DNA from: Periplaneta americana
Lineage: Eukaryota; Arthropoda; Insecta; Blattodea; Blattidae
Length of the DNA stretch: 64,000 nucleotides
Assembly (NCBI RefSeq): GCF_040183065.1
Contig: NC_091119.1
Coordinates: 198,632,543 to 198,696,542 of the forward strand
Direction: 5' to 3'
Under the pieces are notes generated by a model that searched no databases, had not been told where the DNA came from, and saw only the letters and a list, made by a program, of their open reading frames with translations. This document shows positions 1 through 64,000 of this stretch, piece after piece (position 1 is the first letter of the stretch; every line of letters starts with the position of its first letter). A program made the translations under genes and the position numbers.

Positions 1-54
1 CAATGTTACTTTGCAATAATAATCATGATGATAATAATAGTAATGATGATAATA

Positions 55-87
55 TTCATTCATTCATTCATTCATTCATTCATTCAT
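55..87 (+). repeat. (CATT)n microsatellite, LINE tail
   Basis: Pure CATT repeat abutting the 3' end of the minus-strand LINE fragment that starts at 88. Read on the minus strand it is an (AATG)n tail, as some non-LTR elements carry instead of poly-A. Confidence 0.85.
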
Positions 88-780
88 AGTGTTCTGCCCA
101 AGGGCAGCATTCTCCAAGATTCTCTTTTTTCTGCCTTCCTCTTAGTCTCCGCATATGGTCCATATATCTTAATGTTGTCTATCATCTGATATTTTTTTCT
201 GCTCCGAACTTTTCTCTCGTTCACCATTCCTTCCAGTGCATCCTTCAGTAGGCAGTTTCTTCTCAGCCAGTGACCCAACCAATTTCTTTTCCTCTTCCTG
301 ATCAGTTTCAGCATCATTATTTCTGTGGTGCTTGCGAACAGTGACATAAGTCAGTTCCCAGAAACCATTTTGGATAATTTATTGACGACTGACACTGGTT
401 TATGTCGATTTGATTTTTTTTTCTGTATGAATTATTGCAATGGAAGAAATAGGCTTACTTATGTATTTTTTTCCAAGCGAGCAGATGTTCCGTAAGTTCT
501 CAATACATTATCAAAAAAGGTTTGTGGAAACTGACTTGTGTCACTTTTCCCAAGCACTGCAGATTTGTTCTCCTTCTCTTTCCAGCACAGCTTCATTTCT
601 TGTTCTGTCTGTCCATTTAATACACTCCATTCTTGTACATATCTACATTTCAAATACTTCTAGTGATTCTCTTCACTTCGTCGTAATGTCCATGTTTCTG
701 CCTCATGCAATGCCACACTCCACACAAAGCATTTCACTAATCTCTTCCTTAGTCATTTTTCCGGAGATTCTCAGAAGATG
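88..780 (-). mobile_element. 5'-truncated non-LTR retrotransposon, C-terminal part
   Basis: On the minus strand 84-347 stays open and encodes a basic segment with the motif RKRNWLGHWLRRNCLLKDAL followed by LEGMV and a KRKAE tract, typical of the region after the reverse transcriptase in insect LINEs. Homologous sequence continues to about 780. The same family recurs at 5126-5785 and 49270-49545. A perfect 6-bp hairpin (CTGCCC/GGGCAG, 94-107) sits just inside the AATG tail. The copy is degenerate and non-functional. Clade assignment is uncertain. Confidence 0.75.
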
Positions 781-849
781 CTTCTTTTTCTGTTAAAAGC
801 TTTCTTTGACATTGCAATCGTAATGAGGTATAGTGCATTGAATACTATA

Positions 850-1091
850 AATTGGAGGGCTCAGAGCCAAAGGCGACCAACCCACAATATTTTGTATTGT
901 TCACTATTAAGCCTTTTTTTCAAAACTATACATTGTTGTTACAGATTCATGCTATATTTTTGTATTTATTCAATGTAGACCAATTAAAATAAATTGTGAA
1001 ACCAATCATTTTTTTGTCAGGATCCTCTTAATTTCAACCCTTATTTACTCATTTTGTGGATTAGTCGCCTTTGGCTCTGAGCCCTTCAATT
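850..1091. mobile_element. Short inverted-repeat element (MITE-like), 242 bp
   Basis: Terminal inverted repeats of about 30 bp: the shared core GGGCTCAGAGCCAAAGGCGA lies at about 857 and, inverted, at about 1063. The interior is AT-rich with no coding capacity. No clear target duplication was identified. Confidence 0.75.
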
Positions 1092-1347
1092 GTAGAAGGA
1101 AAATATTAAATTTCATTTCTGCAAAACAAACTACCGGAGATATGAGTTTTTGGGCATATGTTCCTTAATAAATTGACCTCTGTGTGATCTACCATTCCTC
1201 AAAGTTTGTTGGTAAGGCCCTATTAACACTCGGTATAATTATTCGAAACTCCATTACGACTTCATAAACACACAGTATTCTTGTCATTGATTAATTTGTC
1301 TTGCATAAATACTTGCTTACAACTTTAATCGGTCGAATAGTTTAATA

Positions 1348-1965
1348 TTTTTATGCTCGACCATGCCGAAATGTAGTAATTATACACCTGGTAGTAACCC
1401 TTTAATGCACCTCATTAAAGTACACCTATTCATTAAAGTTCAGGTTTTCGATTATTCTCGAATATGCAATCGAAAGACAACTAGCGAAACGTCACGGAGG
1501 CTGGAAATCCAATACTGTCGCAGAAGGTTATGTTCTGTTACTATAATAATTCGCGTTAATTGTAAATAATATTCAAATAGATTCAATTTGTCATCTCGTT
1601 TTTCAATATCTAAATCAATTTCCAAGTTATATCAAGATTAATGTTCATTTTACTCTCTAGATTATATCAAGGTCAATGACATTTGTTCCTAGGAAAAAAA
1701 ACAATACTTTCGCGTCTGCGCACATCTCACAATTTACGAGATTGCACAAAGTCAATTCCGCTCTCCAGTCAGATAAGAATAATATGAATGCTTATGAATA
1801 ATTTCAAGTTAGAAATATAGTCGAGCATAAAAAGTCGTATGAAACTTGCCTATAATGGTAATTAAGACGCTCGTATGAAAATTATGAAACGAGCGCAAGC
1901 GAGTTTCATAAACATACTCGCGTCTTAATTACTACCATTATAGGCCCATTGCATAATGTACTATT
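1348..1965 (+). mobile_element. Inverted-repeat family R1, copy 1
   Basis: First of three copies (others 32465-33083 and 34138-34787). It starts TTATGCTCGACCATGCCGAA. TATGCTCGAC recurs inverted at about 1820. A second nested palindrome follows, with arms GCCTATAATGGTAATTAAGA and its complement, at about 1849-1945. No coding capacity. This copy lacks a segment of about 50 bp found in copies 2 and 3, and its hairpin core (about 1886-1907) is inverted relative to them. Confidence 0.8.
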
Positions 1966-2045
1966 TTATATGTTTCGAAATTATCCAGGATCTCAGCTTT
2001 TCTTACTTCCGTCTCCTAGAGTAAAGTCTGATCCGCAATAGACTG

Positions 2046-2645
2046 GAGACGGAAACGAGAACGAGAACGGAAATATTGTTAAAATGTATTTAAATTTGAA
2101 CATTCACAATTAACGAGAAGCTTGCCGGAGCCCGGGAATGGGAACGTGAAAGTTAATTGTGAATGCTCACATTTAAATACATTTATTTTAACAATACTTC
2201 CGGTCCACACCTGTGGAGTAACGGTATCGAACCCGGCTCCGGAACAATTTTTCTCTCGAAATTATTCAAATCAACTTTACAGGGAGTTATACCTGAAATC
2301 TTGATTTGCATAATACACGTCACTGTTCGTTAACAGAAAACCACAATTTAAGTCACACGGAGTTAGTGTGCACTCGAAGTTGGTTGCTTGACGGTTGTCA
2401 GCCCACTTTGAGGTCTGTGGATATAGAGGGAAAAATTGGATCGGTGTCGGTTAGAGTTCCCGGGTAGCTCAGTGGTAGAGCGTTGGTACGTTAAACCAAA
2501 GGTCCCGGGTTCGATACCCGGCTCCGGAACAATTTTTCTCTCGAAATTATTCAACCTAGATGTTGATACAGCGTCGTAAAATAACCCAATAAAATAAAAA
2601 AACAATATTTCCGTTCTCGTTTGCGTTCTCGTTTCCGTTCCCGGT
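2046..2645. mobile_element. Foldback element interrupted by a SINE
   Basis: The left arm (about 2046-2120) and right arm (2146-2202 plus 2601-2645) are inverted repeats built from GGAAACGAGAACGAGAACGG and AATATTGTTAAAATGTATTT. The right arm is split by the SINE at 2203-2600, whose target duplication AACAATAYTTCCG restores the arm when removed. Confidence 0.75.
2203..2600 (+). mobile_element. Mosaic tRNA-derived SINE
   Basis: A 398-bp insert bounded by a 13-bp target duplication (2190-2202 and 2601-2613, one mismatch). It begins with the head of SINE family B (CCACACCTGTGGAGTAACGG), switches at a B-box-like sequence to family A, runs through the family A body into a tRNA-like unit (about 2457-2532: A box GTAGCTCAGTGGTAGAGC, B box GGTTCGATACC), then ends with the family B tail (GATGTTGATACAGCGTCGTA). 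About 45 bp containing CCGGAACAATTTTTCTCTCG is present twice, near 2240 and 2525. Confidence 0.75.
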
Positions 2646-3187
2646 TTATTGTGCTTAAGCCGTTTTGAGGCTTCTTCTCCGAACATTCTCCAATATCGGC
2701 TGGCTTTGAACCCTAAACAACCAAGTGCGGTAGTCACTGACTTCAGAAACTATTTCTATCGCCACATTTTGTTGTCGCTGTTGCGGAGATCAGTGATCAT
2801 GTTGTCAACGTGGCGGAACGCCTTGTCGCGACACTGTCTGTTCACTTCACAATTCAGACATAGTTTGCTGTACTGTGGCGTTCAGTTCCAGTATCGTCAG
2901 TGGCGGAATAAATGGTTTATTAAATGATTTTCAGGAAGACAGTTTGCTAGAAATCCGGAGCCAGAACGTTTTCTTTGTATAGATAGAAGCAAACTGAGGT
3001 CATTGCACTCTTTTCGATCCCTGAAGTTTCACTCGTTTGTAATTAATTTCGACACATTGGTTAATACTGATATTTCTTTTCATTAACAATCTTATCAAGA
3101 CGTCACATATGCACATTATGCGTATTGAAAAACAATTTAGTTTCTCATGTTTATCAGTTACAGTTCTGTCTACACTACATAACAAAC

Positions 3188-3246
<59 letters not shown>
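3188..3246 (+). repeat. (TTA)n microsatellite, LINE tail
   Basis: About 20 ATT/TTA units next to the 3' end of the minus-strand LINE at 3247-4140. It makes the overlapping reading frames translate as poly-isoleucine. Confidence 0.85.
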
Positions 3247-4140
3247 GTATCTCCAATGGGGGGTAGCCCTATTTTACATATGTATGCTAGGGCTATAGTT
3301 GTACACAAAAAAATAGGCCTAAGCATAAAAACAAATTGAAAAGAAAAATAAATTATCTTACACAATGTAAACAAAACATGAAACAATCCTTAATTTAAAC
3401 ATTGCGATTGTAAATTAAACATCAGGCATCAATTTGAGACATACAGAAAACAGTTACAACACACAAACATAACATTTGTTATAACCGTTCTCTATAAAAC
3501 AATTATGCAACTTTCCGTAACATACAGCATAAATTAATACACAATAGTCACACAAACACAATCAAGCATCCCTTAACTATGACTCATCATACACAACAAA
3601 TCAAGCATCCTCTACAACACATACACTTCAACATAATAGCCATACTTTTAAAAGTTACAAATTTGGCTCCAAAAGCATAAATAGGACACTGTTACTAAAT
3701 ACTGTTATTTCCTACAAGGTCTTAAACACATCTGTAATAAATCTGTGAAATTCCTTTATGCAATATTGCTTCAGAAAAACGTTTGTTAATGGTGATATGA
3801 AAGTTGTATCGCACATGCTAAGGTGGGTTTCTAGCCGGTATCTCTTGCGTTCTTGTAGCGGGCACTCGAATAACAGGTGGTCGACTGTTTGTGTGGGGTG
3901 TTCACAGGGACATGAAGAGCCGTTGGGTTGTCAATTTTGAAACGTTCGAAATATGAATTAAATTTTCCGTGTCCAGTCATGAATTGCGTGGATATGTGTG
4001 ATGGTTCATAATTCTTTACGGTTAGTCTATCTTTAACTGTGTGAAAATATAGTGATTTTGTGATTTGGCCATTTGTACTATTTAACCACATTGCATTCCA
4101 GTCATTTAACATGTCCACCATCATTTGCATTTTCACATAA
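3247..4140 (-). mobile_element. 5'-truncated LINE with RNase-H-side C-terminus
   Basis: The minus strand encodes (3831-4136) a segment with TNGQITKSLYFHTVKDRL and MTGHGKFNSYFERF, resembling the region after RNase H in R1/I-group LINEs. Further in-frame pieces lie downstream toward 3720. Its 3' end carries a perfect 8-bp hairpin (TAGCCCTA/TAGGGCTA, 3264-3295) shortly before an (AAT)n tail. The copy is broken and lacks the reverse-transcriptase domain. Confidence 0.7.
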
Positions 4141-4355
4141 ACTTAGAAAAGAAAAAAAAAACGAACAAGTTTAATTTCTTTGTAAACTGTATTGTTTTAA
4201 GTTATTATACGTAATTAATTTTTCATGAATTGACATCAAATAACCACACATATTGTATATTGTAATTCAGAGTGCACCATATTGGTGGGACACATTTCAA
4301 ATGTATATTTCTAGGAATGGAAACATTATTTTATTAAACACTATATCATGTAACT

Positions 4356-4410
4356 TCATTCATTCATTCATTCATTCATTCATTCATTCATTCATTCATT
4401 CATTCATTCA
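4356..4410 (+). repeat. (CATT)n microsatellite
   Basis: About 14 uninterrupted units. No LINE coding sequence is recognisable beside it. The flanks (4141-4355 and 4411-4600) are AT-rich with nothing else seen. Confidence 0.85.
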
Positions 4411-4599
4411 TCTCACCTATTTGAAATAATAAGTTATTATGTAAAATAAGACCTAAAAATTACAATTAAATTGTGAAAAGAAGCAGATCAATAAGGTTTA
4501 AAGTCTTAATGGTTATTATGATTGGTTTAAACATGCACTAAAACCAGACGTAAGTGCAAGTTTGAACCAATAAATTATTGAGATTTGCGATAAATTAAT

Positions 4600-5125
<526 letters not shown>

Positions 5126-5785
5126 ATTCATTCATTCATTGTTCCGCTCAAGGACAGGTCTTTCACTGCAAACCCAGCTTTCTCCAATCTTTCCAATTTT
5201 CTGCCTTCCTCTTTATCTCATATGATCCACATATCTTAATATCGTCTCTTCTGCCCCGAACTCTTCTCTCGTTCACCATTCCTTCCAGTGCAGCCTTCAG
5301 TAGGCAGTTTCTTCTCAGCCAGTGACCCAACCAATTCCTTTTTCTCTTCCTGATCAGTTTCAGCATCATTCTTTCTGTCGCCCTCGGTAGCGCAGTTGGT
5401 ATAGCGCTGGCCTTCTATGTTCGAGATTGCAGGTTCGATCCCGGCCGAAGTCGATGGCATTTAAGTGTGTTTGAATGTGACAGGGTCATGTCAGTAGATT
5501 TACTGGCATGTAAAAGAGCTCCTACGGGACAAAAATTCCGGCACACTGGCGACGCTGATATAACCTCTGCAGTTGCGAGCGTCGTTAAATAAACCATAAC
5601 TTTCAACTTTTTTCATTCTTTCTTCACCTACTCTTTCCAACACAGCTTCATTTGTTATTCTGTCTGTCCACTTCACACGCTTCATTCTTCTCCATATCCA
5701 CATTTCAAATGCTTCTATTCACGTCGCCACATTGTCCATGTTTCTGTCCCATACAATGCTATACTCCATACAAACCACTTAGTTC
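5126..5785 (-). mobile_element. LINE fragment, same family as 88-780, split by a SINE
   Basis: The minus strand encodes again a RKRNWLGHWLRRNCLLKAAL-type motif (5163-5369) and, beyond the SINE at 5377-5612, the more upstream part (5613-5785), colinear with 540-760 of the first copy. The tail is (AATG)n at 5126-5139. Degenerate. Confidence 0.75.
5377..5612 (+). mobile_element. tRNA-derived SINE, family C, with target duplication
   Basis: A 236-bp insert in the LINE, flanked by a perfect 11-bp target duplication TCATTCTTTCT (5366-5376 and 5613-5623). The head is tRNA-like: A box GGTAGCGCAGTTGGTATAGC, B box GGTTCGATCCC. The body ends GCGTCGTTAAATAAACC. It is not a functional tRNA because the anticodon arm is degenerate. 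Confidence 0.9.
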
Positions 5786-5960
5786 AAATTCTAGTTGGGA
5801 CAAATTATCTAGTTGAAGTTTTTTCCGAGGTTTTCCCTCAACCCATTAAGAGCAAACAAATGCTAGGTAACTTTCGGCGCTGGACCCTGGACTCATTTCG
5901 CTGGTATTATCAACAGTGATCTCACTAGAGGTTTTGATTTATCTAGAGAAAATCAAAACT
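5785..5960 (+). mobile_element. SINE family B, partial, plus hairpin
   Basis: It matches the body of the full family B copies (GGTTTTCCCTCAACCC, AAATGCTAGGTAACTTTCGG, GGACTCATTTCGCTGG) but lacks most of the tRNA head and all of the tail. A hairpin with arms GTTTTGATTT and AAAATCAAAAC follows at about 5932-5959. Confidence 0.65.
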
Positions 5961-7026
5961 CGGGTGGGATTTAATTGACTATTACACGATTAGAAGAAAG
6001 CAAATAAAGATTAGAAGTAACAAAGTACCCCAATACAATAAAATATTAATTGACTTATGAAAATGCAACTGTCTTCAAATGTATTATTGTATCATCTCAG
6101 CATTACGCTAGATGACAGTAGTGTGTTATGATTAGCTGTTTTCTTGTTATCAGTTGTGCCAACTATAGAATCTTCATTGAAGTGTGTGGACGGTAACTAG
6201 TCAAGAAGGCTTTGTTGATTCAGTTTCATTTTTATTAAAACATTTGCATTCAACTTCAATCATCCGGATCCCAGTAATCAACGTCACTTGACAGATGATT
6301 TTCAATAAATCTTAGTATTAAACAATCTCTGATACGTGACTATCCATAATATCATATAGCAGAAGCTATAATAATCATAACCTAAATAATATAAAGAAGT
6401 GTTAGAAAAGTTTTAATTATGGATGATGAAATAAACAAGAACAGTTTTAATTAACGATGATGAAATAAAAAATAAACATGAATAATTATAAAAGAAACAA
6501 TTATTGAAAATACAATTTTCAAATTTGAATGTTTTAGTGGTTGGTGGTTCAATTGATGTTATATTGGACGTGTGCGTAAAAGAAGTGGAACTCGTTGGTG
6601 TACATGGTGTATCCCTCAACTTATTCAGGATTTCCGAATGGTGCTCTTCATTTATTTGTAAATAGGGTTTCAGGGAAGATGCTATGACCAGTGATCTTTA
6701 TTAATTCTTGTTCTTGAATGCCAATGCGAGTCATATTTGAAAGTGCTTTGCATCGACTGGAGTGGTTTGTAATTTTCTGTTGTTTGACGTCCAGACCAGT
6801 GCAGTTTGAAATGCTGGCAAACAAAGAAACAAATGCTAGGGTAGTGATAGAAGTAAACAAATGCTAGGGACGCGATAAAATTAAACAAATGCTAGGGACG
6901 CGATAAAATTGTGCGATAAGCAGCCACGATTGGTTGAAAGACGTCCTTTCGTAGCGTTTTATTAGTCAAAAGTAGTGTGACGTAGTAAAAGTGTAATAGT
7001 CACCTTCATGTCACTCAAACGCTATA
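5961..7026. other. AT-rich stretch, no gene; weak inverted termini and a 28-bp tandem repeat
   Basis: No convincing coding frame. TGACTATTACAC at about 5983 recurs inverted near 6990, so a decayed DNA element may span the interval. A 28-bp unit (TAAACAAATGCTAGGGACGC followed by GATAAAAT) is present twice at 6854-6909, with a degenerate unit upstream. Confidence 0.4.
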
Positions 7027-7643
7027 CGAGGGACATCCAGAAAGTAAGTTTCCCGATTTTTCCCCTTGAAAGTAAACGTAATTAGCCGTGTCAATTGCGC
7101 ATGCGTAACAGATCTATGACGTATCAATCATATGCCAGCCGGACAGGTCCCGCCTGGTGCCAGTAGCGTGGCAGCAGTGGTTCGAAATTGAAGCTCTTTA
7201 TTCCTTCTCCCGCTGCCTCGAGGTTCGATCGGTGATAAAGTTCTTTAATGCACAAAGCATTGCCAGCTCTCATCGGCAGCTGTCAGGCATATGGGCCGAA
7301 CATATCTCTCTCTCTCTCTCGCTCTCCCTCTCTCTCTCGCTCCCCCTCCCTCCCTCCCTCCCTCTCTCTCTTTTTTTTCAAGAAATTCCTGTCCTCCTGT
7401 GAGCGTTTTGGCAACGACGAAGAGCTGAAGACGTCTGTCACACGCTGGTTCCATTCACAGGCGGCAGAGTTCTACGACAGAGGGATACAAAAGTTTATCC
7501 CACGATACGACGTCTCAATTCTGATGGTGGCTATGTTGAAAAATAGCTGAAACATTGCTGTATCTGTTGCCAATAAATGTTTTCCTTAAAGTGTGTGAAC
7601 TTTTTTAAAAAAATAGGGAAACTTACTTTCTGGATGCGCCTCG
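7027..7643 (+). mobile_element. Deleted mariner-type transposon
   Basis: Terminal inverted repeats of about 30 bp (CGAGGGACATCCAGAAAGTA at the left; its near complement ends at 7643) lie between TATA flanks, consistent with a TA target. The right part encodes the C-terminal end of a mariner transposase (CERFGNDEELKTSVTRWFHS, then QAAEFYDRGIQKFI) ending near 7550. The catalytic middle is absent. A CT-rich tract at 7303-7371 lies at the deletion region. Confidence 0.85.
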
Positions 7644-7959
7644 TATAACCATGGGAGTTCATGAAACGCCGTAAAATAAAGTAATTAAAAAGGATCAGTG
7701 GAAGAAGACGGGGTTAAAAAGGTAGCATAAATGTAAATATGTGTTCAAAGAAAGCCTTATATCTAAATAAGTCGATGATCCTACTTCCATTTGTGACGTT
7801 TCACCCCATTGCCAATAGTCTTGAGGTCATTATTATAAATTCCCGGAACAGTAAGGAGCTGGGAATAGATTCGGAAGTCACAGCGCTGGGGTAGCCCATG
7901 TGCAGCATCGGTAATGATCACCTATGCTGCCGGAGGAGGGAATGCCAGCCTTGATAACG

Positions 7960-8040
7960 TGACGTCACGTCGTATGGGTTCCGCGGAACCCGTCCTGCGA
8001 GTCGCCGAGTATCGACTCCATCGAGTGGCTCTTATAAAGA
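7960..8040 (+). promoter_or_regulatory. Promoter of the Gly-rich secreted protein gene
   Basis: TATAAA at 8033-8038 lies 54 bases before the start codon, putting a start site near 8063. Upstream are a perfect CRE/ATF palindrome TGACGTCA (7960-7967) and a perfect 16-bp palindrome GGGTTCCGCGGAACCC (7976-7991). The local GC content is far above the surroundings. Function is inferred from motif and position. Confidence 0.7.
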
Positions 8041-8091
8041 AGACCGCGAGAAATTCACGGCCATCCGTGAACGAGGAGCTCTGCAGACAAG

Positions 8092-8179
8092 ATGAGGCTG
8101 GGTTCTTCGTACACGCTGTTGCCCCTGGCAACGCTCCTGCTGGTGGGATTACGTCATGTGGACGCCACTCCGGAGCACG
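8092..8179 (+). CDS. Exon 1: signal peptide of Gly/Ser/Asn-rich secreted protein
   Basis: ATG at 8092 opens 29 codons plus one base: MRLGSSYTLLPLATLLLVGL, then RHVDA|TPEH. A short basic start, a leucine-rich core and an Ala-X-like cleavage site after residue 25 make a standard signal peptide. The exon ends at the consensus donor CG|GTAAGT (GT at 8180-8181). Phase 1 is completed by the AG at 16499-16500. The start is chosen because a TATA box lies 54 bases upstream and this is the first ATG after the inferred start site. Confidence 0.85.
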
Positions 8180-8319
8180 GTAAGTGGCGTTTCGTGGTCA
8201 TCTACGAGTTGTTTAATTGTACATAATGGATGTGATTACAGAATTTCAGTTTTTAATTTTTTTTTTGCGATACTACAAATAAAACAAAAATTTTTAGGTA
8301 ATTGTGTGTAAACGACCCA

Positions 8320-9030
8320 TGAAAGGAAATAGTAATATGCGTTACATGAGCGGTATCTTGAAGTTTTCATGTTCGAGGAAAAGTCTGAAAAAGCGAAACA
8401 TAGTTGAGCTTTTTTAATTTCCGAGAATTGAAAGAAAACATACCGCTCTTGTATCGTACATTATTTTGTGCGAAGATCGTTTATTACATACCTGAAAGAG
8501 GAATTTCTAATTAGTTGCAATGAAATGTCCATCTTGGTTTCTGTTCAATGACGGCAAATTTGCAAAACAAAAATATCTATCTTCAACATTGTTGCTTTCA
8601 AATGTTTTCTGCGTTTACTATACTCCAGCAGGCCGTGATATACGTCTGTCTTCCCCCCCCCCAGTCTATGATGAGTCTGGAATCTTGTTGATTTTTTCAC
8701 GGCTTCCTTAATGTTACTTGCATCACGAATGCAGTAACTTTAGTGGAGTTGTAGAGTTTACTTAAGTTTTGCAAATATTTAAAAACAATAATTAACAGTA
8801 CAATTTAGGTGAAATTGCAGTGGTAAGTTTCCAATTTATAATTATTACTATATTGAACGTCTCTAAAAATAATATGTTAAAAGCCTAAAGCAGTAAAATG
8901 AATATGTCACTTAAGCGGTAAGAAGAGGGAAATTGATATGTGTGTTAAGTTGGGAATACTGAATGTGGAATTTTAGAGTTTCCGCGGATTGGTTTTGTGC
9001 GGAAACCAAGCAAATACGCACGATCTCGCA
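8320..9030 (+). repeat. Dispersed repeat R2, copy 1 (inverted copy at 25325-26010)
   Basis: About 700 bp closely matches the reverse complement of 25325-26010, from AATATGCGTTAC to CACGATCTCGCACAAA. Within it GAGCGGTA (about 8349) and TACCGCTC (about 8441) form a foldback of roughly 100 bp. No coding capacity. It could be a DNA element or an inverted segmental duplication. Confidence 0.75.
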
Positions 9031-9214
9031 CAAACGAATTTAATTGTTTTCCCATTATTTTAAAACTAAGTTAAAACATTTAAAATTGGGCTATTAGTAT
9101 GTTTAATCACGACCAGTACACAATTATTATTTTTTAGCTGCTGATATTGCAGAGTTTTCTTGGTGGTGAACCCTCGAAATCTTGTTGCATGAGTATTAGG
9201 TTAATTGAAGAATG

Positions 9215-9860
9215 TGTCCCCAAGAGTCGCTCACAAGCAAACATTCTGATTAGGGCAGATAAAGAATTTAAAATTTTTTCTTCCACAATGTTAATAATGT
9301 CAAAAGAAGTGCTTATACAAATTTTGGCCACTCGACCGCAATCACGAGAACCGCAAAAAAATAAGTTCGCCAGGAGCCGTTAACAGGAAGAAAATAAAAT
9401 TTCATTGGAAAAATTTATTGGAACAGACACAGCAATTGTTGAGCTATTTTTCGACTTATTCCACACCGGAACTGAGACATTTGTCATATCATGGGATCGA
9501 CAGAGAGGTGCAGACGGCTGTCAAACGCTGGTTCCGATCCCATGCGGATGGCTTCTACGACACAAGGATACGAAAATTGATCTCATGGTGTAAAAAGTCT
9601 CAATTCTATTGGGGGATATGTTGAAAAATAGCGCAACAATTGCTGTATCTGTTTCAATAAATATTTCCATGCAATTGTGCTTTTCTTTCTGTAAACGGCC
9701 CCAGGGAAAATCACTTTCTGGACGGCCTCGTATTTGCGGTCGATTGGCCAAAATTAATATAAGCACTTCTTTTGACATTATTAACATGGTGGAAGAAAAA
9801 AAAATTAACTTTTTTATCTGCCCCCATCAGAGAGTTTGCTTGCCAGTCCATTTGGCCATT
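9215..9860. mobile_element. Inverted repeat enclosing a mariner 3' remnant
   Basis: Arms of about 130 bp (9215-9345 and, inverted, 9733-9860) share AAGAAGTGCTTATA and GACATTATTAACA. Between them the + strand encodes a decayed mariner transposase C-terminus (VQTAVKRWFRSHADGFYDT, about 9510-9570) followed by an end resembling mariner TIRs (CACTTTCTGGACGGCCTCG, about 9711-9729). The left mariner end is missing. Confidence 0.65.
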
Positions 9861-10365
9861 TTGATGATTTTAACATATATGTGATTATGTTTGAGATACT
9901 TATCACCATATTTTAAGCTTGTTTTCTTCCAAAACAACACCGATCCTTATGTAAAAGGTTGTGTTATTGTTCATGTCACTTGAAAACTCGATCAGTCCGG
10001 TGGGTACAAAACTAGCCCAGGCCTTTCATAAAAATGGACTTAACGCGTTTTGACATCACATTCTTCAATTGCTTCTGTTGTTATCGAATATTTTGTGGTA
10101 GTCCCAAATATATTGGTTTCTAACACAATTTGTCTAGTTTTATAACACTGTTGGCTTTTATTTCGTTACGGTATTAAAATTTATCTTGGTTACATATTCG
10201 GAAGAGAAACTGCATACAACGCTTACTGTTGACGGTTCTACAAATATAACAAAATTTCGTAGGTAATCGCGAGTAAATGACCCAGGAACGGAAAAATAAT
10301 TTAAGCCCCAATTGTTTCCACTTGTTTTAAAATAAATTTCAACATTAAAAATTCGCCTGACCGTG

Positions 10366-10575
10366 AAACTAGCGGACCCGGGTTCAGATCCTAGTTGAGA
10401 CAAGTTACTTGGTTGAGATTTTCCCTCAACCGAATAAGAGCAAATGCTGGATAACTTTAGGCTTTGATCCTGGACTCATTTCGCTGGCATTATCATCTTC
10501 ATCTCATTAAGACGTTATATAACCATAGAAGTTGCAAAAGCGTCGTAAAGTAACCAATAAAAATATTAAAGACTG
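10366..10575 (+). mobile_element. SINE family B, old degenerate copy
   Basis: It matches the family from the B box (GACCCGGGTTCAGATCC) through TTTTCCCTCAACC and GGACTCATTTCGCTGGC to GCGTCGTAAAGTAACC and an A-rich tail. The 5' tRNA half is lost or unrecognisable. Confidence 0.75.
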
Positions 10576-10689
10576 GATTATTGGAATGTTTAATTTATAG
10601 CCTCTCCATAGTCTTTTCTTTTAAAGCATTTGAGTCCTTTTGGTGGTTTGCCCCTTGAAATTTTAACCATCCTTGTTGTATGATCACTG

Positions 10690-11500
10690 CATTAATTATT
10701 ATTTATTGTTAATAAAATAACATGGACAAAAATACAATCTTAGTTCTTCCCTGAAGGAGTAAAAAACTCGTGCTCAGGGAGATATCTAAACGCAAAGATA
10801 ATTTTTTGACACAAACTGGGTCAATAAAAAAATTACAGGAATAAATTAAATTTAAAAATACAATTTCAATTTCAACAATTTAAGTCATACAATTACATGT
10901 ACATATTAAATCAATATATATTCTTTAAAAATTAAATTCCTATCGCTATTTTTGAAATTTCTGATACTAAAATTTTCCAAATTTGGGTATTTATCAATTA
11001 TTTTATTGTATAACCTTGGACCAAAGTAGGCACCATGGCTCAGAGTTGTGCTTGTGAAACACTTTGGTTCCTCTAGTCATATAAAATCGAATCTTTTAGT
11101 TCCATATTTATGATGATACAATTTGAATTTATTACGATTTTTATGTATGAAGATTAATAAGGCAATATAATAAATATGTTTAATTTAAAAAAAAAAACAT
11201 TGAAATTAGAAAACAAAAGTTCAGATGAATAATCAATTGGTTTATTAAGGCATATTTTAATAATTCTTTTCTGAATAAGCATTAGTGGAGTGAGATTAGA
11301 AATACATGCATGTCCCCACCCTAAAATTCCATACTGGAGAATGGATTGAAATAAACCTAAATAAATGAGACGTAAAATATTAATTGGTAAATATGACCGA
11401 AGTATAACAAAGATATAAATTGTTTTACGTAATCTATTGCATAAATATGTAATTGCTTCTACTGTTACCAAATCTTTTATGGACTGTATTTTGCGCTAGT
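10690..11500 (-). mobile_element. 5'-truncated jockey/CR1-type LINE
   Basis: The minus strand at 11154-11471 encodes a post-RT segment (LRLIYLGLFQSILQYGILGW then LIQKRIIKICLNKPIDYSSE), similar in plan to 31700-32395. Its 3' untranslated end holds the hairpin CCCTGA...GAGT/ACTC...TCAGGG (10749-10779). The frame is broken after this segment. Confidence 0.75.
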
Positions 11501-12107
11501 CCCTGGTACATTGGTTTGTAATATAGTTTGTCGAGTTTTGATACCATTGGCTTTCATTTCGTTAATTGTATTAAAATTTGTCTTTGTTAAATTTTCGGAA
11601 GAGAAAATGTATAAAAAGCTTCCTGTTTGCGGTTCTACAAATCACAAAATTTCTATGTAATCATGTATGTGTACAGATACGGAAATAAAATTTGGAGCTT
11701 CCTTATAACACACTGCGCATATGCAGTGAACAAGAGCTTCTGTATATATGCTACTTGTGGGCAGCCGTGCGAAATGTTTAATAATACAAATCGCTACAGG
11801 ACTATTTCTAGCAATACATTACTGCCCAAATATTGAAATAGCATTGCCTACATACAGATGGACTCCCATCAAGACTCGCTCCAAATTTTAATTCTATATG
11901 TGTATATGACCCAGGAACTGGAAACGAATTTGTTTTCCTTTTATTTGAAAACTAAGTTCAACATTTAAATTTGGGCTATTGGAATGTTTAATCCACAGCC
12001 AGTACATAATTTTTCTTAGCTACTAGTACTGAGTCCTTTCTGTGGTTTCCCCCTCGAAATTTTAACAGTTTTCTAACACGATTACGCCGTTAGCTGCTTT
12101 TAATAAA

Positions 12108-12782
12108 GGGTGCGTCAGAAAGAACGGATGGATTTCAAAATATCGATACGCAACGAGGAGAGAGATATAGTGAGGGGGACCACGACTGTTGGGTCAGCCA
12201 TAGAATGCAGTTTCAGTTGAGAATATGGTGTTGGTCTGGTGTACAACGTGCTTTCATCGTAGAGACATTTTTGAAAAATGAAGAGTCTGTGATCACCACT
12301 CAGGACTCATTTCGACATCGGATGTCACGCTAGGATTCCAACTCGGAATACAATTTTGCGGTGGGTGGCTTCATTTCGTATCACAGGTTCAACATTAAAG
12401 AAGAAATCACCTGGACGAAATTCTATTGCACTGAGATTGTCCGAGGCTACGGTAAGATCTCGCGCCCTGCGACTTCTTTCTTTGGGACCATTTGAAGGCG
12501 TAAGTTTGTAAACATCGATCACATACACTGGACGAACTGAAGACAGCGATTCGTGAAGAAATCGTGGCAATTGCACCAGCTATGACTGTGAAAGTGATGG
12601 CGAACATCAGAAAACGCCTCGATGCCTGTATTGAAAGCCAAGGACATCATATGGATAATGTTGTTTTCCATAAATAAACTGCATGTATTGGTGAATATGT
12701 TGATAACAATAAATTTTTGATTTGATGAATCTTTACAATTTTCTTGCCATGTGAAATCCATCCGTTCTTTCTGACGCACCCT
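12108..12782 (+). mobile_element. Internally deleted Tc1/mariner-superfamily element
   Basis: The terminal repeats AGGGTGCGTCAGAAAGAACG and its complement bound about 675 bp. The left part carries a decayed N-terminal helix-turn-helix region (IPTRNTILRWVASFRITGST, about 12330-12390). The right part encodes a clean transposase C-terminus (LDELKTAIREEI then MANIRKRLDACIESQGHHMD, about 12527-12676, stop TAA). The catalytic centre is missing, so the element is non-autonomous. Confidence 0.85.
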
Positions 12783-13046
12783 GTATTATCAATCTTTTAT
12801 GGGCTTTATTCTGCTCTAGTCTCTAATATGTTTGTTCTTAATATTAGTTGTCTGGTTTTGCTACAATTGGCTTTCATTTCGTCAGTTTTATTAACATTTA
12901 TCTTGCTTAAATTTTTTAAAGAACAAATTTACATAACGCTTCCGTTTTGCGGGTCTACAAGTCTTAAACAATTTCGTGGACATTCTTAATTATACATAAT
13001 GGATGTGATTACAGAATATTAGTTTAAAATTCTTTTTTAAGTTCTA

Positions 13047-14125
13047 CAGGGACATCATTTTATTTTTACTAACATTTTTAATATTAACCTGTCTATACCT
13101 TTAGAGAACCGGAAACACTGCTTGCTCCCCCCCCTCCAAGACTGGAGTTCGATGATACTGGCGTAAAACACAAATCACTCTACTAGGTATAGGAAGGAAG
13201 AAAAGTAGTTCATCCATTTACGTAAACTAGGAAATATCGCGATTTTGGTTTGATAATTTTCATTAGGTTTTTCTTTAATCAAAGTACAGTACTGTATTAA
13301 GAATGAGTGTTTTTACTCACGAAGTGAGTTATCCATGCGAACGTATTCATTATGCAGTGTATATTATACTGTCTACAGCACATTATCGTACAATATAGAG
13401 AAAGAAGTTAAATTGAAAAATAATCATAATATGAATATTTAAACACAATTTTGAAAATGGTGGCCGTTCATTTCGATACAGGCTTCAGTTCTTTTGTGCA
13501 TATTATCGCACTATAGACTATTGCATCTAATTCCAATTGCCAATTTCGTCCTTCGTACTAGTAACTCATGTTGAAATAATTCTGTACCTACTCTACGTAC
13601 TGTAAATTCAATCTTCACTTCTGCCCGACCCGAAAATATAAAACTACTCAGACATGCTATCTACTGTCCGTCCAAGTGGTTATGCCGCAGGATTGTAGAA
13701 AGGGAGGAAATCACGTGACAGTTAATTACTTAACGAGGCCCTTTTATTTAAGTTAAATTAAACAGCTGTATAATATTACGTAAACTTCCAATTCCTAAGA
13801 GAAATTAATGTTTTCAGAAAAGAGCTAAGACAGCCCAGCTATTACAGAGGGGCGAGCAGAAGCAGGTGGGGGAAATCGGGATGCGACGTAGGCAAACGGA
13901 CAGTATCTGTGCGAAAATATGATTCAATATTGAAAGCTCTTTCGTCACTGGAAAACGCGAACATATTTCTGGAACGTACTATACTCAGTAACTCAGTACT
14001 GCTTACTATCTGCGGTCTTGGTTCTGTGTGGAGTTGGAACTTCCTTAGTAGAAGGGGTGGGAGTGAAGTACATTCAAAAACTCAGGTACAGTAAAAATTG
14101 AAGTAAAAATAAAATGATGTCCCTG
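13047..14125. mobile_element. Non-autonomous DNA element D1, copy 1 (1,079 bp)
   Basis: Terminal inverted repeats of about 25 bp (CAGGGACATCATTTTATTTT) with TA on both sides (13045-13046 and 14126-14127). The flanks rejoin as GTTCTA + CAAATCGAACAAAATTTCG, matching the unoccupied sequences near 10231 and 11631. No transposase frame. Copy 2 is at 54653-55772. Confidence 0.85.
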
Positions 14126-15246
14126 TACAAATCGAACAAAATTTCGAAGATAATCGTATGTACATGAACCAGGAACGGAAAATGGATTTGTTCCTTCTGT
14201 ACAGGGTGTCTACACCGAAATGCCCTATTTTTATCTTGCTCTCAATACCAAAGAAATAAAGATAAATGAATTTTATTTACAAATATAAGTCGTATGAGGT
14301 ATTAAGTTTGTAACAAAAACCAGACATTAGCCCCTGCGTTGACACGAAGGATATGTAGGGATGGTACCAATGGTACATCTTCCCGTCTCTATCCTAATAG
14401 AGTGTAGGGCTTCTTGCAGAATGGTCAGACTGTGGCCGAACCCCTGGCTTCACGCAACCGCGTAGCAGAACGTGATCCTGTTCTTGTATACAAGGTCACC
14501 TCCTTATCTTGATCGTGTGATCACCGGAGTAATTACACCTCATTATATTTACTTCTCATCTCACAATGCGACTTAATTCCACCGAAGAGGCAGCATCCAG
14601 GCTAACATTACGACCTCTGACCTGTGGGCCTACACATCCGGGACCATTTCCCCGAAACGTTAGAAAATTCATTTCGTGCCCAACCACGAATTTCCTCGTT
14701 TCTTCTCGTTAGCACTTCTTTGAAGTGAGCCGTACTCTGCGGTCGAATGCTCACCATGCATGTCGCGGGTTCATATCCATTGCAGCATACTTTTAAAGAC
14801 ACATTTAGTACGACTTTCTTCGGGAAGGAAATCAATTAGGAGTCTCGTGTGGTAGAATTATTGCTCTAAAAGAAATGTCCTTGAATAAGGAAGGGCGTTT
14901 GCGGTAAATTTTCAGGGAACTTAATCTATTTGCGTAAAAAGAACAGCAATTTTTTGCAATATGATTGTGATGGTTTTGAGGCCACGTTTGAAACAGAGCT
15001 CAGTAATACGTAGTGGTAACTGAAGGATGTCCGTGAAATGCTTCTAAATGAATTTATTGCCAAAATCATTTTTAAAAAATACAAATACATTTTGTAAAAC
15101 ACAGCGGCATTTGCCTTTCCAATTTTCACAGGCTTAGAACTGTCCACTGCTTGGTTTAAAAATGTGGCTATGTTTAAATAGCACAAAGTACATGTAATTA
15201 AAATGTGGCTGTTTGAACTGTACTGCAGTATGACAAAGTATACTTA

Positions 15247-16157
15247 CTTACTGGATTTTAAGGAGCCCGGAGGTTCATTGCCGCCCTCACATAAGCCCGC
15301 CATCGGTCCCTATCCTGAGCAAGATTAACCCAATCAATATCATCATACCCCACCTCCCTCAAATCCATTTTAATATTATCTTCCCACCTACGTCTCGGCC
15401 TCCCTAAAGGCCTTTTTCCCTCCGGTCTCCCAACTAACACTCTATATGCATTTCTGGATTCGTCCATACATGCTATATGCCCTGCCCATCTCAAACGTCT
15501 GGATTTAATGTTCCTAATTATGTCAGGTGAAGAATACAATGCGTGCAGTTCTGTGTTGTGTAACTTTCTCCATTCTCCTGTAACTTCATCCCTCTTAGCC
15601 CCAAATATTTTCTTAAGCACCTTATTCTCAAACACCCTTAACCTATGTTCCTCTCTCAAAGTGAGAGTCCAAGTTTCACAACCATATAAAGAACAACTGG
15701 TAAATAACTGTTTTATAAATTCTAACTTTCATATTTTTTGACAACAGACTGGATGATAAAAGCTTCTCAACCGAATAATAGCAAGCATTTCCCATATTTA
15801 TTCTGTTTTAATTTCGTCCCGAGTATCATTATCATTTATATTTGTTACTGTTGCTTCCAGGTATTTGAATTTTTCCACCTCTTCAAAGGATAAATTTCCA
15901 ATTTTTATATTTTAATTTCGTACAATATTCTTGTCACGAGACATAATCATATACTTTGTCTTTTCGGGATTTACTTCCAAACCTATTTATTTACTTGCTT
16001 CAAGTAAAATTCCAGTGTTTTCCCTAATCGTTTGTGGATTTTCTCCTAACATATTCACGTCATCCGCATAGACAAGAAGCTGATGTAACCCGTTCAATTT
16101 CAAACCCTCTCTGTTATCCTGGACTTTCCTAATGGCATACTCTAGAGCAAAGAGTTA

Positions 16158-16158
<1 letters not shown>
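15247..16158 (-). mobile_element. 5'-truncated LINE family L4 with RT core remnant
   Basis: The minus strand at 15258-15659 encodes the family hallmark (VFENKVLKKIFGAKRDEVTG, NIKSRRLRWAGHI, GRPRRRWEDNIKMDLREVGY). Farther upstream (about 16030-16090) the minus strand encodes [20 protein letters not shown], the YADD catalytic motif of reverse transcriptase. Frameshifts separate the parts. The 3' end carries a short AGTA-type tail. Other copies: 23780-24085 (upstream RT part), 41302-41516, 56725-57298 and 61705-62225. Confidence 0.85.

Positions 16159-16159
<1 letters not shown>

Positions 16160-16216
<57 letters not shown>
16160..16216 (+). repeat. (TAA)n microsatellite
   Basis: About 19 units between the LINE and the splice acceptor of exon 2. 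The minus-strand frame at 16142-16411 ends in poly-tyrosine here. Its upstream part looks LINE-derived (KISKIAKLFKSNGITHNIL), so this may be the tail of another truncated element occupying about 16217-16411. Confidence 0.6.
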
Positions 16217-16498
16217 GCAAAACAAAGAAAATGGATTACAAGTGTTCCACGGTAACACTATTGTAGCTAAAATAGGGTTCTGAGGTGGTAATACTGTGAG
16301 AAACACTGAGATAGAATATATTATGGCCAGAATATTATGTGTTATTCCGTTTGATTTGAATAGTTTAGCGATTTTACTGATTTTATATTTTTTTGCATTT
16401 CTATTCTGCACTCACATCCATGAAGTACCAAACAGTAATAATATTAATACGAGTATAATGAAATAGATAATAACGATACATTATTTTCTGTTGTACAG

Positions 16499-18108
16499 AG
16501 CGACATGTGAGATCCTTGTTTGACGGAGGTCTCCTCGGTGGTATAACCAAGATACTGAACCCCAACCGGGACGGATCAAGCTCCAGTTCAGACTCCCGGA
16601 CTTCTCACCTGGAGTTCACAGGACCTCTGGGATTGCTCAAGTTCAACCTCGACTCTTCCAGTGCCAACGCAGCGTCTGGTAGCCGCGGAGGAGGAGGAGG
16701 TGGTGGTGGAGGCTCCTATTCGTCCTCCAATGCTGCGTCAAGCGCAAATACAGCCGTTGGAAACGGTGGAAGCTCAGCTGGTTCGAACGCCCACTCTAAC
16801 GCATTCGGTGGTGGTGGAGGCGGTGGTTTTAGCAACAGTGGAGCGTCCTCAAATGCCGCCTCCCATTTCAACGGAGGAGGTGGTTTCAGCAACAGTGGAG
16901 CCTCATCAAATGCCGCCTCCCAGTCTCACGGTGGGGGCGGTGGTTTCAGCAACAGTGGATCCTCATCTCAAGCTCAAAGCAATGCATACACCAACCAGGG
17001 AGGTGGTTTCGGAAATCCGCACCATCACAAGCACCACAATCGCTATGAGAATCAGATAGGAGGTGGATTCAACGGTGAGTTTGGATTCAACGGAGGTGGT
17101 GGCTTTGGACAAGGTGGAGGATTTAATCAAGGAGGCGCACTACACGGAGGAGGTGGAGGAGGTTTCAACCAAGGAGGTGGAGGAGGTTTCGGAGGTTCTT
17201 CTGGAGGAAGCCATTCAAATTCTTTTAGTAATTCTGGTAGTCAAGCCGGTGGTGGTGGTGGTTTAGGCGGTTTTGTTCCAAATGGAGGTAATCAGTTCAA
17301 CAATGGAGGTGGTGGACTCGGTGGTTTCTACCCAAGTGGAAGTAATTCTCAGGCGAGTAGTAATGCAGGAAGTCAATCTTCTGGCGGTTTAGGCGGATTT
17401 GTTCCAAATGGAGGTAACAATCAGTTCAACAACAATGCTGGTGGTGGAGCGGGTGGTTTCTATCAAGGTGGAAGTAACTCTCAGGCGAACAGTAATGCAG
17501 CAAGTCAGTCTTCTGGCGGGTTAGGCGGTTTTGTTCCAAGTGGAAGTAACTCCCAGGCTGGTAGTAATTCAGCAAGTCAGGCAGGTGGTGGACTGGGTGG
17601 TTTTTACCCAGGCGGATCCAACTCTCAATCTGCAAGTAATTCTGGAAGTCAATCAGGCGGTGGAGGTGGAGGATTTGATAGTCAGTCTTCTGCAGGAAGT
17701 AACGCAGGGAGCCAGTCTGGTGGTGGAGGAGGAGGAGGTTTCCAGGGAGGTTATGGAGGAGGCGACGATGCTGCAATCGCCGAAATATTTGGCGGCGGCG
17801 GTGGTGGTTCGGGAAGCAATGCTAACAGCCAGTCGTCTTCAGGCTCGTCAGCTAACGGAGGATCAGGTGGCTCTTCTAGCAATGCCAAGAGTCAGTCCTC
17901 ATCATCTGCTAATTCTGGTGGTTTTGGCGGATCTTCTAGCGGCGCTAAGAGTGATGCTTCCTCGTCTTCGGGGTCATTCGGTGCTGGTGGTGGAGGTAGC
18001 AGTTCCAAGAGTGATTCGTCGTCCAGTTCGTATAGTGGGTCTGGAGGCTCCAGATCCTCCAGTCATTCCAGTTCCTCATCCAACAGTGATGCTATAGTAT
18101 TCCTATAA
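16499..18108 (+). CDS. Exon 2: Gly/Ser/Asn-rich secreted structural protein
   Basis: Joined in phase to 8092-8179, this gives a 565-residue protein ending at TAA 18106-18108. The acceptor is TTGTACAG|AG. After the signal peptide comes TPEHERHVR: R31-H-V-R34 fits an R-X-X-R processing site. A short non-repetitive head follows (SLFDGGLLGGITKILNPN, then HLEFTGPLGLLKFNL). The rest is low complexity: Gly runs alternating with SNSGASSNAAS-type Ser/Asn/Ala blocks, a histidine patch HHHKHH (204-209), repeated GGLGGF(V/Y)P modules alternating with SNSQASSNAGSQ-type modules (about 275-420), an acidic DDAAIAEIF island (about 452-460), a Ser-rich Lys-dotted end and a hydrophobic terminus DAIVFL. I see no cysteine. 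Such proteins form silks, cuticle, egg coats or glues. I do not recognise the exact family. The module changes keep the frame, and no stop interrupts 1.6 kb. Confidence 0.85.
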
Positions 18109-18400
18109 TAAACTCAGTGCCAGTTGCAGTTACATCTGGAAGAAATCGCGGTGTGAACTTGTGCTCATGAAACTTGGAAGGCCGAGCCAACGGGCCATGC
18201 CAAAAGTCTTGCCATTTGCGTGTGTGGTCTTTAACCAAAGTTGCGTAAACTATCTTAAAATATACAGTTTTAAAAGAATACAACGAAGTTCCATGTTTTG
18301 ACTGAGAAACTCTCCAGCTGTAATGCTAATCCATATTTAATTTGTGTATGCAATGTGGTAATTGAAAGTGCAATAATAAAAAAAGATTTTTCTAGTTAAA
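18107..18400 (+). terminator. 3' UTR and polyadenylation signals
   Basis: AATAAA at 18107-18112 overlaps the stop codon and is probably too close to be the main signal. A second AATAAA at 18375-18380 lies about 270 bases past the stop. The mRNA most likely ends near 18400. Confidence 0.6.
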
Positions 18401-19878
18401 GCTGAGCCATCAGTCATTTATTTCAGTTCTTTCCTGGAAAATAGCAATAATAAAAATAATAATAAATTTAAGGTCTTCAAACATGTTGTTGATCTGAGTT
18501 CAAATCAATATTAGAGAGCCGAGATTAGCTAATTCAAGTTAATTGAAATTTGATTAATTTCAACAGGGGCAGATTTTAGTGGAGTGCAATGATTTCTCTC
18601 TCTCTCTCTTTAGCACTGTTGTTGTAATTCTGAAATTATATTTTTTGTGTCTGAATAATTTTTAAACAGCTGAAAAAATTTATAGCCGCGATTGTATTAA
18701 AATAATTATTCTTCTCAGCTTTCTATGATGTGAAGGATTAAATCAAATTTCTGTCAGAAACTTTTAAACTTATTCTTCAATTAAACATTTAGGAAGAATA
18801 CTAGCCGCTATAAATATTGGAGAAAATGTATGAATTACATATTTTTAATTTATTCACTATTAACTTTGACAATTATAATTATTAGATCATATCACATTTC
18901 ATGTATCAACTAAACATTATTATTCTCCGGGTACGAAGACGGCAGAAACGTATTTCTAATCATATGATGACGTTTTCTGACGTAAGAAGATACTTAGATT
19001 CTACCTCCCTACCTCAAAGAATCTTCAAGATTAAGTGAATGCAATGTTACAAAATCTTATAAGTAACTGATGAGATTTAAATGCATGTCTCTCTGTTGAG
19101 TTTAGCTATAAACTTTGGATTATTTCAGTAATTAAAAATACGTCGGTGTTTGATTGGTTTTTGTTTATTTTTTTGGATACAGCTCATGCTTACCTATCTT
19201 AATGCGAGATTACTATTTCCATTTCCATTACAGAAAATGTAGCATAAACATTTACGACAAATTTAATGTGTTGAGTAGGAGTGTTTTGTTTCAACGTGGA
19301 ACGTTTCTGTGGACTTCTATTCGGAAAAAATGTCCGTTACCATTTCTGTAATACTCTACGCGCATCTTGTTGCTTAGCAACCCGCAACATATCACTACAG
19401 AAAAAAGAAATGAAGTTTGAATAAGTTTATGTATTACTTTCAAGATATGAAGATAAAAAACAGATTTTAACATTTTATGTGGAGTGTTTATCCATATAGA
19501 TGATTTTTTAAAATTGATTAAATTAATAAAAAAATCCTCATATTTAAGTTTTTTACCATCTCCTGGAGAACTCACTCTTCCATGTAGCTAGACGACGTTT
19601 GACAAACCTCTGTTTGTGATTCAGTATTACTTTGGAAAGTTTTTCTGCTGAGATTGTTGAAATGTACGAAGAGTGGCCAGTTTTTGTTTTTCAGTTCTCT
19701 TCACTAAATTAATATAAGTATATTCCAACATCATTTAAATAAAAAAAATGCATTCTCCTGTAAAATGTAGCTGCATCTTTTCATTTTTATACAGTATTAA
19801 TTTATTTCCGGGGTATAGATTAGTTTCCAACAGATTTAGTATATTGTCTGTCCAAAATTACTATCGCCCTCAACATTA
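18401..19878. other. AT-rich intergenic DNA
   Basis: A short CT repeat lies at about 18596-18610. No coding frame, terminal repeats or tRNA-like unit recognised in this stretch. Confidence 0.5.
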
Positions 19879-20068
19879 GGGGAGAGTTGGGTAGTATCGG
19901 ACACAGGGTAATATCGAACAGTGCGTTTTTTTTCATCTACCACCAGATGGTAGTACCTGAATAACATGGTTACGTTTCTGTATGCGACATCACCATGTCA
20001 TCTGGTGGTAGTTGAAAGAAATTCACTGTCCGATTTTACCCGATGTCCGATACTACCCAACTCTCCCC
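19879..20068. mobile_element. MITE, 190 bp, TA-flanked
   Basis: Terminal inverted repeats of at least 26 bp (GGGGAGAGTTGGGTAGTATC and complement) with TA on each side (19877-19878 and 20069-20070). A secondary palindrome CTACCACCAGATGGTAG lies inside. No coding capacity. Confidence 0.85.
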
Positions 20069-20227
20069 TAAGAAAACCATTTGGTAAGGTTACATAAATA
20101 ACTATTTCTGCGAAATAATATATAACTAGTCTACAAGAATTCAGCTTAACTTTGTTGATTTATTTACGATTAACTGCATTAAGTGTCTTTCTGTACGTCA
20201 AAAGTGGTAGTTATTTTGGGTAGAAAA

Positions 20228-20528
20228 TATAATTCTGTGGCCGGGAGGAAAAAGGTCTTAAGTCAATTTTTTGTGAAAATAAGAATTTTATATATTCTGA
20301 AAGTGGAAACAATTCTCTACAATCTGGTAAAACGGCTAAAGTCAAATAAGACTCCTGACTGGATTTATAGAGCGTTACCAAATGTCTAAGTACTTTTTGA
20401 ATCGAGTACACACAGAATAAAGGACTTAAGAATATTCATTTTACTACTTTATTCCTTTTTATATTATAAAAATCTCCTTTTCACAAAAAAATTGACTTAA
20501 GTCCTTTTTCCTCCCGGCCACAGAATTA
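20228..20528. mobile_element. MITE, about 300 bp
   Basis: Terminal inverted repeats of about 50 bp (AATTCTGTGGCCGGGAGGAA, continuing AAAGG.CTTAAGTCAATTTT) at both ends. The interior is AT-rich and non-coding. Confidence 0.85.
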
Positions 20529-21080
20529 AAGCTACTGACGTTACAGTTAACTGCATGTACTCTCCTAGTTATAAATATTTCAGTCAACTATTCGTATTTT
20601 TTTTATACTTTTAGCTTTAAATTTTTCTAAATTTTGTAGCCTGAAAATTTAAATTTATTGTTACTGTGTGTGTGCATAAATAACATCAGTTGAATGTTAC
20701 TTACTGTATTTTACAAGCTCTGTAAATACACGTTACGTGAGCAAAACTTTTGAAAGTTAATGCAGTGACATGGATAGAATCATCTTCGCTATTAGCATGA
20801 GTAATCTCACCTCATTTCTGTAATGGTGCTCTGTGACGAAAGCAGTTACCTCCACTTCCTCACCTCGACACAGTAACGGGATCTTTCACTTCTCCAGTAA
20901 ATTACACGGCCAAGGTGATCACTTCCTGTCACCGCACGACGTGATTATCTGATGTGTCGATGTCATTAATGGGCGAGTACTTAAACCATTACGTTGCCTC
21001 GAAGACTGAAATTAAAAAAAATGAAAAAGTTTTTGAATTTTTTAAATATATGTTATTACAAATACTCGCAATTGCATATA
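20529..21080. other. No recognisable feature
   Basis: AT-rich first half and a moderately GC-richer part near 20820-20960. No coding frame or repeat structure seen. Confidence 0.4.
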
Positions 21081-22295
21081 CAGGGTGATTCACGAGGAAA
21101 GGTAATAAATTTAGGATGTGAATTCTGAAGTCATTCTGAGTCAAAAAGTTCATATGAATATAGGTCCGTTTTCGAACGGTTACGGAGATATGGCTCTTTG
21201 ATTTCACAAAAACTTCTAAAATTCCATTGTACTAACTCGCATTTAGAGACATAACGGACAAATTTAAAGTTTATATTCATGTATGCATACATACCTAATA
21301 TTCTAGACGTCGGGGTCGATGTTTTCGCACATTTTCAAAGGTACCTCCTTCTGCTTCAATGCACTGTTGCGCTCGGGCGTGAATCGCGCTCATCACTGGG
21401 AGAGTTGCACGTAACTGTTCTTTATGCCGCATCCAAAATACTGTCGATTAGCGCCTCTCTCGTTTCGCCCTTCCTTTGCTATACCAAGTCTTTCATCCAA
21501 CCCCATAGACAGTAAGTAAGTTACTCTTCGATATGGTACCCTTCTGTTCGGAAAGCGTCGTTCATATTCAGCGACGGCACGCAAGGAACTTCCATCGCAC
21601 AAACCATAAACATACACAATATCGGCGTATTCTGCGGTCGAAAATTTATAAGGCATCTTGAAAAACACAACTTAACACTTCCGATAACTGTACCTGTATA
21701 ACTACTGTACTGTAGGTAGCTGACTGAACTGCTGTGAATTGATGATAGTGTAGGCTATTTGTGTTATCTGCGGGTTCTGTGTCATTACATCAGACAAGAG
21801 CAGGCGATTGGACATTTGTAATGCCCCACCACCCGGTTTCTTCCTCTTATCTATGAATATAATTCACAATGCAGATTCCAATGTTACGTCATAATTTAAT
21901 AAAGTTTTATGATTTTCAGGTTTATATGTGAATATTTTTTTTTTTTACATTTCCTTTGTCAATGATTTGATTTACTTCTTGTTTAGCTGAAACTAACCGA
22001 ACTCCTTTTGATTTTGCTGAGGGTGAATCGGAGTTAGTTTCAGGTTTTAATGTTGAATATAGAAGTGGTGGTTTTGCATTAATTGTTTTGGCTGAATATG
22101 CGACCTTGACCTTGTCTCACGTCAGCAGCATATGGTAACGTCTGATTCACATTGGGGCGAGACGTTTTACCAAAAAAACTGCTTCTTGCTCCGCCATCGT
22201 TCTAAAACGGGCCTGTGTTGATATGAACTTTTCCACTCAAAATGGCCTAAGATATCGTATCCTAAATTTTTTACCTTTCCTCGTGAATCACCCTG
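21081..22295 (-). mobile_element. Deleted mariner-like transposon with near-perfect ends
   Basis: Terminal inverted repeats of about 40 bp (CAGGGTGATTCACGAGGAAA, one mismatch between the ends) flanked by TA at 21079-21080 and 22296-22297. The minus strand at 21393-21668 encodes the transposase N-terminus: MPYKFSTAEYADIVYVYGLC then VAEYERRFPNRRVPYRRVTY, a helix-turn-helix DNA-binding region. The catalytic domain is gone, so the 1,215-bp element can move only with a transposase supplied from elsewhere. Confidence 0.9.
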
Positions 22296-22671
22296 TATAT
22301 TAATCCAAACAAATGTGCACTTTCGTTTTAAACTATATTTTTTCCATAGTCTTTTATTGAAGTATTATCATACACTTATTAATAATAACGAAAGTTACAT
22401 TTTAATATTATTTTATTCCAAATAAAATTGTATTAAAGTCATGTTCAAAATTAAACCTTTGTAGCAAATACTGTAGAGTGTTTGTGCGCTCAGATAGTAT
22501 TTTTCTGTATTGTAATATATACTTCGTATCCTACAATGTTGTGATTCAAAATGAAATGTCATTGTTTATTTCATATTTGTATATAATTATGTTGTAGTTG
22601 CATTTTTGTAAAGGAGACTATTAAATAAAGTTTTTGTATAAATGATGTAAAGTGTAATTAATTATAATATT

Positions 22672-22922
22672 AAGAGTTCGCGGGAAAAACGATGAATGTC
22701 ATAGTTTTCTTAAGGTTGATGTCATTATCTAATTAAATGCATCACTGCGAAATTTAATGTTCTTATAAAAAAGATAAAAATGAGAATTATCACCACGAAT
22801 ACAGTAATCCTTTCCTTTATTTTCTATAGAAACAGCACTACATCTTGCAGTTATAGACTCAATTAGATCATTATCTAATCCTTAACAGAAATGTGACATT
22901 CATCGTTTTTCCCTCGAACTCT
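22672..22922. mobile_element. MITE, about 250 bp
   Basis: Terminal inverted repeats of about 28 bp (AAGAGTTCG, then GGGAAAAACGATGAATGTCA) at both ends, one or two mismatches. Non-coding AT-rich interior. Confidence 0.8.
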
Positions 22923-23690
22923 TCATACGTCAAAACTTTAAAGGACACTGGAACTGAGTTTTTAAACTTTTTTTATTAATTTATTTCAAATTCGGCAGGT
23001 TTGTTGTGTCTATACAGTACGTTTAAATAGCCTAACAGTACCAAATTTCATCAGTTTCATTCATTAGTTCCTTAGATATTAATTTTCATGTATTTTAATG
23101 ATATTAAATTGTGCGTAAATTCAAAACATCCCTGACGGCTTCAGAATTGTTTTTGCTTTTAAAAATCCTCTGTGAAGGATTTAAATTTCATGATAAAGAA
23201 GATTGTGCATGGGTTTTTAAATTTGAGAATTGATACATAGGATAAAAATTTCCTTACAAATCGTAATTTTTACTTCATAATTTTCTTTAATTTTTAGAAG
23301 TTAAAAATTCGTATCATGAAAAGTTTTCAGTGAAGAGCTGATTCCACGCACAGCTTTGTGTATTGCAGTAGGCTGAGTATTCTTGCAAAGTTTCATGTAA
23401 ATCGGAGCAAATGGAAGCCGCTAGGAACTTTATTATACGACCAAAAATGTAGTTTTGAGAAAACGCAATTTTTAGTGGGTGTGGCATTTTAAAAGTAACA
23501 GGCGAGGGCTAAATATAGGACAGAATGTTAAACAAATGTATAAGGTAATTATTTATGTAAAAAAAAATCGAAAATATTTTCAACTTTTGTGTCAAAAATT
23601 CAGTCCTAGTGACCCTTTAAGCAAAACTGATGCTATTTTATTTACCGAAAATACAATGAGTTCAGTTTAAAGGAGAACCCCACATTGATA
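22923..23690. other. AT-rich DNA without recognised gene
   Basis: Only short open frames. The 63-codon frame at 23479 has no coding signature. Nothing else seen. Confidence 0.4.
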
Positions 23691-23695
<5 letters not shown>

Positions 23696-23731
<36 letters not shown>

Positions 23732-24085
23732 TTGTTTGTTTGTTTGTAGTAGTTATAGTATATATCACTTTTGTTGACGTCGTACAAATTTTGTCCAATA
23801 TTCTTTTGAGAAGATTAACTCCATATGTAGATGAAGTTATTGCGGATCATCAATGTGGTTTTAGGCGTAATAGATCAACTATTGGTCAGATATTTTGTAT
23901 TCGACAGATATTGGAGAAAAAATGGGAGCATAAGGGTACAGTGCATCAGTTATTCATAGATTTCAAAAAGGCATATGACTCTGTTAAGAGAGAAGTTTTA
24001 TATGATATTCTTATTGAATTTGGTATTCCCAAGAAACTAGTTAGATTAATTAAAATGAGTCTCAGTGAAACATACAGCAGAGTTC
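23696..24085 (+). mobile_element. LINE family L4, N-terminal RT-domain fragment
   Basis: After a (TA)n tract (about 23696-23726) and a TTTG repeat, the + strand encodes reverse-transcriptase blocks: NILLRRLTPYVDEVIADHQC, GFRRNRSTIGQIFCIRQILE and FIDFKKAYDSVKREVLYDIL, the last containing the first catalytic aspartate. Homology stops abruptly after FLSDAFPI near 24105. This block lies upstream of the part kept in the 15247-16158 copy. Confidence 0.85.
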
Positions 24086-24411
24086 GTTTCTGTCAGATGC
24101 GTTTCCAATTCCAATGCGTTATATATCCAGAGGAGGATTTCTTGATAACGAATCAACTGATAGGTTTCCCTTCCATTGTTTTCGTGACGATGGAGTCTAT
24201 ATGGAGTTCCGAACCGCTGGATGTTACTATATTCAAGACACGATGCAGAAAGTAAAAATCTTGCCCTACGATAAGCAAATGAACGTCTAGACTGAAAATT
24301 AGCAATATAGTATCCAACTTGAGATTTTATTAAGCGTTTCCATGGTAATTTCGGTTTCGTTCTCTTGTTAAAATATTTGTGAAAAGTATAAATGGCTAGA
24401 GAGGTTGACAT
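24085..24411. other. Unidentified stretch with overlapping open frames
   Basis: Directly after the LINE break the + strand stays open to a TAG at about 24292 (MRYISRGGFLDNESTDRFPF then GCYYIQDTMQKVKILPYDKQ). The minus strand has a 121-codon frame over 24046-24411. I recognise neither. It may be an inserted fragment of another element. Confidence 0.3.
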
Positions 24412-24468
24412 TCTTTCTGTATACTCTCTGATTAATTGAGCTCCAACTACAAAATGATTATCTCCGGG

Positions 24469-24711
24469 TGTTCACACCTTTGGAGTAACGGTTAGTGCGT
24501 CTGACCACGAAACCAGGTGGCCCGGGTTGAAATCCCGGTTGGGGCAATTTACTTGTTTGAGGCTTTTTCCTCAGCCCAATATGAGGAAATGCTGAGTAAC
24601 TATCGGTGCTGGACCCCGGACATATTTCACCGGCATTATCACCTTCATCTCATTCAGACGCTAAATAACCTGAGATGTTGATACAGCGTCGTAAAATAAC
24701 CCACTAAAAAT
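24469..24711 (+). mobile_element. SINE family B, full length
   Basis: tRNA-like head with A-box region TGGAGTAACGGTTAGTGCGT and B box GGGTTGAAATCCC, body GAGGAAATGCTGAGTAACTA and TCACCGGCATTATCACCTTC, tail GATGTTGATACAGCGTCGTA followed by an A-rich end. No clean target duplication seen. Confidence 0.85.
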
Positions 24712-25324
24712 TTGTATCCGGATCTCAGTCGTGAAGATTTCTTTATAGATGTTTAATATTGCTCTTACTAGCTTGTGAAGTACAATTGTGTTTACATTTC
24801 CCAAAAATATTAGATGATTTTATGGGTATTCCCTCAGTAGGAATGTAAGCACTTGACGTCGTCGGTGTGGAAGTGTGTGAAGGCGAGTTTTTCAGGTAGG
24901 ACACTCATGACGTCGGTAAACAACTCGCATCTTGTTAGCTGCAAGGCAGTAATTACTGTAACCCTGAACCCCATCACCTCCTCACTCTTTCATCACATGG
25001 CAAAAGGAACAAGAATCTTTATTATTCTGCGTATCACATTTGTTATGTACTACTATAAAATTGTATTTCTCTTTCGAATATGAGATGGTTAAAAACTTTG
25101 TTTTATTTTTATGTTAATGGCGTACAAAACTGTGCAGGAAGAAAGGCGTAAAACCTATAAAAGCAAGTGCAAGAATATTTGTCTTGGTATATTCGACGCG
25201 TCACAAAGGAAAGCTTTTACATAGAGCATTACAATTGTTGAGGGAAGGGAAAATACTCTTGGCTTTCGAGTTCCTCTTTCTTTGTCTGTATGATGTATGA
25301 CCACAGGTATGTGTATATATTTAT
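24712..25324. other. No recognised feature
   Basis: A short frame at 24853-25083 lacks coding signs. Nothing else found. Confidence 0.4.
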
Positions 25325-26010
25325 TTGTGCGAGATCGTGCGTATTTGCTTGGTTTCCGCGGAAAGTCTAAAATTCCACATTCACTATTCCCAACCTAACA
25401 CACACAACAATTTCCCTCTTCTTACCGCTTAAGTGACATATTGATTTTACTGCTTTAGGCTTTTAACATATTATTTTTAGAGACGTTCAATATAGTAATA
25501 ATTATAAATTGGAAACTTACCACTGCAATTTCACCTAAATTGCACTGTTAATTATTGTTTTTAAATATTTGCAAAAATTAAGTAAAGTCTACTACTACAC
25601 TAAAGTTACTGCATTCGTGATGCAAGTAACATTAAGGAAGCCGTGAAAAAATCAACAACATTCCAGACTCATCATAGACTGGGGGAAAAAAAAGACAGAC
25701 GTATATCACGGCCTGCTGGACTATAGTAAACACAGAAAACATTTTAAAGCAACAATGTTGAAGATAGATATTTTTGTTTTGCAAATTTGCCGTCATTGAA
25801 CAGAAACCAAGATGGAGATTTCATTGCAACTAATTAGAAATTCCTCTTTCAGGTATGTAATAAACGATCTTCGCACAAAATAATGTACGATACACGAGCG
25901 GTATGTTTTCTTTCAATTCTCGGAAATTAAAAAAGCTCAACTACGTTTCGCTTTTTCAAACTTTTCCTCGAACATGAAAACTTCAACATACCGCTCTTGT
26001 AACGCATATT
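25325..26010 (-). repeat. Dispersed repeat R2, copy 2
   Basis: Reverse complement of 8320-9030 at high identity over about 690 bp, including the oligo-C tract of copy 1, here reduced and broken by an oligo-A (GGGGGAAAAAAAAGA at about 25681). No coding capacity. Confidence 0.75.
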
Positions 26011-26204
26011 GCTACTATTCATTAAAGACATCAGCTCAAAGAATTTGAGTGACTACAAAGGTTCTGAATACAATAAACATGTATCTACAATATAAAGTAA
26101 TATTTGAAACATTAAAGAAAAAAATAAAGTTTAAAAGTTATATAAAGTGTATCACGAGGTTTTCCCCCGGTTTATGGAGGTGATTACTGGTGCTATTTGG
26201 AACA

Positions 26205-26461
26205 TTAATTTTTTTTATGGGTTATTTTACGACGCTGTATCAACATCTAGGTCATTTAGCGTCTGAATGAAATGAAGGTGATAATGCCGGTGAAATGAGT
26301 CCGGGATCCAGCACCGAAAGTTACCCAGCATTTGCTCGTATTGGGTTGAGGGAAAACCCCAGAAAAAAACCTCAACCAGGTAACTTGCCCCGACCGGGAT
26401 TCGAACCCGGGCCACCTGGTTTCGCGGCCAGACGCGCTGACCGTTACTCCACAGGTGTGGA
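26205..26461 (-). mobile_element. SINE family B, full length, with target duplication
   Basis: A 257-bp insert flanked by a perfect 12-bp direct repeat CTATTTGGAACA (26193-26204 and 26462-26473). Minus-strand order: CCACACCTGTGGAGTAACGG, B box GGTTCGAATCCCGG, GAGGTTTTTTTCTGGGG, TCACCGGCATTATCACCTTC, GATGTTGATACAGCGTCGTA and an A-rich end. The best preserved copy of this family in the window. Confidence 0.92.
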
Positions 26462-26479
26462 CTATTTGGAACAAAAAAT

Positions 26480-26943
26480 GTAAATATAGTAATGTGGTGA
26501 CATTCATAATTAAGGAGTTACAACAGATTTTCGAAACACGCCAGGGTGTATGTAGCGCTAGACATGTTTGCGCAGGACTAACGATGTGTGGGGGAGGATT
26601 TAACGTTTCACATTCCAAGGTATGGAGAATTTTTCATGAGAACGAACTGTATCCTTTTCACTCGCAAAAAGTGCAGCATTTAGAACCACATGATCATGCC
26701 AACCGTTTGCCTGCCAGGTCCCCAGATTTAACATCACTAGATTACTGCATCTTGGAGTGGATAAAAGACATCGTGTACCAGATTAGGGTGCAAACACGAG
26801 AAGAGTTGATTCAACGCATTCTCGATGCCGCGGCTACGATAAGGAACGAACATGTGAAGTTACGAAATGCTACACGCGCGGTTCACACCCGTGCGAATCT
26901 TTGCCTCCAGATGCAGGGAGGAAATTTTGAACATTTGCTTTAA
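26480..26943 (+). pseudogene. Internally deleted Tc1/mariner-type transposase
   Basis: The frame to the TAA at 26941-26943 contains an HTH segment (HSKVWRIFHENELYPFHSQK then VQHLEPHDHA) fused directly to the C-terminal end (LPARSPDLTSLDYCILEWIK, REELIQRILDAAATIRNEHV, FEHLL). In intact family members most of the catalytic domain lies between these parts. Here only the last catalytic aspartate region (SPDLTSLDY) remains. The frame is still open across the joint, so a short protein could be made but should not cut DNA. Confidence 0.85.
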
Positions 26944-27239
26944 ATCCACTCTACATGCAAGAGACTGGTACAAAATAAAACACTTGTTTGTATTCTAACT
27001 ATGATTTCCATTTTTGTCAGTGACATCCTCAAATAAAAAGTTTTTTTTTTTCTGCTTTTATTCAAATTGCCGTAACTCCTTATTTATGACCAGCGACATC
27101 TATTTTACAATATAACAAATAGGTAAAAGAAAACGAGACATATTCCCTAGTGCAATAAATAAGTAAATAGGCAATGTCACAAAATATGAAAAATCAAGTT
27201 ACGTAGTTCTTGCATTCAGGCGACGATATATACATTAAT
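26944..27239. other. Transposon 3' flank, no further feature
   Basis: AATAAA-type motifs and AT-rich sequence after the transposase stop. No terminal repeat identified. Confidence 0.4.
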
Positions 27240-28205
27240 AAATACGGGTTGAACCGTAAGGAATGACATTAATTTCAAGGGGTTATTCTTTGAGGTATTT
27301 GCAACAAAAAAGTTTAATACAATGTTGCTCGTTTTTACTTCCTATTCGAAATAACAATTGTTTTAATGCAACATTTCATAGCATATTTTCAAGGGAAAAA
27401 TTGTTCCGGGGCCGGGTATCGATCCCGGGACCTCTGGTTGAACGTACCAGCGCTCTACCAACTGAGCTACCCGGGAACTCCACCCGACACCGTCTCAACT
27501 TTTCCCTTTATATCCACACAACTCGCGTAGGCTGACGAAACGCCAGAGACCCACATCGAGTGCACACAATCTCTGTATGACTTGGAATTGTGGTTTTCTG
27601 TTAACGTACACAGTGACGCATATATTAGCTCAGTTGGTAGAGCGCTGGTACGTTCAACCAGAGGTCCCGGGATCGATACCCGGCCCCGTAACAAATTTTC
27701 CCTTGAAATTATTCAAATCTGCTTTACAGGGAGCCTTACCTGAAAGACTAGATTTGCATTTCATAGCATACTTTGGGAAAGCCATTGATTGAATTTTCAA
27801 TATGGCCAGTCAATCTAAGAGAGCAGTGTATTATGATAATAGGTGATTGAAAGAATTTTAGTTTTGTCCTTTTAAATTAGCAGGAATTTGATCCGAACAA
27901 ATGTAACTTTTGGTTCTACAAAGGAATTTTACAATGTTACATTTGTTCAGATCAAATTTTTGCACATTTAAAGGATAAAATTAAAATTCTTTCAATCATT
28001 TATTATCATAATACTCTGCTCTCTTAAATTCCCTGAGTACATTGGTAACTAAATCAGTGGCTTTCCCAAAACACGCTATGAAATGTTTCATATAAAACAG
28101 TTTTTTATCTCGAAAAGGAAGCAAAAGTGAGCAAAATTATATTAAACTTTTTGTTCGATATATCTCAAAGAATAACCTCTTGAAATTGACATTACTCTGT
28201 ATATA
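27240..28205. mobile_element. Large foldback element
   Basis: Long inverted arms: 27264-27398 plus 27754-27845 pair with 27960-28195. Shared blocks are GGTTATTCTTTGAG, AAAAAGTTTAATA, CATTTCATAGC, CTTTCCCAAA and GAAAGAATTTTAGTTTTGTC (in one arm; TAAAATTAAAATTCTTTC in the other). The left arm is interrupted by the insert at 27399-27753. No transposase. Confidence 0.75.
27399..27753. mobile_element. Palindromic pair of family A tRNA-like units
   Basis: The insert lies between repeats of CATTTCATAGCATA (about 27374-27387 and 27755-27768), consistent with a target duplication. The minus-strand unit (27404-27478) and the plus-strand unit (27627-27690) both carry TAGCTCAGTTGGTAGAGCGC and GGGATCGATACCCGG. 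The spacer matches the family A body seen at 2330-2455. The plus unit is cut upstream of TTAGCTCAG. Confidence 0.7.
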
Positions 28206-28279
28206 TACTGTACAGGTTGGAAGTGAAATACCCTGCAGATTTTCAAAGCGAATAACTCATGTTGTGTGTAACAAAAAAG

Positions 28280-28478
28280 GGTAATACCACAGTCTAGAAT
28301 ATACAGTCGCGAAGCTCAATACGTAGTAAATATGCAAACATTAGATAGTTGCTCACCACTAGGATCGCTCATATCGCCTCATTACAGGCAATGAAAAATA
28401 GTACCGTCACAGTGTATTGTTTTTAGCACCCTCAAAACTCAAGCTTCGTGACTGCATATAGTAGACTGTGGTATTACC
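28280..28478. mobile_element. MITE, 199 bp
   Basis: Terminal inverted repeats of about 37 bp (GGTAATACCACAGTCTA, then CAGTCGCGAAGCT; the right end has CAGTCACGAAGCT) with a few mismatches. Non-coding. Confidence 0.8.
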
Positions 28479-28904
28479 ATATTGGAGGAAAGTCCATAGT
28501 TTTTTCAGAAAAAAGTTTTTTTCTCCAAATGTTTAACACCCTCTTATTCGGTAACTGTTACGAGTAGGATCGTGATTTTTGTCCATATCGATAGGAAAAC
28601 TAATAAAGAATAATTTATCCCTCTGGCGTATTTCAATAGCGAGCAGGGTTTTCGTGTAAATTTAATTTTAAAACCACTAATTTGATGCTACTGAACGATG
28701 CGATCAGCTTGCAACGCTGTAGTTAGAAAGGGAGATGGGAGATAGTTCACTAAGGTAGACAGACCTGAGTTCGTTGACCTCTTGCTTCAATATCACAAGA
28801 AGAAAGTGTGTTAGCGGCGATGATGCTAGACTGCTGAAACTTCCAACTTAATTATCTAATTAACTGTGCATTTACTCATAAAACGTAATATTAGTATTAG
28901 TATT
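28479..28904. other. No recognised feature
   Basis: AT-rich, no frame or repeat identified. Confidence 0.4.
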
Positions 28905-29390
28905 TATTTATTTAACCTGGTAGAGATAAGGCCATCAGGCCTTCTCTGCCCCTCTACCATGGGATTACAACTATAATATGAAGAATAAAATTACAATTAA
29001 TATTAAATTTACAATTACAATTACAATAAGAATTAAAGTACGACAAGCTTACCTGATTAATGAAAGCTAAACATTTTATCATAGAAGTTAAGAACAAAGA
29101 ATATTTTTGTATTTACTGAATTAAAATTAAACCTAGAATGACAAAATTCTATAGTGATGAAATTACCATATACTGAGATATTTTGTGACCGATTAAGGGA
29201 ACTATTTAGTAACGAATTCCAGAGTCTTGGCAGGGCTATTGTGAAAGAGGATGAGTATGAGGAGGTGCGATGGGATGGTATTGTTAGTATTGTTTCATGG
29301 CGAGAGCGTGTGTTCAGAGTTGTCTATTCATTTAAGTGTACCCTATCGTCTCTCTGCAGGATTATTTTACTTCCACCCTGTGTATAGATA
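28905..29390 (-). mobile_element. LINE 3' end with GGCC hairpin
   Basis: On the minus strand the sequence ends with a nested hairpin (GGTAGAG/CTCTACC outer, AAGGCC/GGCCTT inner, 28919-28958) followed by an AAATAAATA-type tail at 28905-28917. The hairpin core is shared with the + strand element ending at 41190. The coding part is not recognisable. Confidence 0.55.
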
Positions 29391-30221
29391 TATGTATTAT
29401 CGATGAAAGACACTTTTAGATATTAAATATCGTCAGAAAAGACAGATTTCTTATACTCAGTAAAAATTATATAAAATTATAATAATTATAATAATTCTTG
29501 GACTTCTATTTATAAAATTAAAAAAATCGTAACCTTTGTAAATTGAACAATACTTCCTGAAATTCAGGTACGTTACACCTATTCAAGAATGAAATAGCAT
29601 TACCAACTGAAGAGTTCAAGTTTCACTTTCTTGGGAATTTGCTGTCGTTGAATGTGCCTGTGCTAGACTGACCTGAGCAGCTAACCTTAGTGATTGAATT
29701 GAATTGAAGGAGGAGAATTGGGAGGACAAATTTAAAAGGTACGCAAAACGCGTCCTTGCAAGGAGTTCGGGGCTGTAAGAAACTAAATATGTGAGCTCCA
29801 AGCCTGTTGGCCACTAGTCTCACTCCGGGTTACGCTGCTCCACTGAAGGACTTCTAGAAAATTTTGAAGGGGGAAAAAACCGAAAATGGACGTAACCTCT
29901 TAGGTACCACATACGCGAGGGGACGGAAATGTGATCAAAGTGATCACGGGACGGGACGAGGAGGAGATGGCTGGTGTAAATCTGCACATTGAAATGAACT
30001 GTGTCATTTCGCAGTGCAGGAGGAGTCGAGAAGACTCTGTCGTCTGTTGTTCTATGAGAAGGCAGGTGAAGGCCGCCAGGAGAGACGCCGTGAATTCTGA
30101 ATCTGCAAATTGAAAGGTTCCCTGTCATTTCGCATTGCGACTAAATGAGTGACCTCGCAAAATAAATAGGCAATTTATAGTTTCTGAGCTAGGGCATTAC
30201 GTCATTTGTTAGAAAAGGGGG
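29391..30221. other. No clear gene
   Basis: Several 60-100 codon frames on both strands (for example minus 29820-30128) show no domain or coding bias. 29860-30130 is locally GC-richer. Nothing firm. Confidence 0.35.
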
Positions 30222-30960
30222 AATATGGGGAAGGGCATATAGGTCCGTGGCCCATTTCTTTCAGGGCTCATCCCGACATTTGTCTTAACGCCTTAGGAAA
30301 ACCACGGAATACCTTAGGCAGGATGAGTTGTCTCAATATAAGAGAATAGCCAATTTGGCTTCCAGGTAGGAGGTGATTGATTATGTCTTGAGCCTTGTTG
30401 AATCGTCTCAAAGTAGAGACCAGCCATTTGGCTTTATGTTGACTCAATTACGAAGAGATAGGCAGGGATAGATGTAATTATTAATTAAATTTAGAAAAAT
30501 ACCGGGGTCATGGAAATATGAGTGCAGGTCCGTAGCCCATTTCTTTTAGGGCTCATCCCGACATTTGTCTTAGCGCCTTAGGAAAAAACGGAAAAACCTT
30601 AGGCAGGATGAGTTGTCTCAATATCAGAGACTAGCCAATTTGGCTTCCAGGTAGGAGGTGATTGATTATGTCTTGAGCCTTGTTGAATCGTCTCAAAGTA
30701 GAGACCAGCCATTTGGCTTTATGTTGACTCAATTACGAAGAGATAGGCAGGGATAGATGTAATTATTAATTAAATTTAGAAAAATACCGGGGTTATAGGA
30801 ATATGAGTGAAGATCCGTGGCGCATTTCTTTTAGGGCTCATCCCGACATTTGTCTTAGCGCCTTAGGAAAACCACGGAAAAACCTTAGGCAGGATGAGTT
30901 GTCTCAATTTCAGAGACTAGCCAGTTGGCTCTTAGGTAGAATGATTCTATGAATCGATGG
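30222..30960 (+). repeat. Tandem repeat, 285-bp unit, about 2.6 copies
   Basis: Units begin near 30222, 30507 and 30792. The shared anchor GGTCCGTGGCCCATTTCTTT occurs at 30242, 30527 and 30812 (last copy slightly changed), spaced exactly 285. Each unit contains GGCTCATCC and GGATGAG as an inverted pair and TAGCCAATTTGGCT. Copies are highly similar, the third partial. No coding frame. Confidence 0.9.
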
Positions 30961-31699
30961 GTATACTAGCCAATTGGCTAATCTTAGTGATACTGAGGAC
31001 TGGATTTTGTTGAGACATTGCAGCATTTTGAACAAGAAATGGCATACGAAAGGTAGAGGGAGAAATAATCGTAACCCTCATTTTTAGACATTTGTAGATA
31101 AGTGCTACGTTTGAATCCAAAAGGGATAGCTTAGGAGTGTACCTTTAAACATAACATCGCTCTGGACATTGTCACATCGCTGTTGAAGCTACTTTCATGC
31201 CCAACATTAAAAGTTCATAAGTATTACGGCAATTTGAATTATCCTTTGAATAAATTAGAAAGGAGGCCTTGCTTGCCATGAAAGTCGACAATGAAGTAGC
31301 AGAACATGATACAGTATATTATGTGTATTTTTAACCCTGTTGTATTTCGCCACCGACTTCTTGCCAACTCCACAAACAGGATGTTCCGTTTCCTATCAAG
31401 ATTTTGTGATGCAATTCTGAAGTTTGACAAACACATTAGCCAAGAAACGTACAGTTACCCAAAGAAATATTGGGCCGTAAGAATATTCAAAGTCCCAGAT
31501 ACAAGACACTGCGTATGATAGGAGACACAGAGCATATAATAGTTATGCACAAGTTAACTCGTAATTGAGTTATCATTATTTAAATTCACTCTATTTGGTG
31601 TGTTGTTAGAACTCGTTCCAAAACTTATTTGAAAAATGTTAATGTGTTGTAAATACAGTACAGTAATACATATTATAGACATATTTTTTATTCATTTAT
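30961..31699. other. No recognised feature
   Basis: Moderately AT-rich unique-looking DNA. Short frames at 31239-31518 on both strands lack identifiable domains. Confidence 0.4.
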
Positions 31700-32395
31700 T
31701 TAATAATAACTTATACATAAAAACGTTACATTAAAATACCCCGAAAGAGCAAAGCTCGTGTTCGGGGACAGTTCCGTTACATAGATATGCATACTTTGTA
31801 CACAAAATACTGAAGAAAAAAGCTCACATAAAGATGTTAATAAAATTAGTAAATAATAATACTAATAATAACTGAGTGAAAAAAGAGACGATGTTTAGAT
31901 TGATGGATTAATATTAAATTATTATTAGTAGTATAATTAGTGCAGGTCATGTTGATATAGTAACCAAGATAAGATAGAAAAGTACACTTAGGATAGAAAT
32001 AAACTTGTTTTACAATACATGGTAATATAATACAGGGAAGTCTGTCATATAAATTTTTTAATTCTGGATCTGAAAATTTCATTGCTTAAAGTAGTCAATT
32101 CTGGATGAAATTTTATTATCGAATTATATAGCCGTGGACCATAATTTGTACTGTGTAGTAAAGCAGCAGATGTGAAATATTTAGGTTCAACTAAATTAAG
32201 AATTTCATTTCGTCTTGTATTATGATCATGTGGCTGAGCTACAAATTTCGTTCTATTTTTATGATAGAATTTCATTAAAGAGTATTTATAAATTTGGTCA
32301 ATTCTAAAAACATTCAATTCAGAATGGATCAAATTTGTTGGATAATCCAGTCGCCTTTTCAAACAAATTTTCATTATACGTTTTTGCAACATAAT
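31700..32395 (-). mobile_element. 5'-truncated jockey/CR1-type LINE
   Basis: The minus-strand frame 32045-32392 encodes the end of the pol protein (MLQKRIMKICLKRRLDYPTN; PHDHNTRRNEILNL; NYGPRLYNSIIKFHPELTTL), stop near 32045. The 3' untranslated part carries a hairpin at 31739-31767 (CCCCGAA/TTCGGGG outer, GAGC/GCTC inner) that covaries with the one at 10749-10779. Confidence 0.8.
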
Positions 32396-32464
32396 TAGAG
32401 GAAAAAGTATAGTATATAGTATATAGTATTATTATTGTTATTAAGTGTGAATTTTCTTTTCTTT

Positions 32465-33083
32465 TATGCTCGACCATGCCGAAATGTAGTAATTATACAC
32501 CTGGTAGCAGCCCTTTAATGGACCTCATTAAAGTACACCTATTCATTAAAGTTCAGGTGTTCCACCAATCAGAAAATACTATTGTAGCAATATGAAAGCT
32601 CAAGTATCGATTATTCTCGGATATGCAATCGAAAGAGAACTAGTTCTGTTACTATAATAATTAGCGTTAATTGTAAATAATATTCAAATAAATTCAATTT
32701 GTCATCTCGTTTTTCAATGTCTAATTCAATTTCAAGGTTATATCAAGATTAATGTTTATTTTACTCTCTAGATTATATCAAGCTCAATGTCGATATTTGT
32801 TTCTGGGAAAAAAATCAATACTTTCGCGTCTGAGCACATCTCACAATTTACGAGGTATTGCACAAGGTCAGTTCCGCTCCTCAGTCAGATAAGAATAACA
32901 TGAATACTTATGAACAATTTCAAGTCGGAAATGTGGTCGAGCATAAAAAGTCGTATGAAACTTGACTATAATGGTAATTAAGACGCTCGTAAGAAAATTA
33001 TGAAACTCGCTTGCGCTCGTTTCATAAACATACTCGCGTCTTAATTACTACCATTATAGGCTCGTTGCATAACGTACTATTAT
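32465..33083 (+). mobile_element. Inverted-repeat family R1, copy 2
   Basis: Same termini and layout as 1348-1965. It lacks a segment of roughly 40 bp (GTCACGGAGGCTGGAAATCC) present in copies 1 and 3. The hairpin core reads GAAACTCGCTTGCGCTCGTT. Confidence 0.85.
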
Positions 33084-33142
33084 GAGTTTCGAAACGATAG
33101 TTTATAACAAAGAAAATGAACTGACATCCTTCCTTTGGGGAA

Positions 33143-33547
33143 GAGTACAGTAGTGGCAAAAAAACCGGACCGACCCTTGTAGCTGATTTCAGAGCCTTGT
33201 TCAGTCCAGAGCACGATAGACTGGTAACTAAGACTTTCGTGGTTCGAATCCTGCCTGGGAAGAAAACTTTTTTCGTTCCTTATTGAAATGTATTCCCAAT
33301 ACTTTTCGTTTGCAGCGATATTTTACTACTTAATTAACTTATTATTACCAGAACATGAATTTTACCAGTAATCGAAAAGTATTGGGAATAAATTTGATTA
33401 AGGAACAAAAGAAAAGTTTCCTCTCCAGGCAGGATTCGAACCACGAAAGTCTTAGTTACCAGCCAATCGTGCTCTGGAGTGAACAAGGCTCTGAAATCAG
33501 CTACAAGGGTCCGTCCGGTTTTTTTTTTTTTTTTGCTACTACTGTAC
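33143..33547. mobile_element. Palindromic tRNA-like foldback element
   Basis: Two arms of about 170 bp in inverted orientation, each with AGCTGATTTCAGAGCCTTGT, CCAGAGCACGAT and a B-box-like GGTTCGAATCCTGCC (inverted in the right arm). The single-strand fold would be a long hairpin with a loop near 33320-33350. Outer ends: GTACAGTAGTGGCAAAAA and complement. Confidence 0.8.
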
Positions 33548-34137
33548 ATTAAAATAGTTGTGTATATTTTGTAGTCATTTATATTGTTATTGTACTATTT
33601 TCTATGGAAATTTGAAAGAGATGTGAATGTTAAATTATATTAGACTTGTACTCATGGTTCGCCCACCCTTCATAAATATGTTTATGTAACTCTCTTCAAT
33701 AAGACTGGTGGATTTGGTCTGTGAATTTTGGCGGAATTTGACAAAATTCGCAACTCAAACGAGAAATAATAATGGACAAATATAATTATTTTTTTCAAAA
33801 AATAGTTTGAGGACATGTCGTCTTCGTTTAATTTCTCTCTGTATCTTGTGTAAAAAAACACACAAAATTTGTTTTACTTTTAAAGTTCATCGTCAATTTG
33901 TGATTTTGTTTTCAAATAAAGACCCAGTTAATTTCTTACTAATTATATTTTATGTATATAATTCCCGGATAAGTTGACTTGTAAATATTGATGAGTATGA
34001 ACAATAATTAATAGTCGAATAGAGTAGGAGAAATCTTTGTACGAAGGCAGATAGACGAACAGATACAATCCCAAAACCGTTTTATCGTTGCGGAATGTTG
34101 AAAACGCTTACTTGCGCTGAAATATCGAAATAAACTT
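33548..34137. other. AT-rich DNA, no gene
   Basis: No coding frame or repeat recognised. Confidence 0.4.
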
Positions 34138-34787
34138 TATGCTCGACCATGCCGAAATGTAGTAATTATACACCTGGTAGTAGCCCTTTAATGCACCTCA
34201 TTAAAGTACATGTATTCATTATAGTTCAGTTGTTCAGCCAATGAGAAATCACCATTGTAGCATTATAAAAGCGCAAGTATCGATTATTCTCGGATATGCA
34301 ATCGAAAGACAACTAGCGAAAAGTCACGGAGGCTGGAAATCCAATACTGTCGCAGAAGGTTATGTTCTGTTACTATAATAATTAGCGTTAATTGTAAATA
34401 ATATTCAAATAAATTCAATTTGTCATCTCGTTTTTCAATTCTAAATCAATTTCCAGGTTATATCAAGACTAATGTTCATGTTATTCTCTAGATTATATCA
34501 AGGTCAATGACATTCGTGCCTCGGAAAAAATCAATACTTTCGCGTCTGCACACATCCCTCAATTTAGGTCAGTTCCGCTCCTCACTTACATAACCATAAC
34601 ATGAATACTTATGAATAATTTCAAGTTAGAAATATGGTCGAGCATAAAAAGTCATATGAAACTTGCCTATAATGGTAATTAAGACGCTCGCATGAAAATT
34701 ATGAAACTCGCTTGCGCTCGTTTCATAAACAAACGTAGTCGCGTCTTAATTACTACCATTATAGGCTCGTTGCATAATGTACTATTT
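34138..34787 (+). mobile_element. Inverted-repeat family R1, copy 3
   Basis: The most complete copy: it keeps both segments missing from copies 1 and 2. Hairpin core in the same orientation as copy 2. AACGTAGTCGCG replaces ACTCGCG in the right palindrome arm. Confidence 0.85.
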
Positions 34788-34789
34788 TC

Positions 34790-35065
34790 TAACATCATAG
34801 TTCAATGTTGTTGTTTAGTCAGCTGTTCGAAGATAGGTCTGAACCTCAAGTGGTACCAATAAGGCATCACTTATGAGACAACTAAGCCAGGAGATAATGG
34901 GATAGGTTGGCCACTTCCTTTAGCGCTTCATTGCATTCATCGGTGACTAGCTACATATTACACTAATCAGACTTCAGATGCATACAAACAATTGTTCTTC
35001 CTCTGACACATATCGTCAAGTGAGATGTACTGCCTGGTATTAGACGTATACCTACATATCAGCCA
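34790..35065 (+). repeat. Dispersed repeat R3, copy 1
   Basis: Matches the reverse complement of 38440-38757 (TGTTTAGTCAGCTGTTCGAA; CCAATAAGGCATCACTTATG; GACACATATCGTCAAGTGAG; ATATCAGCCAGAACCT). A short piece (CACCAATAAGGCATGACCTC) also occurs near 58350. Non-coding, SINE-sized, but no tRNA-like boxes seen. Confidence 0.75.
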
Positions 35066-35501
35066 GAACCTTATTCAGAAGTAAATATAAAATAAAATAT
35101 GCAGTATGAAATTAGCATTTGAAGTGGAGACTGTACTGTGTAGGTTAGTTTTTAAAATATATCGTATGTGACGAAGCCTATTATTTGTTTTAATAGTCTA
35201 ATAAATTGAATTGAATACAACATGGACCTCGAGTCATAATATCCTAGTTCCACGTTCTGCAACGCTTGATAGTGTGGTTACTCGGTTCTCACCGGACAAA
35301 CATCCCACAAAACTTCCCGGATATGTGGATACTTCATATAGGTCATCGTACAACCCTTCCTTCACAGAAAACACAGGATGTAGCTATCTACGCACCTTTC
35401 TTCCGATAACTGAAGTTATTCAGAACTTTGAGTTGGTCATTCTCGTCTTTCAATACCTTATTAGCAGAGAGCGGAAGTTTAGGCATTATGAATCATTAAA
35501 A
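35066..35501. other. No recognised gene
   Basis: A 97-codon frame at 35211-35504 has no family resemblance and runs into the satellite. Left unassigned. Confidence 0.35.
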
Positions 35502-36800
35502 TAGGCAGCAAAAAGGCATCGTAAATAGCTAAAATAGACAGGCAAAAATGCATCATAAATAGCTAAAATAGACAGGCAAAAATGCGTCATAAATAGCTAA
35601 AATAGACAGACAAAAAGGCATCATAAATAGCTAAAATAGACAGGCAAAAAGGCATCATAAATAGCTAAAATAGATAGGCAAAAGGGCATCATAAATAGCT
35701 AAAATAGACAGGCAAAAAGGCATCATAAATAGCTAAAATAGATAGGCAAAAAGGCATAATAAATAACTAAAATAGACAGGCAAAAATGCGTCATAAATAG
35801 CTAAAATAGACAGGCAAAAAGGCATCATAAATAGCTAAAATAGATAGGCAAAAAGGCATCATAAATAGCTAAAATAGACAGGCAAAAAGGCATCATAAAT
35901 AGCTAAAATAGATAGGCAAAAGGGCATCATAAATAGCTAAAATAGATAAGCAAAAAGGAATCATAAATAGCTAAAGTAGACAGGCAAAAAGGCATCATAA
36001 ATAACTAAAATAGACAGGCAAAAAGGCATCATAAATAGCTAAATTAGACAGGCAAAAAGGCATCATAAATAGCTAAAATAGATAGGCAAAAGGGCATCAT
36101 AAATAGCTAAAATAGATAGGCAAAAAGGCATCATAAATAGCTAAATTAGACAGGCAAAAGGGCATCATAAATAGCTAAAATAGATAAGCAAAAAGGAATC
36201 ATAAATAGCTAAAGTAGACAGGCAAAAAGGCATCATAAATAGCTAAATTAGACAGGCAAAAAGGCATCATAAATAGCTAAAATAGACAGGCAAAAAGGCA
36301 TCATAAATAGCTAAAATAGATAGGCAAAAGGGCATCATAAATAGCTAAAATAGATAAGCAAAAAGGAATCATAAATAGCTAAAGTAGACAGGCAAAAAGG
36401 CATCATAAATAACTAAAATAGACAGGCAAAAAGGCATCATAAATAGCTAAATTAGACAGGCAAAAAGGCATCATAAATAGCTAAAATAGATAGGCAAAAG
36501 GGCATCATAAATAGCTAAAATAGATAGGCAAAAAGGCATCATAAATAGCTAAATTAGACAGGCAAAAGGGCATCATAAATAGCTAAAATAGATAAGCAAA
36601 AAGGAATCATAAATAGCTAAAGTAGACAGGCAAAAAGGCATCATAAATAGCTAAATTAGACAGGCAAAAAGGCATCATAAATAGCTAAAATAGACAGGCA
36701 AAAAGGCATCATAAATAGCTAAATTAGACAGGCAAAAAGGCATCATAAATAGCTAAAATAGACAGGCAAATAGGCATCATAAGTAGCTAAAATACGCAAT
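35502..36800 (+). repeat. 34-bp satellite array with 408-bp higher-order repeat
   Basis: About 38 head-to-tail monomers (consensus start GCATCATAAATAGCTAAAAT), phase fixed at 34 bp from 35516. Variants (AAGT, AATT, GATAAG, GGAATC, AACTA) occur in a fixed order. Monomers 12-23 (35890-36297) and 24-35 (36298-36705) are identical base for base, so a 12-mer unit of 408 bp was duplicated as a block. Edge monomers are the most divergent. Confidence 0.95.
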
Positions 36801-37826
36801 AAAAGGCAATTACAAAAACCTTGCACTTTCAACAAAGGGATTTCGGCAGCAAGAAAAGCTTTACATAAGTCGAATGCAAATTGAGATTTTCGACTGTTGG
36901 AAGCAAAGAAATCTTCTTCCCAGTAGCCTTGGAAAGTGGATTTTTGTGTTTGGTTGTACTGGTATGTTGCGATATGAAATATTTCTTTTCGTAGTTCACT
37001 GACTGCTCACATATTTTGCATGTAAGTACTTTACCGTCAGTACAAAATACGTCGGATCCAAAAGTATTAACCTAACTTTGCAATTTACTGCTTAAAGGAA
37101 CACTGAATTTCGGCATCTTGCTGCTAGCTACAACAACGTCGCAATGAAAACTGAAAGAAAAATAACGTTAGACCCGCACTTATTGTTACCTTGTCAAATC
37201 GATAATTAAAACGCTTACTGTTATACATTTTTGCACGGCAGCACTCAATGTTGCAAAGAGAATATGAACTGACTGAAAGACAATAATATACATTCCGTGA
37301 AGTCACTTTCATTGTAGCGGTTAAAGGAATAATTAAAATATACCTGTAGGCAATTTTTAATAATAAATTAATAAATAATAGGTAAATAATCAAATAAAAA
37401 AAACATTTATTTTGTAAATTAGGCATTTATATTTAAAAAGGCAGAAAAGGGCAACATAAAACTGTGACGTTACAATCACGAATTATATTCGTACAGATTT
37501 ACTTTCAAAATGAAGATAGATTTAACACATTTAAAAAGGCATTCCTCCAAAGTTCCGGTCTCTGCTTATTAGGCTTATTAAGTGTAAGGAGCAAATGACG
37601 TGTTGCACGAAAAAGGAAATATAAATTTCTACAGAAATACGCGTTTTCTGCACATCTTTAACCGAAAAGACTGTTTTTGATATGCCTTGTGTCTGTGTAC
37701 AGCTGTTTCTGCTGAACGATGGACGCATTTTATTCAAATTCAGTATCTAAGAATCATCGGGGAATGATAAAGAAATGGGTGGATGAATTGATGGATTTAT
37801 TCAACAATTATACGTAAGACTTATAG
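36801..37826. other. Satellite flank, no gene
   Basis: Short frames on the minus strand (37124-37426 and 37531-37737) lack recognisable domains. Isolated satellite-like words occur near 37440 (AAAAGGCAGAAAAGGGCAAC). Confidence 0.35.
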
Positions 37827-38133
37827 GGTGCTAAGCATAGACATTTCGCTAGCCCGCGCTACGAGCGTGCTAAACTAGCCCCGGCTACCGACTGATTACT
37901 TGTACAGGATTCATATCATATCATATATCATATCATATCATATCATATCATATCATATCATATCATATCATATCATATCATATCATATCATATCATATCA
38001 TATCATATCATATCATATCATATCATATCATATCATATCATATCATATCGCTAACACTGGTTTATGAATACGAAAACGTTAGTTCGCTGATCATCTACCG
38101 AAAGCCCGCGCTAAGAATGTCTATGAATATGGC
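37827..38133. mobile_element. MITE-like element containing a (TCATA)n array
   Basis: Imperfect terminal inverted repeats (CATAGACATT.CTTAGC.CGGGCT type) at about 37838-37870 and 38100-38132 flank a pentanucleotide TCATA repeat at 37912-38049 (about 27 units). Confidence 0.6.
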
Positions 38134-38439
38134 CCATAGAATTTACCCTTAAAAACAAAAAAGTAATACTTTATTAAAATCGGCTATAATGACTTTTCAT
38201 GTAATTGTATGTTTTATACATCGTTATGTGATAAATGAAACTATATAGACAGTGTCTCTACAAAAATATGTTTATTAGAAAAATAAAACATTTGCATATA
38301 CATAACTTCAGGTTCATCTGAATGATCTTATTTAATTTTAAACTATTTTCGTAAGTCTGACTTTAAAAACTGAATTCATAGACGTAAATGAATCCCTTGT
38401 TTTCAATTATAAATGGATCGACCTAAGCAATACAGATAT

Positions 38440-38757
38440 CACTTATGAGGTTGAATCCTATCTTCGGACAGTTGTTTAAACCTCACCACCTTTGATTGAG
38501 GTTCTGGCTGATATGTACATCTATTATCAGGCAGTATATCTCACTTGACGATATGTGTTAGAGGAAGAACAATTTATTTGTATGCATCTGAAGTCTGACT
38601 AGTGTAATATGTAGCTAGTCGGCGATGTATGCAATGGAGGGGGAAAGGAACTGGCCTATCCCATTCTCTACTGGCGTAATTGTCTCATGAGTGATGCCTT
38701 ATTGGTGTCATATATGAGGTTCAAACCTGTTTTCGGACAGTTGACTAAACAACATGT
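38440..38757 (-). repeat. Dispersed repeat R3, copy 2
   Basis: Inverted relative to 34790-35065, about 3.4 kb away. The satellite array and the MITE lie between the two copies. Near 38470 there is a partial second match to its own outer end (TTCGGACAGTTG at 38463 and 38733). Confidence 0.75.
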
Positions 38758-39759
38758 TCATTCTTTTTCAGATTCACGAACCTAATGCCTTCGTTCAAAA
38801 TTTTTCCTTGGCATTTCTTAGTATGTTATGTCTTACAGCATTGTATTTCAAATATTATTTTCTTCAGGTAGAAAAGTAAATAGTATCTTCAATAGCGCCC
38901 TCGAATTCTTAGAAGAACGTCGAGAAAGCTTTTGAAGCAATAAACATAGATTATAATGAGGGAATTACGGGGAAATACCGATGCTACAAAAGACTAAGGT
39001 CGCAGTTCTAGTGTATGCAATGTCATCGAATAAGATGTTCGTAATTCGACGCTCAAATGTCGCTAGTCAACAGCCATTTTGTTAAGAAACCAAAGTATGT
39101 TTTCTTACTTAATTTAGTAAAGCTTATTTTTAAAAAATCCGGCAGATATTCTCTATCGATTATAATTTTTAAGATGGGTTGCATAAATAATACTTACCAA
39201 TAACTTGCACTGATCTAAAGACGGACAGTATGTTAATCGGAAAAAGCGATACTTTACCCTGGTTTCAGACTTGACAATAATACGACTGCTTGTGAGCTGA
39301 AATTTATATCCAGCATGTGTGTTATTCAGATATCCAGATTTGTTCAAGTTAATTAAAAAGTGTGATCATAGGGTAAACCATACAGTTATTTGTCACCTTA
39401 CAATTATTGGCCACTTGGACTTTGATGTGTTATTAGGCCTATAAGATCGGATGTGAAAATAATTAGTTAATATTCTGTCAGATAGTAGCAGCACGTTTTC
39501 TTATTTCGTAGTTTCTTTGATTATCAAAGACAGATAGCAGTCTCAGTTGAAATAGAAATTTCTGCAAAAACGTACGCTCCCAGTTTTTTATTCCTTATGA
39601 AATTGGTAAGAACTATATTGTAGTTGAGTAGTAATAATTGCTTTTGTATATGTATGTGATTGTTCATTTCTTTTTCATTTTTGTATGATTTGATTTCTTT
39701 TTTCTGTTATTTTATACACAATTTAAACATTAAGATGAATGTGTAACTAACTCATTACA
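38758..39759. other. No recognised feature
   Basis: AT-rich DNA, short frames only. Confidence 0.4.
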
Positions 39760-40260
39760 CACTACAAAGACATCTCAACACACAAACAACACAAACAAAT
39801 AAATACAACCACACAGGCGTATACAAACTCACATGCAATAGTTGCGACAGTTTCTACATTGGACAGACAGGCAGATCATTCCAAACTCGATACAAAGAAC
39901 ACATTAAAGCAATAATCAGAGGACACAATACATCTACATATGCATAACTAATGCTAACCATACATACAATAACATAAATACAGACATGGAAATCCTACAC
40001 ATACAACCCAAAAACTAAAAACTCAACACACTAGAACAATATGAAATATACAGACACACTAAAACACACCCTGATCAAATTCTCAACACACAGATCAATT
40101 TCAGAATACACACTATTTGACACAACTCTTCATCACATGAACGCACCCACACAACAGGCAGCGAAGTTGAGATAGCGCTGAGATCTAGTAGGTTTGAAGA
40201 TGGTGTCGAATAGCACCGAAACAGCTGTAAGCCGCACATGCTTACATAACACGATCGCCA
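39760..40260 (+). pseudogene. Penelope-like element fragment, GIY-YIG endonuclease
   Basis: The + strand encodes YNHTGVYKLTCNSCDSFYIG followed by QTGRSFQTRYKEHIKAI (about 39809-39920). VYKLTC...FYIGQTGRSF with the downstream R and E fits the GIY-YIG nuclease domain of Penelope-like elements. A stop follows within about 20 codons. Further in-frame pieces (LHIQPKN, LNTLEQYEIYRHTKTHPDQI, LNTQINFRIHTLFDT) extend to about 40140. The reverse transcriptase is absent. This is a dead 3' remnant. Confidence 0.8.
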
Positions 40261-41130
40261 TTTAATAAATTATTTAACTCATTACATTAAGAGTCAAGCT
40301 GCATGTACCGAATTTTAACCGAGCAATGAGATGTTCGTTCTTTTGATTTTACAACTGATTCTGTCGTGTTTACTTGAACACTGCGTAACTTTGAATGAAC
40401 AAGTGATGGCTTAGAGGAGAGGGATTATGTCATACTCCTTCACCCTACTTGTGTGCTAAGGGGTTGACTCGGGAGTCAAGAGATGCCGACTAGTGTGCAT
40501 TTCAAGCTCTATGTTTGGTCCAAGTTTGTCGAGCATGACAAGAACCGAAGTCTGCTTTGAAGAAAAGGATATGTTATAGATTGTTCGAACTTGCACATTG
40601 TGTGATCTGTAGCCTTGAAGTTCGCTGGCCCCTCCTACCCTCCCCTCCCATTGTTTCATTCTTTTAGCTGAGTAAGGATTTTAGAACAAATCTTGTGAAG
40701 TTTTATTTTGATGTAAGGACAGGTAATTTTTATTACAACAGTATGATTAAAGATCCACAGAAATATACGTACATATAGGTAAATCACATTATGTTTTTAA
40801 AATACATGACAGGTGTTACTATACCAATTACCTACCAATTACTATACCAATTGTTACTCCTTCCTTTAGACATGCATCCTGATAGTGCTGTATTTTCAAA
40901 ATTGTCTCATAATAATCTCTTTCTATTATCTAATATTATTTGAAATATATTAACATTCTATGTGTTTTGGCTTAATTCTGCTACATAGTTTGTATTTCAG
41001 TGTTTAATTAATAGTTCATAGTATTTTGTTGTTTAATTCGTAAATAACTCTTATATACATGTAGCTCTTATCTAAATCAAATTGTTGAATTCTTTGTAAG
41101 TTCATACATATGTACAGTATGTATACTTTT
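40261..41130. other. No clear gene
   Basis: Possibly the untranslated region of the retroelement ending at 41190. A minus-strand frame at 40456-40659 is unassigned. Confidence 0.35.
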
Positions 41131-41198
41131 TGCTGGTTGAGTGGAAGAGAAGGCCTTACGGCCTTAACTCTGCCAGCTAAAATAAATCATCATTATTA

Positions 41199-41238
<40 letters not shown>
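41131..41238 (+). mobile_element. LINE 3' end with GGCC hairpin and (TTA)n tail
   Basis: GCTGG/CCAGC (41132-41136 and 41173-41177) encloses GAG/CTC and the core AAGGCC-TTAC-GGCCTT (41150-41165), followed by AAAATAAATCATCA and a TTA repeat to 41238. It shares core and plan with the minus-strand end at 28905. Confidence 0.65.
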
Positions 41239-41301
41239 CTACAGAAAGTAGCTATTCTTCACATAATATTCAAGTAAATAACAGTAATAATATTTGTGTA
41301 A

Positions 41302-41516
41302 ATCCAGAAATGCATATAGAATGTTAGTTGGGAGGCCGGAGGGAAAAAGACCTATAAGGAGGCCGAGACGTAGATGGGAAGATAATATTAAAATGGATTT
41401 GAGGGAGATGGGATATGATGATAGAGACTGGATTAATCTTGCTCAGGATAGGGATCAATGGTGGGCTTATGTGAGGGCGGTAATGAACCTCCGGGTTCCT
41501 TAAAAGCCAGTAAGTA
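41302..41516 (+). mobile_element. Short 5'-truncated LINE L4 copy with target duplication
   Basis: Encodes SRNAYRMLVGRPEGKRP, then RRPRRRWEDNIKMDLREMGY and a C-terminus to a TAA near 41503, ending CCAGTAAGTAA. The 11-bp repeat AATATTTGTGT lies at both sides (about 41289-41299 and 41519-41529). Only the last 215 bp of the element were copied. Confidence 0.85.
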
Positions 41517-41910
41517 ACAATATTTGTGTGACTATACGGATGATGGAAGTATTAGAGTCGTGCATTACAGGCACTATGTTCGACGATTCAAGTTAGTCGA
41601 GTATGACGAAGTTCGACATTCGATCTTCAGAAGAAGGCCTGTAGTATTTGTTCCACCTTGTTATAATAATACTCGCTGTCCTTCACTCCCGTCCCTTCAT
41701 GCTTTAGCACGTATCTCACGATTTAGTTTTTCATATAAAATAAGACGAAGTTTGTAATGTCTTGGTTTCCTGTCTCAAGTTTGAACATTGCACAATATTA
41801 GTCGGTACTTTGAACATATGACATTTTTTAAATATATTTTGTTTGATTTATTTATACATATATTTTTGTGAATGTTTAGTCATATTAATAACAAAAAACA
41901 TTATCTACAC

Positions 41911-42766
41911 CAGGCCTGCACAAGGTTTGCGCTCTCCGAGCCGACTCACAGCTCATGAGCGGAATGCAGATATTAGCTGCGCTCTGTATAAGGGTGGACT
42001 GGAAGAAGGGGTGATCTCGTACAAAATATACACAAAAGGAAGTACTATTACGAGTGTTTATGAAATTAATTCCCGTTCAGTGTTTGCAAGACTATCTTGG
42101 ACTATCATTAATTAATTAATAAATATTTATTTTACAGAAATAATAGAAATTCTATAGCTACTTAAATATACAATATCATTTTGTTATATTTTTATTTATC
42201 AGTACATCAAAACGAGGTTTTATGCTGTTGGCAGCTGAAAGGAACAGTAGCCTACTGATCGTAATGAAACATCAGTTACAGATGTTCGATGTCTGCCTTT
42301 ATTAAAGTTGATTATAGAAAACAGGTCCTCACAAATATAAATGTTGAGCCAAACATAGCAATGATTTTCACAGCCAGCCTGTGTAGTCGTGGATATTATT
42401 GCTAATGTTTAGTCTTGTAAAACTCAACCAGGCTAGTACTATTATTCAAACGATCTTTAGCCCTTAGGCCACAGTGAAGATCAATAAGTTCGAGCTGTAA
42501 ATCGTTAAATGGTAAATGTTATGTTCCGTCTTTTAGATTCCTCCATACTTACTGTAGCAGTAGGTAAGCAACGTGAAACAGTTACTGAGAATAGACCTAC
42601 ACACTGCACTCCACTAGATAACTGAGTGGTCGTTGCCCTCTCCTCTACCTACAGCAAGTCTATGTCATTCTGACGTATCTTCCTCTCCGTTCCGGCGAGC
42701 GGTAAACACGGCTTTCCCGCTCCGAAGGATCGCTCGCGCTCGTTGAGCGCTGTTTGTGCAGATATG
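41911..42766. mobile_element. hAT-type non-autonomous element, 856 bp
   Basis: Ends CAGGCCTGCACAAGGTTTGC and the complement of CATATCTGCACAAACAGCGC, with an 8-bp target duplication ATCTACAC / ATCTATAC (41903-41910 and 42767-42774). No transposase frame recognised. Confidence 0.7.
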
Positions 42767-43221
42767 ATCTATACTCATTACTGTGCGTAACTTCGCAAGA
42801 TACGTTCCTGACATCCTTATGCAAATAAAGCTTAAAGGCTCAGGGAGAGGAGGAACTCTAGAGAAAGACACCGAACATAATATGTAAGGAAGGGGAAAGA
42901 TTGAACAAACGCAAAGGGAGCTTAGATTCTATAGAGACTTGACAAACATGAATCCAACATAAGGCCTCTGACCGGATTTCAACGAACTCGGTTATTTTAG
43001 TTTACATGCTTTACTTCCACGTACTGTTGGGATGCCTATGGATTAAGGCGAAGTTTGTGGTATCTTGATATCTCCTCTCATGTTCGAACATTGCACGACA
43101 CTAGTGCCGATCACTGCGTTATGGAGATTCCTGGCTATGCCTCAGCCACCAAAATTATCAGAAATACTAAGATTGTTGTCAGTGAAATGGCTCAGACCTG
43201 TAACAGAGTGATGGTCTAGAC

Positions 43222-43973
43222 CAGTTATCGCCAAAAGCTGTGTCGCGGCACATGCCCATGCCTCCACTCAAGCGTAACCATGGCATCATACCCCACCCTC
43301 TGTTCACAGCCATCACTTCGATATAAGTAAAGACATTTATCAGCAGCCGACGTACACATGTAATGTTACAAGTGTGTAGATAATAGGTAAAAAATTGATT
43401 TTAAGGAGCATGGGAGGAAAAGTATTTATTTTGTGCAGATGGCAAAAATATGAGATACTTAATTTGTTGTAAAATTTTTAAATGAAGTGTAAAAGAACAA
43501 TTTACGTTGTGATTATTCATCTTGTTACAAAGAATACCACGCCCTTACCTGTAACTTGAATATTTCATTTATAAACGAACAATAAAAAGAATCGGTTTCT
43601 ATGTCTTAATCGGTGTAAAATACTTCGACGTTTTTTTAAAGTATGTAGTGTAATTTACAACTTCATATCCAGCCTGGTACGTTTTTCTAATTTTAAATAT
43701 CTGTTGATGTAAAGTACACGTTCTTTTTCCGGTAAATAAGAAAATAAATTTATTTGATTAATAATACAAAAATAATGAAGAGGGGGATAAAAAATTAACA
43801 TGAAAAAAGTGTGTATAGTTAATAAGTAGAAGAATGTTATATTCCTTTTGTCTTTGGTCACAGTTCGTCTCTGCACTGTTATTCACTGCATTACTTCACC
43901 CCTGTCCCTGCGATATTGGAGTGCGGGTTGCATTTCTGTTACATCACAATTTCGTGGTGTTTGGCAACCATTG
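43222..43973. mobile_element. hAT-type non-autonomous element, 752 bp
   Basis: Perfect 8-bp target duplication GTCTAGAC (43214-43221 and 43974-43981), matching the nTCTAGAn preference known for hAT elements. Termini CAGTTATCGCCAAA and the complement of CAATGGTTGCCAAA. No transposase domain. Confidence 0.85.
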
Positions 43974-44274
43974 GTCTAGACGAATCGGCCATCTCAAGAG
44001 ACGTGTACAACCATAACCGCTCCTTGATTTCCGATAAGTTCTTATCTCACACCCACGGATTTCTTCATGTGGGGTATATAGACTAAAGACCGTTATTTGT
44101 AGAAACGGTATGATAGCAACCATAACGCCTGACATGTTGTAGCATGTTTGAGTGGTGATTGAGTATCGCCAAGGCTGCTAATGATGTTCACATTGAGTCT
44201 TGGTAAGTCGGAGAAAAAAACTTGGAGGGTTTTGACATATTAAGAACACTTATTTTTTCTGCATTATCTTGCAG

Positions 44275-44460
44275 GTGTTTGAGTATGAAATCCCAGCATC
44301 TTTTGATGACTCTTACTGTAGCTTACTCCAAAACGTAGCCAGAATCGTTAGGAAATTAAATGTTTCTCTTGGAAATACATGCATTACAATAGGTTATGCG
44401 TCCTTCAATTTTGAAAACAAGAATAATTGGCAGTGTCTTCCTCCTGGTCAAGGACAATAA
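44275..44460 (+). CDS. Possible terminal exon, unknown protein
   Basis: A strong acceptor (TTTTTTCTGCATTATCTTGCAG ends at 44274, polypyrimidine-rich) opens 62 codons to a TAA at 44458-44460, with AATAAA overlapping the stop. The translation (VFEYEIPASFDDSYCSLLQN, then VARIVRKLNVSLGNTCITIG) has the balanced composition of a globular protein, unlike nearby noise. I do not recognise it. No upstream exon was found, so it may be chance or a retroelement piece. Confidence 0.35.
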   Translation: MFEYEIPASFDDSYCSLLQNVARIVRKLNVSLGNTCITIGYASFNFENKNNWQCLPPGQGQ

Positions 44461-44951
44461 AACTGGTTCCTTTACGTAACAGGTGTAAAACGCCGAGATG
44501 TTGTCTGTGAACATAAATGTAATAATAATAAATCATATGAAGGAAGACCTGTAGGTCTGCTTGGGTCACTTGTTAAAGAAGTCCCTCCATTAAGTTACTG
44601 ACGTATGCAGGAAAAAAGGATATGGTCATTTGTGTGGTGTTTAAAATAGTTAGACGAATCACAGGAACATGTTCTGTTAAGAATCAAATCTCTTTAAAGT
44701 TATGATTCTCTGTCACTGTACTAACTGAGCTATCTGAAGCTTGTTTACTGACTTCATTGTTTTTATTCTCGTTCTTAAGCCTAATAATTACCGACAATTC
44801 CTTTTCTATCTAGAGTTTTCAATCTGCATATTTTAGCTCTCAAGGTTGTGATGTTATCTTCCACGCCATCTTCCATCTGGGTTTGAATATTTCAAATAAT
44901 TGCGTTTGGCTTCTGGAGCTAATTAGTCTCTACAATGAATGTTGTCTAGAG
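44461..44951. other. No recognised feature
   Basis: Nothing coding or repetitive seen before the hAT end at 44952. Confidence 0.4.
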
Positions 44952-46811
44952 CAGTGGTTCCCGACATTTTTGAAGGCGAGACTTTTGTTTGCGATCCTCC
45001 ACTGTCGTACCGGTATTTAACTTCATTGGAAAAATACAAATCCCTGTGAAATAAAAAAAAACAACGATACTTTCAGTCCAAATCAGAAGTTGCCACCCAA
45101 AGAACGACCAAACTGGAAGTATATGGTGCAAAAATAACACGAAATATGCTTGCATCATCTTTTGCCCAACGCATTTATAAATAATCTTGATTTCTGATCA
45201 ACAAACTTAACAAATATTAATTGCATTAATTCCAATACATTAATTAAAGAAATCGTGGAAAATTGAGCTGCGTATAATAATAGGTACTTACTGATGAAAT
45301 GTTGAAACGACTTTTTATCGCAGAGCGTAGACCAGTTTTGGATCAAAAGAATGCAATATACCTCAAGCTTGCGAAAGAATCTCTTACATTTTTCGTACCA
45401 TTTGCAACCTTTCATTTATGCAAAATAAATTTCTCATATGATCAACAAACTTAACAAAAATAAATTGTATTAATTTCAATACATTAATTAAAGAAGTCAT
45501 GGAAAATTTGGCTACGTATAATAATAGGTACTTCCTGATGAAATGTTGAAACGATTTTTTTTTGTAGAGCGTAGACCAGTTTTGGATCAAAACAATGCAA
45601 GTATACCTCAAGCTTGCGAAAGAATCTCTTACATTTTTCGTACCATTTGCAACATTTTATTTATGCAAAATAAATTTCCCATCTGATCAACAAACTTAAC
45701 GAAAATAAATTGTATTAATTCCAGATTATTAATTAAAGAAGTCGTGGAAAATTTAGCTACGTATAATAATAGGTAATTCCTGATGAAATGTTGAAACGAT
45801 TTTTTTTTTTTTTTTTGCAGAGCCTAAACCAGTTTTGGATCAAAAGAATTCAAGTATACCTCAAGCTTGCGAAAGAATCTCTTACATTTTTCGTACCATT
45901 TGCAACATTTTATTTATGCAAAATAAATTTCCCATCTGATCAACAAACTTAACGAAAATAAATTGTATTAATTCCAGAATATTAATTACAGAAGTCGTGG
46001 AAAATTTAGCTACGTATAATAATAGGTAATTCCTGATGAAATGTTGAAACGATTTTTTTTTTTTTGCAGAGCCTAAACCAGTTTTGGATCAAAAGAATTC
46101 AAGTATACCTCAAGCTTGCAAAAGAATCTCTTACATTTTTCGTACCATTTGCAACCTTTTATTTATGCAAAATAAATTTCTCATCTGATCAACAAACTTA
46201 ACAAAAATAAATTGTATTAATTCCAGAATATTAATTACAGAAGTCGTGGAAAATTTAGCTACGTATAATAATAGGTAATTCCTGATGAAATGTTGAAACG
46301 ATTTTTTTCTTTTTGCAGAGCCTAAACCAGTTTTGGATCAAAAGAATTCAAGTATACCTCAAGCTTGCAAAAGAATCTCTTACATTTTTCGTACCATTTG
46401 CAACCTTTTATTTATGCAAAATAAATTTCTCATGTGATGGTCATCAAAGCAGAAGTGAGATATCCCCTTGAACTTGAAAATAACTTTACTGTGTGCGTGT
46501 TGAATGCAGAATTCAGATTTGAGATGATGCTTTCTGAAAAACAGGCACATTTATCGACTTAATGATTTTAAACTTTCTAAACAGGCCTATTACTGGAACA
46601 TTATTTTTTATATTTATGTTCAAAGTTGTTTATGTTTATGTTTTTAAATTCAAAACAAATGTATGTTAATGAAATATTTTTTATTTTATAAATCATATTG
46701 CGATCCTCCCTCAGCTACTTTCAAAAGTTGGAATTAGAAAACAGTTATATTATTATATTACCGGTTGTTCTGTATGGCCTTACACAACCTCCCATACTTT
46801 GGGAATAACTG
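44952..46811. mobile_element. hAT-type element carrying a tandem array
   Basis: Starts CAGTGGTTCCCGAC and ends GGGAATAACTG, with imperfect 8-bp flanks GTCTAGAG / GTGTAGAC (44944-44951 and 46812-46819). GCGATCCTCC occurs near both ends. The interior is mainly the 245-bp repeat array. No transposase. Confidence 0.6.
45196..46436 (+). repeat. Tandem repeat, about 244-253 bp, five units
   Basis: The anchor GATCAACAAACTTAAC occurs at 45196, 45440, 45685, 45938 and 46187, spacing 244, 245, 253 and 249. A truncated anchor at 46436 ends the array. Length differences come mainly from a poly-T tract. Units 3-5 are nearly identical, units 1-2 more divergent. Confidence 0.95.
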
Positions 46812-47365
46812 GTGTAGACCATCAGATTGGGAATTCACTTGCGCCGTTCTTTTTCTGTAAGAGATTTCCACAGTTTATAACTAATGTCACTGCCAATATG
46901 TCTAGTGCTCTTATCGATTTGTACGCTGTATGTAACTAAAGTGAACCCAACTTGTACCTTCATTAGCTTTCAAGAGAGAAAATGTTATTTTAGAATATAT
47001 TTGGAAGTATATTTTATTTAAATGCATAATCATTATAACAAAGTGAAATTTTCAACCATTTTACAAAAAAACGTATTTACTTCATGACTGCATGAATGTT
47101 TTCTGAGTTGTGTGTGGTTCCTTCCGTCCATTTCACAAATTGTAATGAACAACTACATCACATATGGAATCAAGGAAAAGATCATGGACTTGGAATATTT
47201 CGAAGAAATACTATTGGAACATTATTTCTTATATTTATGTTCAAAGTTATTTATGTTTATGTTTTTAAATTCAAAACAAATGTATGTTAATGAAATGTTT
47301 TTTATTTTATAAATCATATTGCGATCCTCCCTCAGTTACTTTCAAAAGTTGGAATTATAAAACAG

Positions 47366-47420
<55 letters not shown>

Positions 47421-49140
47421 GAACTGGTAATGGAAAGTACGGGAAAACGGCTGAACGGATTTTAATGAGTAACCCCTCATTTTCATGCCTGGCATCCAAA
47501 GTTTTTCGGAAAAATAGTAGTTTTCAGTGAAATGTCAATTTTCCTACATAATTTTCCTATTTTCCAAAATCCATCTGTTGTCAGTTTTGAGAACTAATTT
47601 TATTGAATCACGGCCGACTTGATTGAATTTCAGAACAAAACACACACTACAATAAACAATAGGATATTACACGAAGGCCATGACCTGCAGGATTGCCGAC
47701 ATATTTAGAGCTCAATTCAATTTGTTATTAAAAACTGATTCTGCAGTGTATAATTTTCTGAGTACAGCTGTGTATTGGATATTCAAATGTACGAAACTTG
47801 AGGTGGTTTGATGACATTATTACCATTAGAAATTAAATATTATTATAGTTAATATCATGATGCATCTATTTTTCATTAATTGTACATAATACTGATGCTA
47901 TATTGATGACATGAAAGTCAAACGTTTTGAGCTTATGTAAGTAAATGTAGAGAATATCTTAATTTAGATCTTCATTTCTATAATTTACTGAGTGACTGCT
48001 ATATATAACTACAAAACTTAAGTAAGATAATAATATTGTTATTAAAAATCAAATATTTTTATACTTATTAACCCAGTGGGGTTGGGTCTTTTTCATATAC
48101 TTAATGGCGGTGTAGTGTAGATATTGATATGTGTCATTGTCTTCAGTATTGGCTCGAGAGAGCGCAAAAATTACAGTTCCTAAGGAAAGATCAAAAGGTG
48201 TTACTTACTGATAAAATAAGAGGCCTAGAAAATTTTTAAATCTCCAGATCATTTCAGCAAGATTTCTTAGTAGGATAAAATGATTTTACGCTCTACATTT
48301 CAAGTTCTACATGCAGCAGCTATACGAAAATGCTATTGTTCGAAAGCTTAGCAAACCTGACATTTTTTTAACTTTTGTCTACAATCCACAAGGACCTGAA
48401 ATAGCTACTGCTATCGTCCTGACATTGATACTTGCGTCTTCGCGTTGAAACTCAAAAACTGAAGTTGGATAGGTTCAAGAAAAAGTATTTGGCCTAAAAA
48501 AATCCATTCAGAGGGAGTATGTTTCATTATTATGGAAGCAAATAACTATCAAAAAGACAAGTATTCTTCATTGAAAATGAATCTGAAAAATTTTTATTTG
48601 AACGTCTAACGAACTTAGTTTGCAGCAGCATTTGCTGCACAAGCCACTAGTATTATTATATTACCGGCTCTTCTGTATGGCCTTACACGACCTCCCAGGG
48701 GAGTCGCGACCCATACTTTGGGAACAACTGGTGTAGACCATCAGATAGGGATGAACACTGGGAATTCACTTGCACCATTCTTTTTCTGTAAGAGATTTCC
48801 ACAGTTTATAACTAATGTCACTGCCAATATGTCTAGTGCTCTTATCGATTTGTACGCTGTATGTAACTAAAGTGAACCCAACTTGTACCTTCATTAGCTT
48901 TCAAGAGAGAAAATGTTATTTTAGAATATATTTGGAAATATATTTTATTTAAATGCATAATCATTATAACAAAGTTAAATTTTCAACCATTTTACAATAA
49001 ACGTATTTACTTCATGACTGGATGAATGTTTTCTGAGTTGTGTGTGGTTCCTTCCGTCCATTTCACAAATTGTAATGAACAACTATATCACATATGGAAT
49101 CAAGGAAAAGATCATGGACTTGGAATATTTCGAAGAAACT
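46595..49140 (+). repeat. Direct duplication of about 620 bp, second copy split
   Basis: 46595-47212 is repeated as 47213-47368 plus 48651-49140 (AACATTATTT.TTATATTTAT; TGTATGGCCTTACAC; TTTTTCTGTAAGAGATTTCC; ATCAAGGAAAAGATCATGGA in both). The copies differ by small changes and two indels, one being GGGGAGTCGCGACC, present only in copy 2. The copy 2 gap is the Helitron insertion. Confidence 0.85.
47369..48650 (+). mobile_element. Helitron fragment with 3' hairpin and CTAG end
   Basis: The 3' terminus has the hairpin GCAGCA-GCATT-TGCTGC (48622-48638), then ACAAGCCA and CTAG at 48647-48650, directly followed by host T, as known for Helitrons. The + strand at 48308-48400 encodes YMQQLYENAIVRKLSKPDIF then LTFVYNPQGPEIA, matching the Helitron helicase-like N-terminal (Rep) region. 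The 5' end is a (TA)n tract before ATTTGAACTGGTAATGG. The Rep and helicase parts are mostly deleted. Confidence 0.88.
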
Positions 49141-49269
49141 AGCTCCGCTAAGGTCAAATTTAAGCTTCTAGGGCATGCCAATAATTATAAGTGGCCAATA
49201 TAATTAGTCTAAGATCTCATGTTCAAAACCAAGCTGCTGCAGTCAATTGAAACATGATGGTTCATGTAA

Positions 49270-49545
49270 AATAATCTATGTATAACATTCAAGGAAGCAG
49301 TTTCTTCTTAGCCAGTGACCCAGCCAATTTATTTTCCTCTTCCTGATCAGTTTCAGCATTATTCTTTCTTCTCCGAACGTTTCTAGCACAGCTATATTTC
49401 TTATTTTGTCTGCCTATTTCACACGCTTCGATCTTCTTTGTATCCATATTTCAAATGCTCCTAGTAAGTTTTCTTAACTTCGCCGTAATGTCCATATTTC
49501 TGCACACCCCTCACAAAACACTTCACTAGTTGAATTTATAATATA
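49270..49545 (-). mobile_element. LINE fragment, family of 88-780
   Basis: Colinear with 250-330 and 560-745 of the first copy (CAGTTTCTTCTTAGCCAGTG; CTTCCTGATCAGTTTCAGCA), with an internal deletion. Too decayed to code. Confidence 0.65.
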
Positions 49546-49724
49546 CATTAATATTTACATACGTTTTATTCAGTTTGAGTGTTTTCTTTTTAAATATTTT
49601 TGTTTAATAATTTCAAATCCGAACTTTGCACTGTATTCCCCCTTCATTCTGCACAGTTATGTTACTTCCAGTCTAAGTTTGGTATCTTACGTTTGTATTT
49701 ATTTTACGGTACATAATAGTGACA

Positions 49725-49945
49725 GGATTTTTTCTCGTTGCCAAACTTTCAGAACGGCCCCGAGGTTCACTCAGCTTCTTATAAAATTGAGTACCGAGTC
49801 TTTCCCGGGGGTAAAAGACGGTCAGAGCGTGGTGCCGACCACACCACCTCATTCTAGTGCCGAGGTCATGGAAAGCATGGGGCTCTACCTCCATGCCCCC
49901 CAAGTGCCTTCATGGCATGTTACGGGGATACCTTTATCTTTTTTT
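49725..49945. repeat. GC-rich dispersed repeat candidate
   Basis: A sharp GC-rich island in AT-rich DNA (AACGGCCCCGAGGTTCACTC; TTTCCCGGGGGTAAAAGACG; GTGCCGAGGTCATGGAAAGC). Not repeated elsewhere in the window. I suspect an interspersed element from its look only. Confidence 0.35.
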
Positions 49946-50146
49946 TACATAATAGTGTAGCCAGCTAATGACCTCAAAAATATCATCTTAGACGCTTGTA
50001 AGTAAATGTAAATAATAAGTAAAATAAAAAATGAATTAGAGGAGTGTAATAGGAAGTTAAGTAAGACGGTAGAGATAATGAAAATAGGTGAGGAGTATGG
50101 CGGGGGAGGCTAGCTAGGATAGCGAAGTATAACATGTAGAAAATTA

Positions 50147-51172
50147 GTGAGATCTGAAAATGAAATGTACAAAGAAACAGACATAATAACGAACTTATTG
50201 GACAATGGTGTATTATGTGTTTATAGATCCAAGAATGTACATATTAATGTGGGTGTTCCTCAGGGCTCTGTTCTGGGCCCTGTATTGTTTCTTTTATATG
50301 TAAACGATTTACCCATATATGTAAGAAATCATTTTATGTGTATGTATGCTGATGATACTTCTGTCATTGTAAAAGATGGAGAGGAACTGGATTTAGAGAC
50401 AACCTGTTGTGACCTGTTAAAAGATCTCAAAACATGGTTTGATAGCAATCTGCTTCACTTAAATGTTAGTAAGACCGGATATATTTACTTTCACAATTCT
50501 CAAAAGAGAAATTTGAAGGACATCAATATTTCTATTCAAGATCAATACTTATGTAAATGGGAAACTACTAAATTCTTGGGCGTTACATTTGATGATTGTT
50601 TGTCTTGGAGACCCCATTGCACAAGTTTAATTTCTAAGCTCAATAGCATTTGTTATCAAATCAGAATTTTGAGGACGATAATAAATCACGATGTATTAAT
50701 GTCTTATTATTTCGCACACGTCGAGTCAAGGCTTTCATATGGTATTTGTTTTTGGGGATCTGGAACCATGCTGAATGATATATTTATTGCTCAAAAGCGT
50801 ATTGTCAGATGCATAGCGGGTGTTGACAGTAGGACCTCTTGTAGGGAACATTTTTTACAATATAATATTCTTACTGTTTATGGTTTATACATTTTTAATG
50901 TTTTACTACTAATTTATAAAAATCTGTCAGATTTTCATCAAAATTGTGATTTCCATACCTACGACACTCGTAACAAAAATAGTTTAACTATTCCAGCTCA
51001 CCACCTTACAAACACTAGTAGAACATATATGGTCTTTGGTATCAAAATATACAACAGTTTGCCTTATGACATCAAATATACAAAAAATTCTCTGAAATTT
51101 AGGAATTATATAAAAACGAAATTAATAAAATTGTGTTCCTACAGTCTTGAGGATGCACGCATGGGCCGTTGA
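50147..51172 (+). CDS. LINE reverse transcriptase, 5'-truncated, open frame
   Basis: A 341-codon open frame ending TGA at 51170-51172. It contains the RT blocks VPQGSVLGPVLFLLYVNDLP and MYADDTSVIV (YADD catalytic pair), then LLHLNVSKTGYIYF and KFLGVTFDDCLSWRPHCTSL. The C-terminal thumb follows, with SYGICFWGSG, AQKRIVRCIAGVDSRTSCRE and TYDTRNKNS. The palm N-terminus (first catalytic Asp) and the endonuclease are missing, so it cannot work as is. The layout suggests the jockey/CR1 group. The uninterrupted frame implies a fairly young insertion. An untranslated region of about 100 bp ends GACAATAAAGT before the TCTA tail. Confidence 0.88.
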   Translation: MRSENEMYKETDIITNLLDNGVLCVYRSKNVHINVGVPQGSVLGPVLFLLYVNDLPIYVRNHFMCMYADDTSVIVKDGEELDLETTCCDLLKDLKTWFDSNLLHLNVSKTGYIYFHNSQKRNLKDINISIQDQYLCKWETTKFLGVTFDDCLSWRPHCTSLISKLNSICYQIRILRTIINHDVLMSYYFAHVESRLSYGICFWGSGTMLNDIFIAQKRIVRCIAGVDSRTSCREHFLQYNILTVYGLYIFNVLLLIYKNLSDFHQNCDFHTYDTRNKNSLTIPAHHLTNTSRTYMVFGIKIYNSLPYDIKYTKNSLKFRNYIKTKLIKLCSYSLEDARMGR

Positions 51173-51272
51173 AATGAATACTGTTTTTTTTTATTTGACT
51201 TATTTTAAATTAAATTGTAATTGTATATATTTGACCATGTCTATGCATACATTATGCCATCGACAATAAAGT

Positions 51273-53324
<2,052 letters not shown>

Positions 53325-53599
53325 GTCTGTCTGTCTGTCTGTCTGTCTGTCTATGGTTTAGTAACAGTGTGTGTTCAGTATAAGTGAACTGGAATTCAAG
53401 AACGGAGTTGTAAAAGTGTCAATTTTGAATGATCTAAAATAAGTTGTTAGATTTTAAAGGTGGTAATATTGATGAATCTAAATGGGGTCGAAAGTTAAAT
53501 TATAAGAGCGTCTACAAAAAGTAGGCTATATCTGTAATGTGGCACCGAATACAAAATTGTGAGGTCCACGTTACATGGATGTAAATGTTGACATCAAAA

Positions 53600-53645
<46 letters not shown>

Positions 53646-53737
53646 CATCATATCATATTTCCTGTTTAATTTTTGCATGTTTCTACTCTATCACTATAAC
53701 AACCACCACTCACTCAGTATCATCTGTCTTTTTACAG
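53325..53737. other. Array flank and (TA)n tract
   Basis: An oligo-A followed by TA repeats at about 53597-53644, then a run of pyrimidines leading into the possible acceptor at 53737. No coding sequence. Confidence 0.6.
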
Positions 53738-53849
53738 ACGGCTGAAGGGGTGTTCCTGCTAGTCTGCCAGTAATGATGGAAGATAGAAGAGACAAGATTG
53801 TGCACCGTGCTCATCTAATGAAAAACATGCGGTTGCTGTGCCACGAAGG
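53738..53849 (+). CDS. Possible 5' coding exon, unknown protein
   Basis: The acceptor CTGTCTTTTTACAG ends at 53737 and the donor AAGG|GTAAGT begins at 53850: consensus sites 112 bases apart. ATG at 53773 gives 25 codons plus two bases (MMEDRRDKIVHRAHLMKNMR, LLCHE). Upstream stops in the exon would make 53738-53772 untranslated. No homology recognised and no partner exon found. Confidence 0.35.
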
Positions 53850-54234
53850 GTAAGTACTCAAATAACTCATTTCGCAGTCCAGACATCAAAGTATAACTTA
53901 TTAAAACCTAAGGTTGTTGTCACAGTTCTTGTGTGTGGAATTCTCAGAATGTTACTGTCTTTTATCAGAAGTTGCTTATATTTTTATGCAGTTTATTTAC
54001 CTACGCATTTTCTTGACTATTTCAAGTCACACCGCAAAGACATACAGGGCATTTTTTTATTGTTAATGTCTAGATTTACACTGGTGTCCGAAAATGGTCT
54101 GCTCTTACGGAGTTACAACGTGCAAATTTCTTACACAATGGAAAAAGTCTGAAAGCATTATTCGAGTATACATATAACCTACTTGTACCTAACGTTTACC
54201 GTCTTTCATCGGTTGCTTAATGAATTTGTACTGT
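53850..54234. other. No recognised feature
   Basis: A 104-codon frame at 53838-54152 overlaps the donor site and has no known domain. Confidence 0.35.
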
Positions 54235-54460
54235 GTAACTGAAAGGTTATCACCGGTGAAATTGGCGTTAGCGAGAAGAACATTAGACGAGAACAATGAT
54301 TTGTCATGAGTTTATCTCGCATTCGTCTTACAGTTTGACAAGTCCTTGGAAGAACTAAAGCAGGTAATCACCCTGAGCGGAATTCGAACTCACGCCCGAG
54401 CGCAGCATCGCAAGACGAATTCTGCAGGTGCCCCTAGACTACGGCGGTTGGCTTGTTGTT
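54235..54460 (-). mobile_element. tRNA-derived SINE, family D
   Basis: The minus strand carries CCGTAGTCTAGGGGCACC (A-box region) and GTGAGTTCGAATTCCGCTC (B box), then about 140 bp of body. It differs from families A, B, C and E. No target duplication established. Confidence 0.65.
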
Positions 54461-54652
54461 CATATGTATTGGTGAAGTTAACATTATTACTATAAAATTT
54501 TATGTAGGCCTATATAACTTTTATTTTCACCTGCAAATCTAGTTAAAGACTATGTATTTACTACTGGGAAGAAGAGAAATATTAATCGAGATATCGAAAA
54601 AACCAAGTAATAGAACTTCGAGTTATAGAAAAAATATTATATATAAATTATA

Positions 54653-55772
54653 CAGGGACATCATTTTATTTTTACTAACATTTCTAATATTAACCTGTCT
54701 ATACCTTGTTGAAAACCGAAAACACAGTTTGCTACCCCCTTCCATTGGGAGTTCGATGACACTGGCGTAAAATACAAACAAATCACTTTAATAGGTATAG
54801 GAGGGAAGAAAAGTAGTTAATCCACTTACGAAACTACGAAATATCACGCGTTTGAGTTTGATAATTTCCATTAGGTTTTTGTTTAATCAAAATACAGTAC
54901 AGTATTAACAATAAGTGTTTTTACTCACGAACTGAGCTGTCCATGTGACGTATTCATTATGCAGTGTATATTATACTGTCTACAGCACATTAGCGTACAA
55001 TATAGAGAATGAAGTTAAATTGAAAAATAATCATAATATGGATATTTAAACACATTTTTGAAAATGGTGGTCGTTCATTTCGATACAGGCTTCAGTTCTA
55101 ATGTGCATATTATCGCACTATTAGACTATTGTACCTAATTCCAATTACCAGTTTCGTTCTTCGTACCAGTAACTCATGTTGAAATAATTCTGTACCTACT
55201 CTATAAAAGAGTACCTTACGTACTGTAAATTCAATCTTCACTTCTGCCCGATCCGAAAAGGTAAATTTACTCAAACATGCTATCTACTGTCCGTCCAAGT
55301 GGTTATGTCGCAGGATCGTAGAAAGGGGGGGGGGAATCACGTAACAGTTAATTACTTAACGAGGCCCTTTTATTTAAGTTATTTTAAGCAGTTGTATGGG
55401 TATAATATTACGTAGACGTCCAATTCTAACAAAAATTATGTTCTTAGAAAAGAGCTAAGACAGCCCAGCCACTAGCCTTTACAGAGAGGCGAATAGAAGC
55501 AGGTGGGGGAAACCGGGATGCGACGTAGGCAAACGGACGACAGTACTTATGCGAAAATGATTCAATATTGGAAGCCTTTTCGTCACTGGTAAACGTGAAC
55601 ATATTTTTGGAACGTACTGTTTACTATGACCGTATGGCTACTATGACTATATATGCGGTCTTGGGTCTGGTGGAGGACGGTTGAACTTCATTAGTAGAAG
55701 GGGTGGGAGTGAAGTATATTTAAAAACTCAGGTACAATAAAAATTGAAGTAAAAATAAAATGATGTCCCTGT
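54653..55772. mobile_element. Non-autonomous DNA element D1, copy 2 (1,120 bp)
   Basis: Same terminal repeats and interior order as 13047-14125, in the same orientation, roughly 90% similar by eye. TA is present at the left flank (54651-54652) but TC at the right. It has extra short segments and a longer oligo-G (55326-55334). Confidence 0.85.
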
Positions 55773-56639
55773 CTATGATTCCGTCTGAAATTAAAATTAC
55801 TTCGAGATATCGAAATCGAATTATAGAAGTTCGACTGTAGCCTATATAACTTTCGCAATGGTCAAATCGTGTCTCTAGGGTGGTGTGTTACAATTTTGAA
55901 GTTATTTTCAATTATTCAAGCACTTCCTTTCTCCCGTGGGTGTTGTGGAAGGATATCGAAGTTACATCAAAACAGTTCTTCGACGTAAGCGGAAGAGGCG
56001 ACACTCATAGTGAGGCTAATACACCAAAGAGCGGAGATATTGACCTTGTCAGCTTCCTATTGTGAAAGACGTCGGTGACATTTTTGGAGGAAATTCGTAG
56101 GCCTATTATTCACGCGTTACGAAGTTTAGTATAGCCGGACACATCCGAAGTGCTAGTCACAGGAAACCAATACTTTAACATATGGTATATGTTTATTACG
56201 AAAATCGGGATTTTTGTGATTGTCATCTCGTCGAGAAAGATACAGTGGTGTTGGGGACAAGAAACACTTCCTAGATTCAAAGAAAGAGTTGTTGAAAATT
56301 AGTGAATTGTTGTTCTTTTGTAACTTTCTGTGAACTGCGGATGACGGTAGAAAAGAGTCGAACTCTTTATGTTGCCATATTAAATATGGATGGATTTAAG
56401 TTCATAGGGCCGCAAAACCATAACAGTTTATAAAGAGTTGTAAAATAACCAATTAAAAATATAGACAATTTGTTGTATTCTTCCCAAGGAACAGGGTTGT
56501 AGTCCCAAAACTTACAGTGCCGGAGCTCTTTATGTGTTTTTTTTTCTAACTTTCGGGGAAGGGGAAGGTTTGGATGCAAAAAAAAGACAAAGAAAGAAAT
56601 GTCATAAAGTAAGACTGTAAGGAGAATGCAAGGCAACTC
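55773..56639. other. No recognised gene
   Basis: Small frames on both strands without domains. ACAGTGCCGGAGCTC near 56515 resembles a hAT-style end also seen near 59245, unproven. Confidence 0.35.
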
Positions 56640-56734
56640 CAATCAATACCACTCCATTTAGCTTCTGAAGCAGAAGTAAACAAAATGTTCACTGTAAGAG
56701 TAATCATTCTGCGCAATATAATAACTTACTTACA

Positions 56735-56798
<64 letters not shown>

Positions 56799-57990
56799 GG
56801 CTTTTAAGGAACCCGGAGGTTCATTGCCGCCCTCACATAAGCCCGCCATTAGTCCCTATCCTCAGCAAGATTAATCCAGTCTCTTCCATCATATCCCACC
56901 TCCCTCAAATCCATTTTAATATTATCTTCCCACCTACGTCTCGGCCTCCCCAAAGGTCTTTTTCCCTCCGGCCTCCCAACTAACACTCTATATGCATTTC
57001 TGGATTCGCCCATACGTGCTACATGCCCTGCCCATCTCAAACGTCTGGATTTAATGTTCCTAATTATGTCAGGTAAAGAACACAATGCGTGCAGTTCTGT
57101 GTTGTGTAACTTTCTCCATTCTCCTGTACCTTCATCCCTCTTAGCCCCAAATATTTTCCTAAGAACCTTATTCTCAAACACCCTTAATCTCTGTTCCTCT
57201 CTCAAAGTGAGAGTCCAAGTTTCACAACCATACAGAACAACTGGAAATATAACTGTTTTATAAATTCTAACTTTCAGATTTTTTGACAGCAGACTGGATG
57301 CGCAATGTAATAAGCTGATACAAATTCCGCTTTTGTTGCTTCACTGTGGGCTGCACTCGTTTATTCGCCAATATTTTCAATTGATTGCTTTTCAGACATA
57401 TCAATAATTTTTTGTGCTATATTATGAGCACTGGATTTCTTGTGTTCAATGATTTTTTTCGTAGTGACTTAAGCTGATCTGATCTGATTTGTTCGATCCG
57501 TAGTAATTTACTGAATATGAGCGCCATTCGTTAGATACAGAAATACACTCTTTTTTTTTAATGCACCTAATGTAGTTACTTCATGACACACTTTACAGTC
57601 TAGCTTACATTGCTTACACTCAATCAACGGATAAGCTTCTTTTTTTCTTGACCACACATTTTCTTCATTCCAGACATTCGGCCACTCACTTTGCAGGCCG
57701 ACTTTTTGGCTTTCAATATTTTGATCTTTATGACGTTGAATATTCTTCGCAGTCATACTGGAACTGTATCTTTTGTAACAGTATCTCTGGTTGAATTACT
57801 AGTTTCATCAAATAAAAGCGATGGGCTTGAAATATCAACAATATCAGGAGAGGAAGCTTTTGTAACTCCACTAGTAACAGCAATGACACGAGAAAAGAAA
57901 GAAGTTAATGTTTTTTGTCTATGTTTATTTTGTTCCATATTTACTGAAGAGCAATACATAAAAACAAAAGTTTCGAGCAGTTTTTTAGTC
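56640..57990 (-). pseudogene. hAT transposase N-terminal region, broken
   Basis: The minus strand (57990 downward) encodes MEQNKHRQKTLTSFFSRV, then SEWPNVWNEENVWSRKKEAY and CKQCKLDCKVCHEVTTLGAL, then HNIAQKIIDMSEKQSIENIG. The C-x2-C...C-x2-C/H pattern resembles the TTF/KIAA1586-type zinc finger at the start of some hAT transposases. It contains stops and frameshifts and is interrupted by the LINE at 56725-57298. Coding-like sequence resumes on the far side (about 56640-56710). Confidence 0.65.
56725..57298 (-). mobile_element. LINE L4 copy with 15-bp target duplication and (CTTA)n tail
   Basis: Flanked by TGCGCAATATAATAA (56710-56724) and TGCGCAATGTAATAA (57299-57313). The tail CTTA repeats run 56725-56797. 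The minus-strand frame 56849-57205 matches the family (VFENKVLRKIFGAKRDEGTG; NIKSRRLRWAGHVARMGESR; GRPRRRWEDNIKMDLREVGY). 5'-truncated. Confidence 0.9.
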
Positions 57991-58196
57991 ACATTATAGG
58001 CAGTAAATTAACTGTTTAAAATTCACTTCGTAAAATAAGTGGGAAACAAACACAACACATTTCGGTAAGTAACACCAGAGACAATCTCTTGTATCGTACA
58101 AAGACGCGAAAACTAACGAAATACGATACGAAACGAAAGTGAATTAGGAATATGATCATTTCGCGCAGACTCACTAAAGTTGAGTTTAGTGGTTGT
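57991..58196. other. 5' flank of transposase remnant
   Basis: No feature recognised. The last 8 bases are the hAT target copy GTGGTTGT. Confidence 0.4.
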
Positions 58197-59075
58197 CAGT
58201 GGCGTAGCAAGAAATTTTGAGCAGGGGAAGCTAACTCAAGTTGTCTTTCATGCAATATGAGAAAACGTATTACAATAATATAGTCTTAAAATAAATAGTA
58301 GTCAATGTCAAGTCAGCAGTCGAAGATTGGTTGAAACCTCGTAACACCAATAAGGCATGACCTCAAATGGTACGTAATAAAACATGATTTCACGGTTTAC
58401 ACATATCTCTAACAAATAGACACGTATACGTAGGCCTATAACATTCGCTTACTCCCTGTCATACATAGATATATCACAATATTAACGGTCAATAGATACA
58501 GTATTAGTATCATTACGTAAGTATGCGTCTGTATTTTGAGTGTGTCCTTCATTGACTGCAAGGGAGTCGGTAATTTGTTTTCTAAATCACACTTTTGTTC
58601 GTAAGTCAGTCTTGATAATACAATTGTCCTAAAAAATTCAAGTAAATTGGTGTCAGGAACTGTTATTTCACTCATTATTTATTATATCAGCCACAATGCA
58701 CACTAACACTTCAACTGAACACAACTGACGAAAGGGATAACTCGGAAACTACTTATTTTCAATGTAAAAGCTAGCTTCTTGCGAGCCTTGCAACCAGGGT
58801 AGTTTAGTTAGAAGGGGATGGAAAATCTGCGGGGTGGGTTACACAGAAGAATGAGTGTAAGAAACCAGTCTGCTTGGAAACCTGGTGTGTGTAGGCTTCT
58901 TGTTTACTGCTGCATCACAAATCATCCTGAGCTGCCGCATCACAATATTTAACGCATAAATATAAGTTTTATTAAAATTAATAAATAATTTTGTCCATAG
59001 ACTGCAGGTTTATTATGAAATTATTATTAACTGGGGAAGCTGAGATTTTTAGCTTACATTGACGCTACGCCACTG
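58197..59075. mobile_element. hAT-type non-autonomous element, 879 bp
   Basis: Perfect 8-bp target duplication GTGGTTGT (58189-58196 and 59076-59083). Ends CAGTGGCGTAGC at both termini, followed by imperfectly matching AGCTTCCCC blocks. It includes a scrap of repeat R3 near 58305-58365. No transposase. Confidence 0.9.
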
Positions 59076-59083
59076 GTGGTTGT

Positions 59084-59621
59084 CCTGTCACTTATAGTGG
59101 TCGAGCGACCCTCTACTTCCGAACATGTTCCGATTTTCTAAAGGAAGCACAGAAAATATAATCACTAAATATTCTGACATTAACTAAGATATCGTTAGCT
59201 AGGAAAGTATTGTGATGTCAAAACAGATTTTAAAATTCCAAATTAGTGCCGGAGCTCCGCTCCACCTTAGAACACAGTTCCGGAGCGTCGCTCCTCTCCG
59301 CTCCACCACCACTACATCTCTGCCAAGGAATAAGCTGTTAAAAATCTACACATTTATATTATTTCCGTCCTGTATAGAATTACTTATTAAGAAAGACAAC
59401 TATGGAATCTTTCTTGAGTCTTGAATAACCCTATACCTAGTTCTCCTTTGTTTTCTTGATCGGTATTCTTTTGTTGTTGTTGTTTTTTTTTTTTTGTCTG
59501 TACACTTTCGTCCTCGGCAAATGGTACTTCCAATTTTTTTTTCTCTATCGTTGAATTATATTATGCAGACTGCCGACATTTATAACTCGTTCCATATTTT
59601 CGTCAGCCGTATGGTCTAGCG
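59084..59621. other. No recognised gene
   Basis: GTGCCGGAGCTCCGCTCC at about 59246 looks like a hAT end but has no partner nearby. Confidence 0.35.
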
Positions 59622-61139
59622 CAGCGTTTCTCAAACTATGGTCCGCGGACCACCTGTGGTCCTCGAGGTCTACCCTTGTGGTCCTTCAAAAAAGACAGAA
59701 GAAAAAATAAAATTCAAATGAATTGCGTATCACACTATACCTGCAAATGACACACGGCATTCGCCTTTCACTTTTTCTCCCAATATAGACATTTAATGAA
59801 ATTTATTGCCCTACCTATCAACCGACTTCCCACTCTACTCTCAGCAACAAAAGAGGGATTTAAAGCACTATGGACGTGGTGTTTCGCGACATCTTTTCCC
59901 TCCACATCTGGCGCATGTAACTAAGCCAGGGACCAAAGAATTCATAACAGAGGACCGAACCTTTTCATGTATTTATGACTTTCTTAATAGTTCTGCCAAC
60001 ACCCAGACTGCACATCGAAATGGTCACATACTGTACGTCGTACACCAGTAATACAACTCTGAGGTCACAATTTGAAACTTATTTTTCCAAGTTAATATGA
60101 CGAATTTTCATGGGTTCGTGATCCCTTTCACTGCGATATTGAAAATAACAAACTTTCATTGAGTGAAAGAAAACAGTTAATTGAACTCTCAAATGACACC
60201 GGTCTTAAAATGAAATTCGAAGCGAAAGGTATGGTTAATTTCTGGACCTCATCACAAGTGAAAAGAGAATATAGGAATTGTACAATAGTGCTTTAGAGAT
60301 TATAATTCAGTTTGCTCCTACGTGTGAGAAAGGGTTTTCATCACTAACTCTAATAAAAACAAAGTACCGAAATCGACTTGATGTATGTGACGATTGACCG
60401 ACTTAAGCTTACCATGAAAGAGTAATGGAACGGAGAAACATTCTCTCCGGCGCCGGGATTTGAACCCAGGTTTTCAGCTCTACGTGCTGACGCTTTATCC
60501 ACTAAGCCACTCCGGATTCCACCCCGGCGTCGGACAGAATCGTCTCAGTTTTAAGTTCCAACTCTTGGGTTCCCTCTAGTGGCCGCCCTCTGCACTACGT
60601 CATAGATATCTATGAACCTAGGGCCGAAGTCCACACATGTGCTGAGGTGCACTCGTAATGAGTGACTAGTTGGCCGGGATCCGACGGAATTAAATAATAT
60701 ATAACATAATAATATATAGATAATAATATATATAATATATGAAATAAATAAATAATATATAAAATAAATAAATAATATATATTAAGCTTACCAGCTTACA
60801 TCCAAATATAGAACTGTGCAAGAATCGGCAGGTTCATCCATCTCATTAATGTGAGTGCCAATAATAATTTTTTTTTTCAGTTAATTAGTTGAAGATTATC
60901 CAAACTCTAATACCTTGAATTATTAGAAACAGAAATGAATTTTCTTCTATTAACATTGACTTAATTTAATTAAATTAATTTTAATTAATTAATCCTATTT
61001 TAAAATATAAGTATACTGGTATTACAATGTGCTACACAAATTATAAATTTGCTTTCGAAAGGAACAGAGTAAGGTGGTCCGCGGAACTGTTCTGACTTAA
61101 AAAAGTGGTCCCCACTTCAAAAAAGTTTGAGAAACACCG
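59622..61139 (+). mobile_element. hAT transposon with ZBED-like transposase remnant
   Basis: Ends CAGCGTTTCTCAAACTATGG and the complement of CGGTGTTTCTCAAACTTTTT, with 8-bp flanks GTCTAGCG / GTCTAACG (59614-59621 and 61140-61147). The + strand at about 60147-60410 encodes the C-terminal dimerisation region in two frames: NNKLSLSERKQLIELSNDTG, LKMKFEAKGMVNFW, then ALEIIIQFAPTCEKGFSSLT and LIKTKYRNRLDV. Frameshifted and missing most of the catalytic core. Confidence 0.85.
60445..60665 (-). mobile_element. tRNA-derived SINE, family E, inside the hAT element
   Basis: Minus strand: body (CGAGTGCACCTCAGCACATG, GCCACTAGAGGGAACCCAAG, ACTGAGACGATTCTGTCCGA), then a tRNA-like unit with GTGGCTTAGTGGATAAAGCG and GGGTTCAAATCCCGGCGCCG. 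As in family A, the body lies before the tRNA-like unit. Confidence 0.7.
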
Positions 61140-61704
61140 GTCTAACGGAGTGTTTGAGCGGTAGGCATCGGTCGATTTTTGTTTCCGGAAGTATGCATAC
61201 AATGATACAGTCGGAGAATGCAGCGAAGTTCTTTCAGAGATGTAGGAATGTCAGCTAGTAGCCACAAGCAATTAAATGTTGACGGCCTTGTCACGCTACG
61301 GAAATCAGGGCTGTAAAACGAAGTTGTAAACTGGCTGTTGAATCAATTTGTATGAATAGAATAGATCTGCAGTAAGTACAGCGAAATCTAGGTTGTACGT
61401 AAATGAAGGGAAATGATTTAAATGATACAAAACTGCGTACAAATGAAGTCTGAATATAAGATGATTTTCGAATCACTAGGGCCGAATTCATAGTGAATAG
61501 TTATAAATGAGGGATACTTATATCAACACTCAAACTCAATTCATATTCATAGTTGCCTCTCATTCACAAATGAGTGAGCACTCATTCCAATAAGTGAGCT
61601 AGGATACCCACTTAGTGTTATTTATCCATATCGATTTCTGACCAGACTAAATTGTTCTTCAGAAACTAATAATTATAATGATAGGCCTAATACTTGCTTA
61701 ATTA
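61140..61704. other. No recognised gene
   Basis: A start like GGGCCGAATTCATAGTGAAT near 61481 followed by TATTCATAG/CTATGAAT-type words suggests a decayed MITE. Not secure. Confidence 0.35.
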
Positions 61705-62225
61705 CAAATGGCTTTTAGAGAACCCGGAGGTTCATTGCCGCCCTCACATAAGCCCGCCATCAGTCCCTATCCTGAACAAGATTAATCCAGTTCCTAGCAT
61801 CATATCCCACCTCCCTCAAATCCATTTTAATATTATCCTCCCATCTACGTCTAGGCCTCCTCAAAGGTCTTATTCCCTCCGGCCTCCCAACTAACATTCT
61901 ATATGCATTTCTGGATTCGCCCATACGTGCTACATGCCCTGCCCATCTCAAACGTCTGGATTTAATGTTCCTAATTATGTCAGGTGAAGAATGCAATGCG
62001 TGCAGTTCTGCGTTGTGTAACTTTCTCCATTCTCCTGTAACTTCATCCCTCTTAGCCCCAAATATTTTCCTAAACACATTATTCTCAAACACCCTTAACC
62101 TATGTTCCTCTCTCAAAGTGAGAGTCCAAGTTTCACAACCATACAGAACAAACGGTAATATAACTGTTTTATAAATTCTAACTTTCAGATCTTTTGAAAG
62201 CAGGCTGGATGACAAAAGGATGAGG
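61705..62225 (-). mobile_element. LINE L4 copy
   Basis: The minus-strand frame 61760-62225 is open: LLSKDLKVRIYKTVILPFVL, YGCETWTLTLREEHRLRVFE, NNVFRKIFGAKRDEVTGEWR, GRPEGIRPLRRPRRRWEDNI. The 5' break lies at LSSSLLS, close to where the 56725 copy ends. The tail is short (AAGCAAGTA). Confidence 0.88.
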
Positions 62226-62243
62226 ATGATGATGATGATGATG

Positions 62244-62309
<66 letters not shown>

Positions 62310-62310
62310 T
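62226..62310 (+). repeat. (GAT)n/(ATT)n microsatellite
   Basis: GATGAT changing to ATT repeats at the 5' side of the LINE copy. Confidence 0.85.
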
Positions 62311-63959
62311 CAGAGAATATATTGAATTTTATGCTGAGCACATGCTGAGCAAATGAAAACGATATATTGGGGATGTAGAGACGTATGTGATGAACAGCAA
62401 TTCAGAAGAATAAATTATCGTTTCAGCAAATCAACAAACATTTTGGTGTTATTAATAACAGAGAATGTGACCAACAAATACAAATTTCTCCATTTATGAA
62501 AGTCTTTATTGCTCTATGGTTCAGACCAATTTCCATTTTCCAGGTGAATAAATAATGACTTTTATTTGTATTAATCTTACAATTTTTGTAATGTGAAATT
62601 GTTACAGATTATTTATTTATTTTCATTATTATTTTTTTCAGTTGTGTGTGTGGGTTTTTATCGTGCGATTCAGTCAACAGCGATCATTTATGCAGAATTT
62701 AATTTTTTCCTTGAGTTTGTTTAGTCGTTCAATATCTTTCTGTCTTTCTCAAAGAAAGACATGATTATTTGAGGATCTACAAATAAATATATTCAGGCTA
62801 TAATAAGTAAATAAACAAATTAATTAATAGATGAATTAATTAATGAATAAATAAATAAATAAATAAATAAATACATAAGTAAAAGTATATTACATTTTTC
62901 AAGGACTTATAATAGCCAAAAGTGCCATTTAAAGATAATATTACGAGTATTTAAAGGTAATAAATGGTACACGAAAATCAAATTACAAATAGGCCTATTT
63001 ATGTAAATTCTGTAGTAGAAGTAAGAAATCATAGTGAAGCAGATTTTAAAAAAAATCTCGATTGAGTCTTGAGTTAAAATGCTAGAAAACGTGGTTCAAG
63101 CAAATTAAAAACACTGTTTTTTTTTTTTTTTTTTTTTTTTTTGCGATTTCTAAAATTTTCTCGTTACTAGCCGTAAGAGATGTTGAACGCGACGAAATTT
63201 CGCAACTATTGGTGTTAATATAAATATAACAATTTAATTTAAAACTCTCGGAAGCATTTGCCGTTTTTGTTGGTGTCACATGCCATCTCTAAGCGTAAAC
63301 AAGAGCGATAGTAAAATAGCCTGGAGCTATGAAGTCCTTGTGCAGACATGCGCGCATTCTGTGTGTGAACAGCAGAGGTACTTGATGCCTCGATAAATGA
63401 AACACGGCCGATTTCGTTCAGAACGGCAAGTTTTCAGATTCTTTTTAAAATAGAATTTCCATCCAGAGACGTAATTTAGGATAAGCAAGGGGGACAATTG
63501 CACCTCCCCACGAGTTTAAGATTAAAAGAAGATTAGTAACTGACTATAATACGAGTACTGTTTCATATTAAAATATGCCATTTTTATAAACGCTTAAAAA
63601 ATGAAGACGAAATGAAACGTATGTATCACGTATATATCATATTAACCATTCCGATGTTATGAAATGGCAAGATATAAAGGAGAACAACCACTAGGATCTC
63701 CACTGTCAAAAATTATCTTTTTTTTTTTACCCGCTAGATTGGAGTACTGCTGAAAACTATTACTCCATGCAATTCCGTCAGAGTTATAATGTGATTTCTT
63801 ATGCAGTCGCTAGATGGCAGCATAGTGAAATTGATAAAAGTTGTCTTGAAAGCGTATTAAGCTGATCATGTGATTAGGGATGAAACTAAGGCGTTACCCT
63901 TTGCTACATTAATGGTTGTTTCCTGTTGTAAATAAAAGTATAATTTTTTATCTTTATTT
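62311..63959. other. AT-rich DNA, poly-T at 63116-63142
   Basis: An ATAA repeat lies at about 62850-62873 and a 27-base poly-T at 63116-63142. GACGTAATTTAGGATAAGCA near 63470 followed by GGGGGACAATTGCACCTCCC resembles a decayed hAT end. No gene. Confidence 0.4.
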
Positions 63960-64000
63960 TATTTTATTGGGTTATTTTACGACGCTGTATCAACATCTAG
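63960..64000 (-). mobile_element. SINE family B, cut by window end
   Basis: GGGTTATTTTACGACGCTGT followed by ATCAACATCTAG is the family B tail on the minus strand. The head must lie beyond 64000. Confidence 0.85.

What the first reader, a model, noticed from the sequence alone, without database searches (positions are those of the whole stretch)
8092..18108. Two-exon gene for a large cysteine-free Gly/Ser/Asn-rich secreted protein
Exon 1 (signal peptide, phase 1) and exon 2 join in frame at consensus splice sites across 8.3 kb. The head SLFDGGLLGGITKIL follows an R-X-X-R site (R31-R34). The body alternates two module types and has a histidine patch (204-209) and an acidic island (about 452-460), both possible metal- or pH-sensitive points in an otherwise neutral fibre. 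I do not recognise the family.
Basis: partly seen in the sequence, partly recalled or inferred. Interest (0 to 1): 0.7.

Follow-up and report, generated by a model that had tools for sequence, protein, structure and literature searches.

The report
Cockroach silk-like secreted structural protein gene
This is a believable two-exon cockroach gene for a secreted, glycine- and serine-rich building-material protein whose polar stretches follow a nearly strict every-other-residue serine/alanine rule, as in some silks, so it is probably a cuticle or gland-secretion component of a known general kind rather than something wholly new.

Summary
The window is almost certainly from the Periplaneta americana assembly PAMFEO1. 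ATG 8092, donor after 8179 and acceptor before 16499 join in phase 1: 565 residues, no Cys. Exon 2 has no Met, so it needs an upstream exon; 8092-8179 is the best of 12 scored candidates and has a TATA box. No Pfam family matches, and exon 2 finds only itself in the genome at E <= 0.001. Best reading: a silk-like secreted structural protein, probably cuticular. It meets the published glycine threshold; the signal peptide was judged by eye. Glycine/phenylalanine blocks alternate with polar blocks about every 20-24 residues. New here: polar blocks obey a (Ser/Ala)-X rule. Larger polar residues keep one register in 55 of 56 cases (His patch left out), and Ser/Ala fill 110 of 111 opposite positions, the pattern of two-faced beta-strands. 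Caddisfly fibroin combines GGX and SXSXSX too, but its X is hydrophobic and it is far larger. Two more glycine-rich exons lie within about 165 kb; one obeys the same rule. Metal or pH sensing is untested. No expression data and no other insect could be searched.

The parts
7957..7970 (.). 14-bp perfect palindrome ACGTGACGTCACGT holding TGACGTCA (a CRE-like site, recalled), upstream of the TATA box; role unknown
   Evidence: 1 match in the window at up to 2 mismatches; 8 of 100 shuffles had at least one. The 8-bp core alone is not above chance (42 of 100 shuffles)
8033..8038 (+). TATA box TATAAA, 59 bp upstream of the ATG
   Evidence: sequence
8092..8179 (+). Exon 1 coding part: leader MRLGSSYTLLPLATLLLVGLRHVDA, then TPEH and the first base of the split codon; phase 1
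   Evidence: VDA before the cut fits the -3,-1 rule (recalled), no SignalP run
8180..16498 (+). 8.3-kb phase-1 intron, GTAAG...ACAG, holding transposon debris (LINE-like reading on the - strand at 15258-15728)
16499..18108 (+). Exon 2 coding part, residues 30 (split codon) to 565 and stop TAA
16501..16512 (+). RHVR, residues 31-34, possible proprotein cleavage site
16513..16686 (+). Head, residues 35-92 (SLFDGGLLGGITKIL ... HLEFTGPLGLLKFNLD ...), the least repetitive part
   Evidence: no Pfam, NCBIfam or PDB sequence match
16813..16967 (+). First repeat array, 57-bp unit, 2.7 copies
17020..17037 (+). His patch HHHKHH, residues 204-209
17256..17550 (+). Second repeat array, 132-bp unit (GGLGGF[VY]P + S-N-S-Q-A... 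modules); overlapping rows run to 17604
17764..17790 (+). DDAAIAEIF, residues 452-460, the 'acidic island'
18375..18380 (+). AATAAA, candidate polyadenylation signal
   Evidence: read from the sequence

Best explanation
A real two-exon cockroach gene for a secreted silk-like structural protein, most likely of cuticle or another epidermal extracellular material. Shown from sequence: a start exon with a hydrophobic leader, no later membrane-like segment, a short hydrophobic head, and a 473-residue body in which Gly/Phe blocks alternate with polar blocks under a (Ser/Ala)-X rule. Inferred: after signal-peptide removal, and perhaps cutting at RHVR, the head helps assembly; the polar blocks form beta-strands with a close-packing Ser/Ala face and an Asn/Gln face that hydrogen-bonds neighbouring chains; the Gly/Phe blocks are flexible, weakly sticky links. 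The result would be a physically cross-linked matrix, since there are no cysteines and few Lys and Tyr for covalent cross-links.
For: Gene model and start exon. Protein-level constraint: mismatches between repeat copies fall 11, 12 and 27 on codon positions 1, 2 and 3 (binomial P 0.002, four unit pairs; one further mismatch between unlike positions left out); 33 of 57 S-x-S serine pairs use different codon boxes (TCN against AGY) and only 7 share a codon, so copying of short DNA units does not easily explain the rule. Grammar: 86 of 104 pairs even with the His patch kept, 0 of 5000 shuffles; 74 of 76 without it; 26 of 26 in residues 421-565, outside the tandem arrays; 55 of 56 residues in register and 110 of 111 opposite positions Ser/Ala (His patch left out). 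No N-glycosylation sequon in residues 26-565; shuffles mean 12.9, fewest 5 of 2000. Silk-like definition: 405 of 461 80-residue windows have >= 25% Gly (definition read in passages of PMC4944945). Neighbours: 3 of 271 stop-to-stop ORFs >= 100 aa in 344 kb have >= 20% Gly, all within about 165 kb; neighbour a follows the same rule, 30 of 32 pairs.
Against: No expression, tissue or protein data. Beta-structure not measured, and structure prediction was never accepted. Pfam gave no family, so no chitin-binding domain of a curated kind. The chain is slightly acidic (pI 6.4-6.7), whereas silkworm CPG proteins are said to be usually basic (PMC2542385), and it has one GGY. Repeat copies are not independent, which inflates the shuffle statistics for the arrays. 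Under a block definition that forbids Gly but lets hydrophobic residues in, and in which the His stretch stays, the rule weakens to 96 of 155 pairs (still 0 of 1000 shuffles); tests on Gln alone or on K/D/E/R alone are weak or not significant. How common such a register is in other Ser-rich proteins was not measured.
Confidence: 0.66

Rival explanations
1. A gland secretion rather than cuticle: egg-case (colleterial), salivary, male accessory or dermal gland glue or fibre.
For: Gene anatomy and composition do not tell cuticle from glue or silk; the silk-like definition covers silk, chorion and cuticle alike (PMC4944945). GGX plus SXSXSX is a combination known from a silk (PMC6302954).
Against: A Gly/Tyr GGY-type exon, the kind described for cuticle CPG proteins, lies about 163 kb away. 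In silkworm 74 of 178 silk-like hits had known material roles, mostly cuticle (PMC4944945). The chain has only 9 Tyr, unlike the Tyr-rich egg-case proteins (recalled).
Confidence: 0.22
2. A precursor whose head (SLFDGGLLGGITKIL... after RHVR) is released as a bioactive or membrane-active peptide, the body being a carrier.
For: R-X-X-R directly before a hydrophobic head; the head is the least repetitive part.
Against: No other R-X-X-R in the chain, so no obvious cut after the head; helical moment of the first 15 head residues is low (0.22) and they hold one Asp and one Lys, so no net charge. Most coding sequence is body, with codon-position evidence of constraint.
Confidence: 0.06
3. Exons wrongly joined, or a silent relic.
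For: No transcript evidence could be examined; the intron is 8.3 kb and holds transposon debris.
Against: 544 open codons, third-position excess, no Met in exon 2 and a top-ranked leader exon with TATA box.
Confidence: 0.06

Closest known systems
Silk-like structural proteins (SLSPs, SilkSlider class; PMC4944945, passages seen)
   Same: Leader, no later membrane-like segment, long domain above 25% Gly.
   Different: The class is defined by composition, not descent; this member also has a (Ser/Ala)-X rule.
Insect glycine-rich cuticular proteins, CPG (PMC2542385, PMC5044703, PMC12426002, passages seen)
   Same: Secreted-looking, 46 GGxG matches, 18 GGF.
   Different: One GGY, pI 6.4-6.7 instead of usually above 8, and 23% Ser.
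Caddisfly H-fibroin (PMC4929942, PMC6302954, passages seen)
   Same: GGX and SXSXSX motifs in one repetitive chain.
   Different: There X is usually aliphatic or Arg, serines are phosphorylated and Ca2+-bridged, mass above 300 kDa; here X is mainly Asn or Gln, also Lys, Asp, His, Gly or Ser, and the chain is 52 kDa.
Tubuliform (egg-case) spidroin TuSp1 (recalled)
   Same: Ser-rich dipeptide motifs such as SQ and SA (recalled).
   Different: Very large, with conserved spidroin termini (recalled); no comparison was run, and the passages seen of PMC3879032 say nothing of its motifs.

Membership tests
Silk-like structural protein (SLSP) | Signal peptide and no transmembrane segment | tested here: inconclusive
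   Hydrophobic leader with V-D-A cut site; highest 19-residue hydropathy after it is 0.58. SignalP and TMHMM were not available
Silk-like structural protein (SLSP) | At least 25% Gly in an 80-residue window | tested here: met
   405 of 461 windows, maximum 51%; definition
Cuticular protein glycine-rich (CPG) | GGxG / GGxGG repeats | tested here: met
   46 GGxG matches, overlapping ones counted; definition
Cuticular protein glycine-rich (CPG) | Usually basic, pI above 8 | tested here: not met
   pI 6.72 precursor, 6.50 and 6.43 processed; 'usually'
Cuticular protein glycine-rich (CPG) | Found in cuticle or epidermis | not testable with these tools
   No expression data
CPR (R&R) or other Pfam-defined cuticle family | Conserved chitin-binding or family domain | tested here: not met
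   0 Pfam families at E <= 10 for the whole chain and for residues 1-92
Caddisfly H-fibroin | (SX)n with X aliphatic or Arg | tested here: not met
   (S/A)-X pattern present, but X is mainly Asn or Gln, no aliphatic residue within the blocks as defined
Caddisfly H-fibroin | Mass above 300 kDa | tested here: not met
   51.8 kDa
Caddisfly H-fibroin | Conserved non-repetitive termini | not tested
   No caddisfly sequence was compared
Caddisfly H-fibroin | Phosphoserine with Ca2+ bridges | not testable with these tools
   Needs protein chemistry

The most novel reading that the evidence does not exclude
A cockroach lineage has evolved its own block-copolymer material with a strict (Ser/Ala)-X beta-strand code whose second face is amide (Asn/Gln) instead of aliphatic or phosphate, and which avoids N-glycosylation sites. 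It is carried by a small local cluster of structural genes, an independent counterpart of the caddisfly GGX + SX design.
Probability: 0.28. Interest if true: 0.6.

Novelty: new member of a known kind. Interest (0 to 1): 0.36.

Why it matters
If the grammar is real in the protein, it gives a clean and testable case of sequence-coded beta-strand faces in a cockroach material: amide faces against small-residue faces, without cysteine, N-linked sugar or much tyrosine. It would show that the GGX-plus-SX design arose in more than one insect lineage, and it offers a short, well-defined repeat for material tests. As an annotation it adds a placed, two-exon model and a small cluster of glycine-rich exons.

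Tried and rejected
Whole-genome search for paralogues: the first 99 residues of the exon-2 ORF, residues 30-565, and neighbour a each found only themselves at E <= 0.001. These searches may miss low-complexity relatives. A head search at E <= 10, a search with neighbour b and one with the leader did not complete.

Repeat comparison chosen by protein identity gave more synonymous change, but the choice biases it; I used instead. One of its four alignments has an 11-base and a 1-base gap that look like alignment artefacts.

Alignment of residues 35-565 with neighbour a scores 313, above all 300 seven-residue-block shuffles (mean 247, largest 299); with neighbour b it does not stand out (103 of 300 reach it), nor does a against b (55 of 300). 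I do not claim common descent. Leader exons for the neighbours: six candidates each; for b one of the six has a TATA box but the weakest donor (7.1 bits), and none was convincing for a.

CRE core alone: not above chance. NCBIfam gave one weak hit for neighbour a, to a bacterial adhesin (E 0.0063, below cut-off), dismissed as low complexity; Pfam gave none for a or b at E <= 1. A clustering probability rests on guessed numbers of such genes in the genome and is not used. Literature: ten answered searches; three strings of the head found 0 papers. I saw no paper on this gene in the listings, which cover open-licence papers only and were not all aimed at it. Passages of PMC5377371, PMC2848646 and PMC3879032 were seen and not relied on.
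Full report
WHERE IT IS. The window is C3:198632543-198696542 of a genome of 3,231,669,367 bases in 91 contigs. The American cockroach assembly PAMFEO1_priV1 is 3.23 Gb in 91 scaffolds (PMC12774602, passages seen). Size and count agree, so I take the species to be Periplaneta americana; this rests on those two numbers and on the insect-like look of the sequence, not on a named record.

THE GENE MODEL. Exon 2 contains no Met at all, so whatever its function, it needs an upstream start exon. Among 269 upstream ATGs in 1-16400, 12 ATG-to-donor pairings fit phase 1 with a donor score of 5 bits or more; 3 of these have a hydrophobic stretch, two of them using one and the same donor. A TATA box lies 59 bp upstream of the ATG. 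The open frame of 544 codons is far above shuffles (mean 129, largest 302 of 500). Between repeat copies, mismatches fall 11, 12 and 27 on the three codon positions (P 0.002), as expected if the protein is constrained. Whether it is transcribed was not testable.

THE PROTEIN. 565 residues, 51.8 kDa; 29.6% Gly, 23.2% Ser, 9.2% Asn, 8.1% Ala, 5.5% Phe; no Cys or Trp, 6 Lys, 9 Tyr; pI 6.72. No Pfam family at E <= 10, no NCBIfam family for the head at E <= 1, no PDB sequence match for the head at E <= 10. In its own genome the first 99 residues of the exon-2 ORF, and residues 30-565, find only themselves at E <= 0.001; the tool warns that repeats and large families are undercounted.

THE GRAMMAR. 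The body alternates Gly/Phe and polar blocks with a period of 20-24 residues (positive autocorrelation at lags 18-25, z to 6.6; negative at 11-13, z to -4.9). Inside the polar blocks the larger polar residues (N, Q, K, D, E, R, H, T) lie at even distances: 86 of 104 pairs up to 12 apart, against 0.456 +/- 0.036 in within-block shuffles, 0 of 5000. That count includes the His patch, where every position is polar; without it 74 of 76. By residue, 55 of 56 keep their block's register and 110 of 111 positions of the other register are Ser or Ala, against 31 of 102 in the X register (His patch left out, 16 blocks). By region: 19 of 21 pairs in residues 93-200 (1 of 3000 shuffles as high), 29 of 29 in 258-420, 26 of 26 in 421-565, which lies outside the tandem arrays (0 of 3000 each). 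Repeat copies are not independent, so 421-565 is the fairest test, though it still resembles the other modules. Two other block definitions were tried: 86 of 98 and 96 of 155 pairs, each with 0 of 1000 shuffles as high; the second lets hydrophobic residues in and keeps the His stretch. Single-class tests for Q or for K/D/E/R are weak because counts are small (14 to 558 and 53 to 103 of 1000 shuffles as high). Serines two apart use different codon boxes in 33 of 57 cases, so a recent two-codon DNA repeat is not the cause.

A side effect or a second constraint: 52 Asn but no N-X-S/T sequon in residues 26-565; whole-chain shuffles average 12.9 and never fall under 5 (2000 shuffles), and within-block shuffles never under 4. 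The rule puts many Ser at odd distances from Asn, which accounts for part of this; selection against glycosylation is possible but not separable here.

THE NEIGHBOURHOOD. In 344 kb joined from 28 fetched stretches and the window, 3 of 271 stop-to-stop ORFs of 100 aa or more have at least 20% Gly: exon 2; neighbour a (C3:198712398-198713091, minus strand); neighbour b (C3:198813841-198814305, minus strand). Neighbour a has RVRR before a Ser/Gly/Gln body and obeys the register rule: 30 of 32 pairs, 21 of 22 residues. Neighbour b is a Gly/Tyr GGY protein with a tail SYSQSQASSSSS whose Gln and Tyr are also in one register by eye. A leader exon for b with TATA box and phase 1 is possible at 198838272-198838199, one of six candidates and the one with the weakest donor; none was convincing for a. 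Common descent is not shown: only the alignment of the gene with a beats block shuffles. How dense such exons are elsewhere in the genome was not measured.

HOW IT PROBABLY WORKS. Alternating small and polar residues put Ser/Ala on one side of an extended strand and amides on the other. Inferred: polar blocks pair into beta-sheets, the Ser/Ala faces packing closely and the amide faces hydrogen-bonding; Gly/Phe blocks stay flexible and weakly sticky. This works like silk. Caddisfly H-fibroin joins GGX, SXSXSX and GPGX motifs (PMC6302954, passages), and its (pSX)n motifs form Ca2+-bridged beta-domains with X usually aliphatic or Arg (PMC4929942, passages). Here X is mainly Asn or Gln, so phosphate bridging is only a possibility and membership fails.

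WHAT IT IS FILED UNDER. [quoted passage not shown] In silkworm that screen returned 178 proteins: 74 with known material roles, mostly cuticle, 71 likely ones, 5 collagen-like, 3 of extracellular matrix and 25 uncharacterised, none known for a non-material role (same passages). CPG is met by motif, not by charge. I rate cuticle or other epidermal material as most likely and gland secretion as the main rival.

His patch and acidic residues exist but nothing tested bears on metal or pH response. RHVR may be cut; untested. Structure prediction of the head was requested seven times and never accepted.

Noticed in passing
C3:198712398-198713091 (-), about 62 kb past the gene; loci L009, L031: Ser/Gly/Gln-rich secreted-looking exon with RVRR site and the same (Ser/Ala)-X register rule (30 of 32 pairs).
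   Followed up: partly
C3:198813841-198814305 (-), about 163 kb past the gene; locus L024: Gly/Tyr-rich GGY exon, cuticle-like, with a Ser/Gln tail; a TATA-bearing leader exon about 24 kb upstream of it is one of six weak candidates.
   Followed up: partly
window 7957-7970: Perfect 14-bp palindrome ACGTGACGTCACGT about 62 bp upstream of the TATA box.
   Followed up: partly
window 16501-18105 (residues 31-565): 52 Asn without a single N-glycosylation sequon, far below shuffles.
   Followed up: partly
window 51273-53354: 2.1-kb (TCTA)n array, 99% matches, open in three frames as an artefact; a shorter one at 4701-5125.
   Followed up: no
window 35497-36794 and 45193-46438: Minisatellite of 38 copies of a 34-bp unit, and 5 copies of a 249-bp unit.
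   Followed up: no
window 30241-30930: 285-bp unit repeated 2.4 times at 94% matches.
   Followed up: no
window 2458-2530, 27403-27476, 60445-60516, 27626-27683: tRNA-like genes (Asn, Asn, Tyr) and one weak tRNA match; may be true tRNAs or SINE heads.
   Followed up: no
window 15258-15728, 50123-51172, 56849-57340, 61760-62401: LINE-like fragments (named from memory), three of them with the same RPRRRWEDN-type tail.
   Followed up: no
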